A program made the position numbers and the translations under genes. Positions 1 through 64,000 of a stretch of DNA of 64,000 bases are shown piece after piece. The stretch spans positions 425,001 through 489,000 of the forward strand of contig CAJNDT010003546.1 of assembly GCA_905221615.1 (NCBI GenBank), read 5' to 3'. The DNA is from Symbiodinium sp. CCMP2592 (taxonomy: Eukaryota; Sar; Dinophyceae; Suessiales; Symbiodiniaceae). Position 1 is the stretch's first letter. Every line of letters starts with the position of its first letter. The notes beneath the pieces are model-generated. The model worked only from the letters and a program-made list of their open reading frames with translations. It was not told where the DNA came from and ran no database searches.

Positions 1-3000
1 GAAGAGTACGCAGCAAGGCATCAAGATCAGGTGAGAAGCTTGCAAGAAGAGGTTCAAAGGTTGAGAAGTGAAAGAAGCCAACATGGAGGAATGGGGCATT
101 CTGCCTCAATGGCATCGCAAGTGGCGGTACCTGCACCCCCGGGATCTTTCCTACCGAGGCCTCCAATTGCACCACCACCGGCCCCTCCGATGGCGACGAT
201 GCTACCTGAAGTACAAGCAAGCAATCTACCTCAACACCCAAGCGTTCCTGCGGGGCACGATGCTAATGTACCTGGAGTACAAGTAAGCAATCTACCTCAA
301 CACCCAAGCGTTCCTGTGGGGCACGATGCTAATGTACCTGGAGTACAAGCAAGCAATCTACCTCAACACCCGAGCGTTCCTGGAGTACAAGCAGGCAATC
401 TACCTCAACACCCGAGCGTTCCTGGAGTACAAGCAGGCAATCTACCTCAACACCCGAGCGTTCCTGGAGTACAAGCAGGCAATCTACCTCAACACCCGAG
501 CGTTCCTGGAGTACAAGCAGGCAATCTACCTCAACACCCGAGCGTTCCTGGAGTACAAGCAGGCAATCTACCTCAACACCCGAGCGTTCCTGGAGTACAA
601 GCAAGCAATCTACCTCAACACCCAAGCGTTCCTGCGGGGCACGATGCTAATGTACCTGGAGTACAAGCAAGCAATCTACCTCAACACCCGAGCGTTCCTG
701 GAGTACAAGCAGGCAATCTACCTCAACACCCGAGCGTTCCTGGAGTACAAGCAGGCAATCTACCTCAACACCCGAGCGTTCCTGGAGTACAAGCAGGCAA
801 TCTACCTCAACACCCGAGCGTTCCTGGAGTACAAGCAGGCAATCTACCTCAACACCCGAGCGTACCTGGTGGTCGTGGGCCAAGTCAGAGTCATTCAGAT
901 CCAGGGGGCAAGTCAGGGCCGTCGTCAGCACAGCAATGGTTGTCAGGAGATAAGCCCGATCACATTGCTCTTCTAGCCGGTGGGATGGCACAGCTTCAAC
1001 AGGCAATGCTGCAGCAGCTCTCGTCGAAGGAAAAGGGTGAAGATGCTTCGCCAGAGGCTGTTAAACCAGGCACAAATTCGTTGCCGAGTTTGCCAGCGGT
1101 ATCGGCGTCTACAAGCTCTATTGATATCGCAGACTGGCTTGAAATGTTGGATGCTCCGATGTCGGATTTGTCAGACGGATCCTCAGCATGGTGGAGTATG
1201 GTTCGTCAACGTGCAGGGGCCTCGTATGAAAAGTGGACAAATGCTGGTCCGATGGAGAAGCTGTCAATAGCACTAGAACGTGACGGAGCTTTGGAAGGTG
1301 GGAGATGGAGCCGTGTCAACAGCAGGGCGGCTTCGATGATGATGTTGGCGCTCCATGAGAGTGTTCGCAGCGAGATGGTGGCACGGAGGCTGACAGGATC
1401 ATCGGTGAGTTTGCTATTCAGACTGATGACGTTGTATCAGCCAGGAGGAGAAGCAGAACGAACTCGCATTCTCCACAATCTCCAATGTCCGGGTGAAGAA
1501 ACCGAGCCGGCTAAAGTGGTGGAGGCCCTACGGTCATGGGAGAGATGGCTGAGGAGATGTAAAGAGTTGAGCCTGGCGACCCCGGATCCTACGATCCTCT
1601 CGAAAGGGCTGGGCGCAATGGTGAGAAAAGTGATTGAAAGAAATCCAGAAATGGGTTTCAGAACAAGCTTGGTTCGATCAACCCTTCAAGTCGACACAAG
1701 GCCCTCTTACGAGACCATCGACACTTACTACAAGCACCTGATGGCGGAGTGTGAGGCGTTGGCTGTGTCGTCGTCGTCAATGACTACAACGTTGAGCGCT
1801 CCATCAACAACTACGGCTCCCGCTACACCAAGGCAAGAGCCAAGGATGCGACCTTTGAAAACGGAACCCAAGGCTACCGGACCTACCACATCTCCTACGC
1901 CAACAAGAACTTCTACGACACCGGGGGCAACCACTGGCGACCAGGACAAAGGGGAAAAGTATATGACTGAAAAGAAGGATGTTCCCTGCAAGTACTTCGG
2001 CAAGACATTCAAGGGATGTGCTCGGGCAGGAAAATGCCCTTTCCTTCATAGCTGGGAGGGTTTGGAGAAGGAGAAATCTAGCCGATGCCTGGCATGTGGA
2101 GGAAAGCATATGGTCAAAGACTGCATCAACAAGAAGGGCGGCTCACCCACGGCAGCATCGGCGGCAAAGGCACCACCCCAAGTAAAGGCTGCAGCAACGC
2201 CAGGACCTACGTCTTCAACGTCATCTACTACATCCAACAAGAACGTCAGGATTGAAGAGGGGACGCCTGCAGATGGAGCTTCAGCTGCTCAGCGTGACTT
2301 GGGAACGGCAGACCTCAAGGAAGTCCTTGCGGATGTGGGGAAGATGTTGAAAGCTATGAGCGCTACGTCGCTGAAGAGAGCTACGGTGGCAAAGGACGCG
2401 CTCATGCAGAGAGTCAACTCAATGGCTCAGGTCTTTGCTGCGCAAGTTGGCGGAGCAACAGAAGATGATGAAGAACAAGGTGGTTTGTTGGACAGTGGGG
2501 CCAGCAATGCTATGAGACCCGCGAACCCAGAAGAGTACCAAAGTGGGATACCAGTGAAGGTTACGCTGGCGGGTGAGGAGGAGCGCATCCTTCGACAAAA
2601 CCGTCAAGGAACAGTTTTGGTTGAGGAAAAGGACATGGAGAACTCGGCCACTCAACCCATCGTGCCGTTGGGAGCGCTGGTCCAGGATCTGGGCTGCAGC
2701 TTGGTTTGGAAGCGAGGTCAGTTTCGGCTAATGCACCCTTATCGGGGGCAGCTGAGAGTCAAGGTGCGGAACAACTGCCCAGAGGTGACCCTCAGAGAGG
2801 CCAACATGCTGATCAAAGAACTCGAGGAGAACCAGGTTGCGCAGTTGACATCTCAAGTCGATTCTCTTACGGCAAGATTGGAAGTTATGCGAATGGAAGA
2901 AAAACAGACCTGGGATGAGCTTCTGAAGGCTTACCTCGAGTCCGGAAATCAGGGACTACTCCAACGAGCTGTGATGCTTTGCCCCTTCACCAAGGACATT

Positions 3001-4092
3001 CCAGCGGATGCCCAAGCAATGTTGGTAACCAGCTTCGACCCTGATGGTGGTGAAAAGTATATGAAGGAACTCCCGATTACCCGAAGGAGGCGACGATTGC
3101 TTATGGCTTCAGAAAGCTGGGTGATCAGGCTTTTTGCGGGAGAGGGCTCAGATGATGATGGTTTCGTCAAGGCTGCCAGCAGAAATGGAAGAGTAGTCCT
3201 CAACGTTGACAAGGCCAACTCGAAGCTATGGGACATCAATGGACTGTCGCCGGCCTACAAGTTGATGTTATGGGCGGCATCAAAAGGGAAGATTGCAGAC
3301 GTTATTGGCAGTCCCCCCGAGACTACATGGACAACAAGCACCACTCCTTTGAGAGGCCCAGGTTCAGTTCATGTTCGAACCAAAGACTACCCCTACGGCG
3401 TTCCGGAATTTTCTCCACTACGACAGGCCCGTGTGAACAAGGAGACCGCATGTTGTGCAAAGCAGCTCCTCATATGGACAATGTCAATGATGAAGGGAAG
3501 GCGCAATGTGGGCTTTCTGATGGAATTTCCAGCAGATGAGGTTTCGCCTCTAGAAAATGCCCCGAACTGGCTGTCCTTCTGGAAAACGGAAATGTGGAAG
3601 TCATTCAAGTCAGTCAGCGGCACCAAGCAAGTGACGTTCAATCAAGGAGCGTATGGACACGAAGGAGTGCGACCAACGTCTTTGGCAACAACCTACCCCA
3701 TGCTAACTGAGATAGATGGTGAAGTTGATGTACCAGAAGGTTGTGTTCCGACCTCCTTGCTTTCAAAGAAGACTTTAAGGTCGTGGTCCGACGACTTCAA
3801 GTGGATGGTTTCGTACGCAATGATGGACTATGTTCCCTCTCGCTCAGGGATTGAGGAAGAGATGGACCAGTGTGGAGCCAAAATTCAGCAAGCTGACGAA
3901 GGACCAACGAGAAGCGTGGACACAACATCTACTACAAGACCATCAACCTTACAGGTCCGATTGTTCAGTTTGTTTGAATGCCCAGGCCACAGGATATCAA
4001 CACAGAAGACGGAAGCACCCTCAACTCTACACGTTGGCGCTGGACCTTGCAGGCCCCTTCAAGGTGTCAGGAAGGGACATGGACTTCGATGA
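1..4092 (+). CDS. Gag and aspartic protease part of the copia-like polyprotein
   Basis: This open frame enters from the left edge; its first in-window residues are not a start, and the first ATG-like codon at 31 is GTG. Residues after about 290 look like a copia Gag core (WSMVRQRAG, then LYQPGGEAERTRILHNLQ). Two zinc-binding motifs follow: a C-x9-C-x5-C-x3-H finger at about 1987-2049 and a C-x2-C-x3-H-x4-C knuckle at about 2086-2124, one residue shorter than the usual CCHC knuckle. The protease motif DSGAS begins at 2491. Sequence after about 3.86 kb in this frame no longer looks like copia protein; the integrase continues in frame 2. The N-terminal third contains a long proline/glutamine repeat. 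The product would package and mature retrotransposon particles. Confidence 0.85.
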   Translation, partial: EEYAARHQDQVRSLQEEVQRLRSERSQHGGMGHSASMASQVAVPAPPGSFLPRPPIAPPPAPPMATMLPEVQASNLPQHPSVPAGHDANVPGVQVSNLPQHPSVPVGHDANVPGVQASNLPQHPSVPGVQAGNLPQHPSVPGVQAGNLPQHPSVPGVQAGNLPQHPSVPGVQAGNLPQHPSVPGVQAGNLPQHPSVPGVQASNLPQHPSVPAGHDANVPGVQASNLPQHPSVPGVQAGNLPQHPSVPGVQAGNLPQHPSVPGVQAGNLPQHPSVPGVQAGNLPQHPSVPGGRGPSQSHSDPGGKSGPSSAQQWLSGDKPDHIALLAGGMAQLQQAMLQQLSSKEKGEDASPEAVKPGTNSLPSLPAVSASTSSIDIADWLEMLDAPMSDLSDGSSAWWSMVRQRAGASYEKWTNAGPMEKLSIALERDGALEGGRWSRVNSRAASMMMLALHESVRSEMVARRLTGSSVSLLFRLMTLYQPGGEAERTRILHNLQCPGEETEPAKVVEALRSWERWLRRCKELSLATPDPTILSKGLGAMVRKVIERNPEMGFRTSLVRSTLQVDTRPSYETIDTYYKHLMAECEALAVSSSSMTTTLSAPSTTTAPATPRQEPRMRPLKTEPKATGPTTSPTPTRTSTTPGATTGDQDKGEKYMTEKKDVPCKYFGKTFKGCARAGKCPFLHSWEGLEKEKSSRCLACGGKHMVKDCINKKGGSPTAASAAKAPPQVKAAATPGPTSSTSSTTSNKNVRIEEGTPADGASAAQRDLGTADLKEVLADVGKMLKAMSATSLKRATVAKDALMQRVNSMAQVFAAQVGGATEDDEEQGGLLDSGASNAMRPANPEEYQSGIPVKVTLAGEEERILRQNRQGTVLVEEKDMENSATQPIVPLGALVQDLGCSLVWKRGQFRLMHPYRGQLRVKVRNNCPEVTLREANMLIKELEENQVAQLTSQVDSLTARLEVMRMEEKQTWDELLKAYLESGNQGLLQRAVMLCPFTKDIPADAQAMLVTSFDPDGGEKYMKELPITRRRRRLLMASESWVIRLFAGEGSDDDGFVKAASRNGRVVLNVDKANSKLWDINGLSPAYKLMLWAASKGKIADVIGSPPETTWTTSTTPLRGPGSVHVRTKDYPYGVPEFSPLRQARVNKETACCAKQLLIWTMSMMKGRRNVGFLMEFPADEVSPLENAPNWLSFWKTEMWKSFKSVSGTKQVTFNQGAYGHEGVRPTSLATTYPMLTEIDGEVDVPEGCVPTSLLSKKTLRSWSDDFKWMVSYAMMDYVPSRSGIEEEMDQCGAKIQQADEGPTRSVDTTSTTRPSTLQVRLFSLFECPGHRISTQKTEAPSTLHVGAGPCRPLQGVRKGHGLR
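207..870 (+). repeat. 42-bp in-frame minisatellite in gag, 14 NLPQHPS copies
   Basis: The short unit is 42 bp and encodes VPGVQAGNLPQHPS; a longer 66-bp variant adds GHDANVPG and occurs three times. I count 14 copies of the NLPQHPS core. All length changes are multiples of three, so the Gag frame is kept. Neighbouring copies are almost identical, which suggests recent expansion. Confidence 0.95.
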
Positions 4093-5212
4093 CTACAAAT
4101 ACATCATGGTAGCGGCGTATAGATGCCCAAAGGAGTACATCGACGCAAAGTCACATGATGAAATGGTCAAGGAGTTTGAGATGGATGAGTATGAGCCGTC
4201 GGAAGGTGAAGAAGATGACTTGATGGAACCTATCATGGGTGATGGTGCTCCTGTGGACGTGGAAACCGATGACGACAAGAAAGAGCCCATGGGACCAGCG
4301 ACCTTGGATGAAGCAGTGGAGGAACTTACGGAGTTACCGGAGTGGACCACCCTGTATATCACCCGGGCCATGAGGAGGAGAACAAAGACGGAAGCGCTAC
4401 GGGCAGCAAGGGAAATCGTCCTACAGCTAAAAATGAGTGGATTGTATGTGTCAACAGTTCACACGGACCGGGCGCGGGAGTTTTCTTCGTTGGTCTTCAA
4501 GGAGTGGCTTGCAGAAAGTGGACTGAGGCACACCCGTACCTCAGGAGGAGAACCAGCGGGCAACAGCACGGCGGAGCTTGGAGTGAGATGGGCTAAGAAT
4601 CGTGTACGAGCTCTTCTAAAGGGCGCGAAGGCGGAGCCAAAGGACTGGCCCCTTGCTATATCACAGGCCTCAGCGTCAACATGGGCAAGGGCGTTTCCCT
4701 ACTCACCTACAGCAAGGTTGCCGGCAGCACCGTTTGGACAAGAGATTTGGTTTCGTTCAAAGGGATACAAGGGCGCCGCCGAAATGAAGCACGACCCCTC
4801 CAGTGATCGATGGAAAAAGGGGTGGTATCGAGGACCTGCGATGGATGTTTCAAGGGGGCATGTGATACTGAGAGAAGATGGTGGTCTCACTGTGGCGAAG
4901 AGCGTAAAGTTCAATGTCATTGACCCGGCCAAGGAGTTCCCAGACTTGTTCCTCCCAGGTGAAGCAGATGGAGTTCAACTACGAGATGGAGAAGAAGTGA
5001 AGTCGCAGTCAAAAAGGGAGCTCAGGGATGAAATTGAGTTCTTGGCTAGAAGAAAGCTGGAGGAGCAGGACTTTGGGATTAACGGCATCCTTCAGATCTA
5101 TGAAAGATTGGAGGAGTTGGGGGACACCGACATGAGGATCGGGAAGAAGGCTGCAGTGACCTCATGGTTCTCGGGAGCGTTTGTGCACGGAGGAAAGCAG
5201 GAACTCGGTTGA
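3824..5212 (+). CDS. Integrase part of the copia-like polyprotein (frame 2)
   Basis: The frame opens after a stop at 3821-3823. It begins with the HHCC zinc-binding domain: histidines at 3926 and 3941 and cysteines at 3962 and 3971. The catalytic triad is visible: D at 4043 (LALDLAGP), D at 4466 (VHTDRAREF) and E at 4574 (NSTAELGV). The last two are separated by 35 residues, so this is a DD35E integrase. A basic C-terminal part follows (KGYKGAAEMKHDPSSDRWKKG). The frame ends at 5210-5212, where the next domain continues in frame 1. An acidic insertion of roughly 90 residues lies between the first and second catalytic aspartates. The catalytic residues are intact, but the frameshifts argue that this copy is not expressed as one polyprotein. 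Confidence 0.9.
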   Translation, partial: WTMFPLAQGLRKRWTSVEPKFSKLTKDQREAWTQHLLQDHQPYRSDCSVCLNAQATGYQHRRRKHPQLYTLALDLAGPFKVSGRDMDFDDYKYIMVAAYRCPKEYIDAKSHDEMVKEFEMDEYEPSEGEEDDLMEPIMGDGAPVDVETDDDKKEPMGPATLDEAVEELTELPEWTTLYITRAMRRRTKTEALRAAREIVLQLKMSGLYVSTVHTDRAREFSSLVFKEWLAESGLRHTRTSGGEPAGNSTAELGVRWAKNRVRALLKGAKAEPKDWPLAISQASASTWARAFPYSPTARLPAAPFGQEIWFRSKGYKGAAEMKHDPSSDRWKKGWYRGPAMDVSRGHVILREDGGLTVAKSVKFNVIDPAKEFPDLFLPGEADGVQLRDGEEVKSQSKRELRDEIEFLARRKLEEQDFGINGILQIYERLEELGDTDMRIGKKAAVTSWFSGAFVHGGKQELG

Positions 5213-8200
5213 ACCTCCGGGAGTACCCTTACGCTACTAAGCTTCTTGCAGGCTTTGGGAAGAAGTATGCTGGAGGAAGGCCGTTCACAGCACTTGGAAT
5301 TGCCAGGAATGCCAACCTTGGGATCCATCGAGACTCTCATAATGCAAGATTCTCCGAGAACATCATCGTTCCGATCACGGACTTCAAGGGCGGAGGGTTG
5401 TGGTTGGAGCAAAGTGATGGTGAAGATGCGGGAGAAAAAAGGGAGCTTCCAAATGGACAGATCGTCTATGGTAACTTGGTGAAGGCAGAAAAGGGGAAAC
5501 CAATCTGTTTTCCGCCAAGACGATGGCATCAAGTTCAACCTTGGCAAGGAGATCGCGTCACCTTCCTCATGTACACTCCTCGTGGAACCAAGTTGTCAGA
5601 GAAGGACATGGTTGAGTTGGAGACGGCTGGATTTCCTATTGACAGAAAGATCCTTCAGAACCAGCAGGACGAGGAGGAGTGCAATGAAGTTCAGGGAGAT
5701 GAGTTCGCCAACGTGAAGACGATGAATGTGGAGCGAACGGTTGCAACAGTGGATGCTTTTGTGGAAATTGAGGAGGGCTTCGTTGAACGAAAGAAAAAAC
5801 CGTGGCAGGGAGATTGGGAACGACTACCTGATCCAGATGGAAGGGCAAAGCTGAAAAAGATCGTAAAAAAGGCTGAAGTCCAATACACGGCCAACATCGA
5901 AGCAATCCTTCAGGACCACATCGACAACAAGAAACCACTAGAAGTGACACATACGGTCAGTCTTGGGGAAGTTAGGAAGGCTCTAAAGCAATGGGCCCCT
6001 TCAGCCGAGAAGGAGTACAACAACCTGGTGCATGGAAAAAAGGCCTTTAGACCAGTGAAGTTTCGAGACCTCCCGGCGGAATGTCGTATTGTGCCATGGA
6101 AGGGTGTCTTCACAGTAAAGCCAGAAGGCAACGAAGAAGGATTCAAGAGGAAAACTCGTTTTGTCGCTTGTGGCAATCATCTAGAAGAAGGTGCTCTAAC
6201 AGAAGCGGACTACGACGTGTACGCAGCAGGCATTGATGCTTCATCATTGCGAACTATGCTTGCCTACAAAACGACCAAGCCTACTTGGGGAGCGGCTGTG
6301 ACGGACATTCGACAGGCCTTTGTTCTGGCTCCATGGATAGGACGGACCGTGGCACTTAAGCCGCCAGCTTTGGCGGTTGAAATGGGCTTAGCGGAGCCGG
6401 ACGACTACTGGCTTGTGGAAAAGTCCATCTATGGGCTGCGAGAGGCCCCAGCGGCTTGGGCTACATTTCGTGACAATGAGTTGCGAGCTGCGAGATGGGA
6501 GACGGAGGTCGATGGAGAAAAGGTCGAGTTAAAGTTGCAGCAGCTGGTCTCCGATGATCAGGTTTGGAAGGTTGTCCGTTCAGATGAAAGCAATCAAGAA
6601 GCTTTGGGCTACCTGTTGGTGTATGTGGATGACCTGATGATAATGGGCTCGGAAAGTGTCATGGGCTCGTTCTTTGAGTGGGTGTCCAATAAGTGGGAGT
6701 GTGATGCTCTCAGTGTCCTGTCGGAAGAGAACAACTTGAAGTTCCTGGGAATGGAGTTACACTACGTGAACGGAGGAATCGAAGTGTGTCAAGAAGGCTT
6801 CATTCGAGAACTACTTCGTGCGCATCAACACAATGGTGCAAGGTCAAAGACACAGGGCGCGAAGGAGACGCTAATCATGTCGGCTGAAGAGGAGGCGATG
6901 ATGATCGAGGGTTCCCTGGTGAACTTGGAGGGAAAGGAACATTTGGTTAAAGAGGCTCAGCGACGAGTTGGAGAGTTGTTGTGGTTGAGTTCACGGTCAA
7001 GACCAGATATCCAGTATGCTACAGCGGTTATGGCATCTCGAATCACGCGGTGCCCGGAGGCAGTGATCACAATTGGTGATCGACTTCTGGATTACCTGAA
7101 TGAGACCATGTACGATCGACTACGTTTCGCCAATGACAATGACGAGCTCCAAACGCTGAGGACTTACACCGACTCGAGCTTCGCGCCCTCGTCCGGGAAG
7201 AGTCATGGTTCAGTGGCTATTTTCTATGGATCCTGCCCTTTGACGTGGAGGAGCTCCAGACAACCACTCGTGGCATTATCCACGGCGGAAACGGAGCTTA
7301 TGGAGGCTGTTGAGGGGGCGGTGGTGAGCTACTCGACCAAATGCTTGATAGAAGAGCTCCTCGATAAACCATTACATATTACACTCCACGTCGACAACAG
7401 CGCCGCTATTTCTTTAATGACCACGGCCTCTGGAACATGGAGAACAAGGCATCTACGACTACGCGCAAATTGGATAAAAGAGAAGATCCTCTTGCGAGAA
7501 GTGGCTGTTGTTCATGAACCGGGAACGACACAAAGGGCGGACATCGGGACAAAACCCTTCAACAAGGACAGGCTCCAGCAGCTGAAGGACCTATGGGACA
7601 TCAAGAACCGGCGACCCGTACAAGTGAAATCAATGAAGGCTTTGAATACAAGTTCGTTGATGAAGGGACTTATGGTCCTGTCTCAAATATGTGGTGCAAA
7701 AGGAAAAAGAGACGACATCGTGAAGGAAGAGATCCAGACCGAGGTTCCATGGGACTTGTACATTGTCATCATTATAATGGCCATTGCGGTGATCGGGCTG
7801 TGGGAGGCATGCAAACATTGTTTACAACGACAAAGGGTGAACGTGAAGACGTTAAGGGCCAAGGCAGCGGAAAGTTCAAAGAAGCTGACCAGGAATGACC
7901 TGAAAGAGCTTCAAGTTCTTATGTCATTGGTGCCGCAGTCGTTGTCAGATGAGCAGAAGCTTCGACTCTTTGACCTCAAGGAGTTATTTGATTCTACTAT
8001 GCCATCGAATACGTCACCGCTGCCAACAACGGTTATGGAAGGGTCGACTCAGGCATCATCGTCAGCGTCTTCGTCATCTATACACAACAAGAAGCCTAAA
8101 GATCCTCCCAAAACAAGGGAACAAGGGGTTCAGAAAGATCCTCCAGCCTTTGAGCGAGTTCCTCCTCCACCGCCACAACAGGTGAGGGTATTTGCAGGCC

Positions 8201-8334
8201 CTTACTATCAGACGGAAGGAAGCTCAGTGCTCCATGTGTATGAGAACTGTTGGGGTCTGCGCAACACGAATAGACAGAGGCAAGTGCAACTCTGCCGTTG
8301 CTGCGCGGAGAACAACGGGAACCGCATCTACTGA
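5104..8334 (+). CDS. 2OG-Fe(II) dioxygenase-like domain, reverse transcriptase, RNase H and membrane-anchored tail
   Basis: The frame is open from 5104 and ends with TGA at 8332-8334. Counting from the ATG at 5164, the first part looks like a double-stranded beta-helix dioxygenase: H55-x-D57, distal H122 and R131. The reverse transcriptase follows, with catalytic D381 in VTDIRQAFVLAP and YVDD at 487-490. RNase H has D670 (YTDSS), E709 (STAETE), D744 (HVDNS) and D793 (RADIGTK). After RNase H, where copia elements normally stop, about 220 more residues follow: a hydrophobic segment at about 863-885, a basic stretch, a Ser/Pro-rich linker and a Cys-rich end. The family assignment of RT and RNase H is firm; the dioxygenase call rests on spacing of the metal and 2OG-binding residues. 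Confidence 0.88.
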   Translation, partial: KIGGVGGHRHEDREEGCSDLMVLGSVCARRKAGTRLNLREYPYATKLLAGFGKKYAGGRPFTALGIARNANLGIHRDSHNARFSENIIVPITDFKGGGLWLEQSDGEDAGEKRELPNGQIVYGNLVKAEKGKPICFPPRRWHQVQPWQGDRVTFLMYTPRGTKLSEKDMVELETAGFPIDRKILQNQQDEEECNEVQGDEFANVKTMNVERTVATVDAFVEIEEGFVERKKKPWQGDWERLPDPDGRAKLKKIVKKAEVQYTANIEAILQDHIDNKKPLEVTHTVSLGEVRKALKQWAPSAEKEYNNLVHGKKAFRPVKFRDLPAECRIVPWKGVFTVKPEGNEEGFKRKTRFVACGNHLEEGALTEADYDVYAAGIDASSLRTMLAYKTTKPTWGAAVTDIRQAFVLAPWIGRTVALKPPALAVEMGLAEPDDYWLVEKSIYGLREAPAAWATFRDNELRAARWETEVDGEKVELKLQQLVSDDQVWKVVRSDESNQEALGYLLVYVDDLMIMGSESVMGSFFEWVSNKWECDALSVLSEENNLKFLGMELHYVNGGIEVCQEGFIRELLRAHQHNGARSKTQGAKETLIMSAEEEAMMIEGSLVNLEGKEHLVKEAQRRVGELLWLSSRSRPDIQYATAVMASRITRCPEAVITIGDRLLDYLNETMYDRLRFANDNDELQTLRTYTDSSFAPSSGKSHGSVAIFYGSCPLTWRSSRQPLVALSTAETELMEAVEGAVVSYSTKCLIEELLDKPLHITLHVDNSAAISLMTTASGTWRTRHLRLRANWIKEKILLREVAVVHEPGTTQRADIGTKPFNKDRLQQLKDLWDIKNRRPVQVKSMKALNTSSLMKGLMVLSQICGAKGKRDDIVKEEIQTEVPWDLYIVIIIMAIAVIGLWEACKHCLQRQRVNVKTLRAKAAESSKKLTRNDLKELQVLMSLVPQSLSDEQKLRLFDLKELFDSTMPSNTSPLPTTVMEGSTQASSSASSSSIHNKKPKDPPKTREQGVQKDPPAFERVPPPPPQQVRVFAGPYYQTEGSSVLHVYENCWGLRNTNRQRQVQLCRCCAENNGNRIY

Positions 8335-8800
8335 GAAGATTCAGAAATGTGATGCTTCACTCACGCTAAGCATCAAGGAGGAGTGCAGAAGTCTTAGCTT
8401 CTAACTTCGGATGCGGTCCTTTGACAGTGCGTGCATGAGTGATGGTTTTTTGTACGTTTCGAAAGCTTCATGGCTCAGAGAGCCCGAACACAGCATCGGC
8501 AGGCCGAAGCATAAATCAACAATGTAAAAAGTTGACAGCTGAAGCCACTCTGCATATGTTCGGTGTCGAGTAAAAAGAAGCTACGTCCGAGTGATTGCAT
8601 GGTTCAGCGCCGCTTTGCTGCATAAGTCTGTGCCCTCTGCGAGAACTCCCAAATTCGAGGTCAACGAAATCTACACCCCAATAGACTGCTCGGCACGGCT
8701 GCTCCAGCCAGCGCCACAACCTGCAGCAAGGCCCAAAGTACCCACATCATCGCGGCAAGGCGCGCTTGAGCCTAGCGGCCTCAGGTTTAGGCTTTAAGGT
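8335..8800 (+). other. 3' flank of the retroelement, no gene seen
   Basis: About 470 bp of mixed-composition sequence separates the polyprotein stop from an AT-rich microsatellite. It is where a 3' LTR would be expected, but there is no second copy in the window to confirm one. Confidence 0.4.
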
Positions 8801-8910
8801 GTATATACATGTGTATATATAGATATATGTTTACATATGTATATATATATATACATTATGTAAACACATATATGTATATGTACATACATATATATATATA
8901 TATATGTATT
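8801..8910. repeat. TA/TATG-rich microsatellite
   Basis: Alternating TA with ACAT and GTAT interruptions for about 110 bp. Confidence 0.85.
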
Positions 8911-8919
8911 AGGGTGTAG

Positions 8920-9067
8920 AGTTTACGGTTTAGTCCTTACGTTTATGTCTTAGGGTGTAGAGTTTAGGGAGAGTTCAGGGTCGAGGGTCTAACTTAAGAA
9001 ATGGGGGGAATACGATGGATAATATGCCTTCCTCACGGTTTAGGGTTTAGGGTTTAGGGTTTAGGGT
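8920..9067 (+). repeat. Telomere-like TTTAGGG tract, degenerate then clean
   Basis: Imperfect TTTAGGG/TTTACGG units end in four clean heptamers at about 9038-9066. This is the first of dozens of such tracts to the right. Confidence 0.85.
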
Positions 9068-9138
9068 GGTCACTTGTCTTACGTTCCTTCACCAAGCACC
9101 TAGCCAGTGGCATGCGCAGCAGGCACAGGAGTCATAGC

Positions 9139-9172
9139 AGCCGCAGCAGCAGCAGCAGCAGCAGCAGCATCG
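9139..9172 (+). repeat. CAG trinucleotide repeat
   Basis: About ten AGC/CAG units. Read on the minus strand it would encode polyalanine inside a 64-codon open frame, which I do not regard as an established gene. Confidence 0.8.
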
Positions 9173-9970
9173 TCAGATTCTGCAGCATCAGCACGGGGAG
9201 GGGGATGTACTGGTGGTGTTGTTCTTGCTACTACAGTAGTGAGACTATGCTTGCTCCCAGCATGAACATGACCATAACCCGAACCTTTGCACATTCATGG
9301 TCTTGAACATCAACCCTGATTAGGATAAGGGGAAAACATACTGCGAACTACAAGCTAGCAAGAGGTAGCAGCACTTAAAGTGATCCCGATTAGGGTACCC
9401 TGTGTAGACAAATCCCTTATAGAACCTTCGAAAAGCCCTGGTATAGAGACCTTAAAAGGAACCCTGTTCGAATTATTAAGGCCCCTGTAGCAGAGACTCC
9501 CGAAATCACGGTGCCTTGTTGACGAATCAGCAAAAGTCGAAGCTGGTGTCAGGGCTCTAGGGTTTGGGATTTAGGGTTTAGGGTTCAGGGTTTAGGTCGC
9601 CGAGCAAACGTGTTGTCCAGAGACCTCTCCGCTCAAAGACCTGTCGCTTGAGAATGTACGGCCTACATCCTTTGATTCAGATTCTTAGGCTCACGATAAA
9701 AGCCGTGACGAGATCCCGTCCAAATCCTACACCCTGCACAGGTGTTCGTAGATTCGTCGCGGTCGTCGGGGGGAAGCTGCTTTAAGAGATGGTGCAGTTC
9801 TGCAGGCTCATTCCTCCATCATTAAAGCAGCTGGAGTGTGGGATCTGAGTGTCGCTTACTACATCACTGACCGTACATTAGTTGCCCGCAAGTCCTCAAC
9901 CCGAGACCATTGCAGCCGCCTGCATGCTGTTCATGCCAGCGATGGAAAGGTGACTCTGCCTGCCGTCATA

Positions 9971-10072
9971 CTGCTGATGGACAAAATCCTGCATTACCCT
10001 TTATAAGGAATATATCATAATTCCCATAGTTTAGGGTCCTTAAGGTCACGCAGGCTTTTGTCCATCAACAGT
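9971..10072 (+). mobile_element. Fold-back element family A, copy 1
   Basis: Imperfect inverted repeat of about 28 bp at each end, with outer bases ATACTG/CAGTAT and inner CCTGCATTACC/GGTCACGCAGG. The middle (AAGGAATATATCATAATTCCC) matches the other family A copies at 37.27, 39.71, 42.97 and 52.64 kb. No coding capacity. Confidence 0.8.
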
Positions 10073-10199
10073 ATTGCCACAGCGGGGTGCTTCCCGGGGC
10101 CAACAGTGGTCGCTTTGGTAGTGGCACTTGAGGTTGCACCAGTACTGGCCAGCTAGATAGCCAGAATTGCAGTACAAGTACTTTAGCAGTCGGCGCGCA

Positions 10200-10700
10200 G
10201 CAGCAGTACAGTAGCAGTCGCAGTCGCAGTGGCAGTCGCAGTAGCAGGAGCAGTCGCACTGGCAGTGGCGGGAGTAGGAGGAGGAGGAGGAGTACGAATA
10301 GTAGTAGGAGGAGTGATAACTATTCGTAATAACTACTACGACTACTACTGCTTCTACTACTACTGCTACTACTGCTACTTCTTCTACTTCTACTTCTACT
10401 TCTTGGTGGTAGCAGCAGTAGCAGTAGCAGTAGCAGTAGCAGTAGCAGTAGCAGTAGCAGTAGCAGTAGCAGTAGCAGTAGCAGTAGCAGTAGCAGTAGC
10501 AGTAGCAGTAGCAGTAGCAGTAGCAGTAGCAGTAGCATCAGCAGTAGCAGTAGCAGTAGCAGTAGCAGTAGCATCAGCATCAGCAGTAGCATCAGCAGTA
10601 GCAGTAGCAGTAGCAGTAGCAGTAGCAGTAGCAGTAGCAGTAGCAGTAGCAGTAGCAGTAGCAGTAGCAGTAGCAGTAGCAGCAGCAGCAACAGCAGTAC
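10200..10700 (+). repeat. CAG/AGTAGC-type tri- and hexanucleotide tract
   Basis: A degenerate CAG run is followed by CTA/CTG units and then about 280 bp of nearly pure AGTAGC hexamers with a few ATC interruptions. All six frames are open here, so the long open frames are composition artefacts. Confidence 0.95.
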
Positions 10701-10979
10701 TACGTACTGGTAGGAACAGCAACAGCAGTTGTTGTTGCTGTCGGCGCCGTTGCTGGTCTTGCTGCTTTTGCTGCTGGAGCTCCTCCTCTGCCTCCTCTTC
10801 CTCCTTCTCCTCCTCGTGGTGCCGTTGACATCACGTCCGCCCGTGTTGTTGCCATTGCCGTTATTGCATATGTCGTCCTTTCTGCTCACGTCAATGTTGT
10901 TGTTGTTGTTGTTGCTGTTGTTGTTGGTGGTGGTGGATATGGCGATGGCATGATGAGGGCATCGCCGAGGATGACGACA

Positions 10980-11365
10980 TCCGCAACGATGATGATGATG
11001 GTGACAACGATGCTGCTGATGATGATGATGATGATGATGATGGTGACAACGATGCTGATGATGCTGGTGGTGATGATGATGGCGATGATGATGGTGGTGA
11101 TGATGATTGTGATTATAATGATGATGGTGGTGATGATGATGATGTTGGCGATGATGCTGGTGATGCTGCTGGTGATTATAATGATGATGGTGGTGATGAC
11201 GATGATGATGATGATGCTGGCGATGATGATGGTGACGGTGATGGTGATGATGATGATGGTAACGGTGATGATGGCGATGGCGACGATGGTGACGATGGTG
11301 ATGACGATGATGACGATGATGATGATGATGATGACGATGCTGATGATAAGGATGAGGATGAGGAT
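10980..11365 (+). repeat. GAT trinucleotide-rich tract
   Basis: About 385 bp dominated by GAT with GGT and GCT variants. It produces polyhistidine or polymethionine-like open frames that I treat as artefacts. Confidence 0.9.
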
Positions 11366-11639
11366 GACTAGTATTAGTCATGAGAGCAACAAGATTACAG
11401 AATAGCCTGAGATCCTCCAGTCGGTTACCCAGTTTAGGATTTCGGATTGAGGGTCGAGGGCTTCGGGTTTAGGGTTTAGGTCTCAACCACCCCAAATGAC
11501 CGAAAACCTCCACAAGAAACATCTCGATTCCCTGAATGAGCCCCCGAATCGATTTAAGGAAAAGGGTCCCAGCCCGTGGAGCCTTGGGCAAGTTGGACAA
11601 GGTACCGACTACGCCTGGAAATTCAAGGGGGTTCAGTGT

Positions 11640-11725
11640 CATTTAGGGTTTGGGGGCTTCGGATGTTGGGTTTAGGGTTTAGGGTTTAGGGTTTATAGTT
11701 TGTACTTTGGGGTTTAGGGTTTTGG
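11640..11725 (+). repeat. Telomere-like tract
   Basis: TTTAGGG units grading into TTTGGGG and TTCGGG variants. Confidence 0.8.
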
Positions 11726-13161
11726 GATTCAAGGGGGTTCGGGGCTTCGGGTGTTGGGCATAGCCAACACGTACGCTGAACCCCAATTCAGATTGGACTG
11801 GGAACTCCTAGATTCGACTGTCGGCAGGTTACACAAACCCGACAGCGAGATCCTGCACACAGCCGAGCAAAACCCAAAGAGGCCATATTATCCCAACCCG
11901 CGCTATGGGCTATGGGTCCAGTGCGCTCTGCCAGTCTAGACTACAATGTTGCATGTTCGCATCGATGCTGCTCGGTCGGTTGCCGCACAAAGCTGCAATC
12001 CTGCCAGTCAAAACCCCAAACTCAAAAAAAACACCACAAAGTTCGGTACACAACCGACAGCCGTCGCACGCCCTATCCCCCTAGCCCCAAAACCATCACA
12101 CCCGAAACCTTGAACCCAAAGTGAGTCAACCCTCAGACGCTGTAACTTGAAACTTACATCATGCGATCCGTATCAGGTGATCCGCAACCAAACACTCTCA
12201 ACCCAGAAGAACTCCAAACCCCAATATCCTTCAAAGTAGCGGAAGCTAAACATACACTCCAACAGCCTACGTTCAAAAGAAAAAGCGTAGATCACACCAC
12301 CACAGCTACACAAGCTAGCCAACAGGGCTCCGCAGGCTCTTGCTTCTCTACCCGGCTGCGCAAACTAACCCATCGCTGAGAGAGCTCCACTACAGAGCAG
12401 GGCGGACCATGAGACATGTGGGATTAAGCGTGAGAGCTTACCTGTAGGACTTCAGGGGCCCTCTGGGAAAGCCTAAACTCGGCAGAAATCCTCAGATAAT
12501 CTGAACTCCAGCTTGAAAGACCAAACCCCAACACCCTCACCCCTAAAACCTGAACCCTAAAGGCTCTGAACTTAGGGCATCTGCTTGGTAAAAGCCCTGC
12601 ATGCATTGGTCGTCCAGGGGCCCCTGCACTCTGCCTTCTCACCTCCCACGCTCTTTTTTGGAGTTTGGGCTCAAGTTTGGGCTCAAGGTTTAGGGTTCCT
12701 TTAAGGGTCCCTTTAAAGGGATCGATAGGGAATCTGTAAGGGTATATGGTTTAGGGTTCAAGATTTTGGGCTCATGGCATCGTCTTTACGACGTCGGGTG
12801 GGTTGAAGGCTTCAGGCTCTGCGGGCGCCTCTGAAGCATGGCTTTCTAGGTGGGGCCTTTAAAGCCTTTGAAAAATATTAGTAAAGAAGATCCTCTTAAG
12901 CCCAATAAGGGAAAATATAAAATGTCCCAAAGCCCTACCTGGCTTTGAGGGGTTTCCGGCATCATTGGGTTTAAGTTGCTTCTTGTTCTGCGGCTTCTGG
13001 CCTAAAGGGAACTCCAGAAAGTTGGAATATGGTTTCAGGGTAGGATACCTTGTAATTTACCATAAAGGGTTTAGGATAATCATATTCCAACTTTCTGGCC
13101 TTTACTTTAAGCCCTCGTTAACCCAAAGTTCTGGCGCTTCAGGGCAGCAGATGCCTTTACT
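11726..13161. other. Repeat-poor filler with scattered telomere-like motifs, no gene supported
   Basis: Several short open frames occur, but none has recognisable domains or splice-bounded, GC3-rich coding character. Scattered CCCTAAA and TTTAGGG variants suggest old, decayed tracts. Confidence 0.4.
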
Positions 13162-13314
13162 GGTAGGGTTTAGGGTTTAGGGTTTAGGGTTTTAGGGTTT
13201 TAGGGTTTAGGGTTTAGGGTTGTAGGGTTTAGGGTTTAGGGTTTAGGGTTTAGGGTTTTAGGGATTAGGGTTTAGGGTTTAGGGTTTAGGGTTTAGGGTT
13301 TAGGGTTAGGGTTA
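13162..13314 (+). repeat. Longest clean telomere-like TTTAGGG array
   Basis: About 150 bp of TTTAGGG, with TTTTAGGG and GTAGGG variants, ending in TTAGGG TTAACGG. It is interstitial: non-repetitive sequence lies on both sides. Confidence 0.95.
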
Positions 13315-13988
13315 ACGGATGTAGGGCTGAGGGAACAAAGGGTCAGGTCTTAAGTTCAGGATGCACCGTAGACGCTGGCCTTGGGAGGCAGGACTGGTCC
13401 TGACATGGTGGGTGTAGGAGCTTGCGTTTGGGGAACTGCTCCAATGTTCGGAGCTGTTGAAGAGAATCAGAGTACTTACCCTCACAAGAACTATAAGGTT
13501 TTGAAGGAACCCCAATGTCAAAGAGCCACCATGTCTGAAAGATCACACTGTGAACTATGCCAGTGTTTGACCCAAACTCACCTTGATGACCCTTGAATCT
13601 TGATTACCCCCTGTCTGATGTAGTACCTTAAACCAACCACACAAGCTCCAACAGTACAAAGTTCTTGCATAGTCAGACCCCTCCCGGACCAAGTGCCACC
13701 AAGACACGTTGGCTTCCGGGAGCACTTGATGGCACCCGCAAGCAGCAGGCAAAAGCGTGCGTGCTAAAAACAGACAAAGCTTGAGAGACGGACACGTGGA
13801 GGGCTTCAGCCAAGCTTCACTGCCTTAGCACATCCTACGCTAGCTGTCTCAGCTCTGTAGCTGTTCAAAGACTCTCCCTAAACCCCAAATCCTAAACCCT
13901 ATATACCCTAAACCCTAAACCCATGTTATCCAGGACCAATAGCACGCCTGCTCACGGCAGCCAGGCCGTTCGCATGATGTAATTAATA

Positions 13989-14081
13989 TAGGGGCCTTAA
14001 TAATTAGAATGGGTGCCATTTACTATAGTCATGATAAGGAACCCCAAAATAGTATATATAGGCAGTTATCTAGGCCCCAAT
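13989..14081 (+). mobile_element. Fold-back element family B, copy 1
   Basis: Left end ATAGGGGCCTTAATAATTAG, right end with GTTATCTAGGCCCC. The family consensus has inverted ends TGTAGGGGCCTTAATAATTA and an inner GGAACCCCCAAAATAG block; copies occur across the window. Confidence 0.8.
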
Positions 14082-14089
14082 AGTAACAC

Positions 14090-15960
14090 GCAAGATATCT
14101 TTTCTCCCGATCCACGTCTGGAGGATGTTGCAGCTGCAAGAGGCTTGAAACCTGGGGCATCTCTCCAGCCGGGATGCACCCGAAATCCTGGTCCCTATAA
14201 ACCTCGCTGATGATGTTTTGATGTCGCACACGGGTGTTCGCAAACCTGAAGTTATCAAACTCTCCAGTTAAAGCTAGGGCTTACGGCTGCTACACTAATT
14301 AAGGCACGTTTTGCTATTATTACTGACTTCCACCGGATTATTTTGTCGGATCCTGCAGGGTTGCTTCCTGTTGCTGAAGAAATGCCGAACATGTCGCAGA
14401 ACACAGCCCGAAAGTGACCATGCCGGTGAATTCGGCTAGTCAGCCGCCCGCCGCAGACTTCCATAACAGACCGGGCCAGATCTCTTTAAGGTCTACATAC
14501 TTGTTATGTATTTCAGGAGTCAAGAACCCAGCAAACACGACGTCCACGTATTCCTGGCGACTGACAAGCGGGATTCAATACTACGGTGAGCAAGGACTAT
14601 CTACAGACCCAACGCCGTGGGCCTTGGGCCCAAACCTAAACCAAAAACCCTCAAATCTAAAACCATAACCCCGAAACCATGAACCACTTGAGCGGCACGC
14701 CCTCACAGCACAGCAGTGAATTTGAGCCTTAGTGTACGCAAGGCTTCACGCTTTACCGTCCTGGGGTTTTGGGTTAAGAGCTGCGGGTTTAGCAGTTAGA
14801 GCGGTTTAGGGTTGTCCAGTTCTGCACTTAACCTGTTACGTAAGGTTTGGGGTCCAGGGCACAACGCTTCAAGTGTCATCGAGACCTTCATGTGCCTTAC
14901 AACAAAGGCCAACTTCTTTAGGGTTTCGGTGACTAGGGCTTGCTACGTCCACGCAAACACCCTAACCGTGTAATCAGCCCACGATTCTGCCGTCTGAAGG
15001 CCTACAAACCCATTCACAATGCCTCTTACCTCACCCACAAAACCTCTCAAGCAAGCATCAGGAGGAGTGAAGCATGAAACCCAAACCCCTGAACCATTAC
15101 GCCCTTAATCCAAACAACACCACAAACCTAGACTCATTCTGCCTTGCCCGTTCTGGGCAACCCGGGAGAAGTTCTGACTTGGGCCAAGGATGATCCTGAA
15201 GCCCACAGCGAACCCTACACCCGCAAAAGTCAAACCTCACCGACATCCAAACTTAAGGAAATGAGACTCCCTCGCCGCCAAAAACCCTATCCAAAGCTGA
15301 CTTCCAGATGCTCCAGTGTACGCGGATTCAAGTAGACTTAAGAAGGGTCACCTTTGAGGGGTCTCCCTCATGGTACCCAGGGTAAACTTTGATTACGGAC
15401 ATCTGTTAAAGGTTGATGGAACTCCGCAATGTGACTTAATGGTAGCTCGACAGAAGACATACCGTCAGTACACGAAAGCTCTCACGGCAACTACCTCCCA
15501 AGCCCTACAGCAAAATCTCAAACCCCTAAAGCCTAAACCCTCAAGAGCGCCAAAGCACGAAGTTCTTCTGTGGCCCAAGCCCGCGTGAGCGGCGGCGAGA
15601 CATGCCCCAACTTGGCTGTGCATAGGCGAATCGTGAAAAAAAACATGTAGTATGATGAACTATGGCCGCCTCACAACTATGGTGGTGACGCGGAAGTTAC
15701 CATGACCATTACAACTGTCACGGCGAGGATAAGTGTTGTGGCAAGTGCAGTGGGACCAACACTACTTCTGCCCCTGGTCATATGTTGACCCCTGAACCTA
15801 AACCCAAACCCCCGAACTTGAATCCTTACATCTTGCACTAATACGGCCCTAAACTCGCTTATAACCCTGAACCCACCGTTACCGTAATTCTGCAGAACAC
15901 ACACTCAAAACGACTTGGGGACGCGGGTCGCCACGCAGGGTAACTAAAATCTTATTCCAG
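14090..15960. other. No gene recognised; scattered CCCTAAA-like motifs
   Basis: Mixed sequence with decayed telomere-like motifs on both strands. I found no exon-like block bounded by usable splice sites that I could defend. Confidence 0.35.
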
Positions 15961-15979
15961 AAACCTGGGACACTCCACG

Positions 15980-16050
15980 GTCTGGGGTTTAGGGTTTCGG
16001 GTTTGGGGTTTAGGGTTTAGGGTTTAGGGTTTAGGGTTTTCTGGGGTTTA
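15980..16050 (+). repeat. Telomere-like tract
   Basis: TTTAGGG units with TTTCGGG and TTTGGGG variants. Confidence 0.8.
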
Positions 16051-16825
16051 GGGCTTCGGGTTTGGAGTTTGCAGTTTGGGATTTAGGGTTCACGAAGTTC
16101 ATCGTTTACGTTGTTTAAGGTTGTACGGTCGGGTTTACCATAACCTAAAGGAACGCGTGGGCCTGGGGCTTCGGGGCAGACCGTCGTCAACCGGGTTTAC
16201 GAAGTCCACATAAAACATGCTCAAGTGACGATACGAACCCTGATCTAGGCCTGCAGGACCTATCTGGCCTTGTGCATTCTCTGTGGTCAACCTGAAACGA
16301 GCCCACATGGCAAGCCTTATGGCCTCATGGGAATTCCGCACCCTGCAACGCCGTAAACATGAGGTCCCGACTGGACCGCACTGGGGAGGAACGTCCGGCC
16401 CCTTTCAGATGCTGCTGGCTTGAGGTTGCTGGTCATCAGTGCAACGAACCTCGAAAATATGATGATGAGCCGATAATCACGATGGTGGTGCTTGTGATGA
16501 TGGATGACCTTGGTGATACCGGTCATGGTGAAGAACAAGACAATGGTCATCATCTTTGCTGTTGTAGCTACCACCATCACAGTTACCATTACCAGCATTC
16601 TGCTGCTTGATCTTGGCTTACTGTTATGAGCATCGATATCATGATGATACTGTTGACGGTGATGACGGCGACGGCTGCTGAGAGCTTTGGGGTTCAATGC
16701 TCCAGCTTCTGTACAGCTCTAGACGTACAATCTGACACTTTGGACGTAGCGTAATGGTCAGTGCTGAGTCTTTGGAGCTCGGAAGACCATCGAATCAACG
16801 CAGGAAGTGGTGGCTTAACAGCGAA

Positions 16826-16910
16826 TATAGGGGCCTTAATGATTGGAATAGGGCCATGCCACTATGCCATAATTATAATACGGAACCCCCAGCAGAGCTA
16901 TATTAAGCTC
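16826..16910 (+). mobile_element. Fold-back element family B, partial copy
   Basis: A clear left end (ATAGGGGCCTTAATGATTGG) and the inner GGAACCCCCAG block are present; the right end is degraded. Confidence 0.65.
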
Positions 16911-17399
16911 CACTCTAGAACCCTGCTTCAGAAAAGATCCTCAGGGTGTCCGGCTTGGAAGAGCCCCCTATGCAAACTCCAAAAAACACTTGGGCAAAAA
17001 GAAGAAAATATAACAAAAACTCCAGAAAACATCCAGCTCCAAAACGTCATGAACAACGTGAGCAACCCAACAACGAAACCCCTCGCCCTAGTCCTAAAAC
17101 CTATACCCTAAGCCCTAGGGAATGACCAGAAGAGAACTGAGTTTCATGCCCATCGGGTGTGCGTCCCTGCACGGCCTTGCGTCTGCGAGACTCTACAAAG
17201 AACCGTATTTGACAGAATCCTAGTTGCCTGTGCGGGAAGACGTGGGTATCGCGCTGAGACCATACGACGAGTAGAGGAATGTATGTGTTTGTATACGATT
17301 GTACTCCTACAATATACTGCAAGCGTAACAGCAGCTACAACAACAAAAGTTTCCGTTTGTACTAAGCCGATGCTTGGCAAGACAACCGACTGCACAAAT

Positions 17400-17900
17400 T
17401 GAGCGCATAAGTAAATATGCGCATAATGGCGTATATGCACAATTACATACTTTCATGCATGCATACAGGCATACAAGCATGCACGCATACACGAGCACCT
17501 CATACATGCATACACATGTATGCGTCTATGTGTGTATGCGCGTATGTGTGTATGTGTGTATGTGTATATGTATTTGTGTATTCATGTGTGTAACCTTGTA
17601 TTTGTGTATGTATGTTTTTATGTACGTACAGTATGTATGCACGTAAGAAGATAACATATGCATGAATGCATGTGCAAATGCATATCTCCATATAAATGCA
17701 CTTACATTATTGTGAGCCTTCCCTACCCTCATAACATACATACACGCACACACACACACACATGGACACACATCTGGGTACATGAACCACATTTTCATAT
17801 TTACATCAATTACATACTTATGTATTTACAGGTTTACATATTTACTTTGTCTACATAAGTGTGCATGTAGGTATGTATATTTGTACTTGTTTATACACTT
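17400..17900. repeat. ATGT/ATAC-rich microsatellite region
   Basis: Imperfect GTAT, GCAT and ACAC units on both sides of a short CA run at about 17.74 kb. Confidence 0.8.
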
Positions 17901-18249
17901 ACATATTCAATATTTATGCACGTAGATATGTGTCGTGCTCTTATGTATAGAAAGTCTCTAGTTACATTATCTGTACATACATATAAAAAACATAACTCTA
18001 GATTGATGCCTTTGTCTGGTTCTATATTTATGTACATACATAAACTGACCACAAAACCCTACATCCGAAGCCTCCCTCCAGATTCCGAACACCCTCCTAA
18101 GCCGTCTCAAACCTTAACACTCCTAATGTCGGGGCCTTAATGATTAGAACAGGGTGTTGTGGGTTCCTTATTAGAAGCATAGTATCATGTACCCCCTAAA
18201 TCCTCCTGAACTCTCTTGAGCCGCTCTAAACGCTCCCAAATTCACGCCC

Positions 18250-18357
18250 AACCCCTAAACCCCCAAAAATCCAAAACTCCCCTAAACCCCCCAAAAATCC
18301 AAAACTCCCCTAAACGCCCCAAAGTCCAGAACTCCCCTAAACCCCCAAAAATCCAAA
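18250..18357 (+). repeat. Four 27-28-bp tandem units built on CCCCTAAAC
   Basis: The unit is CCCCTAAACCCCC AAAAATCCAAAACT with small changes, so a telomere-like core has become part of a longer minisatellite. Confidence 0.8.
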
Positions 18358-18365
18358 TTTCTGGC

Positions 18366-18414
18366 CGGATCCGAGGGAGCGGCGTAGGAGCCGGGTCCAG
18401 GAGTCTTTGCTCGC
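18366..18414 (-). CDS. Candidate exon with a PGPG-Y (STPGR-like) motif
   Basis: Minus-strand block with acceptor CTGAAG|G and a GC donor at the low end. It reads RAKTPGPGSYAAPSDP, after one base completing a codon from the previous exon. PGPG-x-Y is the core of sperm-tail PG-rich (SHIPPO) repeats found in microtubule inner or axonemal proteins. A second block with the same motif lies at 19,783-19,836 on the same strand. The two are not in matching phase, so at least one exon between them would be missing. Short motif, so low confidence. Confidence 0.3.
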
Positions 18415-18429
18415 CTTCAGCAAGGATTT

Positions 18430-18605
18430 AAAAGGGCGTTAAGGGTTTCGGGTTTTGTGCTTAGGGCTTTGTGTTTAGGGTTTTGGGGTTTAGGGTTTTG
18501 TGTTTAGGCTTTAGGGTTTTGTTTTCAGGGTTAGGGTTTTGTGCTTAGGTTTTAGGGTTTTGGGTTTAGGGTTGCGGGTAGAGCTTTGGGTTTAGGGTTT
18601 CAGGG
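18430..18605 (+). repeat. Degenerate telomere-like tract
   Basis: TTTAGGG units alternating with TTTTGTG and TTTTGGG variants over about 175 bp. Confidence 0.8.
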
Positions 18606-19064
18606 CAGCTAGCAGCGCAGTCGGCATGATCAAATTTGTGGCTACCGTCGCAACTATGGTCCTGTGACGACGAACTGCTGTGTTGGCAAAACCACTCCAA
18701 CCACCAATGTCTGAATCTGATATCTTGCTAGTTAGCGAACCAAGTGAATTTGGCTAGCTCACTGACGGACTGCCTGACTTCCTCCCTGACTGGCGGTCTG
18801 ACTCAGACGGGTTGATTGACTAACTACAGCAGGAACAGACACCAACAGAGACGAAGGGAAAGGGAATGGAATGAACAGCTGCTGTAGCTCCAGCATGGCC
18901 CTCAATCCTCACTATATAAAAAACCCTTGCAAAACTCGTGCTTCCGACACCTTTCGAAGCTTGGATAAAGCTCTGGTACACTCCAAGCCCTAATCTCAGA
19001 GCCAGGCTGTTCGTCGAAGAATCGCTGCTCCTGTCGGCGGCCGGACTAACTACCACCATTACGA

Positions 19065-19091
19065 TGACGACGACTACTACTACTACCACAC

Positions 19092-19156
<65 letters not shown>

Positions 19157-19333
19157 GCTACTGCTACTGCTACTGCTACTGCTACTGCTACTGCTACTGC
19201 TACTGCTACTGCTACTGCTACTGCTACTGCTACTACTACTGCTACTGTTTTCATCCTACGGCTACGGCTTCTACTACTATCCCTACTCCTACTCCTACTC
19301 CTACTCCTACCCCTACTCCTACCACTACTACTA

Positions 19334-19379
<46 letters not shown>

Positions 19380-19395
19380 GCTGCTACTACTACTA
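19065..19395 (+). repeat. CTA and CTACTG/CTACTC repeat tract
   Basis: Pure ACT units, then TGCTAC hexamers, then CTACTC units, then CTA again. Adjacent long open frames are artefacts of this composition. Confidence 0.95.
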
Positions 19396-19782
19396 CTGCT
19401 ACTGGCACTGCTACTCAAAGCTCGAAGCTCTCAACCGCATCGGAGTCCTTGGTGAAGCGATTCGCAGGCGCGGCCTGGCAAGCACCGATTTCAACACCGA
19501 ATCCCTTAATTGTTTCCTTGTTTCCTGAACGCCGAATCCGTTAATCCTGATCCTTCGAGCTGACGGTTTAAGGGTTCAGAGCAGTCCCATAAACCCCAAG
19601 CGCCAACAAAATCCTAAACTTCGAACCATCGCCTAAACCCCTGAACCTTGAAACCGGCATACCTTGTAGTTCTCTTGTCGATCCCTTTTTCGAACCCCAG
19701 AATAGCACTTCTCCGTTCTCTTGCCGATCCCTTTTCGAACCCCAATATAGCACCTGAGCTCTGCAGCAAAGCTCAGAGGCAC

Positions 19783-19836
19783 CGTGTACTTCCACGTGGA
19801 CGGCTCGGCGCGCGGGTATTCACCGGGTCCCGGGTC
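19783..19836 (-). CDS. Candidate exon with a PGPG-Y (STPGR-like) motif
   Basis: Eighteen codons bounded by acceptor GCGAAG|G and donor ACG|GTGCCT. The translation begins DPGPGEYPRAEPSTWK. The motif and the minus strand match the block at 18,366-18,414, and both have the AG|G acceptor seen throughout RPS8. They may belong to one split gene of the sperm-tail PG-rich repeat type. Evidence is only the motif plus splice context. Confidence 0.35.
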
Positions 19837-20680
19837 CTTCGCTTCTGCTGTGCTTTTGTGACTTATAGGGTCTCGTGTTTTGAAAAGTTTTAGGCTTCAG
19901 CTTCTTCGGGGGGTTAGGATTTAAGATCTAGTGCTGTAAAAGGGTTTAGGAGCAGTTTAGGCTTCTGTTGTTTTGGGGGGTTAGTGCAATCGTTCCTGGT
20001 TCAAGGGTTAAGAGGTGCGTCACGGAATTAGGATGAGGGCTTCGGGTTTGTGGGCTTGGGTTGTTGGGCTTTCTTGGGCCGTGATGCTTCGTACCTGTAC
20101 ATACACATGTTGTATACATAAGCATGTAATATATACATATATATGTAAACACACACTTTCAAAGAGGAGCTCCTGTGAGGCTTTGGGTTAGGAGTTGCAG
20201 GGTTTGGCAGTTAGTGTTCGGGGCGGGGGTGTTTGATCAGAGGGTTTGGCGCTCAGGAATTTGCGACTCCGGCAAACGGGGTTTTGGTCATAATTCGGTT
20301 TTAGGGTTTAGGGTTTAGGGTTTGGTCATGATTCGCACTTCGGGAGACTTGGGATGCAAGGTTTAGGCTCGAAAGTGCACTTCCGCGTTACGCTCGAGCT
20401 GTAATTTCTCGTTGCGGGAAGGGCTTGAGGCAGGTGGAAAGACGGCAATGCCGTCACTTCGGAAAACTACCATGCGCTTGACCGCAAAGGCCTTCCTACA
20501 TCATCACTGGTGTACGCCCGGACAGCCTGCACCGATCACATCTTATCCTAGCATGTGGACATGTGTAGGCTCTAAATGCAAGGTCGACTACGCCGCCACC
20601 CCACCAGTGCCTCTCATGTCTGACGTTTACACTCTGTCCAACTCTGTTGTGTGGGTTTTGGGCCTATTTTTTGATGACAT

Positions 20681-21440
20681 TTTTCCACCTGCAGAACAGT
20701 TTAGGGTTTAGGGTTAGGGGTTTAGGTTTGTAGGGTTTGGGATTCAGGGTTTAGGGTTTGGGAGTGAGTTTAGGGGTTTAGGTTTAGGGCTTACGGTTGA
20801 TATGCGCGCGTTCAAAGCTCGAATAGAGTTTTCCATCAGAGTTCTCTCAATGGCTCTACAAGGGATCTATACGGGTTTAAGAGTGTATACAGGGGTCGCA
20901 GAATATTCTGGTGTGTTATCTCGGCGAGGAGCCTTTCTTTAGGTGATGTAGGGTTTAGGGCTTAGGGCTAAGGGTTTAGGGTTTAGGTGCCTCAAGAACT
21001 AGAAGTATGGGGTTCTTCTAGATCTTGCAGAGGGTTTGGGGGTCAAGGGTTTGGAGTTTCGGCGTTTGAAGGTCTAAGGGCTCTAGCAAGTTAGGGTTTC
21101 GAAAGATTTTGTGGGGGAGCTGGCATTGTGGATACTCAGAGTCTTCAGGTATATCCCCGAAGCAAACAAATTGCAGTCGAGGGCCTACTTAAAGGATCAT
21201 GGGACTTAGTAAGTAAGGTTATAAGTCCCCTAAATGGGGTTATAAGTAATTATAAGTACAGCTACCTTAGTTATAACCCTAGTTACTAAGTCCCATGAGC
21301 CTTGAAGTAGGGAGCATTCGTTGATTGCGGTGTATTGGAAACCCCCGCCTGCTCTACCCATGCGTGTCTAGATTTATGCGTCGGTAGGGGTTGAGGGGTG
21401 AACCTTCCAAGGCAATCTAGGGGCCATAATAGGGTTTTGG
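20681..21440 (+). repeat. Segmental duplication, copy 1 (partner 53,200-53,960)
   Basis: About 760 bp matching the partner with roughly 20 substitutions by eye (about 97% identity). It contains a telomere-like start, a unique middle and a complete family G fold-back element. It begins near TTTTCCACCTGCAGAACAG. Confidence 0.92.
21184..21312 (+). mobile_element. Fold-back element family G, copy 1
   Basis: Inverted ends CCTACTTAAAGGATCATGGG and CCCATGAGCCTTGAAGTAGG, with inner GACTTAGTAAGTAAGG. Other copies are at 30.82, 37.72 and 53.71 kb. Confidence 0.85.
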
Positions 21441-21605
21441 GATATATTCTACTATAGTGTTTTGGGATATATTCTACTATAGTGTTTTGGGATATATTCT
21501 ACTATAGTGTTTTGGGATATATTCTGCTATAGGGTTTTGGGATATATTCTACTATAGGGCTTTCGGATATATTCTATTATAGGGTTTTGGGATATATTCT
21601 ATTAT
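21430..21605 (+). repeat. 25-bp tandem array, 7 units
   Basis: The unit is built on GTTTTGGGATATATTC followed by TACTATA. The duplicated segment at 53.96 kb carries only about three such units. Confidence 0.9.
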
Positions 21606-21768
21606 GTAAACCCTAAACCCTAAACCCCTAAACCCTTAACCCTTAACCCTACACCCCCAAACCCCTAAACAAACCCCCAAGCAAAGCTAAGCGCCCCGGC
21701 TCGTCGAGTCGTGGACCAGGGGCAACTCTGCCGGATGGAGTAGGCTGGGCCTCCAGGGGGCATCATGT

Positions 21769-21800
21769 GGGGGCCTTAATACTTAGAATACGGTTCCTTT
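21769..21800 (+). mobile_element. Fold-back element family B, left-end fragment
   Basis: GGGGGCCTTAATACTTAGAA followed by a run unlike the rest of the family. Confidence 0.5.
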
Positions 21801-22494
21801 AAAGGGGTCTAGAAGGGCTACTTTAAGGATTTTAAGGGCTACTATAGGGTCTTGCCGTTTGGGGTTTAGTGTGTTAGGTCTTTTTTTGCCTCCTTTTCTC
21901 CGGTGCCTAAGGGTTTTTAGAGGCTTACGCAGCCAGTGCTTTAGCGTCTGGGTTTTAGGGCTTAGGGCTCAGGGCCTTTACAGCTTTAAAGGGGATCTCG
22001 AGGGATCCAAACTTTCAAACGAGGTTTATCATGGTTCTACACGGGCTTTCGGGGATCAGTATGTACGGATTTTGGCTGAGGTATTCAAACTTCAAGGTGC
22101 AGGGTTTTTGTTTGTCTTATGGGCCCGTTGCCTCTCCGCTACAAGGCGTCCGGCACCATCCCTAGCGAAGGGGGGGGGGCGCTTGGATACCTTGATGTTT
22201 CATACAGCCGTGCTAACCTTGGCTCAAACAGTCAAACTCGAATCCGAACTCAAAGCAACCATTGTTTCCGAAGGGCCCAACCTGTTCGATCTCCCTTTCA
22301 CCCTAAACCCTAAACCCTAAATCCCCTTAAACCGCAAAGCCCTAAAACCCTAAAACCCTAAATCCTATTCCCTAATCTCTTTCGGCTCGCAGGGGTAGCA
22401 CTGCGCAGCTTCCGGAGGACCCCCTACGTCTGATGATAGGGTCCTAGGACCCGAAACCCTGAGGCCTTCAGGGTTCATCAAAGACCTACTATGG

Positions 22495-22552
22495 TTTAGG
22501 GGTTTAGGGTTTAGGGGTTTAGGGGTTTAGGGGTTTAGGGGTTTAGGGTTTA
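22495..22552 (+). repeat. Telomere-like tract
   Basis: TTTAGGGG units immediately left of a family B element. Confidence 0.8.
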
Positions 22553-22657
22553 GGGTAGTGGCTTTAATAAGTAGAATAGGGTTTTGGGGCCCACTATTCT
22601 ATAAATATGATACGGAACCCCTGCAATTGTATTGGTAATGATTCAGGCCCCTACATC
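22553..22657 (+). mobile_element. Fold-back element family B, copy
   Basis: Left end AGTGGCTTTAATAAGTAGAA, inner GGAACCCCTGCAATTG, right end CAGGCCCCTACA. Confidence 0.75.
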
Positions 22658-23102
22658 ACTCACCGGAATCCCAAAGGGGAGATCTTAGAAGAGAGAGCCT
22701 GTTAGATCCTCGACATTGTGAGCTTTGAAGATAAAGATCAATTGCGTTTTAGGACTTCGGTTGTCGGATGTATGGTGGCTTTGCCCTAAACTCTGAACCA
22801 GCTACCCAAAACCCCAAACTGCTAAATCCCTGAACCCAAAGCCCAGAGGTTTGTATCGCGCGATCACCCTAAACCCTAAACCCTAAATCCCAAGCCCTAA
22901 ACCCTAAGGCCCTACCCTAAAGACCTCTGCCTACATGGCAGGAAGCCCAAAACCCCCAAGCCGCCCTGCACCCCTAAATCCTGCATCGCTAGGCCCAAAA
23001 TGTCCCGAAATCCCGAGCTCCCTTTACAAGGCAGCTGCCCAGCTAGAACAGGGTTTGGAACATTTTAGAGCACAGTGATCCTACAGCATGATATGAGTTG
23101 TC

Positions 23103-23278
23103 ATTTAAACCTAAACCCTGAACCCTAAACCCTAAATCCTGAACCCTAAACCCTGAACCCCAAACCCTAAACCCTAAACCCTGAACCCCAAAGCCTGAAC
23201 CCTGAACCCTAAACCCTAAATCCTGAACCCCAAACCCTGAACCCCAAACCCCTGAACCCTGAACCCTAAACCCTTATT
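23103..23278 (-). repeat. Telomere-like CCCTAAA/CCCTGAA tract
   Basis: About 175 bp of CCCTAAA mixed with CCCTGAA, the opposite orientation to most tracts nearby. Confidence 0.9.
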
Positions 23279-23379
23279 CTTAGTTGCTGAGTTCATAAGC
23301 CCCAAAAAGTGTACACTTTTAGTTTTATAGTGGGTGCTATTATCCCAAAAGTGTAAAGTGTATCCACTCAACTACTAAG
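23279..23379 (+). mobile_element. Fold-back element family H, copy 1
   Basis: Inverted ends CTTAGTTGCTGAGT and ACTCAACTACTAAG. It is flanked on both sides by CCCTAAA-type repeats, so it inserted into a telomere-like tract. The second copy is at 57.72 kb. Confidence 0.8.
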
Positions 23380-23610
23380 TATTAAACCCTAAACCCTAAA
23401 TCCTGAACCCTAAACCCTAAACCCTAAACCCCAAACCCCGAACCCTAAACCACCCTTTATAGAACCCTTATAGATCCCTTTAAGGAACCCTTAAATCCTA
23501 GACCCTAAACCCTTATTAAACCTAAGTCCCGAAGCCGTCGGTCCCCGACCCATGCTGGCCTCGCTTGCTAGTGACACGATCACGGGGGTCATGCTGCCCA
23601 GGGCCTGCTG

Positions 23611-23783
23611 GTTTAGGGTATTAGGGTTTAGGGTTTAGAGGTTTAGGGTTTAGGGTTTAGGGTTTAGGGTTTAGAATTTAGGGTTTAGGGTTTTAGGGTT
23701 TAGGGTTTAGAGGTTTAGGGTTTAGGGTTTAGGGTTTAGAATTTAGGGTTTAGGGTTTTAGGGTTTAGGGTTTAGGGTTTAGA
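23611..23783 (+). repeat. Telomere-like array with an internal 60-odd-bp duplication
   Basis: TTTAGGG units carrying marker variants TTTAGAGG and TTTAGAATTTAGGG in the same order twice, so a higher-order unit was duplicated. Confidence 0.9.
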
Positions 23784-24314
23784 GTACTGAACGCTTTCTG
23801 GGTTTGGGGTTCAAGGGTTTGGGGTCCAAGGTGTGGGGTTTAGGGTCCAGGGTTTATCGTTCAGGATCTGGGGTTTTAGGCCTTCTATCATACCGAACAC
23901 CCGGGAACACCAGAATCTCAGCACTCCCAGCCCTCAAAACCTCAACTATTTTAGGTCGAAGACCACGCAGAAACTGATCTACAGGCAGGCCAGTGGGCTG
24001 AGGCTCAAAGTTCGGTTGTCCAGCAGCTGCCTTGACACAAGCGGTGCCCAAGGTCCTTTGCAAGGTCCTGCACATATGATAAGACGCCCTATCCCAACTA
24101 CAAAAACGAAGACTTCCCAGCCGAGAGGCAGGACCCCGACCACAGTTTGAGGAGCACTGCTTATTCAAAGCGTCTTGGAGGCCGAGCACCTTGATGCCAA
24201 TCCATCAAACTCACAACAGCCGCTCCCCTTAAACCCAACCAAAATCCAATCAAGGCCCCCTGAACGAAGCGCCGAATCCAAACAAGAACCGGTACCACAT
24301 TCAAACAACAAGAA

Positions 24315-24610
24315 GTCTGCATGCGTGCATGCCTGCATGTATGTATGTTAGGCATGTTCTGCATGTGTGTACATGTATATGTATATGCATATGTATACGT
24401 AAGGTATGGGTATAGGTACATGCATATGTCTATGTATGTCTGTGCATACATGTTGTGTAGGTGTGTAGATACATGTATACATATACATGCATATATACAT
24501 ATGTATATATGTTCTGGCAGATATTTGTATGTGTGCGTGTATGTGTATGTATGTGTATGTGTGTGTATATATACATATATATATATATATGTATGTATAT
24601 ATGCAGCTGC
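24315..24610 (+). repeat. ATGT-rich microsatellite
   Basis: Imperfect ATGT/GTAT/TGTA units. Confidence 0.85.
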
Positions 24611-24669
24611 TCTTGATTATACAACTTTATATGCATACATGCATGTCCTTTCATGTCATGGCAACCCGT

Positions 24670-24723
<54 letters not shown>

Positions 24724-24724
24724 T
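24670..24724 (+). repeat. GACA tetranucleotide repeat
   Basis: About 13 perfect CAGA/GACA units. Confidence 0.95.
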
Positions 24725-24799
24725 TACTTGCTAACACACATACATTCATGGATTCATACACTGAACGAGGATGGAATGATACGTAACCCTAAACCCTAA

Positions 24800-27430
24800 A
24801 CCCTAAACCGATGCTTTTGGAGTGTCTGGGTGCCTGGGACACCTTGGCCCGGGGCTGGAAGGCCTAGTGCCGACCTCGGCCAAAGATGGGCACTCAAAGA
24901 GTTTTCGGGTTGAGGGCTTAAGGTTTGAGCTTTGGGGTTGTGGGCTTTAAGGTTTGGAGTGTGGGTTCAGGGTTTAGCTAGGGGGTTTGGATGTTTTTGT
25001 GGGTCTTTAGGCCTTTACTTGGTATGTTGCCGTGGTTTAGGCTTTTGGATGCCTTCTGATCCGCGCGTTGTCACGGTCTCGGAGGTTGGGTTGAAGGTTC
25101 GGTGTCGGGTAAATCCTGCAGGTGCAGGAAAGCACGTGGCACGGGCGGTCGAATTGCAAGCTCCCGCACAAAAATACAGGGTCCCAAACCTTGAAGACAA
25201 AAACGGTGCAAACTGCATCACCTTTTTGGGCAGCTCATCCACATCCTCGTCGCCATGCTCATTCGCATGCTCATGAACACTATCATCATCACTACCATCG
25301 CTCTTTTGATAATCTTGAAAGTTTTCCGCAATGGTACCATTGTATTGCGCACTACCGTGGACGATGTCACTGCAACCACTATTCGCACCGTTCTAATGGA
25401 ACCGAGTTTGTCATCATGATGACCGTGGTCATCTGCACCGTCATCACCACCATCAGCAGCAGCATTATCGACTCATGCCGCCATTCTCATCATGAGGATC
25501 ATCCTAGACTTCTCGAGAGCAGCATGGAGCAAAGAAGCGGCGGTAGACCGGGGCAACTCCCTGAACCCTCCCAAAACCTCAAAACCCTTGAACCCGAAAC
25601 CCCGGGCCCGAAACCCCGGGCCCGAACGTAGAAACCGTGAAACAGAGATTCACAATGCCTGAACCTTAAACACCAAAAACCAGGAAAGATTAAACCCTGA
25701 GCCCGAAGACTCTTCCTCTGGGGGCCGCAGCCAGTACCAAGGGGAGGAGATGCTGGAAGCTGTGGTCGAGGGACGCTTGGCTTGGCTGAAGGTGGACCTG
25801 TGCAAGTTTAGGGCTTAGAAGGCTCATAGGGCTTACGGGATTGGATGGGTGTGGGGGTCAAGGCTTAGAGTCTCAGAGGGTTTGACGGTTTGAGGGTTTG
25901 GCGGTTGAAAGCTTCACGGGCGTTTAGGATCATGGCTCGGGCCTTTAGGGTGTGGGGATTTAGGGCATAGGGGATCGGGCTCGTGATTTTTGGCTGGGCA
26001 GGGCTGTGTTTAGCTTGGAGGCGGTTAGAAAATTAACAGAAACACCCCACTTACTAGTAGTTGAGGGTGTCATGTTTGCAACGTCGCGCAGTGTTGGTAT
26101 CAATGTTGGTCGTAGCATTGCTGAGAGGGCCAATCAGGTTGGATAAGGGTTTCCAACCTGAGATGGGTGACACACGATGGCAATGCGGGGCGAAGGGTTT
26201 AACCCCACCATCAGCGATACACTTCAAGGCGTACCATGTTCGAAGGCAAAAAATCAAAAATGGGTGGCAAAAGTGCACCACTCAACCTGCTGGGGTTCTT
26301 CCACCAACAGAAATTGCTCCAAATTTCAGACTTTTCATTTGTGTAGGCTGGGCTTTCGGTTTTCGGAAGCGAGCTCGTAAGCGGCCTTCTGGACGTCGAT
26401 GCATGGTCGGGCCCTGCTGACCAGCCCTGCAAACGCCCTCCCAAGCTTAAAAGTACAAATAGTTCTCTAAGTTAGCATCCCCGTCTAGGTGCCCAGAAAA
26501 AGGCCGCAAACCTATGAAACGCCCCTCACAGAGACCCTCATTTAGAGAACTGATCTACCCATGTAAGAATTACTCAGACCTCCATCCAAGACATCAAGCT
26601 GTGCAGCCCTGAACCCCTCAAAGAGGGTTGAAATTTTATGGGTTTCGGGTTAAGGCTTCGGATTGAAAATTGCTTGAACAACAGATCCCGAGGCCAGCAG
26701 TGGAACCCGAGCTTGGAGCCACTGCAAGGCACCCCCAAAGCCCTCAATCGGTTCAGGATTCCTATAAGCGTTCGTATAAGGGTTCCCGGAAATGTACATG
26801 TGAGGGTTCCCACTCCCCAAAAAAACAACCTCAAACCCACCAAACGCCCCGAAGGCGCTGCAAACCTTAAGAAAAAATCCGTGCCAAACCCCAAGCGCCC
26901 ACATATTTTTACACCGAAATCCCCAACCGTACCATGGTAGCTCGAAAGAAAAGCATGCGAAAATCCAGCAGCACAACTCATGCCACCCATGCTACTACCA
27001 CTACCACTACCACCACAACTGCCACTACCACTACACCACTACAACTAATTACTACCGCTGCCACCGCTGCCACTACCACTACCACAACCGCGGCCACTGC
27101 CACCGCCACTGCCACTGCCGCTGGCACTGCCACGACCGCGACTGCGACCACGACCACTACCACTACCACGACCGCTACTACTATACCAGACCACTAGGAC
27201 TACGACTGCGACTGCTCCGCTTCCGGCTGCTGCCCCTCCTGCTCCTACTAATAAGAATGACAACAACAATAAGAGTAAGAACAATGAGATTCAGAAGAAG
27301 AAGAAGAACTTAACGAAGAAAAAGAAGAACAACGTGAAGAGCACAAGGAAACAGAAGGAGAACAACATTAAGAAAATGATGAAATCTACATTCTTGAACC
27401 CTCAACTTTCTTCCTTTTTTCTCAGTCTAC
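24800..27430. other. Mixed sequence; one exon-like block, microsatellites, no complete gene
   Basis: At about 25,707-25,805 a plus-strand block reads GEEMLEAVVEGRLAWLK and ends at a GT that begins GTTTAGG, but the minus strand of the same block is also open with an AG|G acceptor, so the strand is undecided. A degenerate CAC/TAC tract occupies about 26,990-27,190. I see nothing else coding. Confidence 0.35.
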
Positions 27431-27433
27431 TAG

Positions 27434-27518
27434 GGATCCCAAGAGCGGCCTGGAAGCTCCCGCAGAGAGGAAGCTACTCGGTGCCGAGTGGAAGGACTGG
27501 GAACCAGTTCCGGGACGG
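27434..27518 (+). CDS. Candidate orphan exon (plus strand)
   Basis: One base plus 28 codons between acceptor CTACTAG|G and donor CGG|GTGGCT. The peptide includes GLEAPAERKLLGAEWKDWEP, is GC3-rich and has no low-complexity bias. The minus strand is less convincing and soon meets a stop. I do not recognise the protein. It is the best plus-strand exon candidate to the right of the retroelement. Confidence 0.3.
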
Positions 27519-27529
27519 GTGGCTTTAGC

Positions 27530-30500
27530 TTAGGGCTTCGGGTTCAAGGCTTAGGGTTGAGGGGTAGCATTTAAAGCCGTAAGGTAAGGTCCGTTGCAAG
27601 TTGCGCGTCCGCTCCCGGATCAAAGGTTTTAAAAATCGCGCACGCGGCGCCACGCATTCAAGCCCTAGGGGTTGGCTGCCCAGACGATGCAAACGGGAAG
27701 AGTGAGTGCAATGGACAAACTGCACGAAGCAACGCAGCAAGTCGCGGCGCACCTTGTTCTCGGGCATGGGCCCACAGAGCAAGGGGCCCGGCGTTTGAGC
27801 CGCCACTGCCTACCAGACCAGTCCTCGACACTCATGCCGGACTTGTGCGCCAAGAAATGGGAAAAATCCGTCAGCACCTTCTGGAGCAGAATGTCCAAAA
27901 TGTGCTCGGCACACTCGGCCCCAAGAACAACCTTGTCCTGTGGGAACCAAATCTCCCCGAACACACCCGGGGCAGCCCCACGTCACATGCTTTTCTCGCC
28001 ACGAGAACACTTTTGTCCTGCGGGAACCACCCCTCCAACTCGAAGGCAGTCCCATGTGTTTGCATACTTCAACCCGGCCAGCCCACACAGAGATACTGGG
28101 CATCTAATTTGGAATCGGGCAAAATTATGCCATGGGCTGTGAGAAGTTGCAAAGACAGGAGTCCATCAATCCAAGGCAGATGCCAATGAGTGCGAGACCC
28201 TGCGCTCGAAAGGCGCGGGCAGAATGATACATGAATGACCTCATGGGATACTTGCCACAACTGCATGCATGTGTTAGCATAACAACATGTAATGTGACAT
28301 GCTCTTGCTTCACTATCCCTTCTGGCTATAGTCAAAGGTCCTAGGGCCGTCCGAAGGTCAACAACCCAAAACCCATAAACCTCGACCTACTATGCCGCCT
28401 GTAGACCGCCAAGTCCTACATGGCCATCTGCTCTAAACCCTGATCGAGTCCTAACCTTCACACGAGGGCAAACGTCAACCGGAACTCTCGGGACATCTCT
28501 CACCAGCCTTTCTCGCTTCGGAGAGCTGGAGCCGAGGATGTTTGTGATGGCAGCCGTCCGCTTTGAGCGCCAAGCAAAGACACAGCACACCGGTCATCTA
28601 GTCAATCATTGCGCGCATGCCCAGCAACACACCTCTCTTTGGCCTTCACGCTCGTGGTGCACGGTGCGCTGACGTTGAAAGCGTTGTTCATCAACTCTTC
28701 AGCCTTGCGATTGACCCAAAATACACGTGGCCTGCAAAACCACACCGCCAGAGGCAGACAACGGATGACACGTTGAAATTCTCAGGCACCCCGAGCTCCT
28801 TGCACATGCCCTTGCAGTGAGCCAGGTAGTCTGCGAGGGGGTGGGCAATCTGTGACCTCATTCGCTTCATTAGCTGGAGCACGGCAACCACAGCCGCAAC
28901 AATCACCCCCCCCACCGTCTCTACCTGCTACATCTCACAGCGCTCCCATAGCAAAGAGTTACATCTTCGTCCTCCTCCGGTGCCAGCAGAAGCTAGGATG
29001 GCGGACCGAAACAAATTCATAGATGAGAAGCAATGACTCTAGGTACAAACACACGCACGAGTGAACGCAACAACCGAACAAACGGGGCCTGGCAGGCCCG
29101 CTTCTTGTATAAAGCACCCTTCCGCCGGTGCAGGTAGCCGCATTGGCACAACCGCGATGGCAGGGTGTCCGGCAATGAGAGTGCTCGCGTGCAGAGAACT
29201 GTACATAAAGGATCCGGGAACCCCTGTCAATGCCCCAGGGTCACCTTTTCGGACTGAGGGTTTCGGAGGTTTGGGTTTGAGGACTTTATTGCTGTTGGCT
29301 TCAAGGACTTTACGGATTCAGGATTGGGATTTAGGGCTCGGTGCAAATATCAACTTTAGTTCTTACCGCCTGGCGTCCAAACCCGAAAACCGCATCCCTG
29401 GACCATGATTGCAATGAGAAGTCGTCTGAAGATTGGTGACTGGCTGTGTCGTTAAGACTGTGATGGTGACGACGATGATGCTGATGCGGCTGATGGTGAT
29501 GATGCTGGTGGCGATGCTGGTGGTGATGACGGCTGCTCTGGCGTCATCGCTGATAGTGTTGTGTTTGTTGGTGGGTAACTTCCTAAAGCCCTAAACCTGA
29601 AACACGTCTCAAAAATGAAGCATAAGCCCTGAACCGAAACCCTCAAACCCTAAATCCTCAAACCTGAAGCCGCACAACCCCTAAACCCTGAAGCAGATCC
29701 CCCAGATGGTACCGACAAGCTCTACGAGTGGGCTCTCTAGCATTAGAGGGTTGAGGAAGCTACGGCTTCAGGGCTGTAGGGCAATAAGGTCTAAGGCTAA
29801 AGCTTGGAGTTTAAGGCTTAAGCCCGTTAGGGCCTAGGGCTGTGGGAGGATTTTGGTGTGTTAAGCTTGGGGTTCAGGGCTGTAGTGCTTCAGGGTTATG
29901 AACAAGGGCAAGCGTAAGGAACATAGTCGTCGTCGTCGTCATCGTCATCATCATCACTATGAGTCGTCTCAGAAGGATCAGGGGCATATGTACGTACACA
30001 TACAATATCAAGCGCAGTCATTTGTCATGTTTGCGCAACGGCTGCTGCACCATGGCTCCGCTAAATTCTTAACCGATCGTCACCCTAGCCCACAACCCTC
30101 AACCCCAAAAACCCAAAGCCGCAAAACCGCAATACTCTAAGCCGCTAAAATCACCAGACCCTGCGACGACTATGCGACTGAGCCCGGGCGTCCCGGCGGC
30201 ATTCGGCCCGCTGTGTGTGGACGGGCCTGGATGGTGCAGAAGACTTCGGATTTGCAATAGTCATAGTACGAGTCATAAGTAATGGTAATAGCAATAAGGA
30301 TAGTCATGGTAATAGTAACTCTTCATGAGGCTTTGAACGGGTTCTGCAAGGCTTTGTAAGAATTCTAAGCTGATTATGCAGACAGGGTTTACGGTTTGAG
30401 GCTTAGGGATCGGAGTTCTGCGTTAGGGGGGTAGCTCTATGGCGTATGGATTTCAGATTGCAGGGTTTTAGTTTGGGATTCGGCACAGATGCAGGGCTTC

Positions 30501-30555
30501 GGGACTAGAGACTGCATGTGAGGGCTTCGTTTCGGGTTTGGGCATTACTCCCTGG
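27530..30555. other. Largely unique sequence, no gene supported
   Basis: The 27.66-28.9 kb stretch lacks telomere-like repeats and has overlapping open frames on both strands. Two similar minus-strand segments (encoding WFPQDKVVL and WFPQDKSVL) lie 100 bp apart in different frames. This could be decayed coding sequence, but I cannot assign it. A GAT-rich tract lies near 29.46 kb. Confidence 0.35.
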
Positions 30556-30560
30556 TGCGG

Positions 30561-30652
30561 AGTAGGGAATGGGGGAATGGATCCCTATAGAAGTTCCTAC
30601 ATAATCACCCAATGAAATGTCCCCATAACTACCCATACCCCCATTCCCTGCT
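30561..30652 (+). mobile_element. Fold-back element family F, copy 1
   Basis: Inverted ends AGTAGGGAATGGGGGAATGG and CCCCCATTCCCTGCT. It is intact here, which makes it the uninterrupted reference for the split copy at 47.29 kb. Confidence 0.8.
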
Positions 30653-30814
30653 AACTCTAGCCCTGACGATCTCGACTTGCTCGACTTGCGACCCGGGTTG
30701 TTGGGTTTGGGGCGTGAGGGCGTTTAGGAATTAGGGCTTGGGCTTCGGATTATGGGGTTTCCGGGGATCGCTGGGGCTGCCGGTTACCCTAGATCATCCT
30801 AGCGTGTAGACATG

Positions 30815-30943
30815 AGGTACTTCCATGGGACTTAGTAACTAGGGTTATAACTAAGGTAACTGTACTTTTAATTACTTATAACCCCAATTAGGGGACTTAT
30901 AACCTTACTTACTAAGTCCCATGATCCTTTAAGTATCAGGTAC
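30815..30943 (-). mobile_element. Fold-back element family G, copy in reverse orientation
   Basis: The inner sequence matches family G read on the minus strand. AGGTAC occurs at both ends (30,815-30,820 and 30,938-30,943) and could be a short target duplication. Confidence 0.8.
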
Positions 30944-31020
30944 CGCAGCACTTGGTTTGCACACTCCTCTAGACCGCCAGGCTCAAACTGGCCTAAACGA
31001 ATTTCGAGAATCTACTAGAC

Positions 31021-31126
31021 TATAGGGGCCTAAATAATTACCAATACTGTTTTGGGGGCTCCTTATGATAATTACAGCATAACGGGCCACCAAACCCTAT
31101 TCTAATCATTAAGGCCCTACATTTCA
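31021..31126 (+). mobile_element. Fold-back element family B, copy
   Basis: Left end TATAGGGGCCTAAATAATTA, right end TCTAATCATTAAGGCCCTACA. Confidence 0.8.
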
Positions 31127-32390
31127 CCATTCATCTCCAAACACCCAGCCCAAATCCTTGAGGACCCCAAAGCCCTACAGGAATCCTCTCGAACCCGCCT
31201 TTTTCGGGCTCGTTACTATGATGGAAACCCTAAACCCTAAACCCTAACCCTTGAACAGGCAAACCTGGCTTCTGAGGGGTCCGCTCGACAGACGCTGCGC
31301 TCGCGTGAAGGAGCCTGCGGCCGTGGGTGCATGGGGGGTTTAGGGTTTAAGTTTAGGGTTTAGTGGCTTAGGGCTTAGGGTTTAGTGAAGTGGGGTCTTT
31401 GGGCTTTAGGGTCCAGGTTTAGGGCTCAGGAAGGTGGTGGTTCTTCTGATGCTACTTGCTGAAAACCTAAGCCCGGTTCAGGGTTTAGGTAACATTGAAA
31501 AGCCCTGAAACCCATTATCCGCGAGCATCGACATCATCGTCCTCGCCGGCATCTTCAAACACCATAAAAAAAATCATCGTCGCTAGTATCTACAACCCCC
31601 ACCCTACACCCTCAACCCTTATCATCGAGGCCAGTACACAAGGCCAGAAACCTTTCTTACCCTGCAACCTCATCGCTCTTCTCTCCGCCAAGCAGGGGCA
31701 GCGCAAAACTAGAACTACTGTGCTTATGATTACTATGAGTAATACTACCAGGACCGCCATTGTTACGGGTATTGATACTAACCATTGCTACTATTGTCGA
31801 TATTGCCATTGCTACGAATATTACCAAGAGTACGAATATTACAAATGTTTCTGTTATTACGAGTATTACTATAGCTACTAATTATATGTGTGTATATATA
31901 TATATATATCTATATGTATTTGTAATAATGTTTATACATATATATATATATATGTATATTACTTACTAGTGTTACTTTTGAATTCACTTGGAAGCCTGCG
32001 GAACTTGACGGCTTCGTTGGCCTGAGTCGCGGGATTCTCGCTGGCTAGAGGATCATGGGCAGTTGGTGGTCCAGGGGTTAGGGTTTGAGGTTCAGGGTTC
32101 AGAGTTTAGGATTTCTTTTAGGATTTTAGGGTTTAGGGTTTAGAGTTTAGGGTTTGGGGTTGAGGGAAACAGTGGCTAGCTCTGAGCATTTCACTTGTAG
32201 CACCACTCACGGCGACCCACGGACCTGCAAGTACCAGTATCAGACAGTACAGGTCTGAATAGTCAGTACTTCGAATGTCCCAGGCACATCGGCAGTTCTC
32301 CGAAATACCCGGAATAGTACAGCACCCTGATCCCAGAAAGATCCTAATTTGGAGAACTACCCCTACTTGTCGGGCATCATGGGGAATTAA

Positions 32391-32470
32391 AGGTTAACCT
32401 TTTTGGTTATATAGGGATTATATAGGGACTATACTACCCCAATAAGGTTAAAGGTTACCTACTCGACTAC
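32391..32470 (+). mobile_element. Short fold-back element beginning AGGTTAACC
   Basis: AGGTTAACCTTTTTGG at the left pairs with AATAAGGTTAAAGGTTACCT at the right. A related hairpin lies at 55,869-55,931. Confidence 0.6.
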
Positions 32471-32589
32471 TAGGTACCCACAGTATCATCGTGCCAGGTC
32501 TATTGCGGGTGCTGGGGCCGTGAGCCACGGCTCCGCCCCCCGCGCGGACACATGAATGTGGATAGCCGGAGCACGACGACTTGTCTGAT

Positions 32590-32697
32590 ATAGGGGCCTC
32601 AATAGTTCAAGCCGGGCTTTGGGGTACATTATCTTACAAGGCTTACAATTAAGAAACCACAACAAATAGTAATAGTACTAGCAATTATTGAGGAAGC
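32590..32697 (+). mobile_element. Fold-back element family B, degenerate copy
   Basis: TATAGGGGCCTCAATAGTT at the left; CAATTATTGAGGAAGCCC at the right. Confidence 0.65.
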
Positions 32698-32999
32698 CCA
32701 AGCTAATCTCATGCCAGCTGGCGTAACAAACTTCGACTAGTGGCAGCCATGCTGAGGAACAGCGGCTGCTCCAGGGCAGGAAGAAAAATCCTCACAATCC
32801 AAAACCCTAAACCCTAAAAACACTACACCGCTAAACACCTCAACCCTAAACCCCTAAACCCCTGAACCCGTAAACCCCTAAACCCAGAAACCCCTAAACC
32901 CTTAAACCCTGAAACCCCAAACCCTGGACCCTAATTAAATCCGAAATCCATGAAGATCTTCAGCCCGAAGTCCTGCAAACAGCCGAAACCCTCGGACGG

Positions 33000-33063
33000 T
33001 GTAGGGTTTAGGGTTTAGGGGTTAGGGGTTTAGGTGTTAGGGTTTAGGGTTTAGGCGTTTAGG
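33000..33063 (+). repeat. Telomere-like tract
   Basis: TTTAGGG and TTAGGGG units leading directly into the poly(T) of the next feature. Confidence 0.85.
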
Positions 33064-33426
33064 TTTTTTTTTTTAAGTGCACTGGCTCTTTCTCCACTCC
33101 GCCAGGCGAAGCAGTGACTGTAGCCTGCCTCCGTCGCGGCTTGCACTACTCAGACACTCAGGACTTGTAGATGAACTCTTCAAACACCAGTGTCTGACAC
33201 GATTCACAGGCCATCTCGACTGCGACTGCGGTCACGCGTTCTCGACCGACGATGCGACACATCCTCAACCTCAGCGGACTCCTCGACGGACTCATCGGAC
33301 TCGTACATGGGCATGGCACCATCCCAGTGTAGTCCCCTCTCATCTCGCTCCACATTCCCCACACGACTTGAACGTCCCATCTCGGACGACGATGCACTTC
33401 CTGGTCCAGGATCTCCAGCAACGTCA
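33064..33426 (-). pseudogene. Retrocopied 3' end of a transcript with poly(A) tail and 12-bp target duplication
   Basis: Read on the minus strand, an open frame ends at TGA (33,204-33,206) and is followed by about 130 bp of 3' untranslated sequence and a run of about eleven A. The peptide is plausible and ends with an RS-rich stretch (SRTRDRSRSRDGL). CGTTTAGGTTTT stands at both edges (33,056-33,067 and 33,427-33,438), as expected for target-primed insertion into a telomere-like target. The 5' end is cut off at the insertion edge. It is either a processed pseudogene fragment or the 3' end of a LINE-like element. Two other poly(T) sites at 57.34 and 57.44 kb share the sequence next to the tail. 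Confidence 0.6.
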
Positions 33427-33919
33427 CGTTTAGGTTTTAGGATTTAGGGTTTGGGGGCTTAGGGTTTACGGCTTATAACAAGAACCAGGGAGCAGATCGA
33501 CAGTAAAGCAAGCACTCTCGTCGCACTACAGCCGCAACGCTCATAGTTTGGTTTAGGGTTTAGGGTTTCGGGTTTAGGGTCTACGGCCTACATCCTCAAC
33601 CATTAAAACCAAAACCAGACGTAGCTCCTTATCTAGCAAGACAGCTAGCTAGCTGGATAGGTAGATCAGATAGACACGGTGCACCGTGTTCCCTTCTGGC
33701 CTTAGGCCGACACTCTGCCCAGGATGCAGATGCCAGCTAAACCCATCGGAACACCATAAACTCCGAAACCCGTATGCTTGGGCCGCCACCATTCTGGTGG
33801 TGAGCCGATGGGCGACTGCGAGCGCAAACGACTTCGTGTTTAGGGATTCGAGGTGCGAGCTTGATGAGATGCAGTACTAGACTAGAGCTCATCATCCTCG
33901 CTACTATCATCTTCTTCGT

Positions 33920-34042
33920 ATTAGTCTTCACCTTCTTCATCTGCATCATCACCATCATCGGCAGCAGCACCATCATCAATCACCATCACAATCATCATCA
34001 TCGTCACCAGAATCGCCATCGTCAGCATCGTCACCATCATCA

Positions 34043-34085
<43 letters not shown>
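33920..34085 (+). repeat. ATC-rich tract ending in CAG repeat
   Basis: ATC/CAT units over about 110 bp, then about 14 CAG units. Confidence 0.9.
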
Positions 34086-34368
34086 TATCTGTGCGGTCAC
34101 CCACCATGCCCATCATGAGATACACCCTTTGTGGCAGAAGCATCCCTCATGGACACTAGAAGAGGCACAACTTCCTCGGAGAAACATCCCATAACCCCTA
34201 GATCCTGAACCCTTATAACCCTTAAGCCAAAATTCCCAAACTCGCGCCTGGAAATCCTAGACCCTTTTGCTAAAGCCTACAACCCTAATTGTGAGCCGAA
34301 CCCTAAACCCAGCCCCAATGCGTGCACCTTCGGAGAAGCCGGCGCCTCCTGGAATCCGTCGCAGGGCT

Positions 34369-34460
34369 AATGTAGGGGCCTTGATAATTAAAACAGGGTT
34401 TGAGGTATGGTATACTCTAGCCATTCTTGTAAAAAAGGAACGCCAGAATAGCATAGGCAG
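34369..34460 (+). mobile_element. Fold-back element family B, partial copy
   Basis: Left end TGTAGGGGCCTTGATAATTA; right half degraded around GGAACGCCAGAATAG. Confidence 0.65.
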
Positions 34461-34968
34461 GGTTTTTGGGTCTGGGGTTTCGGGTTGGGTTGAGGGCTAC
34501 GGTGAGTAGAGCGGCTTCAGGATAGAGGGTTTTAGTGGAGACGCCTAGACCTCCACCTCCAACACCCAACAAAGACTAAGCCCTAAGCCACTCAGCCTCC
34601 AACCCACCAAAAGTCAAAACAGATAAGTGAACCCCAAGACCTTAAGTCCTAGAGTCCTAAACCTACAAGCCCGAATAAACATCGTATCGTCATCATATAT
34701 TCAGTAGCCCTGGGTTTATGCTACAAAACAAATGAAAGATCCCAGTAACACCCAGAAATCATATCTCAAGATCTACCCCAAACCTACATCACCAAGCCAT
34801 ACCCTAAAACCCGAAACCCCTACCTAAACCCCGTACACCCTGCACCCCAAATCCTACAAAACCGTATAATTACCCCCAAACCCCTGCAACCTGGAGGGCG
34901 ACAGAGAGTTTTTTCTCGGCCACCCTTCGCAGCTCCGCGTTCGCTCACAAAAATCGGACAACCGCTGC

Positions 34969-36192
34969 TCAGTTCTTCTTCTTCTTCTCGAGCTTGCGCT
35001 TGTAGAAGTTCAGCTCCTGCTTTAGGGTTTAGGGTTCAGGGTTTAGGGGTTTAGGGGTTTAGGTTTAGGGTTTAGGTTTAGGGTTTATGGTTTAGGGTTT
35101 AGGGTGGTCGAGGTTTAGGGCCCGAGGCTACCCAGAGGTTGCAATACCCCTTAATTAAGGAATATACCTTCAATCATAATATTAAGACCCTTATAACTTA
35201 AGGTATATTCCTTAATTAAGGGGTATTGGGTTCTCTGGGTGGAGGCCTTCAGGGCCTTAGGGCTTTGTGGCTTCAGGGCTAAGAGAGAGCAGTGGTCTGG
35301 GCCCTTCGCACTGGGGTGTCCCACAAAACCTTGGAAAAAATCCTGAGGGTTTAGGGTTTAGGGTTTAGGGATCTGCTGGCTTTCGTGCGTTTGTGGACCT
35401 GGCATTCCAAAGGAAGCTTCAATGACTTCTGCTTTAACTTCCGCAACCCAAACTCTCAAGCCCCAAACCCTACACTCCAAACCCAAGCACGAACCCTCAA
35501 CCTGAAGCCAAGATCCCCAAACCCTCAATTTAGATCTCTCGCGAACCCTCCAAACCCCACTCCCAAAATTCATGTAAACCACTCAAAAGAATCCTACGAA
35601 CCTCCAAACGAATCCTACGAACCTTCTGAATTTCTAGAAGCAAAGCCCACGAGGCCACAAAAACCTCAGCGGGCCTCGCCCTCCAGGACGTAGCCGTCCG
35701 CGCGGCCGCACTGCCCAGGCCTCGAGGCGAGGCGTTGTGTTGAATGTTAAAAACCATATTGTTCAGGGCTTTTGTCTTTAGAGTTTAGGGGTTTCAGGGT
35801 CTAAGGGTTTAAGGGCTTAGGGTTTAGGGCTTAGGGTTTCGGGTTTAAGGTTTAAGGTTCAAGGGTTCAGGGTTTCGGGGCTTAGGGCTCCAGGTTTGGA
35901 GCATCTAAAGCGTGCCTCGAGGCGATGCAGGCCAACAGTCGGCCGCTCTGGAACTGCTCCTCAGGGGGGGGGGGGTCTTAAAGGGATCTAGAAGGGTTCC
36001 TTAAAAGGGATCTATAAGGGATCTAGAAGGGTTCTATAAAGGGATCTATAGGGCTTCCTTTACAGGGATCTATTAAGGGTTCTACAAAGGATTTAAGGGG
36101 TTTAGGGTCTGGGTTTTAGGGTTTAGGGCTTTAAACTTGAGGGCGTTCGGGTTTTAGGGTTCGGGTTTTGGGTTTTGGGCTTTGGGGGTTTT

Positions 36193-36237
<45 letters not shown>

Positions 36238-39200
36238 CTCTATCTCTTTCTGTCTCTCTCTTCTTGGTGGGCTTTTTCAGGTTTACGGAAGTTTAGGGCT
36301 TAGGGGACAGTGACAGTCTACAAGAGGGCTGCCATTCAGGGCCTTATATATCTATATTTCACATGTTATTCAACCGCTACCGCATGGAAGGGGGGGCAGT
36401 TTCCAAAGGCTCTCGCTCTCTCTGAAAATGGTGGGTTGGGGTTCAAGGCTTCTGCTTGGGTACGGCCCCCACTCAGTAACAGTTGAATAATATTCATAAT
36501 ATAGATATATTAGGACCTTACTAGTAGCCCTATTATAGACTCTTACTGACCCTAAACCCTAAACCCCAAAACCCTAAACCCTAAACCTAAGCTTCTGCGT
36601 TTAGGGAACTCTCTCTCTGAACTCTCTCTCTCTTTCTCTTGTGGGCGGTCCTGGGGTTTGTGGGCGGTCCTGGGGTTTCGAGTTTGGGGGTTTCCCGGTT
36701 TAGGGTTCAGGGTTTAGGGTTTAGGGTTTAGGGTTTAGGGTTTAGGGTTTAGGGTTCAGGGTTTAGGGTTTAGGGTTTAGGGTTTAGGGTTTAGGGTTTA
36801 GGGTTTAGGGTTCAGGGTTTCGGATTTAGGATACAGCGTGTAGGGTTCGTGTTTTGGTAGAGGGGGGGGAGTGTGAAGGTTACTATAAAGGTTTCAGGAC
36901 CAGAAGGACTGCCAGAAGTGGTTACCATGAGAATAGAAGCTAAGAGTTGCTATAAGTTTTGTTTGGGGCTTAGGGTTAGTGGACAGGTTGCTGTAAAGAT
37001 TCCTGCCAGGACTACGCTGCTCTCGGTGTCTATCAAGGTTTGGTGGGGATGAAGATGGTTCTTATGAGGGCAAAGCAAATGCAGCGCAGGAGTCATAAGA
37101 TAGCGTCAACCCTAAATACTAGGATCCTTCCAATCAGAGCGCCAAAGCAGACACCTCCTTCGCGGCTGACCAATTGGGTAAGGTATAACAAGGCCTTCAT
37201 AATTTTGACGAGCTTTGCGAGAACGTTGTAGCGTAGTTGTATAGAGTTTTTTGTAAGGGGATACTACTGTTGATAATATAAATCCTGCATTACCTTAAGG
37301 ACCCTAAACTATGGGAATTATGGTATATCCCTTATTCTAGGTAATGCAGGATTTATATCATCAACCGTATCACCTCGGCCCCAAACCCCGAGGATGCCCC
37401 AAAGTCCCGACGACGTCCTCCAGCAGGGTGTCCAGCTTGGTCCTGAGCGACGGGGCTCCGCACTGGGCCAATCGGTCGTATGATACAGTTTAGAGGTTGG
37501 GGTCTCGGGTTTGGAAATTCGAGATTCTCTTCAGTAGGCCAGCCTCGACATAGACTACCAGGCAGCATAAGGTTTAGGGTTCAGGGTTCAGGATCGAGGT
37601 TCCCGGACAGGCAAACTCCCCACTTAAGCCAACCCTAAACCCTAAACCCCAAAAACTCACACACCCCTAGATACATCTGCGGCCTTAGAGCAAACCCCTG
37701 AAACGGTTTAGGGCTTGGGGCTTACTTAAAGGCTCATGGGACAAGTTACTAGGGGACTTATAACCTTACTTACTAAGTCCCATGATCCTCCAAGTAGGGC
37801 TTGGGGACAGGAGTTCTGGACTCGACACCCGCAAAAAACACAAAAACACGACCCCATGAAACCTTCTGGACGGTTCACTGCTCTTTGGGGGGGGGCGGAA
37901 GATTTAGGGTCTACTCAGAGGATCATGGGCGCTTCTAGACAGATTGTAAGTAAGGCGATCACTGCACCATGACGGCTTGCTCCTGCAATTAGTTAAGGTG
38001 CTGACACCCCAACTCTTGTATGTATGTATGTATGTACGTATGTATGTGTGTATGTGTGTATGTATGTATGTATGTATGTATGTATGTATGTATGTATGTA
38101 TGTATGTATGTATGTATGTATGTATGCGCGTGTGTGTCTGTGTGTGTGTGTGTGTTTATATGCGTGTGTATATAAGTATATACATATATATATATATAGA
38201 CATGTGCGTATATAGGTGTATACAGATATACACATGCACATATGTGTATATATATACATATATACATATATATATATATACATATATACATATATACATA
38301 TATATATAAATATATGTGTCTACCGCTGAACCTTAGAGCAAGGCTTGAAGGCTTGAAGTTTTGGTGCCTGTGGGTTTAACCTAAGGCCAAGGTGCTTGGA
38401 GGCACGTGCCTTCTGCTTTGCGATGACATGGCGGCTCAGCTTGACCTACCCGGAACTTGACTCCCAGTCCCATGGCTCCCTAAACCCTAAACCGTAAACC
38501 CTAAATCCTAAATCCTTAACCGTTGTAGTGGTCTGGGCCTCGGGGTTTTGGGGCGTGGGGCTTTGGGAGAGTACTGGAGGGCTTCTCGGGGCGAAGAGGT
38601 GGGAAGGAGGGACCCGGGACAATCCTAAACCCCAACAAGGGTGACGGGATCCCAACAACGCAGAACACCCGCCAAAAGCCGTGGTTGGTTTCCCAAACCC
38701 TAAAAGGAACCCCTAGACCTCAAAAAATAGGGTGTTTAGGTTCCAAACCGTCCAAAAACCTGAACTTAAAGGAGTAAGTGGCTCCCCACACCACAGACCC
38801 CTCAAAATGAGTTGCCAGCTCGAAAAGCCCTCAACCTAAACAAAACTAGAACAAAAGCCGCAACACTAGTAGAGTATGGTGGGCGGAAAAAACCCTCACA
38901 GGTGCGGGCTGTTCGCAAACTTTACTGCACCGATCAAGCTGGGTCTACTACTATCTACCTACCTATCCATCTATCTGTATATATATATATATATATATGT
39001 ATGTACCCCAAAAAATAGGTGCCGTACTATATAAGCGACCCAAAAAAAGGACCATAATTTCGACAACCACCCATATATATATATATATATATATCATACA
39101 GTTCAACACCACAGCAGCGCCTCCTCCTTTTCCTCCTTCTTCTCGGTCTTGTCACCTCCACAGAAAGCTTCAAGTTGAGGGGGGGCCTCCGGCTGAGGAG

Positions 39201-42200
39201 GGCTTCGGGTTTAGGGGAATAGCTAACCAGTGGTTTTGGGGGCTCCCTTGGCTCTTTAGCTCCTTAATGGCTATTCTCATCATCCCTGGCTCCTTAGCTC
39301 CCCGAATATCAATGGTTAGATAGGGTGTAGGGTGTTGGGTTTAGGGGTCTGGGTTCAGGGTTTTGGGTGTAGGGTTTCGGGTTTGGGGGAGTAGGGTTGA
39401 GGCTCCGATGCCAGGCAAACCCCTAAACCCTACCCGAAACTCAACCCCAACCATGAACCGTACATCTCAAAATCCTAAGCCCCACACCCTACAGCCCCAA
39501 AACCCTCAAACCAGGGGAGAAAAGGGAGGCGGTCTCCAAAACCGTGGTTGAGCGATACGAGCCAGAAAAGCCCTTCTTCAGAGCCCCGTAAGCCTTTTAT
39601 GAACTCTACACCAACAAGCTCTGACCCCCCAGGAACCCTAACAACCCTAAACCCCCACACCCCTAAACCCTCTCGCACCACGCCTAAACAAAGACACTAC
39701 AAGGAGAGGAACGGTTGATGATATAAATCCTGCATGACCCATTATAAGGAATATACCATAATTCCCCTGGTTTCGGATCCTTAAGGTAATGCAGGATTTA
39801 TATCATCAACCGAAGCAAAAAGAGATCCCCCAAAGGGCCTCCCTTCTTCTTCTTGCCAAGGTCGACTCCATACTTCTTCTGGTAGTACTGCATGAAGGGG
39901 TGGGCATCGATCCTCGGGGAAAAGGACCCGAATATAGTACCCTAAATAGTAGGATCCTTGTTATAAGGACCCCAAAAGAAGGCAAGGTAGCCCTAATTTC
40001 GGAAACTCTTATCCGGAGTTCTTGGAGGAGGATTTGCAGCAGTCGTCGTTCAGCTTTTGTTCTCACACTCCTTAGGGTTTAGGGTTTAGGGTTTAAGGGT
40101 TAAGGGTTAAGGGACTTCAAGGGTTCTGTGCCCTATTATACCCGAACGCCTAAAACTGAGACACAAACCCTAGCAGGCCTTGCTAAAGGGGTTTTGTACC
40201 CTCGACCCAGGGGCGCTACACTCTACACCCTAAACCCAAACCCTAACGTTGCTTTGAAGGGCCTGGTGGCCTCAACCCTAAGCCCCAAACCACCCCCTAG
40301 CCAAACCACAGGAATCCTTACTTGAGGTAACCTTACGAACCTACAACCTTATATCGCCCTTACAGCCCGTAAATGTTTTAAAGCAACCCTGGAGGGGTCG
40401 TGTAGCTGGGTCCCTATGGATCAAAGTTGCTGGACGACGGTGTTCTTGAGCCTGGGACATCCGCAGCTCCAGGGTTCTTGAGGGGTGGAGAGTTTGGGGT
40501 AAAGATCCACTGGGCTTTAGGATTTCAGGGTCCGGGCTGTTGGAGAGCATTGATCGTTGATTCGGAGCTGCTGGTTCTGTTCACGATGGGCCCTTCCTGC
40601 CTCGTCAGGCAACAAGACTACACAGCTGCCTTCATTCGATACTCAGGAAACCTTAAGCTGGTACGCCCCTTCGGGGGGTTGTCCAGGGCTTGCGTGGTGT
40701 GTCATAACACTCTTGTAGCTCTGTAACGTTTAGAAAGTTGACACAGTTGTTTTAGGAGCTGGCTTCAATGCATTGCTCCAATACCTGTGGTAATACTGTC
40801 AATGGGAAAGATGCCACGAATACGGTCAATGGCAACCAGGATTGCATTCTGAATACGGTGATTACGGGGTCGAAACCAAAGCAGAGTATGAGCAGAGAAT
40901 GAAGGACTACGACAGGGCGCACGCATGGGTTGAGAAACTCAGGTCAAGAGGTTTCAAAATCCCTTGATTAAGGAATATACCTTAAACTATAGTCGGGATC
41001 CCTAAAATGATTCAAGGAATATTCCTTAATTAAGGGAGATTGGAAGGTCTGGGAGGTCAAGAGGTATCGGCCCAGCGTTAGGAAAGCTTCCTGTCATGGC
41101 GAGTCGGGCGAGACGGCTTGGAACCCATCGAGGGGGAGATGGGAGCTTCCAAGAATTAGGGGGTACCCTATTTTGGGGGTCCTTATGATAAGGATCCTAC
41201 TGTTTAGGGTACTATATTATTTTCGGAAACTCCCAGATTGGTTGTGGAGAAGAGAGCGAAGAGGAAGCAAGGGACAAGGATGAGGAGGTTGCACTCGAGG
41301 CTGAGACTCTGGGAAAGCACGCATAAGCACCGCTGCACTGATGACATCAAGGACGGTGGTCAGGAAGAGGAGGGAGTCAACAATGCTGACACTGGCGCTA
41401 CAAAAAGATGATGATGATGGTGGTGATGATGATGTTGACGATGACGGTGAGGATAAGGATGAGGAAGAGGATGATGCTGATGATGACGGTGATGAATATA
41501 AGATGACGATGACGATGATGGTGGGAGCGGCAGTGATAAAGATGATGACGATGACGATGACGATGAGGATGAGGATGATGGTGGTGGGATGATGATGAGG
41601 GGGATGACGATGATGATGATGATGATGATGCGAGTTGACGGCGAGTGCGACCTTCATGGTGATGATGGCGGCGAAGATCTCAGTCTAACTCTTGATACAT
41701 ATGTGCCATCAGCAAAACCCTGGTGATTGATGGAATGCTAGTTTGGTGCGCTTCCTGCGAGTAGTATCATCGCCATTTTTCAGGATCAGGCGTAGGTGTC
41801 GGCTACACGGCTACATGTAGGAAAAAGTTATCTGCCCCTGGTAGAAGCACCAGAAGCCTGATTGAGCTGCTTTCAAAATCGTTCATCGTTGCTGCAAAAG
41901 TTGCAAGGGGCCCCCCTTTGCTGTTGCGATGGTGTCGTGATGGAGATGTCTTTGTCGATTAGACTACTTACGAACACTGCTGTCGCCATATCATGGTGCT
42001 GCCTCCGATATAAATGTTCCAGCGATCCCTGCGCATTGTTCTGAAGAAGGCTTTCTTTTCGGACTATTTGCTGAATTATTGGCACCGGTACTGCTCATAA
42101 CAGTGGAAGCCGTCCGGCCAACCTCGGAAGTGGGTCTAGGTGCCCCAAGCGCTAAATCATGACCTAGACCCTCAGCCTTCAAAACCCTAAACCCATAAAC

Positions 42201-44489
42201 CCTAAGCAGCCCTGAACCCCCAAAGCCTCAAATACGAAACCCCCAAACCCTGAACCGTAACGAAGCTCCCTTTATCAGCTCAAGGGGCAAGGTCTTCGTG
42301 CGCACCAACTCGTTGCTCGTGGCGTTGTAGACCACGTCCAAAATCCTCACCTGGGGGCGAAGGCTTCATTCATAGGCGTTAAGGGATCCAAACGGGACCT
42401 ACAAGGGTTCTATGTTGGGTTTAGGGGTTTAGGGCTTCGAGGTTTGGAGCTTCGAGTTTCGGGTTTCGGGTCCCGAGGATCAGGAGTTAGAACGGTCTCA
42501 GCTTGGGTTCACAGTCCCTTGTGGTAGACCCTGTCGTGGTAAACTCCCTTGAGGATGAAACAGAAGCCGGAACAGGTAGATAAGGCTGTAGTGTATAGTG
42601 TCCTACCGTCGTCGTAGTAAAGTCGTTTTCGCACCAGCGGTGGTAGCAGTCGTAGTCGAATCGTACACTATTTTTATATGGCATAACAGTAAGAGCTAAC
42701 GAAACCGGGCCTTCTTGGCAATGTTCTCGGAGCCCCAGGCGTAGTTGCCGGCGTCCAGGCGCAGAGCGCGGTACTTCCTAGGCACTACCACTACAAGCCT
42801 TTACATTCCCATGACTACCACTACTTCCTTAGCATCATCACCATCATCATTATAAGCAACACCGGTGCTATCACCAGCACCAGCAGATAAATAAGCCAGC
42901 TTCGCCAATGTCCCCGGCATCATCACCATCTCGCTGACTTCATGTTCGTCTTTGTGGTGTGCCTTTGCCTTCGGTTCTATGATCATACAAACCCTGCATT
43001 ACCCATAATAAGGAAGATACACAATTTCCATAGTCTTGGGTCAATAAGGTATTCCAGGATGTATATCATCAACCGTTGTACTGGCAGGTTATGTGAACGT
43101 GCAGTTGCCCAAAGACCAACCCCCCCCCCCCACCCCAAGTCCTCTCCAGTGCGATATACTCTGCCCTGGGCCTTCAAAGCACTGCAAACGCCAAACCGCG
43201 ATTTTTGTTGAGGGTTTGGGCTTCTTTTTTGTTTAGATGGGCTCTTTTCCGGCTGCAGAACAGTTAGAAATCCTTAGGTTTGGGGTTTAGAGTTTAGGGT
43301 TGTGCTGCTTGAGCTCTAAACAGGCACGCCAGGACCTGAAACAAAAACTTGCAGAATCTCCAACCGCGGGACGGCCTTCCTCCCTTATATCACTCCCCCG
43401 AAACTTTCATCCTAAATCTGAAACCCCGAAAACCCTCAAGCCTGCAACTATCTGAAATCCTAAACCCCTAATCCCCTAAACCCTGACCCCCTAAATCCAT
43501 AAACCCCTACCTTAGCATCTTCATCTTTCGAAGTTGCTTGTTGCCGCCGCGGCAGCGGACGACTCGCACCTTAAGCAGCTCAGGGTGTAGGGCTTCAGTT
43601 TAGGGTTTGGGGGTTTAGGGTTTAGGGCTTAGGGCTTAGGGTTTAGTAGGGCTTAGGGTTTAGTAGGGCTTCGGGCCCCGTGGCTGAGGGACTGCTGGGG
43701 TCGGTTTACACTGTGGGCTTTGGGGTCTTAGGCAAGCCGCTTCTTCTGGAATGAACGCGACCCGCATAGCCCCGAGCTATATAAAAGAGCCGTTGATGGC
43801 GCAGCAACGGCAGTCAGTTACGATCTGGGTAGTTGCAGCCCCTGTTGCGCTCTAAAGCCTAAACCTCAAAGCCTCAAACCCAAACTGCCAAACCCGTCTA
43901 GGTCCTAACACCCACCAAGCCATAGAAGAATCCCCTGCAGATCCGTCATAGAATCATAGAAGCCTTAAAGATCCTTCATAGAACGCTGCAGATCCCTCAT
44001 AGAACCCTCATGGAACCCCTCAGATCCCTTCTAGAACCCTCCTCGATCTCTTATCGATCCCTCATAAAACTATCCTGGATCCCTTATAGATCCCTCATAA
44101 AGCCCTCCTAGATCCCTCATAGGCCAGGCCCTTTAAGGAATCCCTCCTCGATCCCCTATCGATCCCTTCTAGAGATCCCTCATAGAACCCTCCTCGACCC
44201 CTTATAGATCCCTCTAAAGGAACCCTCACGGATCCCTCTAAAGGAACCCTTATACATGCCTTTAAAGAAATCCTTATACATCCCTTTAAACGAACCCTTA
44301 TAGATCCCTTTTAAGGAACCCTTATAGATCCCTTTAACGCAGCCTTTATGTGCATCCAGAGGCCCCCCCTGTCTGCCGGGAGACGCGCTTCGGGCCCAGC
44401 TTGCAAGGCGTGGCCGGGCGGCCCATCTCATACTTGCGCTTCTTGATGGAGACCTGTCAGGCTTTCTTTAAGGGTTTAGGGTCTAGGGG

Positions 44490-44559
<70 letters not shown>

Positions 44560-44900
44560 CAGTAGCAGCAGTAGTAGTAGTAGTAGTAGTAGCAGCAGCA
44601 GCTGCAGTAGTAGTAGACCTGTCTGGTTTAGGGTTCAGGGTTTAGCGATCAGGAGATCTGCATGATATACGATTCTTGCTGCATGATATACTGTAAAGTG
44701 ATGCTCGTAAGTACTATGATATACTGCACCATGGGCTGGAGGGATTATTATTAATGTTGTTATTGTTATTGTTATTGTTATTGTTATTGTTATTGTTATT
44801 GTTATTATTATTATTGTTATTATTATGATTATTATTATTATTACTATTTTTATTCTTATTATTATTATTATTATGATTATTATTCTTAATATGATTATTC

Positions 44901-44943
<43 letters not shown>

Positions 44944-44981
44944 GATTATGATTATGATTATGATTATGATTGTTATTATTA

Positions 44982-45035
<54 letters not shown>

Positions 45036-45860
45036 TTGCTTATTATTATGATTATTATTATTATTACTACTACTACTACGATTATTATTACTACTATTAT
45101 TTTTATTGTTTTAAGTCCAAGGTGCAGGGTTGATAACCCTAAGGGCTCCAAGCTTGCTTCTGGTCTGAGGTTGATATACAGGGTTTAGGGTTTAGGGTTT
45201 CAGGATTTAGGGTTTAGGGTTTAGGGATAGTCTCATTGAGATCTAGAGCAAAGCGCCCTCCTACGGCCAAGCCAGGACACGACATCGAAAAAGCGCCGAA
45301 GGGCCAATGCCTATTATGTCGGGCCTGCATGCTTGGAATGGGGTTGTGGGATGTATTCGGGTATCATGATATTGATCGTACTACAGATTACACCGAACCC
45401 CCTATTTAGATGCGAGGTGCTGCAGGCTGGAAAAAACCCGGGCCTCGTCACGAGTCAACTCAAAGCCCTCAAACCCTGAACCCTTCCCCCCACCCCCCAC
45501 GGCCCCAAAACAATCAAAACTCAAGGCTTTGTAGGCCAAACGAAAAAGCCTGAAGCTTCCAGGAACATCAATAGCCACACAGACACTTCGCACGGCGGTC
45601 TGAGCCCAAACACCTCATTTCCCGGAGACTTCTGAGCCCGGAAAGCCTTAAGGCCCTAGATCCTGAACTGCCCAAACCCCTCCCTAAACCCTAAACCCTA
45701 TACCCTAAGCCCCATACCGCATACCCGATACCCTATATACCCTAAACCCTATACCCTATACCCTCAGCCCAAACCCCTCAATACCCTCAACACCGCGGGG
45801 CACATTGCTACGGCCGCCGGTCTTGTAATGCTTGTGCCGCGAGTCACGGGAGATTCCCAT
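34969..45860 (-). CDS. RPS8: Ribosomal protein S8 (eS8), 13 exons, complete
   Basis: Component of the small ribosomal subunit. Exons, 5' to 3' on the minus strand: 45860-45804, 44453-44385, 43569-43538, 42777-42706, 42345-42289, 40600-40583, 39912-39842, 39155-39121, 38445-38414, 37442-37418, 35959-35916, 35720-35675, 35016-34969. They join in frame to 606 nt, 201 residues plus TGA; other eukaryotes have about 205-210. It starts [16 protein letters not shown], contains [56 protein letters not shown] and [14 protein letters not shown], and ends [12 protein letters not shown]: hallmark eS8 sequence throughout. Donors are GT, GC and GA; every acceptor is AG|G. Introns range from about 195 to 1,690 bp and hold telomere-like tracts, microsatellites and fold-back elements. 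Exon 6 (18 nt) and a few junctions are the least certain; exon 9 could instead stop at 38417. Confidence 0.93.
35025..35110 (+). repeat. Telomere-like tract ending at the RPS8 last-exon acceptor
   Basis: On the RPS8 strand the intron ends with CCCTAAACCCTAAAGCAG directly before the last exon, so a C-rich telomere-like run takes the place of a normal pyrimidine tract. Confidence 0.85.
35131..35239 (+). mobile_element. Fold-back element family D, copy 1
   Basis: Inverted ends CCCAGAG/CTCTGGG outside and AATACCCCTTAATTAAGG inside, in RPS8 intron 12. Confidence 0.85.
36195..36260 (+). repeat. CT dinucleotide repeat
   Basis: About 17 CT units followed by imperfect CTCT runs, in RPS8 intron 10. 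Confidence 0.95.
36698..36830 (+). repeat. Telomere-like TTTAGGG array
   Basis: About 18 near-perfect heptamers with three TTCAGGG variants, in RPS8 intron 10. Confidence 0.95.
37266..37370 (-). mobile_element. Fold-back element family A, copy in reverse orientation
   Basis: Ends CTGTTGATAATATAAATCCTG and CAGGATTTATATCATCAACCG. It lies 47 bp inside RPS8 intron 10 from the exon 10 donor. Confidence 0.85.
37721..37799 (-). mobile_element. Fold-back element family G, internally deleted, with 10-bp direct repeats
   Basis: Family G ends with a shortened middle. GGGCTTGGGG lies at 37,711-37,720 and 37,797-37,806, a likely target duplication. In RPS8 intron 9. Confidence 0.75.
38019..38330 (+). 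repeat. GTAT, TG and TA microsatellite cluster
   Basis: About 25 GTAT units, a TG run, then TA/ACAT units. It lies just beyond the exon 9 donor in RPS8 intron 9. Confidence 0.95.
39712..39812 (+). mobile_element. Fold-back element family A, best-preserved copy
   Basis: Nearly perfect ends CGGTTGATGATATAAATCC and GGATTTATATCATCAACCG, 29 bp from the exon 7 donor in RPS8 intron 7. Confidence 0.9.
39913..40015 (-). mobile_element. Fold-back element family C whose end forms the RPS8 exon 7 acceptor
   Basis: On the minus strand the family C sequence (GGATCCTACTATTTAGGG then ATATTCGGGTCC) runs directly to TTTTCCCCGAG|G, the acceptor of RPS8 exon 7. The last 12-15 bp differ from other C copies, which end TTTTCGGAAACTCCC. 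Confidence 0.75.
40941..41065 (+). mobile_element. Fold-back element family D, copy 2, with 12-bp direct repeats
   Basis: Inner ends CCCTTGATTAAGGAATATA and TATTCCTTAATTAAGGG (one mismatch). AGGTCAAGAGGT occurs at 40,941-40,952 and again at 41,054-41,065. In RPS8 intron 5. Confidence 0.8.
41148..41233 (+). mobile_element. Fold-back element family C, copy
   Basis: GGTCCTTATGATAAGGATCC palindromic centre and right end TTTTCGGAAACTCCC. In RPS8 intron 5. Confidence 0.8.
41395..41640 (+). repeat. GAT trinucleotide-rich tract
   Basis: Imperfect GAT/GAC/GAG units; the acidic open frame over it is an artefact. Confidence 0.9.
42972..43075 (+). mobile_element. Fold-back element family A, diverged copy
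   Basis: Left half degraded (CGGTTCTATGATCATACAAA), right half intact (GTATATCATCAACCG). In RPS8 intron 3. Confidence 0.75.
43925..44345 (-). repeat. Degenerate array of GATCCCTTATAGAACCC units
   Basis: Some 20 variants of a 15-20-bp unit (GATCCCTCATAGAACCCT and similar). The reverse complement recurs at about 35.98-36.09 kb and in the arms of the long palindrome at 47.5 kb. In RPS8 intron 2. Confidence 0.8.
44490..44610 (+). repeat. GTA trinucleotide repeat
   Basis: About 30 GTA units with a few GCA interruptions, in RPS8 intron 1. Confidence 0.95.
44745..45115 (+). repeat. TTA/TTATTG trinucleotide-rich tract
   Basis: About 370 bp of ATT with GTT and GAT variants; all overlapping poly-N or poly-I open frames are artefacts. 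In RPS8 intron 1. Confidence 0.95.
45181..45230 (+). repeat. Telomere-like tract
   Basis: TTTAGGG units with one TTTCAGG variant, in RPS8 intron 1. Confidence 0.85.
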
Positions 45861-45872
45861 CTTGGAGCTCCT
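45861..45872 (-). promoter_or_regulatory. Possible spliced-leader acceptor of RPS8
   Basis: CGTAG|GAGCTCCAAG precedes the RPS8 ATG, giving an AG|G ten bases upstream of the start. Dinoflagellate mRNAs receive a trans-spliced leader, so this AG is a reasonable acceptor. CCAAG directly before the ATG is an alternative. Confidence 0.35.
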
Positions 45873-45989
45873 ACGAGGGTTTTTCCTTTGGTTAGTAGGG
45901 AATGGTAAGGTTCCCTTTAAGGGGGTCTATAAGGGGTACTATAAGGGATCTATACTTGCCTTTGGTGGAGCTCCTGCGAGGTGTTTTCG

Positions 45990-46120
45990 TTTGGGGTCGT
46001 AGGGGTTTCGGGCTTCGGGAGTCGGGTTTCGGGTTTAGGGTTTAGGGTTTTAGGGTTTCCGTTTTAGGTTTAGGGTTTCGAGTCGGGTTTTAAGTTTAGG
46101 GTTTAGGGTTTAGGGTCTAT
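45990..46120 (+). repeat. Degenerate telomere-like tract
   Basis: TTTAGGG with TTTCGGG, TTTTAGG and TTCGAG variants. Confidence 0.75.
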
Positions 46121-47125
46121 CGACGACTGCTTAGGTTTCGAAGGCTTGGGCACTCTTGTATGGGGGGTGTCGGGTTTAGGGTTTCGGCGCGGAATCTAGG
46201 ATTTGCGGTCCGGGTGGGGATTCGGTTCAGAGACTTGCTACTGTTCAGCAGATGGGATTGCAGTTGTAGAATCACTTGCGGGAAGACTTGGTCCTACCGG
46301 CTTACCGTTCTCATCCTCGTGCTCGAGAATTAAGCCATACCCTATCATCCGAGAATTCTCCTACAGGAACGAACTGTCCAGGATTCTACTAGTAAGGTCG
46401 GTATAGAACCGGCGGAACTTGTCTCTTATGACCAGTACAAACAAGGGCCAGAAGCCCAGAACAGCAGGTTTCTGCAGGTAGGCAGGCAAAGCCTGGCCTG
46501 TGGTTCGAAATAGCCCGAAAGCCATGTACGGCACGGTCCCCTAATGATTCCTTACAGCCTTCGGCTTAGAGCTCTCGATATGAGGCAGCCCCGAATCAGG
46601 GATAAGGCGTTGAGAATCGGGCGGGCGGGTATATCGGAGACCTTCCTCCCAAAATCGTGGACCCCACACCTCAAACCCAAACCCGAAGACTGCCCGGGCA
46701 GTCCTTGAGTTTCACTCGCTGCAGGTGTTCCAAAGATTCCGTGGCCACTGCTTTGAACCGGAACGGCCCCCGTTGCGGCGGCGTCGCTCTCAAGAGGCTT
46801 CGAAACCACTATCCGCGGACTCTTACAGCAATGCCTCGTGGGCTCTATAAGGCCCTCCTCTTTTTCAAAGCCTGTAAAAACTTCGGAAAAATCTCCAGAT
46901 CAACCGGCGAGGCTTGGATGCTCAGATTCGCGGCCCAAATTTCCATGCGATGAATTTCGGGCCTCTTGTGTTTGGGGTGCAGGATGTGAGTCTTAGTTGA
47001 GGGCCAACTGACCATGTACTTGGGAGTTAACGGGGTATTCAAGCTTCAAACCAAATTCCCCCAGATGCGGCTATCTTCAAGCGCAAACGAGATTTGTCCT
47101 AAACCCTAAACCCTAAACCCTAAAC

Positions 47126-47169
47126 CGACGGTGCTCCGCCGAAAAGCCCTGAAGCCAAGGAGCCACAGC
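47126..47169 (-). CDS. Candidate orphan exon bounded by AG|G and a telomere-like donor
   Basis: Minus-strand block between acceptor ACTCGAG|G and donor CG|GTTTAGGGTTTAGG. More than one frame is open (one reads LWLLGFRAFRRSTV), so neither frame nor product is settled. Its value is the splice context: the donor would be the first base pair of a telomere-like tract. Confidence 0.2.
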
Positions 47170-47194
47170 CTCGAGTCTTCAAGGGAAGGGAAGG

Positions 47195-47287
47195 GTTTAG
47201 GGTTTAGGGTTTAGGATTTAGGGTTTAGGGTTTAGGGTTTACGGTTTAGGGTTTAGGGTTTAGGGTTTAAGGTTTAGGGTTTAGGGT
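47195..47287 (+). repeat. Telomere-like tract
   Basis: About 13 TTTAGGG units with TTTACGG and TTTAAGG variants. Confidence 0.9.
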
Positions 47288-47432
47288 TTAGTAGGGAATG
47301 GGGGAATGGATCCCTATAGTAGTCCCTATTTCGGGTTTGGGGGTTAGGGTTTACGGTTTAGGGTTTAGGGGTTAGGGTTATAGTCGTCCCTACATAATCC
47401 CAAACAACAGTCCCCATAGAACCATTCCCCCA
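47288..47432 (+). mobile_element. Fold-back element family F, split by a telomere-like tract
   Basis: The left end AGTAGGGAATGGGGGAATGG and the right CCCTACATAATCCC to CCATTCCCCCAT match the intact copy at 30.56 kb. A 50-bp telomere-like tract (47,329-47,378) sits between TATAGTAGTCCCTA and TATAGTCGTCCCTA. Confidence 0.8.
47329..47378 (+). repeat. Telomere-like insertion with 14-bp flanking repeats
   Basis: About seven TTTAGGG-type units between near-identical 14-bp repeats (47,315-47,328 and 47,379-47,392, one mismatch). Confidence 0.8.
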
Positions 47433-47454
47433 TCTCCTTTTAAGAACCAGACAG

Positions 47455-47773
47455 GGGCTATCGATACCCTAAGACCCCTTATAGAACCCTTACAGAACCC
47501 TTTAAAGGAACCCTTTAAGCCTTTAAGGAACCCCATTCCCTTTTATCATAGGGATCCTTAGGGGTGTAGGGGGAGGGGGGTAGGGGGCCTTAATGCCCAT
47601 AATAAGGACTAATAAAACCTATTATTTAAGGAAATATAGTCCCCTACACCCCTCCCCCCTACACCCCTAAGGATCCCTATGATAAAAGGGAATGGGGTTC
47701 CTTAAAGGCTTAAAGGGTTCCTTTAAAGGGTTCTGTAAGGGTTCTATAAGGGGTCTTAGGGTATCGATAGCCC
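47455..47773 (+). mobile_element. 319-bp near-perfect palindrome flanked by 17-bp direct repeats (family E)
   Basis: Arms of about 125 bp begin GGGCTATCGATACCC and end GGGTATCGATAGCCC. The core is about 70 bp (GGGGGCCTTAATGCCC). TTTTAAGAACCAGACAG lies at 47,438-47,454 and 47,778-47,794. No coding capacity. Confidence 0.88.
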
Positions 47774-48972
47774 ATGATTTTAAGAACCAGACAGTCAAGT
47801 ACCGAGAAGCGCTCCGGTGTGTCCGCTCCCGAGCTCCCCGGCTCTTTGTCGCCTGAGGCGGTCCCAGGGTCTCTTTGGCAATCTGGGGCCCCTAAACCCT
47901 AAACCCTAACCCCTAAACCCTAAACCCTAGGCCCTAAACCCTAGGCCCTAAACCCTACCTTAACCCCAAATAACCTCCCTTTTTAAGGACTTATGTAAAG
48001 AAATCAGATTAGGGAGCCCTAAAAAGGTAGGTTCCTTAGGGTCCAGGTAAACCCTAAACCCTAAACCGCCTTAGAGATTCCGGTCTCGTCGGCTTCGGGT
48101 TTTTAGGGCTTTCAAGGGCTCTCCAGAAACCAGAGACCCATTGGCCCCTCCTGAACCCTCAACTCCCAACCCTCTCTCCCGAGCCTTTACTCAAAAAGGG
48201 GAAAAGGAGGAGGGACCCCTACCCTATAATGGGCTATATAATGGGTATATACTAGCTATTTTAAGCTCTTTTGTGGTCCCTCTATTTAATGGCTCAAGCC
48301 CAAACGGATGCTAAAAAAGGCAGCTGAAGGATTCGTAATCCATCATCTTCCCTTACAGTGCCATTTTAACTAGGATACCCAGTAACCTAAGAATAAAAAG
48401 GCCTCTCTTTTTGGTATTGGGTAACTTTATAAGGAACCTAGGACTACAAAAAGGGAATAAGGGTACTACTGGAGATCCTAGTTAACTATTGTAGAATATA
48501 CCCCCAAAGCCTTGCTCTGCATGCTAAGGCCCCCCTCTCCCATGCCGCCGAAGGAGCGGGGCTCTTCGGCAGGTGCCGGCATGGCTGGCGCGTTGCTGAT
48601 GCTCTTGGGCTCTACAATTGCGCGTGGTTCAGGGTTTATTAGGGTGATGGGGCTGTGGATTTGATGTTGCGGATTTCGGCGGTATTTTGGGAGGCTTGAA
48701 TCATTGCAATAGGGTTCTGGGTATAGCCTGCTATAGTCATAATAGGGAGAATCGTGAAGAATAGCCTGAGTAAATCTCTCAGGCCCCTGCGTTAGTTAGC
48801 TTTAAAGGTCGGGGCAAACCCTAAACCCTCAACCCCTAAACCCTAAACTTTGGAGGTCGGGGTTTTGGCGTTTCGGTGTCGGGACCTTGAGCATTCGCGA
48901 CGGAATCGGGCGAAGCTTGAGCTTCCGAGGGTCTTCAGGGTTTAGGGTTTAGGGTTCAGGGTTTAGGGTTTA

Positions 48973-49540
48973 GGGTGTGTCACAGTGCCACGGCGCGCCC
49001 CACCCATGGAGTGGTCGTGGGTCGCGCCGTCTTCGTAACGTGGAACCCACCCACAACCACCCGAAGCAGGACTAGAACGGGTTTTGTGTTCTGCTTCTTC
49101 TTATTCGAGTGCTGCACTAGCCGAAAAGACGTTGCAATGTTGCGGAACGTCAAAGGGACATCCGAGTGATGTAGTCACAAAATAGCAGCGACGCCCTCGC
49201 TCGTCCTCGCCGGCCGCCAGAGTCGTCCGTCAGCCGTCGTCAGAGTCGTCCGTCAGGGCCCAGTGCCAGGCCTCCAGAAGTGGTCTGCAGCCGTCCGCTG
49301 TCCGTGCCAGTCCGGCCAAGAGTGCTGATCATCCAGTCGGCCGCCAGGGTTTTTTCGCCCGGCAGTCCGTGCCAGAATTGTCCAGCTTTGCCGCCAGACT
49401 CGCACTCCAAGGTCCTTGCCAGAGTCGGCCACGGCCCCCAAGCTCTTTCTAGGACGTCCCGTCCCCGTCAAACTATAGTCGTCAGCCGCCAGAGACGTGA
49501 AACGGACATTTCCGCCTGGCCACGGCACTGTGACACACCC
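48973..49540 (+). mobile_element. 568-bp GC-rich element with 17-bp terminal inverted repeats
   Basis: It starts GGGTGTGTCACAGTGCC and ends GGCACTGTGACACACCC, an exact 17-bp inverted repeat. The interior shares phrases such as CAAGCTCTTTCTA and GTCCCGTCCCCG with the GC-rich block at 50.2-51.3 kb. I found no transposase and no clear target duplication. Confidence 0.65.
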
Positions 49541-49749
49541 TGTACAGTGACGGAGCTAAGTCGCATCATGCTTGTTGGATCCCAGCCCACCTTGCGGGGA
49601 AGCACCCGGGGGGGTCGCATCACCGGGCGTCTACTTGGGGATACGTGATTATGTTGATTCGGGAATATTGAGAATTGAGTGCTGAAGCTGAATTTACAGC
49701 AATTTACTTGCAGATTCGTTCTCTCTGTGTTGCTTGGTGCTTGCTGTGT

Positions 49750-50075
49750 GCTTGCAAAATCGAGCGTCTACATGGGGAACGGCTGGTTTTTGTTTGCTGT
49801 TTGATTCGACGTCGCTGATGTATTTCTGGAGCGGGCGCTTGCTAAAGCGAGCGTCTACATAGGGAATGGCTGGTTTTGATGTGCTGTCCGCTGCGATGCC
49901 ACTGATGTGTTTCTGGAGCGGGTGCTTGCAAAATCGAGCGTCTACATGGGCAACGGCTGGTTTCATGGGCTGATTGCTGCGATGCCCCTGATGTGTTTCT
50001 GGAGAGGGTGCTTGCCAAATCGAACGTCTACATGGGGAACGGCTGGTTTTCATTTGCTGTTTGATGCCTGGCCTG
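49750..50075 (-). repeat. 87-bp minisatellite, 4 units
   Basis: Units start at 49,750, 49,837, 49,924 and 50,010. The minus strand is open through three of them and reads HVDARFCKHPLQKHIS; the 86-bp step shifts the frame of the fourth. Coding status unknown. Confidence 0.85.
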
Positions 50076-50189
50076 TTCCTCAGAGGGAAGGACGACGAAC
50101 CGTCCACACCAGAAAAAGCTTGTTTTGCGTCTTTACTTAAGAGAAGGACGACGAACGGGCCCCGCAGGTTGTCCGCAAAGCTCTTTTTG

Positions 50190-51290
50190 GAGGAACTGGG
50201 TCCCCGCAGGGTCACCCCGCTGTCTCCGCCAGGGTCGCTTGGTCAGGGTCGCCGTCCCCGCCAAGGTCCTTACGCCGTCCTTGCCAGGGTCGTCCGCCGT
50301 CCCCGCCACGATCGCCCGCCGTCCGCGCCAGGGTCGTCCGCCGTCCTCCAGAATCGTCTGCCAAGCTGTTTTTGGCCTTTTTAGTTGCTGTCAAAGCCAA
50401 GTGCCCGCCAGAGTGTCCGCCGTCCCCATTAGGGTTGCCCGCCGTCCCCGCCAGGGTCGTCCGTCTGCCAAACTGTTTTTGGCCTTTTCGTGCCTGTCAA
50501 AGTCATCGCCAAGTCCCCACCAGAGTTGTCCACCGTCCCCGCAGGGCCGCCGTCCCGTCCGCCATCCCCTCCAGAGTCTGCCAAGCTGTTTTTGGCTTTT
50601 TCAGTCCCTGTCAGAGTCGCCAAGTCCCCGCCAGAGTCGTCCGCCGTCCCCGCCAGGCCCGCCGTCCCCGCCGGTCGTCCGCCGTCCCCCTCCAGAGTCG
50701 TCTGCCAAGCTGTTTTTGGCTTTTTTAGTTGCTGTCACAGCAGAGTCGTCCGCCGTCCCCGCCAGGGTTGCCCGCCGTCCCCGCCAGGGTCGCCAAAGTC
50801 GTCCGTCCACCAAGTCCCCGCCAGGGTCGTCAGCCGTCCCCGCCAGAGGGCTCGCCATCCCCGCCAGGGTCGCTCGTCAAGCTCTTTCTACCAGGTCCCG
50901 TCCCCGCCAGGGTTCTCGCGCTGGGAGATAAGGCGCCATCCCCTCCAGAGTCATCTGCCAAGCTGTTTTTGGCTTTTTCAGTCCCTGTCAGAGTCGCCAA
51001 AACCCCGCCAGAGTCGTCCGCCGTCCCCGCCAGGGTCGCCCGCCGTCCCCGCCAGGGTCGTCCGCCGTCCCCCTCCTCCAGAGTCGTCTGCCAAGCTGTT
51101 TTTGGCTTTTTTAGTTGCTGTCACAGCAGAGTCGTCCGCCGTCCCCGCCGAGTCGCGCGCCGTCCCCGCCAAAGTCGTCCGTCCACCAAGTCCCCGCCAG
51201 GGTCGTCAGCCGTCCCCGCCAGGGTCGCTCGTCAAGCTCTTTCTACCAGGTCCCGTCCCCGCCAGGGTTCTCGCGCTGGGAGATAAGGGT
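50190..51290 (+). repeat. GC-rich complex tandem repeat
   Basis: Dominated by GTCCGCCGTCCCCGCCAGGG, with a longer repeating block containing GCCAAGCTGTTTTTGGC. Two blocks of about 340 bp are near-duplicates (about 50.59-50.93 and 50.95-51.29 kb). Several long Arg/Pro/Ser-rich open frames cross it only because stop codons are rare. Confidence 0.9.
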
Positions 51291-51424
51291 ACCCAATTTT
51301 ACTATTGTGCCCCATGGCTAGCAGTGCCAAATCAGGTCTGGTAGACTCGATCTGCTTGGCCAAGCAAGCAGATCTCGAAGCGGTAGCGTTCAGTGGTACC
51401 GGCCGCCGCCGGGCGCGGGCGGCC

Positions 51425-51575
51425 AATGGCTTCGGGTTTAGAGTTTCGGGTTTGGGGTTTAGGGTTTAGGGTTTCGGGTTTAGAGTTTCGGGTTTAGGGT
51501 TTAGGGTTTCGGGTTTAGGGTTTAGGGTCTCGGGTTTAGGGTTTAGAGTTTAGTGTTTAGGGTTTAGAGTGTGGT
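51425..51575 (+). repeat. Telomere-like tract
   Basis: TTTAGGG alternating with TTTCGGG and TTTAGAG. Confidence 0.85.
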
Positions 51576-51616
51576 CGTGAGGTTGAAAGTCGCAAAGAAA
51601 AGGATTCAGGGACCTC

Positions 51617-51700
51617 AACAAGTAGAATAAGTAGAACAGGGTTTGGTGCTATAGTTCTTACTCATACGAGGAAACCCTGCGCAATAGCATTCGTAAAAAC
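51617..51700 (+). mobile_element. Fold-back element family B, degenerate copy
   Basis: CAAGTAGAACAGGGTTTGG at left and GAAACCCTGCGCAATAGC at right. Confidence 0.5.
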
Positions 51701-51851
51701 ACGATCCGAGACTATCCTCATAATGCACCCTAGTATGCAACCCCAACTGTAGAGTGTCGGTTTTTTTGCGATGCACCCCAGTGTGCAACTCAATTGTAGA
51801 GTGTCGGTTCGGGCCGGAGGTTGGGCCGTTAGGCCACAGGTCCCCCATCAT

Positions 51852-51953
51852 GGGAGTTTCCGAAAAGCAGGGGTGCCTTATTCTGGGGTCCTTATAATAA
51901 GGATCCTACTATTTAGGGTACCATATTAGGGTCCCCTATTTTCGGAAACTCCC
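51852..51953 (+). mobile_element. Fold-back element family C, well-preserved copy
   Basis: Ends GGGAGTTTCCGAAAAGC and TTTTCGGAAACTCCC with the central palindrome CCTTATAATAAGG. Confidence 0.88.
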
Positions 51954-52641
51954 ATATGTTGACCTGGACTTATAAGCCGGTTGTCCTGAAACGCAATGCC
52001 TCATATCTCCGGACCCGCGAACAACGAAACAACCATAAACTGGTAAGATGCCCCACCACATGAGTACACCCAAAGCAGGCTTGGTGTTTAGCGAAGCGCC
52101 CTTGAGCGGATGCTTTCTCAAAGATTCAAACTGAGGCTTCACTTTGCACATGCCAATGACCATGTCACCTCTGATTCTAAATCCTAAACTCAAGACCTTG
52201 AACCTAGCAGACCACAACCACAATTGTGCAAGAGCTCTTTCCGTCGAATGCGATCTGCTGCAGCGTCGAAACGGGAACAGTCAGGAGGTTCGGCCCATGC
52301 GGTCTTAGAGCTTTGGGCAGACAACAGACCCCCGATCATTATAGGGTCCCGTAAATCTATACTGGTTTTATCAGCCTTCCCCAAGGGACTACTATATAGG
52401 GTCTGCAAGATGTCTTTGTTACGCCTTTCTTCTGCTGCCCAGAGTCCAAAAGCGACTTTTGCTAGGGCTAGGTGTTATTGGCATACATATAAGCATCGAT
52501 CATTCGTATCATCACTCTCCACCTCATATTTCTAGTCGCCGGCCAATGCCCCCCGCATCATCATCGTCCACATGCCCGTCATCTTCACGTGCAGAACCCC
52601 CCTGTCTCCCGGCTGTTTCACCTGAGTATTCTACGACTACT

Positions 52642-52745
52642 ACTGTTGATGATATAAATCCTGTATTACCCATAATGAGGAATACACCATAATTCCCCTA
52701 GTTTAGGGTCCTTAAGGTAATGCGGTATTTATATCATCAGCCGTA
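52642..52745 (+). mobile_element. Fold-back element family A, copy
   Basis: Ends CTGTTGATGATATAAATCCTG and ATTTATATCATCAGCCG; middle matches the 39.71 kb copy. Confidence 0.85.
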
Positions 52746-52768
52746 CGACTGCCCCAGCATTTGGCTCC

Positions 52769-52882
52769 TCATCCTCCCGGTTTCTCCATGAAGCTGCGTA
52801 GGTCTTCCTCACAAACCTCCTCTTCTGCACGCGGCACGAAAGCTGCACTCAGGTTGCAAGAGTCCACATCTTGAGCCAAGGG
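52769..52882 (-). CDS. Candidate terminal exon, C-terminus of an unidentified protein
   Basis: Thirty-seven codons ending at TGA (52,769-52,771), with RAEEEVCEEDLRSFMEKPGG as the last residues. The sequence is acidic, not repetitive and GC3-rich. The upstream boundary is AAG|C rather than AG|G and abuts a telomere-like stretch, so the exon start is uncertain. It could be the last exon of the minus-strand gene whose exons lie at 55-61 kb, but phase cannot be linked. Confidence 0.3.
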   Translation of the reverse strand, partial: PLAQDVDSCNLSAAFVPRAEEEVCEEDLRSFMEKPGG

Positions 52883-53087
52883 CTTCAGGTTTAGGTTTCT
52901 CAAAAATCTTCAGCTATAGAATCTGCACAAAACTCTTATAAATCATAAGCCCCAAAAAAAAAATGACACTCGGAACTCTCCACCCGGCCGCAACTCTCCC
53001 TTCTGATCCGCTTCCGGGCTTTGGCTGCCAGCGCGGCGCGCGTGCGCGCCCAGGGGCTTTGGAGTCGTGTGGGTTTTGGGTTTATTT

Positions 53088-53189
53088 GGGAGTTTCTGAA
53101 AATTAGGGGTACCTTATTTGGGGGTCCTTATAATAAGGATCCTAGTATTTAGGGTACTATATTAGGGTCCCCTGTTTTCGGAAACTCCC
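53088..53189 (+). mobile_element. Fold-back element family C, copy
   Basis: Ends GGGAGTTTCTGAAAATTAG and TTTTCGGAAACTCCC. Confidence 0.85.
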
Positions 53190-53199
53190 ATTTGAGGAC

Positions 53200-53960
53200 C
53201 TTTTTCCAGCTGCAGAACAGTTTAGGGTTTAGGGTTAGGGGTTTAGGTTTGTAGGGTTTGGGATTCAGGGTTTAGGGTTTGGGAGTGAGTTTACGGGTTT
53301 AGGTTTAGGGCTTACGGTTGATATGCGGGCGTTCAAAGCTCGAATAGAGTTTTCCATCAGAGTTCTCTCAATGGCTCTACAAGGGATCTATAAGGGTTTA
53401 AGAGTGTATACAGGGGTCGCAGAAAATTCTGGTATGTTATTTCGGCGAGGAGCCTTTCTTTAGGTGATGTAGGGTTTAGGGTTTAGGGCTTAGGGTTTAG
53501 GGTTTAGGTGCCTCAAGAACTAGAAGTATGGGGTTCTTCTAGATCTTGCAGAGGGTTTGGGGGTCAAGGGTTTGGAGTTTCGGTGTTTGAAGGTCTAAGG
53601 GCTCTAGCAAGTTGGGGTTTCGAAAGATTTTGTCGGGGAGCTGGCATTGTGGATACTCAGAGTATTCAGGTATATCCCCGAAGCAAAAAAATTACAGTCG
53701 AGGGCCTACTTAAAGGATCATGGGACTTAGTAAGTAAGGTTATAAGTCCCCTAAATGGGGTTATAAGTAATTATAAGTACAGTTACCTTAGTTATAACCC
53801 TAGTTACTAAGTCCCATGAGCCTTGAAGTAGGGAGCATTCGTTGATTGCGGTGTATTGGAAACCCCCGCCTGCTCTACCCATGCGTGTCTAGATTTATAA
53901 GTCGGTAGGGGTTGAGGGGTTAACCTTCCAAGGCAATCTAGAGGCCATAATAGGGTTTTG
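53200..53960 (+). repeat. Segmental duplication, copy 2 (partner 20,681-21,440)
   Basis: Same order of telomere-like start, unique middle and family G element as the partner, with only scattered substitutions. Confidence 0.92.
53705..53833 (+). mobile_element. Fold-back element family G, copy within duplication 2
   Basis: As the 21.18 kb copy, with one base difference in the loop. Confidence 0.85.
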
Positions 53961-54707
53961 GGATATATTCTACTATAGGGTTTGGGGATATATTCTACTA
54001 TAGTTATAACAAAGAGCCCCCAAATATGAGGATAGGTTTTGGCATATATTCAACTATAGTTATAACAAAGAGCCCCCCGCAAATATGAGGGCTTTCGCAT
54101 GCTTAGACTTCCGGAGGGCGAGGAACCATGGCCCCTGGGCCCCCTTCGCGCTCGTTGCCATTAACAGACGGGTTTAGGGTTTAGGGTTTAGGAACCCGAA
54201 TCTGCACGGAAAGAGCAGCTGATGAAAGGTCATAGTCGGTTCTCTTGCACTTAAACCGTCGTATAGCAGCATCAACAACAACATCGGGGTTGGTGGGTTT
54301 AGGTTTCGGTACACCGTGAACATTCAACTCTGAACCTAAACTCGGAGAAAGCTAAACAACTTGGTTGTTCGTCAAACCGCGTGCGGAAAGGCTTCAGGTC
54401 ATGTCCGAACCTGGCAAAGTAACTGCCACGATTCAGGGAATCATAAACCCTAAAGTAGGTCTTAAGCCCTGGGCAAAACTCTCCCCCCCCCCCCTTACTC
54501 AAGGATTACAATCGCAGGGTTCCGCGAACCCTGCCAAAAACCTTCAAGGCCCTAAACATCGCGAACTGAAAAGGCTAAAACCCCTGGACCATAAGATACC
54601 ATAAGGCCAAATGCTTCTGAGGCTTGGCGCCCACAACGAAGTCGAAGTGCCCGTGTCCCAGTGCTCGAAATCCGAAATGACACATCCTGAACCCCTATTT
54701 CTAATAT

Positions 54708-54804
54708 AGGCGCCAACTTTAGTAGAATAGGATTTGGGGGCCATTCTACTATAACTACACTGTGGAACCCCCAACATAGCATTTGAAATTATTAAGGCCC
54801 CTAT
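54708..54804 (+). mobile_element. Fold-back element family B, copy
   Basis: Left end ATAGGCGCCAACTTTAGTAG, inner GGAACCCCCAACATAGC, right end AAATTATTAAGGCCCCTA. Confidence 0.75.
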
Positions 54805-54954
54805 CCCTAAACCTTACGATCCTGAAGGGGATCCTCCACCAAGGGAACTGTGGGAGTCTCGCCAAAAAATTTGCCCGGAAGGTATCGACCCCCAAGCAAC
54901 CCCGAACGGCAAACCCAAAAGCCCTGGAGTCCTTACACGCCCTGCATCCTAGCG

Positions 54955-55040
54955 CTAGACCCTAAACTAAACCCTAAACCTTACATCCTAACCCTAAACC
55001 CTGAACTAAACCCTAAACCCTAAACCCCAGAACCCTAAAC
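54955..55040 (-). repeat. Telomere-like CCCTAAA tract
   Basis: CCCTAAA with CCTTACA and CCCTGAA variants. Read on the minus strand it starts GTTTAGGG at the donor of the exon candidate on its right. Confidence 0.85.
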
Positions 55041-55108
55041 CCTGGGTGCCTCCCTGGCCAGAAAGTTCCACCAGGCGCAGTTCTTGGCCTCGCGGCGCTG
55101 TGCTGCAC
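55041..55108 (-). CDS. Candidate exon ending on a telomere-like donor
   Basis: Two bases plus 22 codons between acceptor GTCGAAG|G and donor AGG|GTTTAGGG. The GC3-richest frame reads AAQRREAKNCAWWNFLARE, which resembles the last helix of a double-stranded-RNA-binding domain (KKEAKN-A-W) but is too short to assign. Other frames are also open. Confidence 0.3.
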
Positions 55109-55525
55109 CTTCGACGGGGATCCCGGAGTACTGCGTTTAGCTTTCATAAGCTCTTCGGGCTTTATGGGGCTACTTCTGTAGTCTATAGGCTCCTTGAAGG
55201 GTTGATAGGGTTTCAGGTGTACGATTCAGGCGTTTTTGATCGGAGCCAGGACTATGAGTCAAGCGATGGGGACCTGCCTCGTCGTGCCGGCAGTGGGACG
55301 AAAGCGACCTTCCAAGACCACAGAAAACAAGCTTGATATAGTTTAGGGTTGAGGGGTTTAGGGTTTAGGGTTTACAGGTTTGGGGTTTGGGGTTTAGGGT
55401 TCAGGGTGCTTCGGGTGTGTTTTCCCCAACCACAGTAGTACTCAGTCGGGGGGGGGGTTCTTATGTTCGGTCTACGTGTAAGAAGGTGGTTGGCGTGCGC
55501 TCGTGCGGAAAAACGTTCCGCTCAC

Positions 55526-55726
55526 CTTCGGTTTAGGCAGGATCACCACCACCATCAGAAATAGCGTGACAGGAGCAGGCGCATAGATGATTACGAACAA
55601 CGTGGGAATGTCGTCCTTCGCCTTAAGAAGAGGAGGTTCTCTCAGATAGCTCCCCAGGTGCCGGGCGGCTGAGATGCTGCTCTCCTTCGTCGCCTGGCCG
55701 TCGGGGTGGGGGCAAAGCTCGCTCAC
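55526..55726 (-). CDS. Candidate exon with a predicted membrane segment
   Basis: A 67-codon minus-strand open stretch ends at donor AAG|GTGAGC. It includes LGSYLREPPLLKAKDDIP followed by about 23 mainly hydrophobic residues (FVIIYAPAPVTLFLMVVVIL). Several AG|G sites inside could be the true start. A family B element lies 23 bp upstream. Product unknown. Confidence 0.3.
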
Positions 55727-55748
55727 TCTCTTTCTTAGGGGCTGAGTA

Positions 55749-55852
55749 ATACAGGGGCCTAAATGATTAGAATAGGGTTTTGGGGCCCAATAGACTGTAA
55801 TTATAATAAGTAGCCCACAAAATAGTATAGGTCATTATCTAGGCCCCTATAT
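55749..55852 (+). mobile_element. Fold-back element family B, well-preserved copy
   Basis: Ends AGGGGCCTAAATGATTAG and GGTCATTATCTAGGCCCCT, inner AGCCCACAAAATAGTATAGG. Confidence 0.85.
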
Positions 55853-55868
55853 TACCCTAGCTCGAAAC

Positions 55869-55931
55869 AGGTTAACCTTTTCAAGTATGGTAGGATTGTA
55901 TAAACCCCAAAAGGTTCAAAGTTACCTACTC
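55869..55931 (+). mobile_element. Short fold-back element beginning AGGTTAACC
   Basis: Related to 32,391-32,470. Confidence 0.55.
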
Positions 55932-56083
55932 AGCTACAAAGAGAGCTGCGACTTCGTGGCTCAGTTCACTAGGACCGGATATGGCCGGAATGACTAAGCC
56001 CGCCGTGCTGCAAGGCCCAAACAGAGTACGGCACCCCTACAAGGAAGGACACCAAACTAAAACCCTGAAGGAGACCCCAAATT

Positions 56084-56188
56084 GGGAGTTTCCGAAAATA
56101 GGGGACCCTAATCTAGTACCTTAAGTAGTAGGATCCTTATTATAAGGACCCCAAAATAAGGTACCCCTAATAATTTCTGGAAACTCCT
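56084..56188 (-). mobile_element. Fold-back element family C, copy
   Basis: Ends GGGAGTTTCCGAAAATAGG and TTTCTGGAAACTCC; lies 30 bp from the exon candidate at 56,219. Confidence 0.88.
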
Positions 56189-56218
56189 ATTTAGAGAGCT
56201 CTGCGTATCGGGCCTCAC

Positions 56219-58090
56219 CGGCGGCTTTTGCGGCGGGCGCCTCTGCTGGCGAGGCCGCACCGGGAGGACCAGGCCTCGCAATTCTGGAGAATGCAAAGCA
56301 TAGGGCTGTTTTAGGGTTCTGGGGTTCTGGGGTTTCAGGTTTAGGGTTCCAGGGTTCTTAGGTTTCTGGGGTTTAGGGTTTAGGGCTCTAGGGTTCTATT
56401 GTTCTAGGGTGTTTTGTTTCAGTGCCTCTTTTCCAACCTGCGTGTTCGCGAGTCGAAAAACCGTAGGGGGAAGGCAATCCAGGGTTTAGGGTTTCGGGCT
56501 TTTGGGTTCTGGGGTGGGGGTTTAGGACAGGAGAGGTTATGGCTTAGGCTTTCGGGGTTTAGGGGTCAATTTAGGGCTGCTTAAAGGTTAGGACTTTGGG
56601 TTTAGAGTTCAAGGCTCAGGGTATAGGGTGTAGGAGGGTTTAGAAAAGTGCGGGGTGACGGTGCCTAGACTAAGCCTTCTAGGATTTACTAAACCAAACA
56701 CTTTTTCCGGGTTATGCTCGCACAGGATCCTCTTTCTGCAGAGCTCTGCTTTCTAGATCAGCGAGTTTCTAGCTATCGACCCTGAACCCTGCACCCTTAA
56801 CCGCAAACCCTGAACTCTGAACCCTGTAAATGAGGCCCAAAATGCCACAAATCCTACGGTCTCAACGCCATGCCCAACGCCGAAATCATGATTATGGTAA
56901 CTTAGCCCATGTTCCTTAGAACTTTGCAAAAACCAAGAATTCCGTTGTGAAGAGCCCTTCACAGCAAATTAAAAAGCATCAAAAACCTACAAAACCCACA
57001 CAGACCCCATTGAAGCCCGCATGTCAGGCCCTTTAAATACACCACAACCCTGACACCCTAACAGCCAAACACCCTAAACCCTCAACCCTCAACCCTGAAC
57101 CCCCAACACCCTAAATTACAAACCCTAACACCCTAAACCCAACCCTCAACCCTAAACTCCTAAACCCTCAACCCTAAACCCCGACTAGTGACACCCTAAA
57201 CCACAAACCCTAACACCCAGATAAGCCCTGGCGACTCTGAGGAGGGAGCGGCTCACCAGGGGCCCCCTCCTGGACCCCCTCCTGGAGCTAAGGGGCTTAT
57301 GTGTTCGGGATTAGGGGCATAGGGTTCTTTTTTTAAGTGCAATGACGCTCCTTTCTGGGTTTAGGGTTTGGAGCTCAGGGGCTTTAGAGTTTGGGGGCTT
57401 ATGTGTTAGGGGTTAGGGGCATAGGGTTTTTTTTAAGTGCAGTGGCTCTTTCGGAGAGGGGAATAGGGGTTTAGGGTTTGGGGCTTAGGGGTTTAGGGTT
57501 TGGGGCTTAGGGGTTTAGGTTTTATCGGGGTGTAGTTTAGGGGTTCAGGAGGTTTGGGGTTTAGGGGTCTAGGGTGTAGGGGATTGGGGTTTAGGGCTTT
57601 GGGGAGCGGCATGGGGGCCAAAGTTGTTAAAGCGATCAGAAGCAATTCAAAAGCAACATCCATCTATCCATCCATCGATCTATCTGTTCATCCATGCATC
57701 GATCTATTCATCTATCTACCTAGTTGCTGAGTTCATAAGCCCAAAAATAAAAAGCATACACTTTCAGTTTTATAGTGGGTGATATTATCCCAAAAAGTGT
57801 AAAGTGCATCCACTCAGCTACTAAAGTCTACCTACCTATCTACTACTCTATCTACCCGCATCTCCGTGACTCCAAGAGCTATGGCAGCTTGCTTCAAACC
57901 CCTAAGACAGATTCTTACGGCCGGCTCTTAGAATAGGGTTTTGGGTATATTATGTATGACACGGAACCGTACTTACTCAGGCTTCTGCAGTAGAACCCCA
58001 AATTCTCACAGAACCCTTCCAGGAAACCATTCCCTTGCGGTACTGCAACGGCCTTCAAACTGTGACTTGGGTTTGGAGCTATAGGTATAT

Positions 58091-58123
<33 letters not shown>

Positions 58124-59572
58124 TCTAGTTTGTTTATTTCTTAGTTGTAGTATACTGTCATGAAGGAACCTTGAGAAATACATTCGTAGCTATTCAGCCC
58201 CGTCTCAGCGGTCAAGAAGCGAGCCACGAAGCTCTGCAACCGACTCCTCCTCCGGACGCCCTTGTCCTTAAAGAAACAATAGACAGAGCCCCATACCTAT
58301 ATCCCTAAGTAGGAGATATTGAAGAAGGTCTACTAGCCGGTCTGTTTATTCTTTTGGGGGAACCATGAGAAAGGACAAGGCTGCCTCCGGAGGTGTCGCA
58401 GGTGCTGCGGGTTCGGAAGTCGCCGCCTGCATTGGCCCAGATGTCATGGAACACGGTACTTCAGGCAGCGCAGGGATAACGATCTGAATCCATAAGCCCC
58501 GAGACCCTCATCTTGAAGTATGACAAAAAAATTGGGCCCCAGGACCCTTCCCTAAACCTTAACCGAGAGTGCCAGGCACCATGCGTGCTGCCCTGCCTGC
58601 CCTTTTGCTGCCGGCTTTGTCCTGGCACTGCCCAGTGCTCTGCTTGTCTCATGCATGGGTCGGGGAGAGTCGCAGTCGCATATCCGAACGATCGCGTGTG
58701 ATAGCACCAACGCCTCCATCATGGTTCAGAGTTTAGGAGTTTGAGACCCCTTAACCCTAAACCCCCCTAAACCCTAAGCATCCCCAAACCCCAACCCAAA
58801 CCCTTGAGCTTCTGAGACTCAGACGCCCCAACCGGCGCGGTCACCTGCTCTGCCTCACCAGTTCAAGCAACGGGCCTCTAGGTTGGTGCTTGGAGCTTAG
58901 GGTTTAGAGTTTAGGGGTTTAGGGTTAAGGTCTTAGCATGTTAGGGAGGGTTTGCAGGGTTTAGGGTTGCTGTTCCCTGAACCCTTAACCCATCCAGGGG
59001 ATAGGGTTTGAGGCATTGACGGCTGAAGCCATTTTTCCAAAGCCACCAGCACAAGTATTTTTATGATGATAAAAATTGGCGATCGATGAGGGTGATACGA
59101 ACACGGATCTTGTTCAGGATGTATGAGGCAAGGGTCCGAGCGGCAGACCGAGATGTGTCCAAGGCTGAGCAGTTTTGAATACATGAAAAACGCGTATCAA
59201 CGCCAGGCTTACAGTGGTTCAGTTCAGCCGGAACAAATACACTATACTGAACTTAGAACCCTAGCAAAAATTATAATTTTAGCTGTTTCTTAGGGATTAT
59301 AATAACCAAAAATTAAAAAAAAATATTTCTAAGTACCCCTAAGTACAGCTCAGCCCACAAGTTATGCTTAAACCCTTAAACCGGCAACCTTGGACGCAGG
59401 AGTACGCGGAAAGCAAAACACCCCTGCAAGTGCTTGACTAAGGGCTTGGGGCTTAGGGATTTTCGCCCCCAGGCCATAAACCGAAAACTGTAAGGGCTTG
59501 GGGGGCCTCTTGCGGAAGGCAGGTTTGGACGTCCTCCTCGGCCGTGTTTTCCTCAGACCGGAAGGCTGCGTG
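56219..59572 (-). CDS. Chain of five phase-compatible candidate exons of an unidentified gene
   Basis: Minus-strand blocks at 59572-59507, 58844-58802, 58266-58210, 57281-57257 and 56274-56219 join without a stop. Acceptors are TTTCAG|C, GCAG|G, TTAAG|G, CCAG|G and GCGAG|G; donors are GC, GT, GC, GT and GT. Phases match at all four junctions. The peptide is low in hydrophobics and rich in E, A, P and G: it includes FRSEENTAEEDVQTC, VTAPVGASESQKLK, PEEESVAELRGSLLD and PGAASPAEAPAAKAA. I do not recognise a domain. It could be a disordered region of a larger protein that includes the exons at 61.27 and 55.0-55.7 kb. Confidence 0.35.
57333..57455 (-). mobile_element. Two 5'-truncated poly(A)-tailed insertions, the second a local duplicate context
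   Basis: Poly(T) runs at about 57,331 and 57,428 are each followed by AAGTGCA and a CTC/TTT-rich phrase, as at the 33.07 kb retrocopy. The upstream GGCTTATGTGTT-GGGGCATAGGG is also repeated, so one may be a tandem copy of the other. Confidence 0.45.
57719..57825 (+). mobile_element. Fold-back element family H, copy 2, inside a TCTA microsatellite
   Basis: Ends TAGTTGCTGAGT and ACTCAGCTACTA. TCTATC/TCTACC units lie on both sides. Confidence 0.8.
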
Positions 59573-59579
59573 CTGAAAT

Positions 59580-61260
59580 GACAGTAGAGGGTGTAGCATG
59601 GCAGGTTTAGGGTTTCAGGGTTTTAGGTTTAGGGTCTCAGGGTTTGGGTTTCGGTTTTAGGGCTTCGGGTTGAGCGACATCAGAAGTAAAATGACGGCCG
59701 GTTGGGCACGCTCCTCTTTGTGATTAGCGCAACAACTGTCTCAAAACTGGCATCAAGAGCTAATCACCATCTTCACCTGTGTCAGTACTACCATCCTCAA
59801 GCAGGCGGGTCATGATGATGTCACTCGGCTAACATCACCACTCTCAGCTTCATGGACATCAATCAAATCATATTCACCCACTCCTTCATCTACATTCTAC
59901 TGACCATCCTCTTCGCCATTATCACCATCAGTGTGGCTATTTCACACTAGTCACACAAGCATCTCCTGTAGCCACATCAAGAGCATTGTCTGGGCCGTTA
60001 TCATCATTACCTACGCAGACACCATGCAGCACCGGTCAACTTCGACCCGCTCCTCCTTCACATGATTTCGCATCTTCGTCACAGGCAGAACTATTCGACC
60101 GAATCACGCAAAGCGCCGTGTATGGGCAGAAGCTCTAAACCCCGAGCACCGATCCCATGTAGAATTTTAGCAAATGACAGTAATAGTAGTAGTACTAGTA
60201 ACAGTAATAGTAAGATGAATGATGATATTGAAAAAAGTCTGCACCTCAAATTATAGACTTTGTGGCTTCGGGCTTGGTGTTGAAATTTTGCGGCTTAGGA
60301 ATTAAAGCTTGCCCCTTCGGACTTAGAGTTTGCAGGGCTTCGGGGCGTTATTTTTTTTCGGGGTTTGAGTTTAGGGGTTTAGGGGTTTAGGGTTTAGGGG
60401 TTTAGGGGTTTAGGGCTTTAGGGGTTTAGGGTTTGGCCTTTAGGGTTTGGGGCTGATGGGACACCAGGCTCTTAAGTCTTGAGAACTGCTCTCAACTCTT
60501 TTGGTCGATCTGAGATCCTGGCCCATTCCTCCTGAGCTGGCAGTCAGCTTTGTTGGCTCAGAGGGCTTGGAGGTTGGGTTTTTTCGGTTTAGGGTTTAGG
60601 GTGTTCTTTGGTTCTTTTTTTTGAAGCTCCTTTTTGCGTCTGTCCATCCCTTTGAGCATCCCCAAGGCTTTCACAGCCAGGAGACAGTATAGGCTTTAGG
60701 GCTTGGGGCTTCGGATTAAGAGCTCAGGCTCGGGATTTGGGAGGCAGGGCCTTCTGGAACGGACGCTTCAACCCCAAAACCCCAAGGACAGAAGCCCATG
60801 GCGGCAAGCATGCGGATTTGAACCTGTACCACTTTGGGTGAAGGGCTGAGGGATTGGGCTCAGAAATCCGTTTGTTAAGATGAGGATCAGCTTAGTGAAG
60901 CAATGCTAACCTGTTAACCTTTCATCGACGTTGTGTTACCCTGGTATAAACTCCAAAAATTCTGCATACAAGCCAACCCGCTGCAGCAGCAGCAGCAGCA
61001 GCAGCATCAGCAGCAGGAGGCTGAATTAACCCGGACCACTGCTCTTTGCTGCGAAGCATGCAAGGGTCCAGCTGAAGCCTTTGCGAATACATTTCAGCAT
61101 GGTTTCGCAGGCCTGCGAAACCAACAAGCCTGGTGACAAATTTTCCTTGACAAACCGAGAACCTCAAACCCTAAGCCCTAGACCCTAAACCCTAAACCAC
61201 AAAGCTAGAACCTCAAACCCCAAGCACCCTCAACCTTTGACCACAAAGCTAGAACCCTGA
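59580..61260. other. Mixed sequence, no further gene supported
   Basis: Scattered telomere-like tracts (for example 60.36-60.44 kb) and an imperfect CAG run at about 60.98 kb. A phase-linking exon for the 61.27 and 59.5 kb blocks should lie here, but I could not identify it. Confidence 0.3.
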
Positions 61261-61264
61261 CAAC

Positions 61265-61332
61265 TCAGCTGCAGCTGGGCATCGTAGCAGGCGTCGTTCC
61301 GCTTCTTCAGGGTGGCCAGGGCGTCTTTGAAC
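61265..61332 (-). CDS. Candidate exon, helical Lys/Asp/Leu-rich segment
   Basis: Twenty-two codons between acceptor GCGCAG|G and donor A|GTTGTC, reading FKDALATLKKRNDACYDAQL. The pattern suits an alpha helix or coiled coil and codons are strongly GC3-rich. It is on the same strand as the exon chain at 56-59.6 kb. Confidence 0.35.
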
Positions 61333-61589
61333 CTGCGCTGCTAAGGGCCTGAGCCCTAAACAGGTTACTTTGGGACAAGAGGCCCTGAACAGGTTTAGGG
61401 TTTAGGGTGTAACATACCTTTTGGAGCTTCTTTTGTGATCTCCTTACAGTAAAACCCTTAGAAAGGTAGGTTCTTTGGGGTTAAGGTGAGCCCTAAACCC
61501 AATCGCCACCGAGGCTCACAGGCCCAGATCTTGGAGTCTGCGGTTTCTGTAAACCCTGACATAGTTACCCGGATAGCTAATGGTAGGAC

Positions 61590-61655
61590 TCCCTGAAAAA
61601 ATATATGTATATGTACATATATATATATATATGTACATATGTATATATATATATG

Positions 61656-61702
<47 letters not shown>

Positions 61703-61775
61703 GTTCGTTTACTATGTAATATGTAATCTGTAATATGCACACGTATATGCATATACTGTGTATATATATATAGAC
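61590..61775. repeat. TA/TATG microsatellite
   Basis: Imperfect TATA and GTATATA units; overlapping Tyr/Ile-rich open frames are artefacts. Confidence 0.9.
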
Positions 61776-61861
61776 ACATATATCAGAATCGATCGTCTCA
61801 AGAGCCCTTTATAAACTCGAGTCCAACTCTCAAGACCTCAGCGTTATCCCTCGCACGTCTT

Positions 61862-61894
61862 TTGGGTTTAGGGTTTAGGGTTTAGGGTTAGGGT
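61862..61894 (+). repeat. Telomere-like tract
   Basis: Four TTTAGGG units and one TTAGGG. Confidence 0.85.
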
Positions 61895-62305
61895 TCCTTT
61901 AAAACCCAGGCCAGGCATGCAGGCCAACACAATACAATGAGACTGTTAGACGATACTTGCAACAAGGAACCCTAAGGAATAGTAAGTAGTATAACGACAT
62001 GCCTGAGGCTTCGATAATATTCAATTCATCTCAAAGCCCCTTTTGAGCCTCGGCCTCTAAGATCCTTGGCACCGGCCCCCTTCCAGGACTCCCGGCTTAT
62101 CGTCCGCAACGTGGCAATTCAGGTACTCACACGCCCCCTCCGAGCCACCTGTTGCAGGGTTTGAGGTTTCGGGTCTCGGGTGTAGGGGTTATAGTTTAGG
62201 CTGTAGAGTTCAGGGTTTAGGGCTTGTAATTTTTGGGGTTTAGGGCCTCGTGCAGAGACGGTGGGGGCGGTACCAGCCCCCCGGCTTTCCCCACGAAACA
62301 GCCGT

Positions 62306-62406
62306 ATATAGGCGGCTTGATAATTAGACTAGGGTTTCGGGGGCCCAGTAAATAATTGTGATAAGGAACCCCCAAAACAGTTTAGGTAATTAGTAAGGCC
62401 CCTACA
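62306..62406 (+). mobile_element. Fold-back element family B, copy
   Basis: Left end ATAGGCGGCTTGATAATTAG, inner GGAACCCCCAAAACAG, right end AATTAGTAAGGCCCCTACA. Confidence 0.8.
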
Positions 62407-62765
62407 TTAACGCTACCGCCAGAATGGTGACGAACACTCGCAATATCAATCTACAAACACTGATGTGACGGCTGCGGCTATGAATGCTATTGCCGTCACT
62501 GCCGCCAAAGCGCCAATGCGAGCACTTTCTAACAATGCATTGGTACGATCAGGTCTTTCATGACCATATCGAGCATGTTCCAGACCAGGGCTAGTGTGAG
62601 AAGTATGGCTACCTAATTGGCTATTGCACCTGCTACTACTGTACGAATGCCGTGATGAGTTACCGCCCCTGTCGTGACGGCTAGTGATGGCTCGTGGAGA
62701 CCTGACGCTGAGATCAGGGCGGCTCCTTCCGCACTCGATGCCTTGAGACCAGGACCCTTACAAGG

Positions 62766-62862
62766 TAGGGGGAGGGGGGAGGGGGCTATATTTGCTTAAA
62801 TAGGCCTTATTGGGTCCTTATTATGGGCATTACGTACCCCCCTAAGGGTCCCTATGATTCTG
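62766..62862 (-). mobile_element. Core of family E without the long arms
   Basis: GGCTATATTTGCTTAAATAGG and CCTTATTATGGGCATTACG match the reverse complement of the core of the 47.5 kb palindrome; GGGGGAGGGGGG flanks it in both places. Confidence 0.7.
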
Positions 62863-63019
62863 AGTTGACGAGTACCCCTCATCAGGTTCTGTGGGATGTC
62901 AGGCGTAGAAAGGAACTAGGCACCGGCAACGGGCCCTCCTAAACTCCATCTCCAATTAGAAACTGTAAACACCTGACCCAACGCCTGTTCCCTAAACTCT
63001 GTGCCCCACCCCCTAATGC

Positions 63020-63117
63020 AGGAACCTGATTAAGAAACCCTGGGCCTAAAACCCCAAAATAATACAATTCATAGAAGGAACCCTAATACAGGCACAGGGC
63101 TTCTTAATCAGGTTCCT
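63020..63117 (+). mobile_element. Fold-back element, single copy (family J)
   Basis: Inverted ends AGGAACCTGATTAAGAAAC and CTTCTTAATCAGGTTCCT, 22 of 23 positions paired. Fold-back form only; no other copy in the window. Confidence 0.75.
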
Positions 63118-63360
63118 ACAATACTAAACTCGTACACTAGCTAGCGTATCCTCCCGCCACCTCCCACTACACCTCCGGGAGTACGTAGCAAGCCTAGCTA
63201 AAGCTAACTGGCTTCACGAAGTAGCACGGACAACACGAACTTCTCTCTTTTTAGCGTTGTGGCGAAGTCCCGCGTTAGCCCGGAGAAGAACTCTAGCCTT
63301 TGGCTAGCTAATCTCCTTGCGCAGCCGTAGGGCTACCAGGGACCTAGCTTACGGGCCTTC

Positions 63361-63726
63361 TTAGCGAACCTTCGGCTCTCCGGTCCTCTTCCTCACTCCT
63401 AGCTCCTGGAAGTAGCTAGGCGAGTGTTCGAGGAGACGGCCCAGCACGCGCCACTCTAGCTTTTCCCCCTCCAGGCTCACCCTGAAGTCCGGGGAGAAAC
63501 TAGCGAAGTTCTCGTTCGTGAGGTCGTCCGCTAGCTGGTTCAGATCCCTGCGGATCCACTGTAGCTGAAGCTCACAGTTCTTAGCGGAGAGTTCCTCTGC
63601 TAGCTCCATCAACACCAAGGTCGACGGGAACTTCGTCGTCATAGCCTTCTTCAGTAGCGCCTCTTTTTGCTTGTTGCGAACTCGCGACGCCCGTGTAAGC
63701 ACGAACGACGTGTCAGAAGTCTCAGG
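63361..63726 (-). CDS. RNase H-like C-terminal fragment of a second retroelement
   Basis: About 120 codons on the minus strand ending at TAA. The stretch TTKFPSTLVLMELAEELS, then LQLQWIRRDLNQLADDLTN is typical of the end of reverse-transcriptase/RNase H proteins in dinoflagellate retroelements: the W-x-R-x-x-N-x-x-AD-LTN motif supplies the last catalytic aspartate. The open frame begins right after a stop and uses no ATG, and the expected preceding motif is disrupted, so this is a truncated or frameshifted relic. Confidence 0.5.
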   Translation of the reverse strand, partial: PETSDTSFVLTRASRVRNKQKEALLKKAMTTKFPSTLVLMELAEELSAKNCELQLQWIRRDLNQLADDLTNENFASFSPDFRVSLEGEKLEWRVLGRLLEHSPSYFQELGVRKRTGEPKVR

Positions 63727-64000
63727 TCAGAGCAAGAGCAATTGAACTGCACACCAAAAGCTCAAGTTAACGCTACGTGATGCAAGCCCCGCGGTAGCCG
63801 AAGTCCGACGCGGAGTCTAGCACTCGGGTGAAGAACTTTCCTATGTGCAGTCAGTGTACAAGCACAACCGGAAAGCGTCAAAACTACAGAGTCAACGACA
63901 GAAGGACTCGGGGTGTACAAAGGGAGCCTTCTACGGACCAAGGCAAAGCCTTATCCTAGACGGACAAGCTTTACAGATGCAGACGCATCAAGGTGCTTAC

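Follow-up and report, generated by a model that had tools for sequence, protein, structure and literature searches.

A complete eS8 (RPS8) coding sequence in 13 short exons, with GC-rich donor usage, in DNA of apparent dinoflagellate origin

Does a stretch of DNA interspersed with telomere-like repeats encode an intact ribosomal protein, and if so, how unusual is such a gene? Within the window analyzed here (one continuous stretch of 64 kb), positions 45860..34969 on the minus strand contained a complete coding sequence (CDS) of eS8 (RPS8), which was divided into 13 exons and extended over 10,892 bp from ATG to stop. With a transcriptome-derived protein (P0004) as a guide, the corrected CDS had 630 nt and coded for 209 residues. 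An initial annotation of this locus had reported 606 coding bases in 13 exons over 10.9 kb and a complete S8 of 201 residues. The number of exons, the span and the presence of a complete, intact RPS8 agreed with our model, whereas both lengths were too short when compared to P0004. The annotation was right that no single open frame reveals the gene and that ORF-based annotation misses it: the longest stop-to-stop frame holding any of the exons had at most 56 codons.

Assignment to the eS8 family was based on several lines of evidence. The protein matched Pfam family PF01201 (Ribosomal_S8e) with an E-value of 4.1e-48 and 163.4 bits (cut-off 30.2), and the equivalog model TIGR00307 of NCBIfam with 130.8 bits (cut-off 78.25). 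These curated S8e models thus scored over their cut-offs along the length of the protein, and the chain from start to stop was colinear with known eS8. P0004, a 209-residue protein representing a cluster of five sequences that come from MMETSP transcripts and from JGI, with a contig of 987 nt, was listed among the homologues at 98% identity. The spliced model could be aligned with it free of gaps, and 207/209 residues were identical; the only differences were A76V in exon 4 and T131A in exon 8 (A76 and T131 in the window, V and A in P0004). A tblastn search with P0004 matched all 13 exon places, in the same order and on the minus strand throughout. E-values were 0.003 or lower for 11 exons, 0.88 for exon 10 and 25 for exon 6.

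All exons are on the minus strand. Exon 1 (45804..45860, 57 nt) begins with the start codon at 45860, corresponds to residues 1-19 of P0004 and is followed by a GT donor, as are exons 2 (44385..44453, 69 nt) and 4 (42706..42777, 72 nt). GC donors follow exons 3 (43538..43569, 32 nt), 5 (42289..42345, 57 nt), 6 (40431..40451, 21 nt), 11 (35916..35959, 44 nt) and 12 (35675..35720, 46 nt) and, after the corrections described below, exons 7 (39839..39912, 74 nt), 8 (39121..39155, 35 nt) and 9 (38396..38445, 50 nt). Exon 6, the smallest, codes for LKNTVV and for a Gln that is finished across the junction, as in P0004. Exon 10 (37418..37442, 25 nt) has a GA donor and precedes the sole GA-AG intron, and exon 13 (34969..35016, 48 nt) ends with TGA. 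The exons were 21-74 nt long with a mean of 48.5 nt (18-72 nt, mean about 47, in the initial annotation). The 12 introns had lengths of 195-1837 nt (mean 855 nt). Their donors were GT in three cases (introns 1, 2 and 4), GA in one (intron 10) and GC in the remaining eight, i.e., 25%, 8% and 67%, respectively, in a sample of only 12 introns. All 12 acceptors were AG|G.

Three of these donors differ from a shorter model, which we rebuilt to fit the totals of the initial annotation; that annotation gave neither exon coordinates nor strand, and the rebuilt model (exons of 21-72 nt) may not be identical to it. In the rebuilt model, exons 7, 8 and 9 stop early at GA dinucleotides (39842, 39124 and 38414). 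On the basis of P0004 (GKKKKGGDK for exon 7, EEKEEVK for exon 8), these exons were extended to GC donors at 39839, 39121 and 38396, which added one, one and six residues; exon 9 itself had been located by reading the sequence. Thus, the occurrence of GT, GC and GA donors and of AG|G at all twelve acceptors was as initially described, while three individual donors were misplaced, and the several GA introns (four in the rebuilt 606-nt model) were reduced to one. The junction of this intron 10 can be placed in six ways without altering the mRNA. The intron was kept as GA-AG because the other placements lack a terminal AG, and because an alternative GT donor 3 nt downstream would introduce an additional Asp absent from P0004.

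Could such a chain have arisen by chance, a permissive reader having joined short open pieces where there is no gene? Many spurious chains are indeed possible when exons are short and the donor rule is loose, and a first alignment with a distant guide, human RPS8, recovered most of the chain and put some of the middle exons wrongly. However, splice-aware alignment of P0004 (donors G[TCA], acceptors AG|G) reached a score of 961, with a ceiling of 965 for 12 introns, whereas the same procedure gave scores of 74-109 in nine controls (the plus strand, the reversed sequence, three other stretches of the window and four shuffled proteins). Together with the match to P0004, these scores refute a chance assembly, the probability of which we consider negligible. 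The exact closure of the frame, previously taken as support, was observed but is no proof, because the 606-nt model closes in frame just as the 630-nt model does. With its in-frame closure and AG|G at every acceptor, the 201-residue model with several GA donors might represent the true mRNA or an alternative isoform, but it is eight residues shorter than P0004 and has lost most of the stretch KQKARA(A/S), which the nine other homologues fetched carry (KQKYLAS in P0042). We therefore regard it as very unlikely.

The most serious alternative left is a different RPS8 copy as the source of the transcript, with the copy in the window being a silent, intron-retaining paralogue that is decaying or unused. 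Because of the A76V and T131A differences, P0004 could stem from another copy or strain, and residue 76 is Val in P0004 and in 9/9 other homologues fetched but Ala in the window only. On the other hand, the frames of all 13 exons and all 12 splice signals are intact, GC3 of the exons is 0.88 and they contain no stops. In addition, no second RPS8 copy was found in the 64-kb window, since all tblastn matches outside the exons had E-values of 1.2 or worse. A silent paralogue appears improbable, though less so than the shorter mRNA. We conclude that, with high probability, a Symbiodiniaceae-type dinoflagellate has at this locus an intact eS8 gene of its nuclear genome, spliced across 12 introns to give a ribosomal protein of 209 residues. 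The exon set, the splice dinucleotides, the intactness of the gene and its near-identity to a transcriptome-derived protein are direct observations. Expression of this intact gene would involve transcription from right to left into a pre-mRNA no shorter than 10.9 kb, from which the spliceosome would remove the 12 introns, accepting GC, GT and occasionally GA donors and depending on the AG|G acceptor. The mRNA would presumably receive a spliced leader, as in dinoflagellates generally, and its 209-residue product would enter the 40S subunit of the ribosome as a small-subunit protein. RPS8 may serve as a worked example of dinoflagellate genes that are lost to annotation based on ORFs or limited to GT-AG introns. 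It also illustrates a pitfall: where exons are short and donors loosely defined, a model can stay in frame and still be wrong, here at 3/12 donors, until a transcript-derived protein is compared.

We further analyzed the lineage of the gene in a quick tree of 27 sequences, including the window copy and 26 of 120 listed homologues (SH-aLRT support only, no bootstrap; 11/24 inner branches open). The window copy grouped with P0004 and then with P0005, within a set of eight sequences (SH-aLRT 97). This set included Effrenium, Durusdinium and a sequence tagged symbB, which we take to be Breviolum minutum, while Polarella and Prorocentrum were outside. The placement among named Symbiodiniaceae suggests that this eS8 is of dinoflagellate descent and that the DNA is from a Symbiodiniaceae-type dinoflagellate. 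A search for a full-length relic of the spliced leader (21-nt form, up to three mismatches) found none in the window. A 12-nt piece of the leader occurred at three places in the window with at most one mismatch (0.5 expected by chance), none of which was upstream of the RPS8 start. The site at 34221-34232 on the minus strand, TTTTGGCTTAAG, has one mismatch to this piece and shares the strand of RPS8, approximately 740 nt beyond its stop; the site could have arisen by chance or be a leader relic ahead of a downstream gene.

Other parts of the window were examined as well. Coding-like segments (score of at least 12, complexity filter, Copia region excluded, RPS8 region excluded on the minus strand) numbered 58 on the plus strand and 64 on the minus strand. 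A subset was chosen by hand without a strict rule for a search against solved structures (36/58, one of them trimmed, and 42/64); mostly repetitive segments were omitted, along with some non-repetitive ones. No match indicating another cellular gene was found for these 36 plus-strand and 42 minus-strand segments up to E=1, whereas the same search with 12 segments of the RPS8 region, as a positive control, recovered eS8. Outside the Copia element, the segment of the filtered list that scored highest as coding was an open piece of 117 residues at 63364-63714 on the minus strand, which had no Pfam match above the cut-off (best 15.7 bits); by resemblance, it is possibly part of another retroelement. 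In a GC-rich region at 49748-51433, there were tandem repeats of 87 bp and 22 bp as well as long open frames that overlap and occupy both strands, and two ORFs tested from it matched no Pfam family. Pieces given to Pfam yielded nothing above the cut-off, and neither tRNA genes nor Rfam families at gathering score were found in the window.

A Ty1/Copia-type element occupies positions 1-8400. Its first ORF contains a 42-bp tandem repeat (PGVQAGNLPQHPSV repeat, 337-869, approximately 98% uniform). Another ORF, 5164-8334 on the plus strand, has a predicted 2OG-Fe(II) oxygenase domain in its N-terminal part (5164-5850, plus strand), between integrase and reverse transcriptase. An HxD...H...R motif was present in this domain, which is conserved in four homologous proteins. 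A low-confidence structural model matched the AlkB/PHD2/TET-like fold, and the TET/JBP match in Pfam was below the cut-off (E=0.041). The domain may possibly be a DNA-oxidizing enzyme carried by a dinoflagellate retrotransposon, and is possibly more novel than the RPS8 gene.

Three MITE-like families were also observed. Members of one, about 100 bp long with long terminal inverted repeats (TGATaATATAAATCCTGCAT-like) and 74-90% pairwise identity, occurred at 9965-10073, 37262-37373, 39711-39812, 42980-43080 and 52641-52745. A second, palindromic family was found at 21184-21311, 30824-30935 and 53705-53832 (and as a partial copy at 37750-37799); because its copies are up to 98% identical, it was probably active recently. 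The third family was represented at 39924-40012, 41139-41241, 51850-51965, 53087-53201 and 56075-56190, and the copy within RPS8 intron 6 stops 11 nt short of the acceptor.

Telomere-like repeats, defined as 14-mers that match two TTTAGGG-like units with no more than two mismatches, were present in all 12 RPS8 introns. Their coverage was 12.7% over the gene span, 11.1% at 8.4-34.9 kb and 11.7% at 45.9-64 kb, but they covered 0.0% of the Copia element (1-8400) and none of the 630 exon bases; coverage was also 0 in three base-composition shuffles. The view that the gene shows this filler to be intronic was therefore overstated, as the similar coverage of the gene span and its flanks indicates a regional background that is not specific for introns. 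In the flanks (8401-34900 and 45900-64000), G-strand copies exceeded C-strand copies on the plus strand by a ratio of approximately 1.7-2.4, and the flanks are possibly a subtelomeric or telomere-seeded region. According to PMC11453091 and PMC11508785, TTTAGGG is the dinoflagellate telomere repeat. Within the open literature searched, the available parts of PMC7789003, PMC11453091, PMC11508785, PMC7023079 and PMC9498494 do not describe telomere-like repeats in dinoflagellate introns or chromosome interiors.

Intron 11 (35721..35915, minus strand) was both the shortest (195 nt) and the telomere-richest (45%) of the 12 introns. A perfect 12-nt direct repeat, TCGCCTCGAGGC, spans both of its splice junctions, compared to repeats of 1-5 nt at the splice sites of the other 11 introns and of no more than 7 nt in 132 mismatched donor-acceptor pairs; random local pairs reach 12 nt about once in 9,000. 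From its sequence, intron 11 resembles an insert flanked by a duplicated target. One could speculate that in this lineage degenerate telomere repeats added at break repair are a raw material for new introns, intron 11 being a caught example in which the 12-bp duplication gave an AG|G boundary at both ends, but we consider this improbable. If true, repeated use of such a telomere-insertion route would explain why the exons have half the usual dinoflagellate length. A general rule that telomere-like blocks carry target duplications was not supported: repeats of at least 12 nt flanked 1/157 blocks (intron 11 itself) versus approximately 0.5 expected, and repeats of at least 9 nt flanked 7/157 versus approximately 2.7 expected. 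An introner origin of most introns was also rejected, because their end stems did not exceed the 95th percentile of controls and the MITE-like palindromes were not flush with splice sites. In this test, which scored perfect stems, the longest end-to-end inverted repeat was 5-8 nt in the 12 introns, and 300 random segments had a mean of 5.6, a 95th percentile of 8 and a maximum of 19. High exon density together with a telomere-like intron with a flanking duplication offers a specific, testable lead on intron gain in dinoflagellates.

Several known systems resemble parts of this locus. Mammalian interstitial telomeric sequences inserted at double-strand breaks (PMC7215372) are likewise telomere-like repeats inside chromosomes that occur in introns but are absent from exons. 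In contrast to the mammalian sequences, the repeats in the window are degenerate TTTAGGG, account for approximately 11-13% of the non-Copia sequence and have flanking repeats that are not clearly enriched across the 157 blocks. Dinoflagellate introner elements (PMC9860276, PMC7789003) are introns inserted as DNA whose terminal duplications serve as splice sites, and the duplication of intron 11 resembles these. They differ in that no RPS8 intron has a stem above the 95th percentile of controls, that eight hand-picked MITE-like copies (introns 3, 5, 6, 7, 9, 10 and 12) are at least 11 nt away from the nearest splice site, and that the duplication measures 12 nt, whereas PMC9860276 has 3-9 bp and, for S. 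microadriaticum, 4 bp. In PMC11782384, all of 213 introns (213/213) are described as having direct repeats at their borders or close by, with lengths of 4-30 bp and a mean of 11.4, and the repeats are interpreted as remnants of insertion. The border repeat of intron 11 is comparable, but those repeats were allowed anywhere within up to 80 bp around the borders, while in RPS8 only intron 11 has a long repeat in exact register with both splice sites. The insertion reading of intron 11 is weakened by these repeats at all 213 introns and by the frequency of repeats at the 157 blocks, which was hardly above chance.

The closest counterparts are genes of Suessiales. For Symbiodinium natans, Durusdinium trenchii, Cladocopium proliferum and Polarella glacialis, Table 2 of PMC10666404 gives 23.6-36.6% GT, 43.6-58% GC and 17.4-19.8% GA donors and 96.1-97.1% AGG acceptors. 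These genomes have 11.6-17.2 exons per gene, mean gene lengths of 8.8-16.2 kb, mean introns of 486-1408 nt and mean exons of 99-120 nt. According to a 2024 review (PMC11453091), 25-74% of introns in Symbiodiniaceae are GC|GA-AG, and introners drive intron gain in dinoflagellates. The RPS8 locus is similar to the four genomes in its donor mix (3 GT, 8 GC and 1 GA), AG|G at 12/12 acceptors, 13 exons, 10.9 kb and mean intron of 855 nt, and its donor and acceptor profile is compatible with them; GC (8/12) is somewhat high and GA (1/12) low, in one gene with 12 introns. A literature search for dinoflagellate microexons gave no relevant work. With a majority of GC donors alongside GT and GA, AG|G acceptors and a protein of apparent dinoflagellate descent, the locus has the features of Suessiales-type architecture. 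The gene described initially as hidden in junk is real, although its architecture is no novelty, published Suessiales genomes (PMC10666404) being alike. The RPS8 locus is a fresh example of an already known gene architecture, typical of Suessiales, and what stands out in it are its short exons, with a mean of 48 nt against the 99-120 nt published, and intron 11, the splice sites of which carry a direct repeat of 12 nt.
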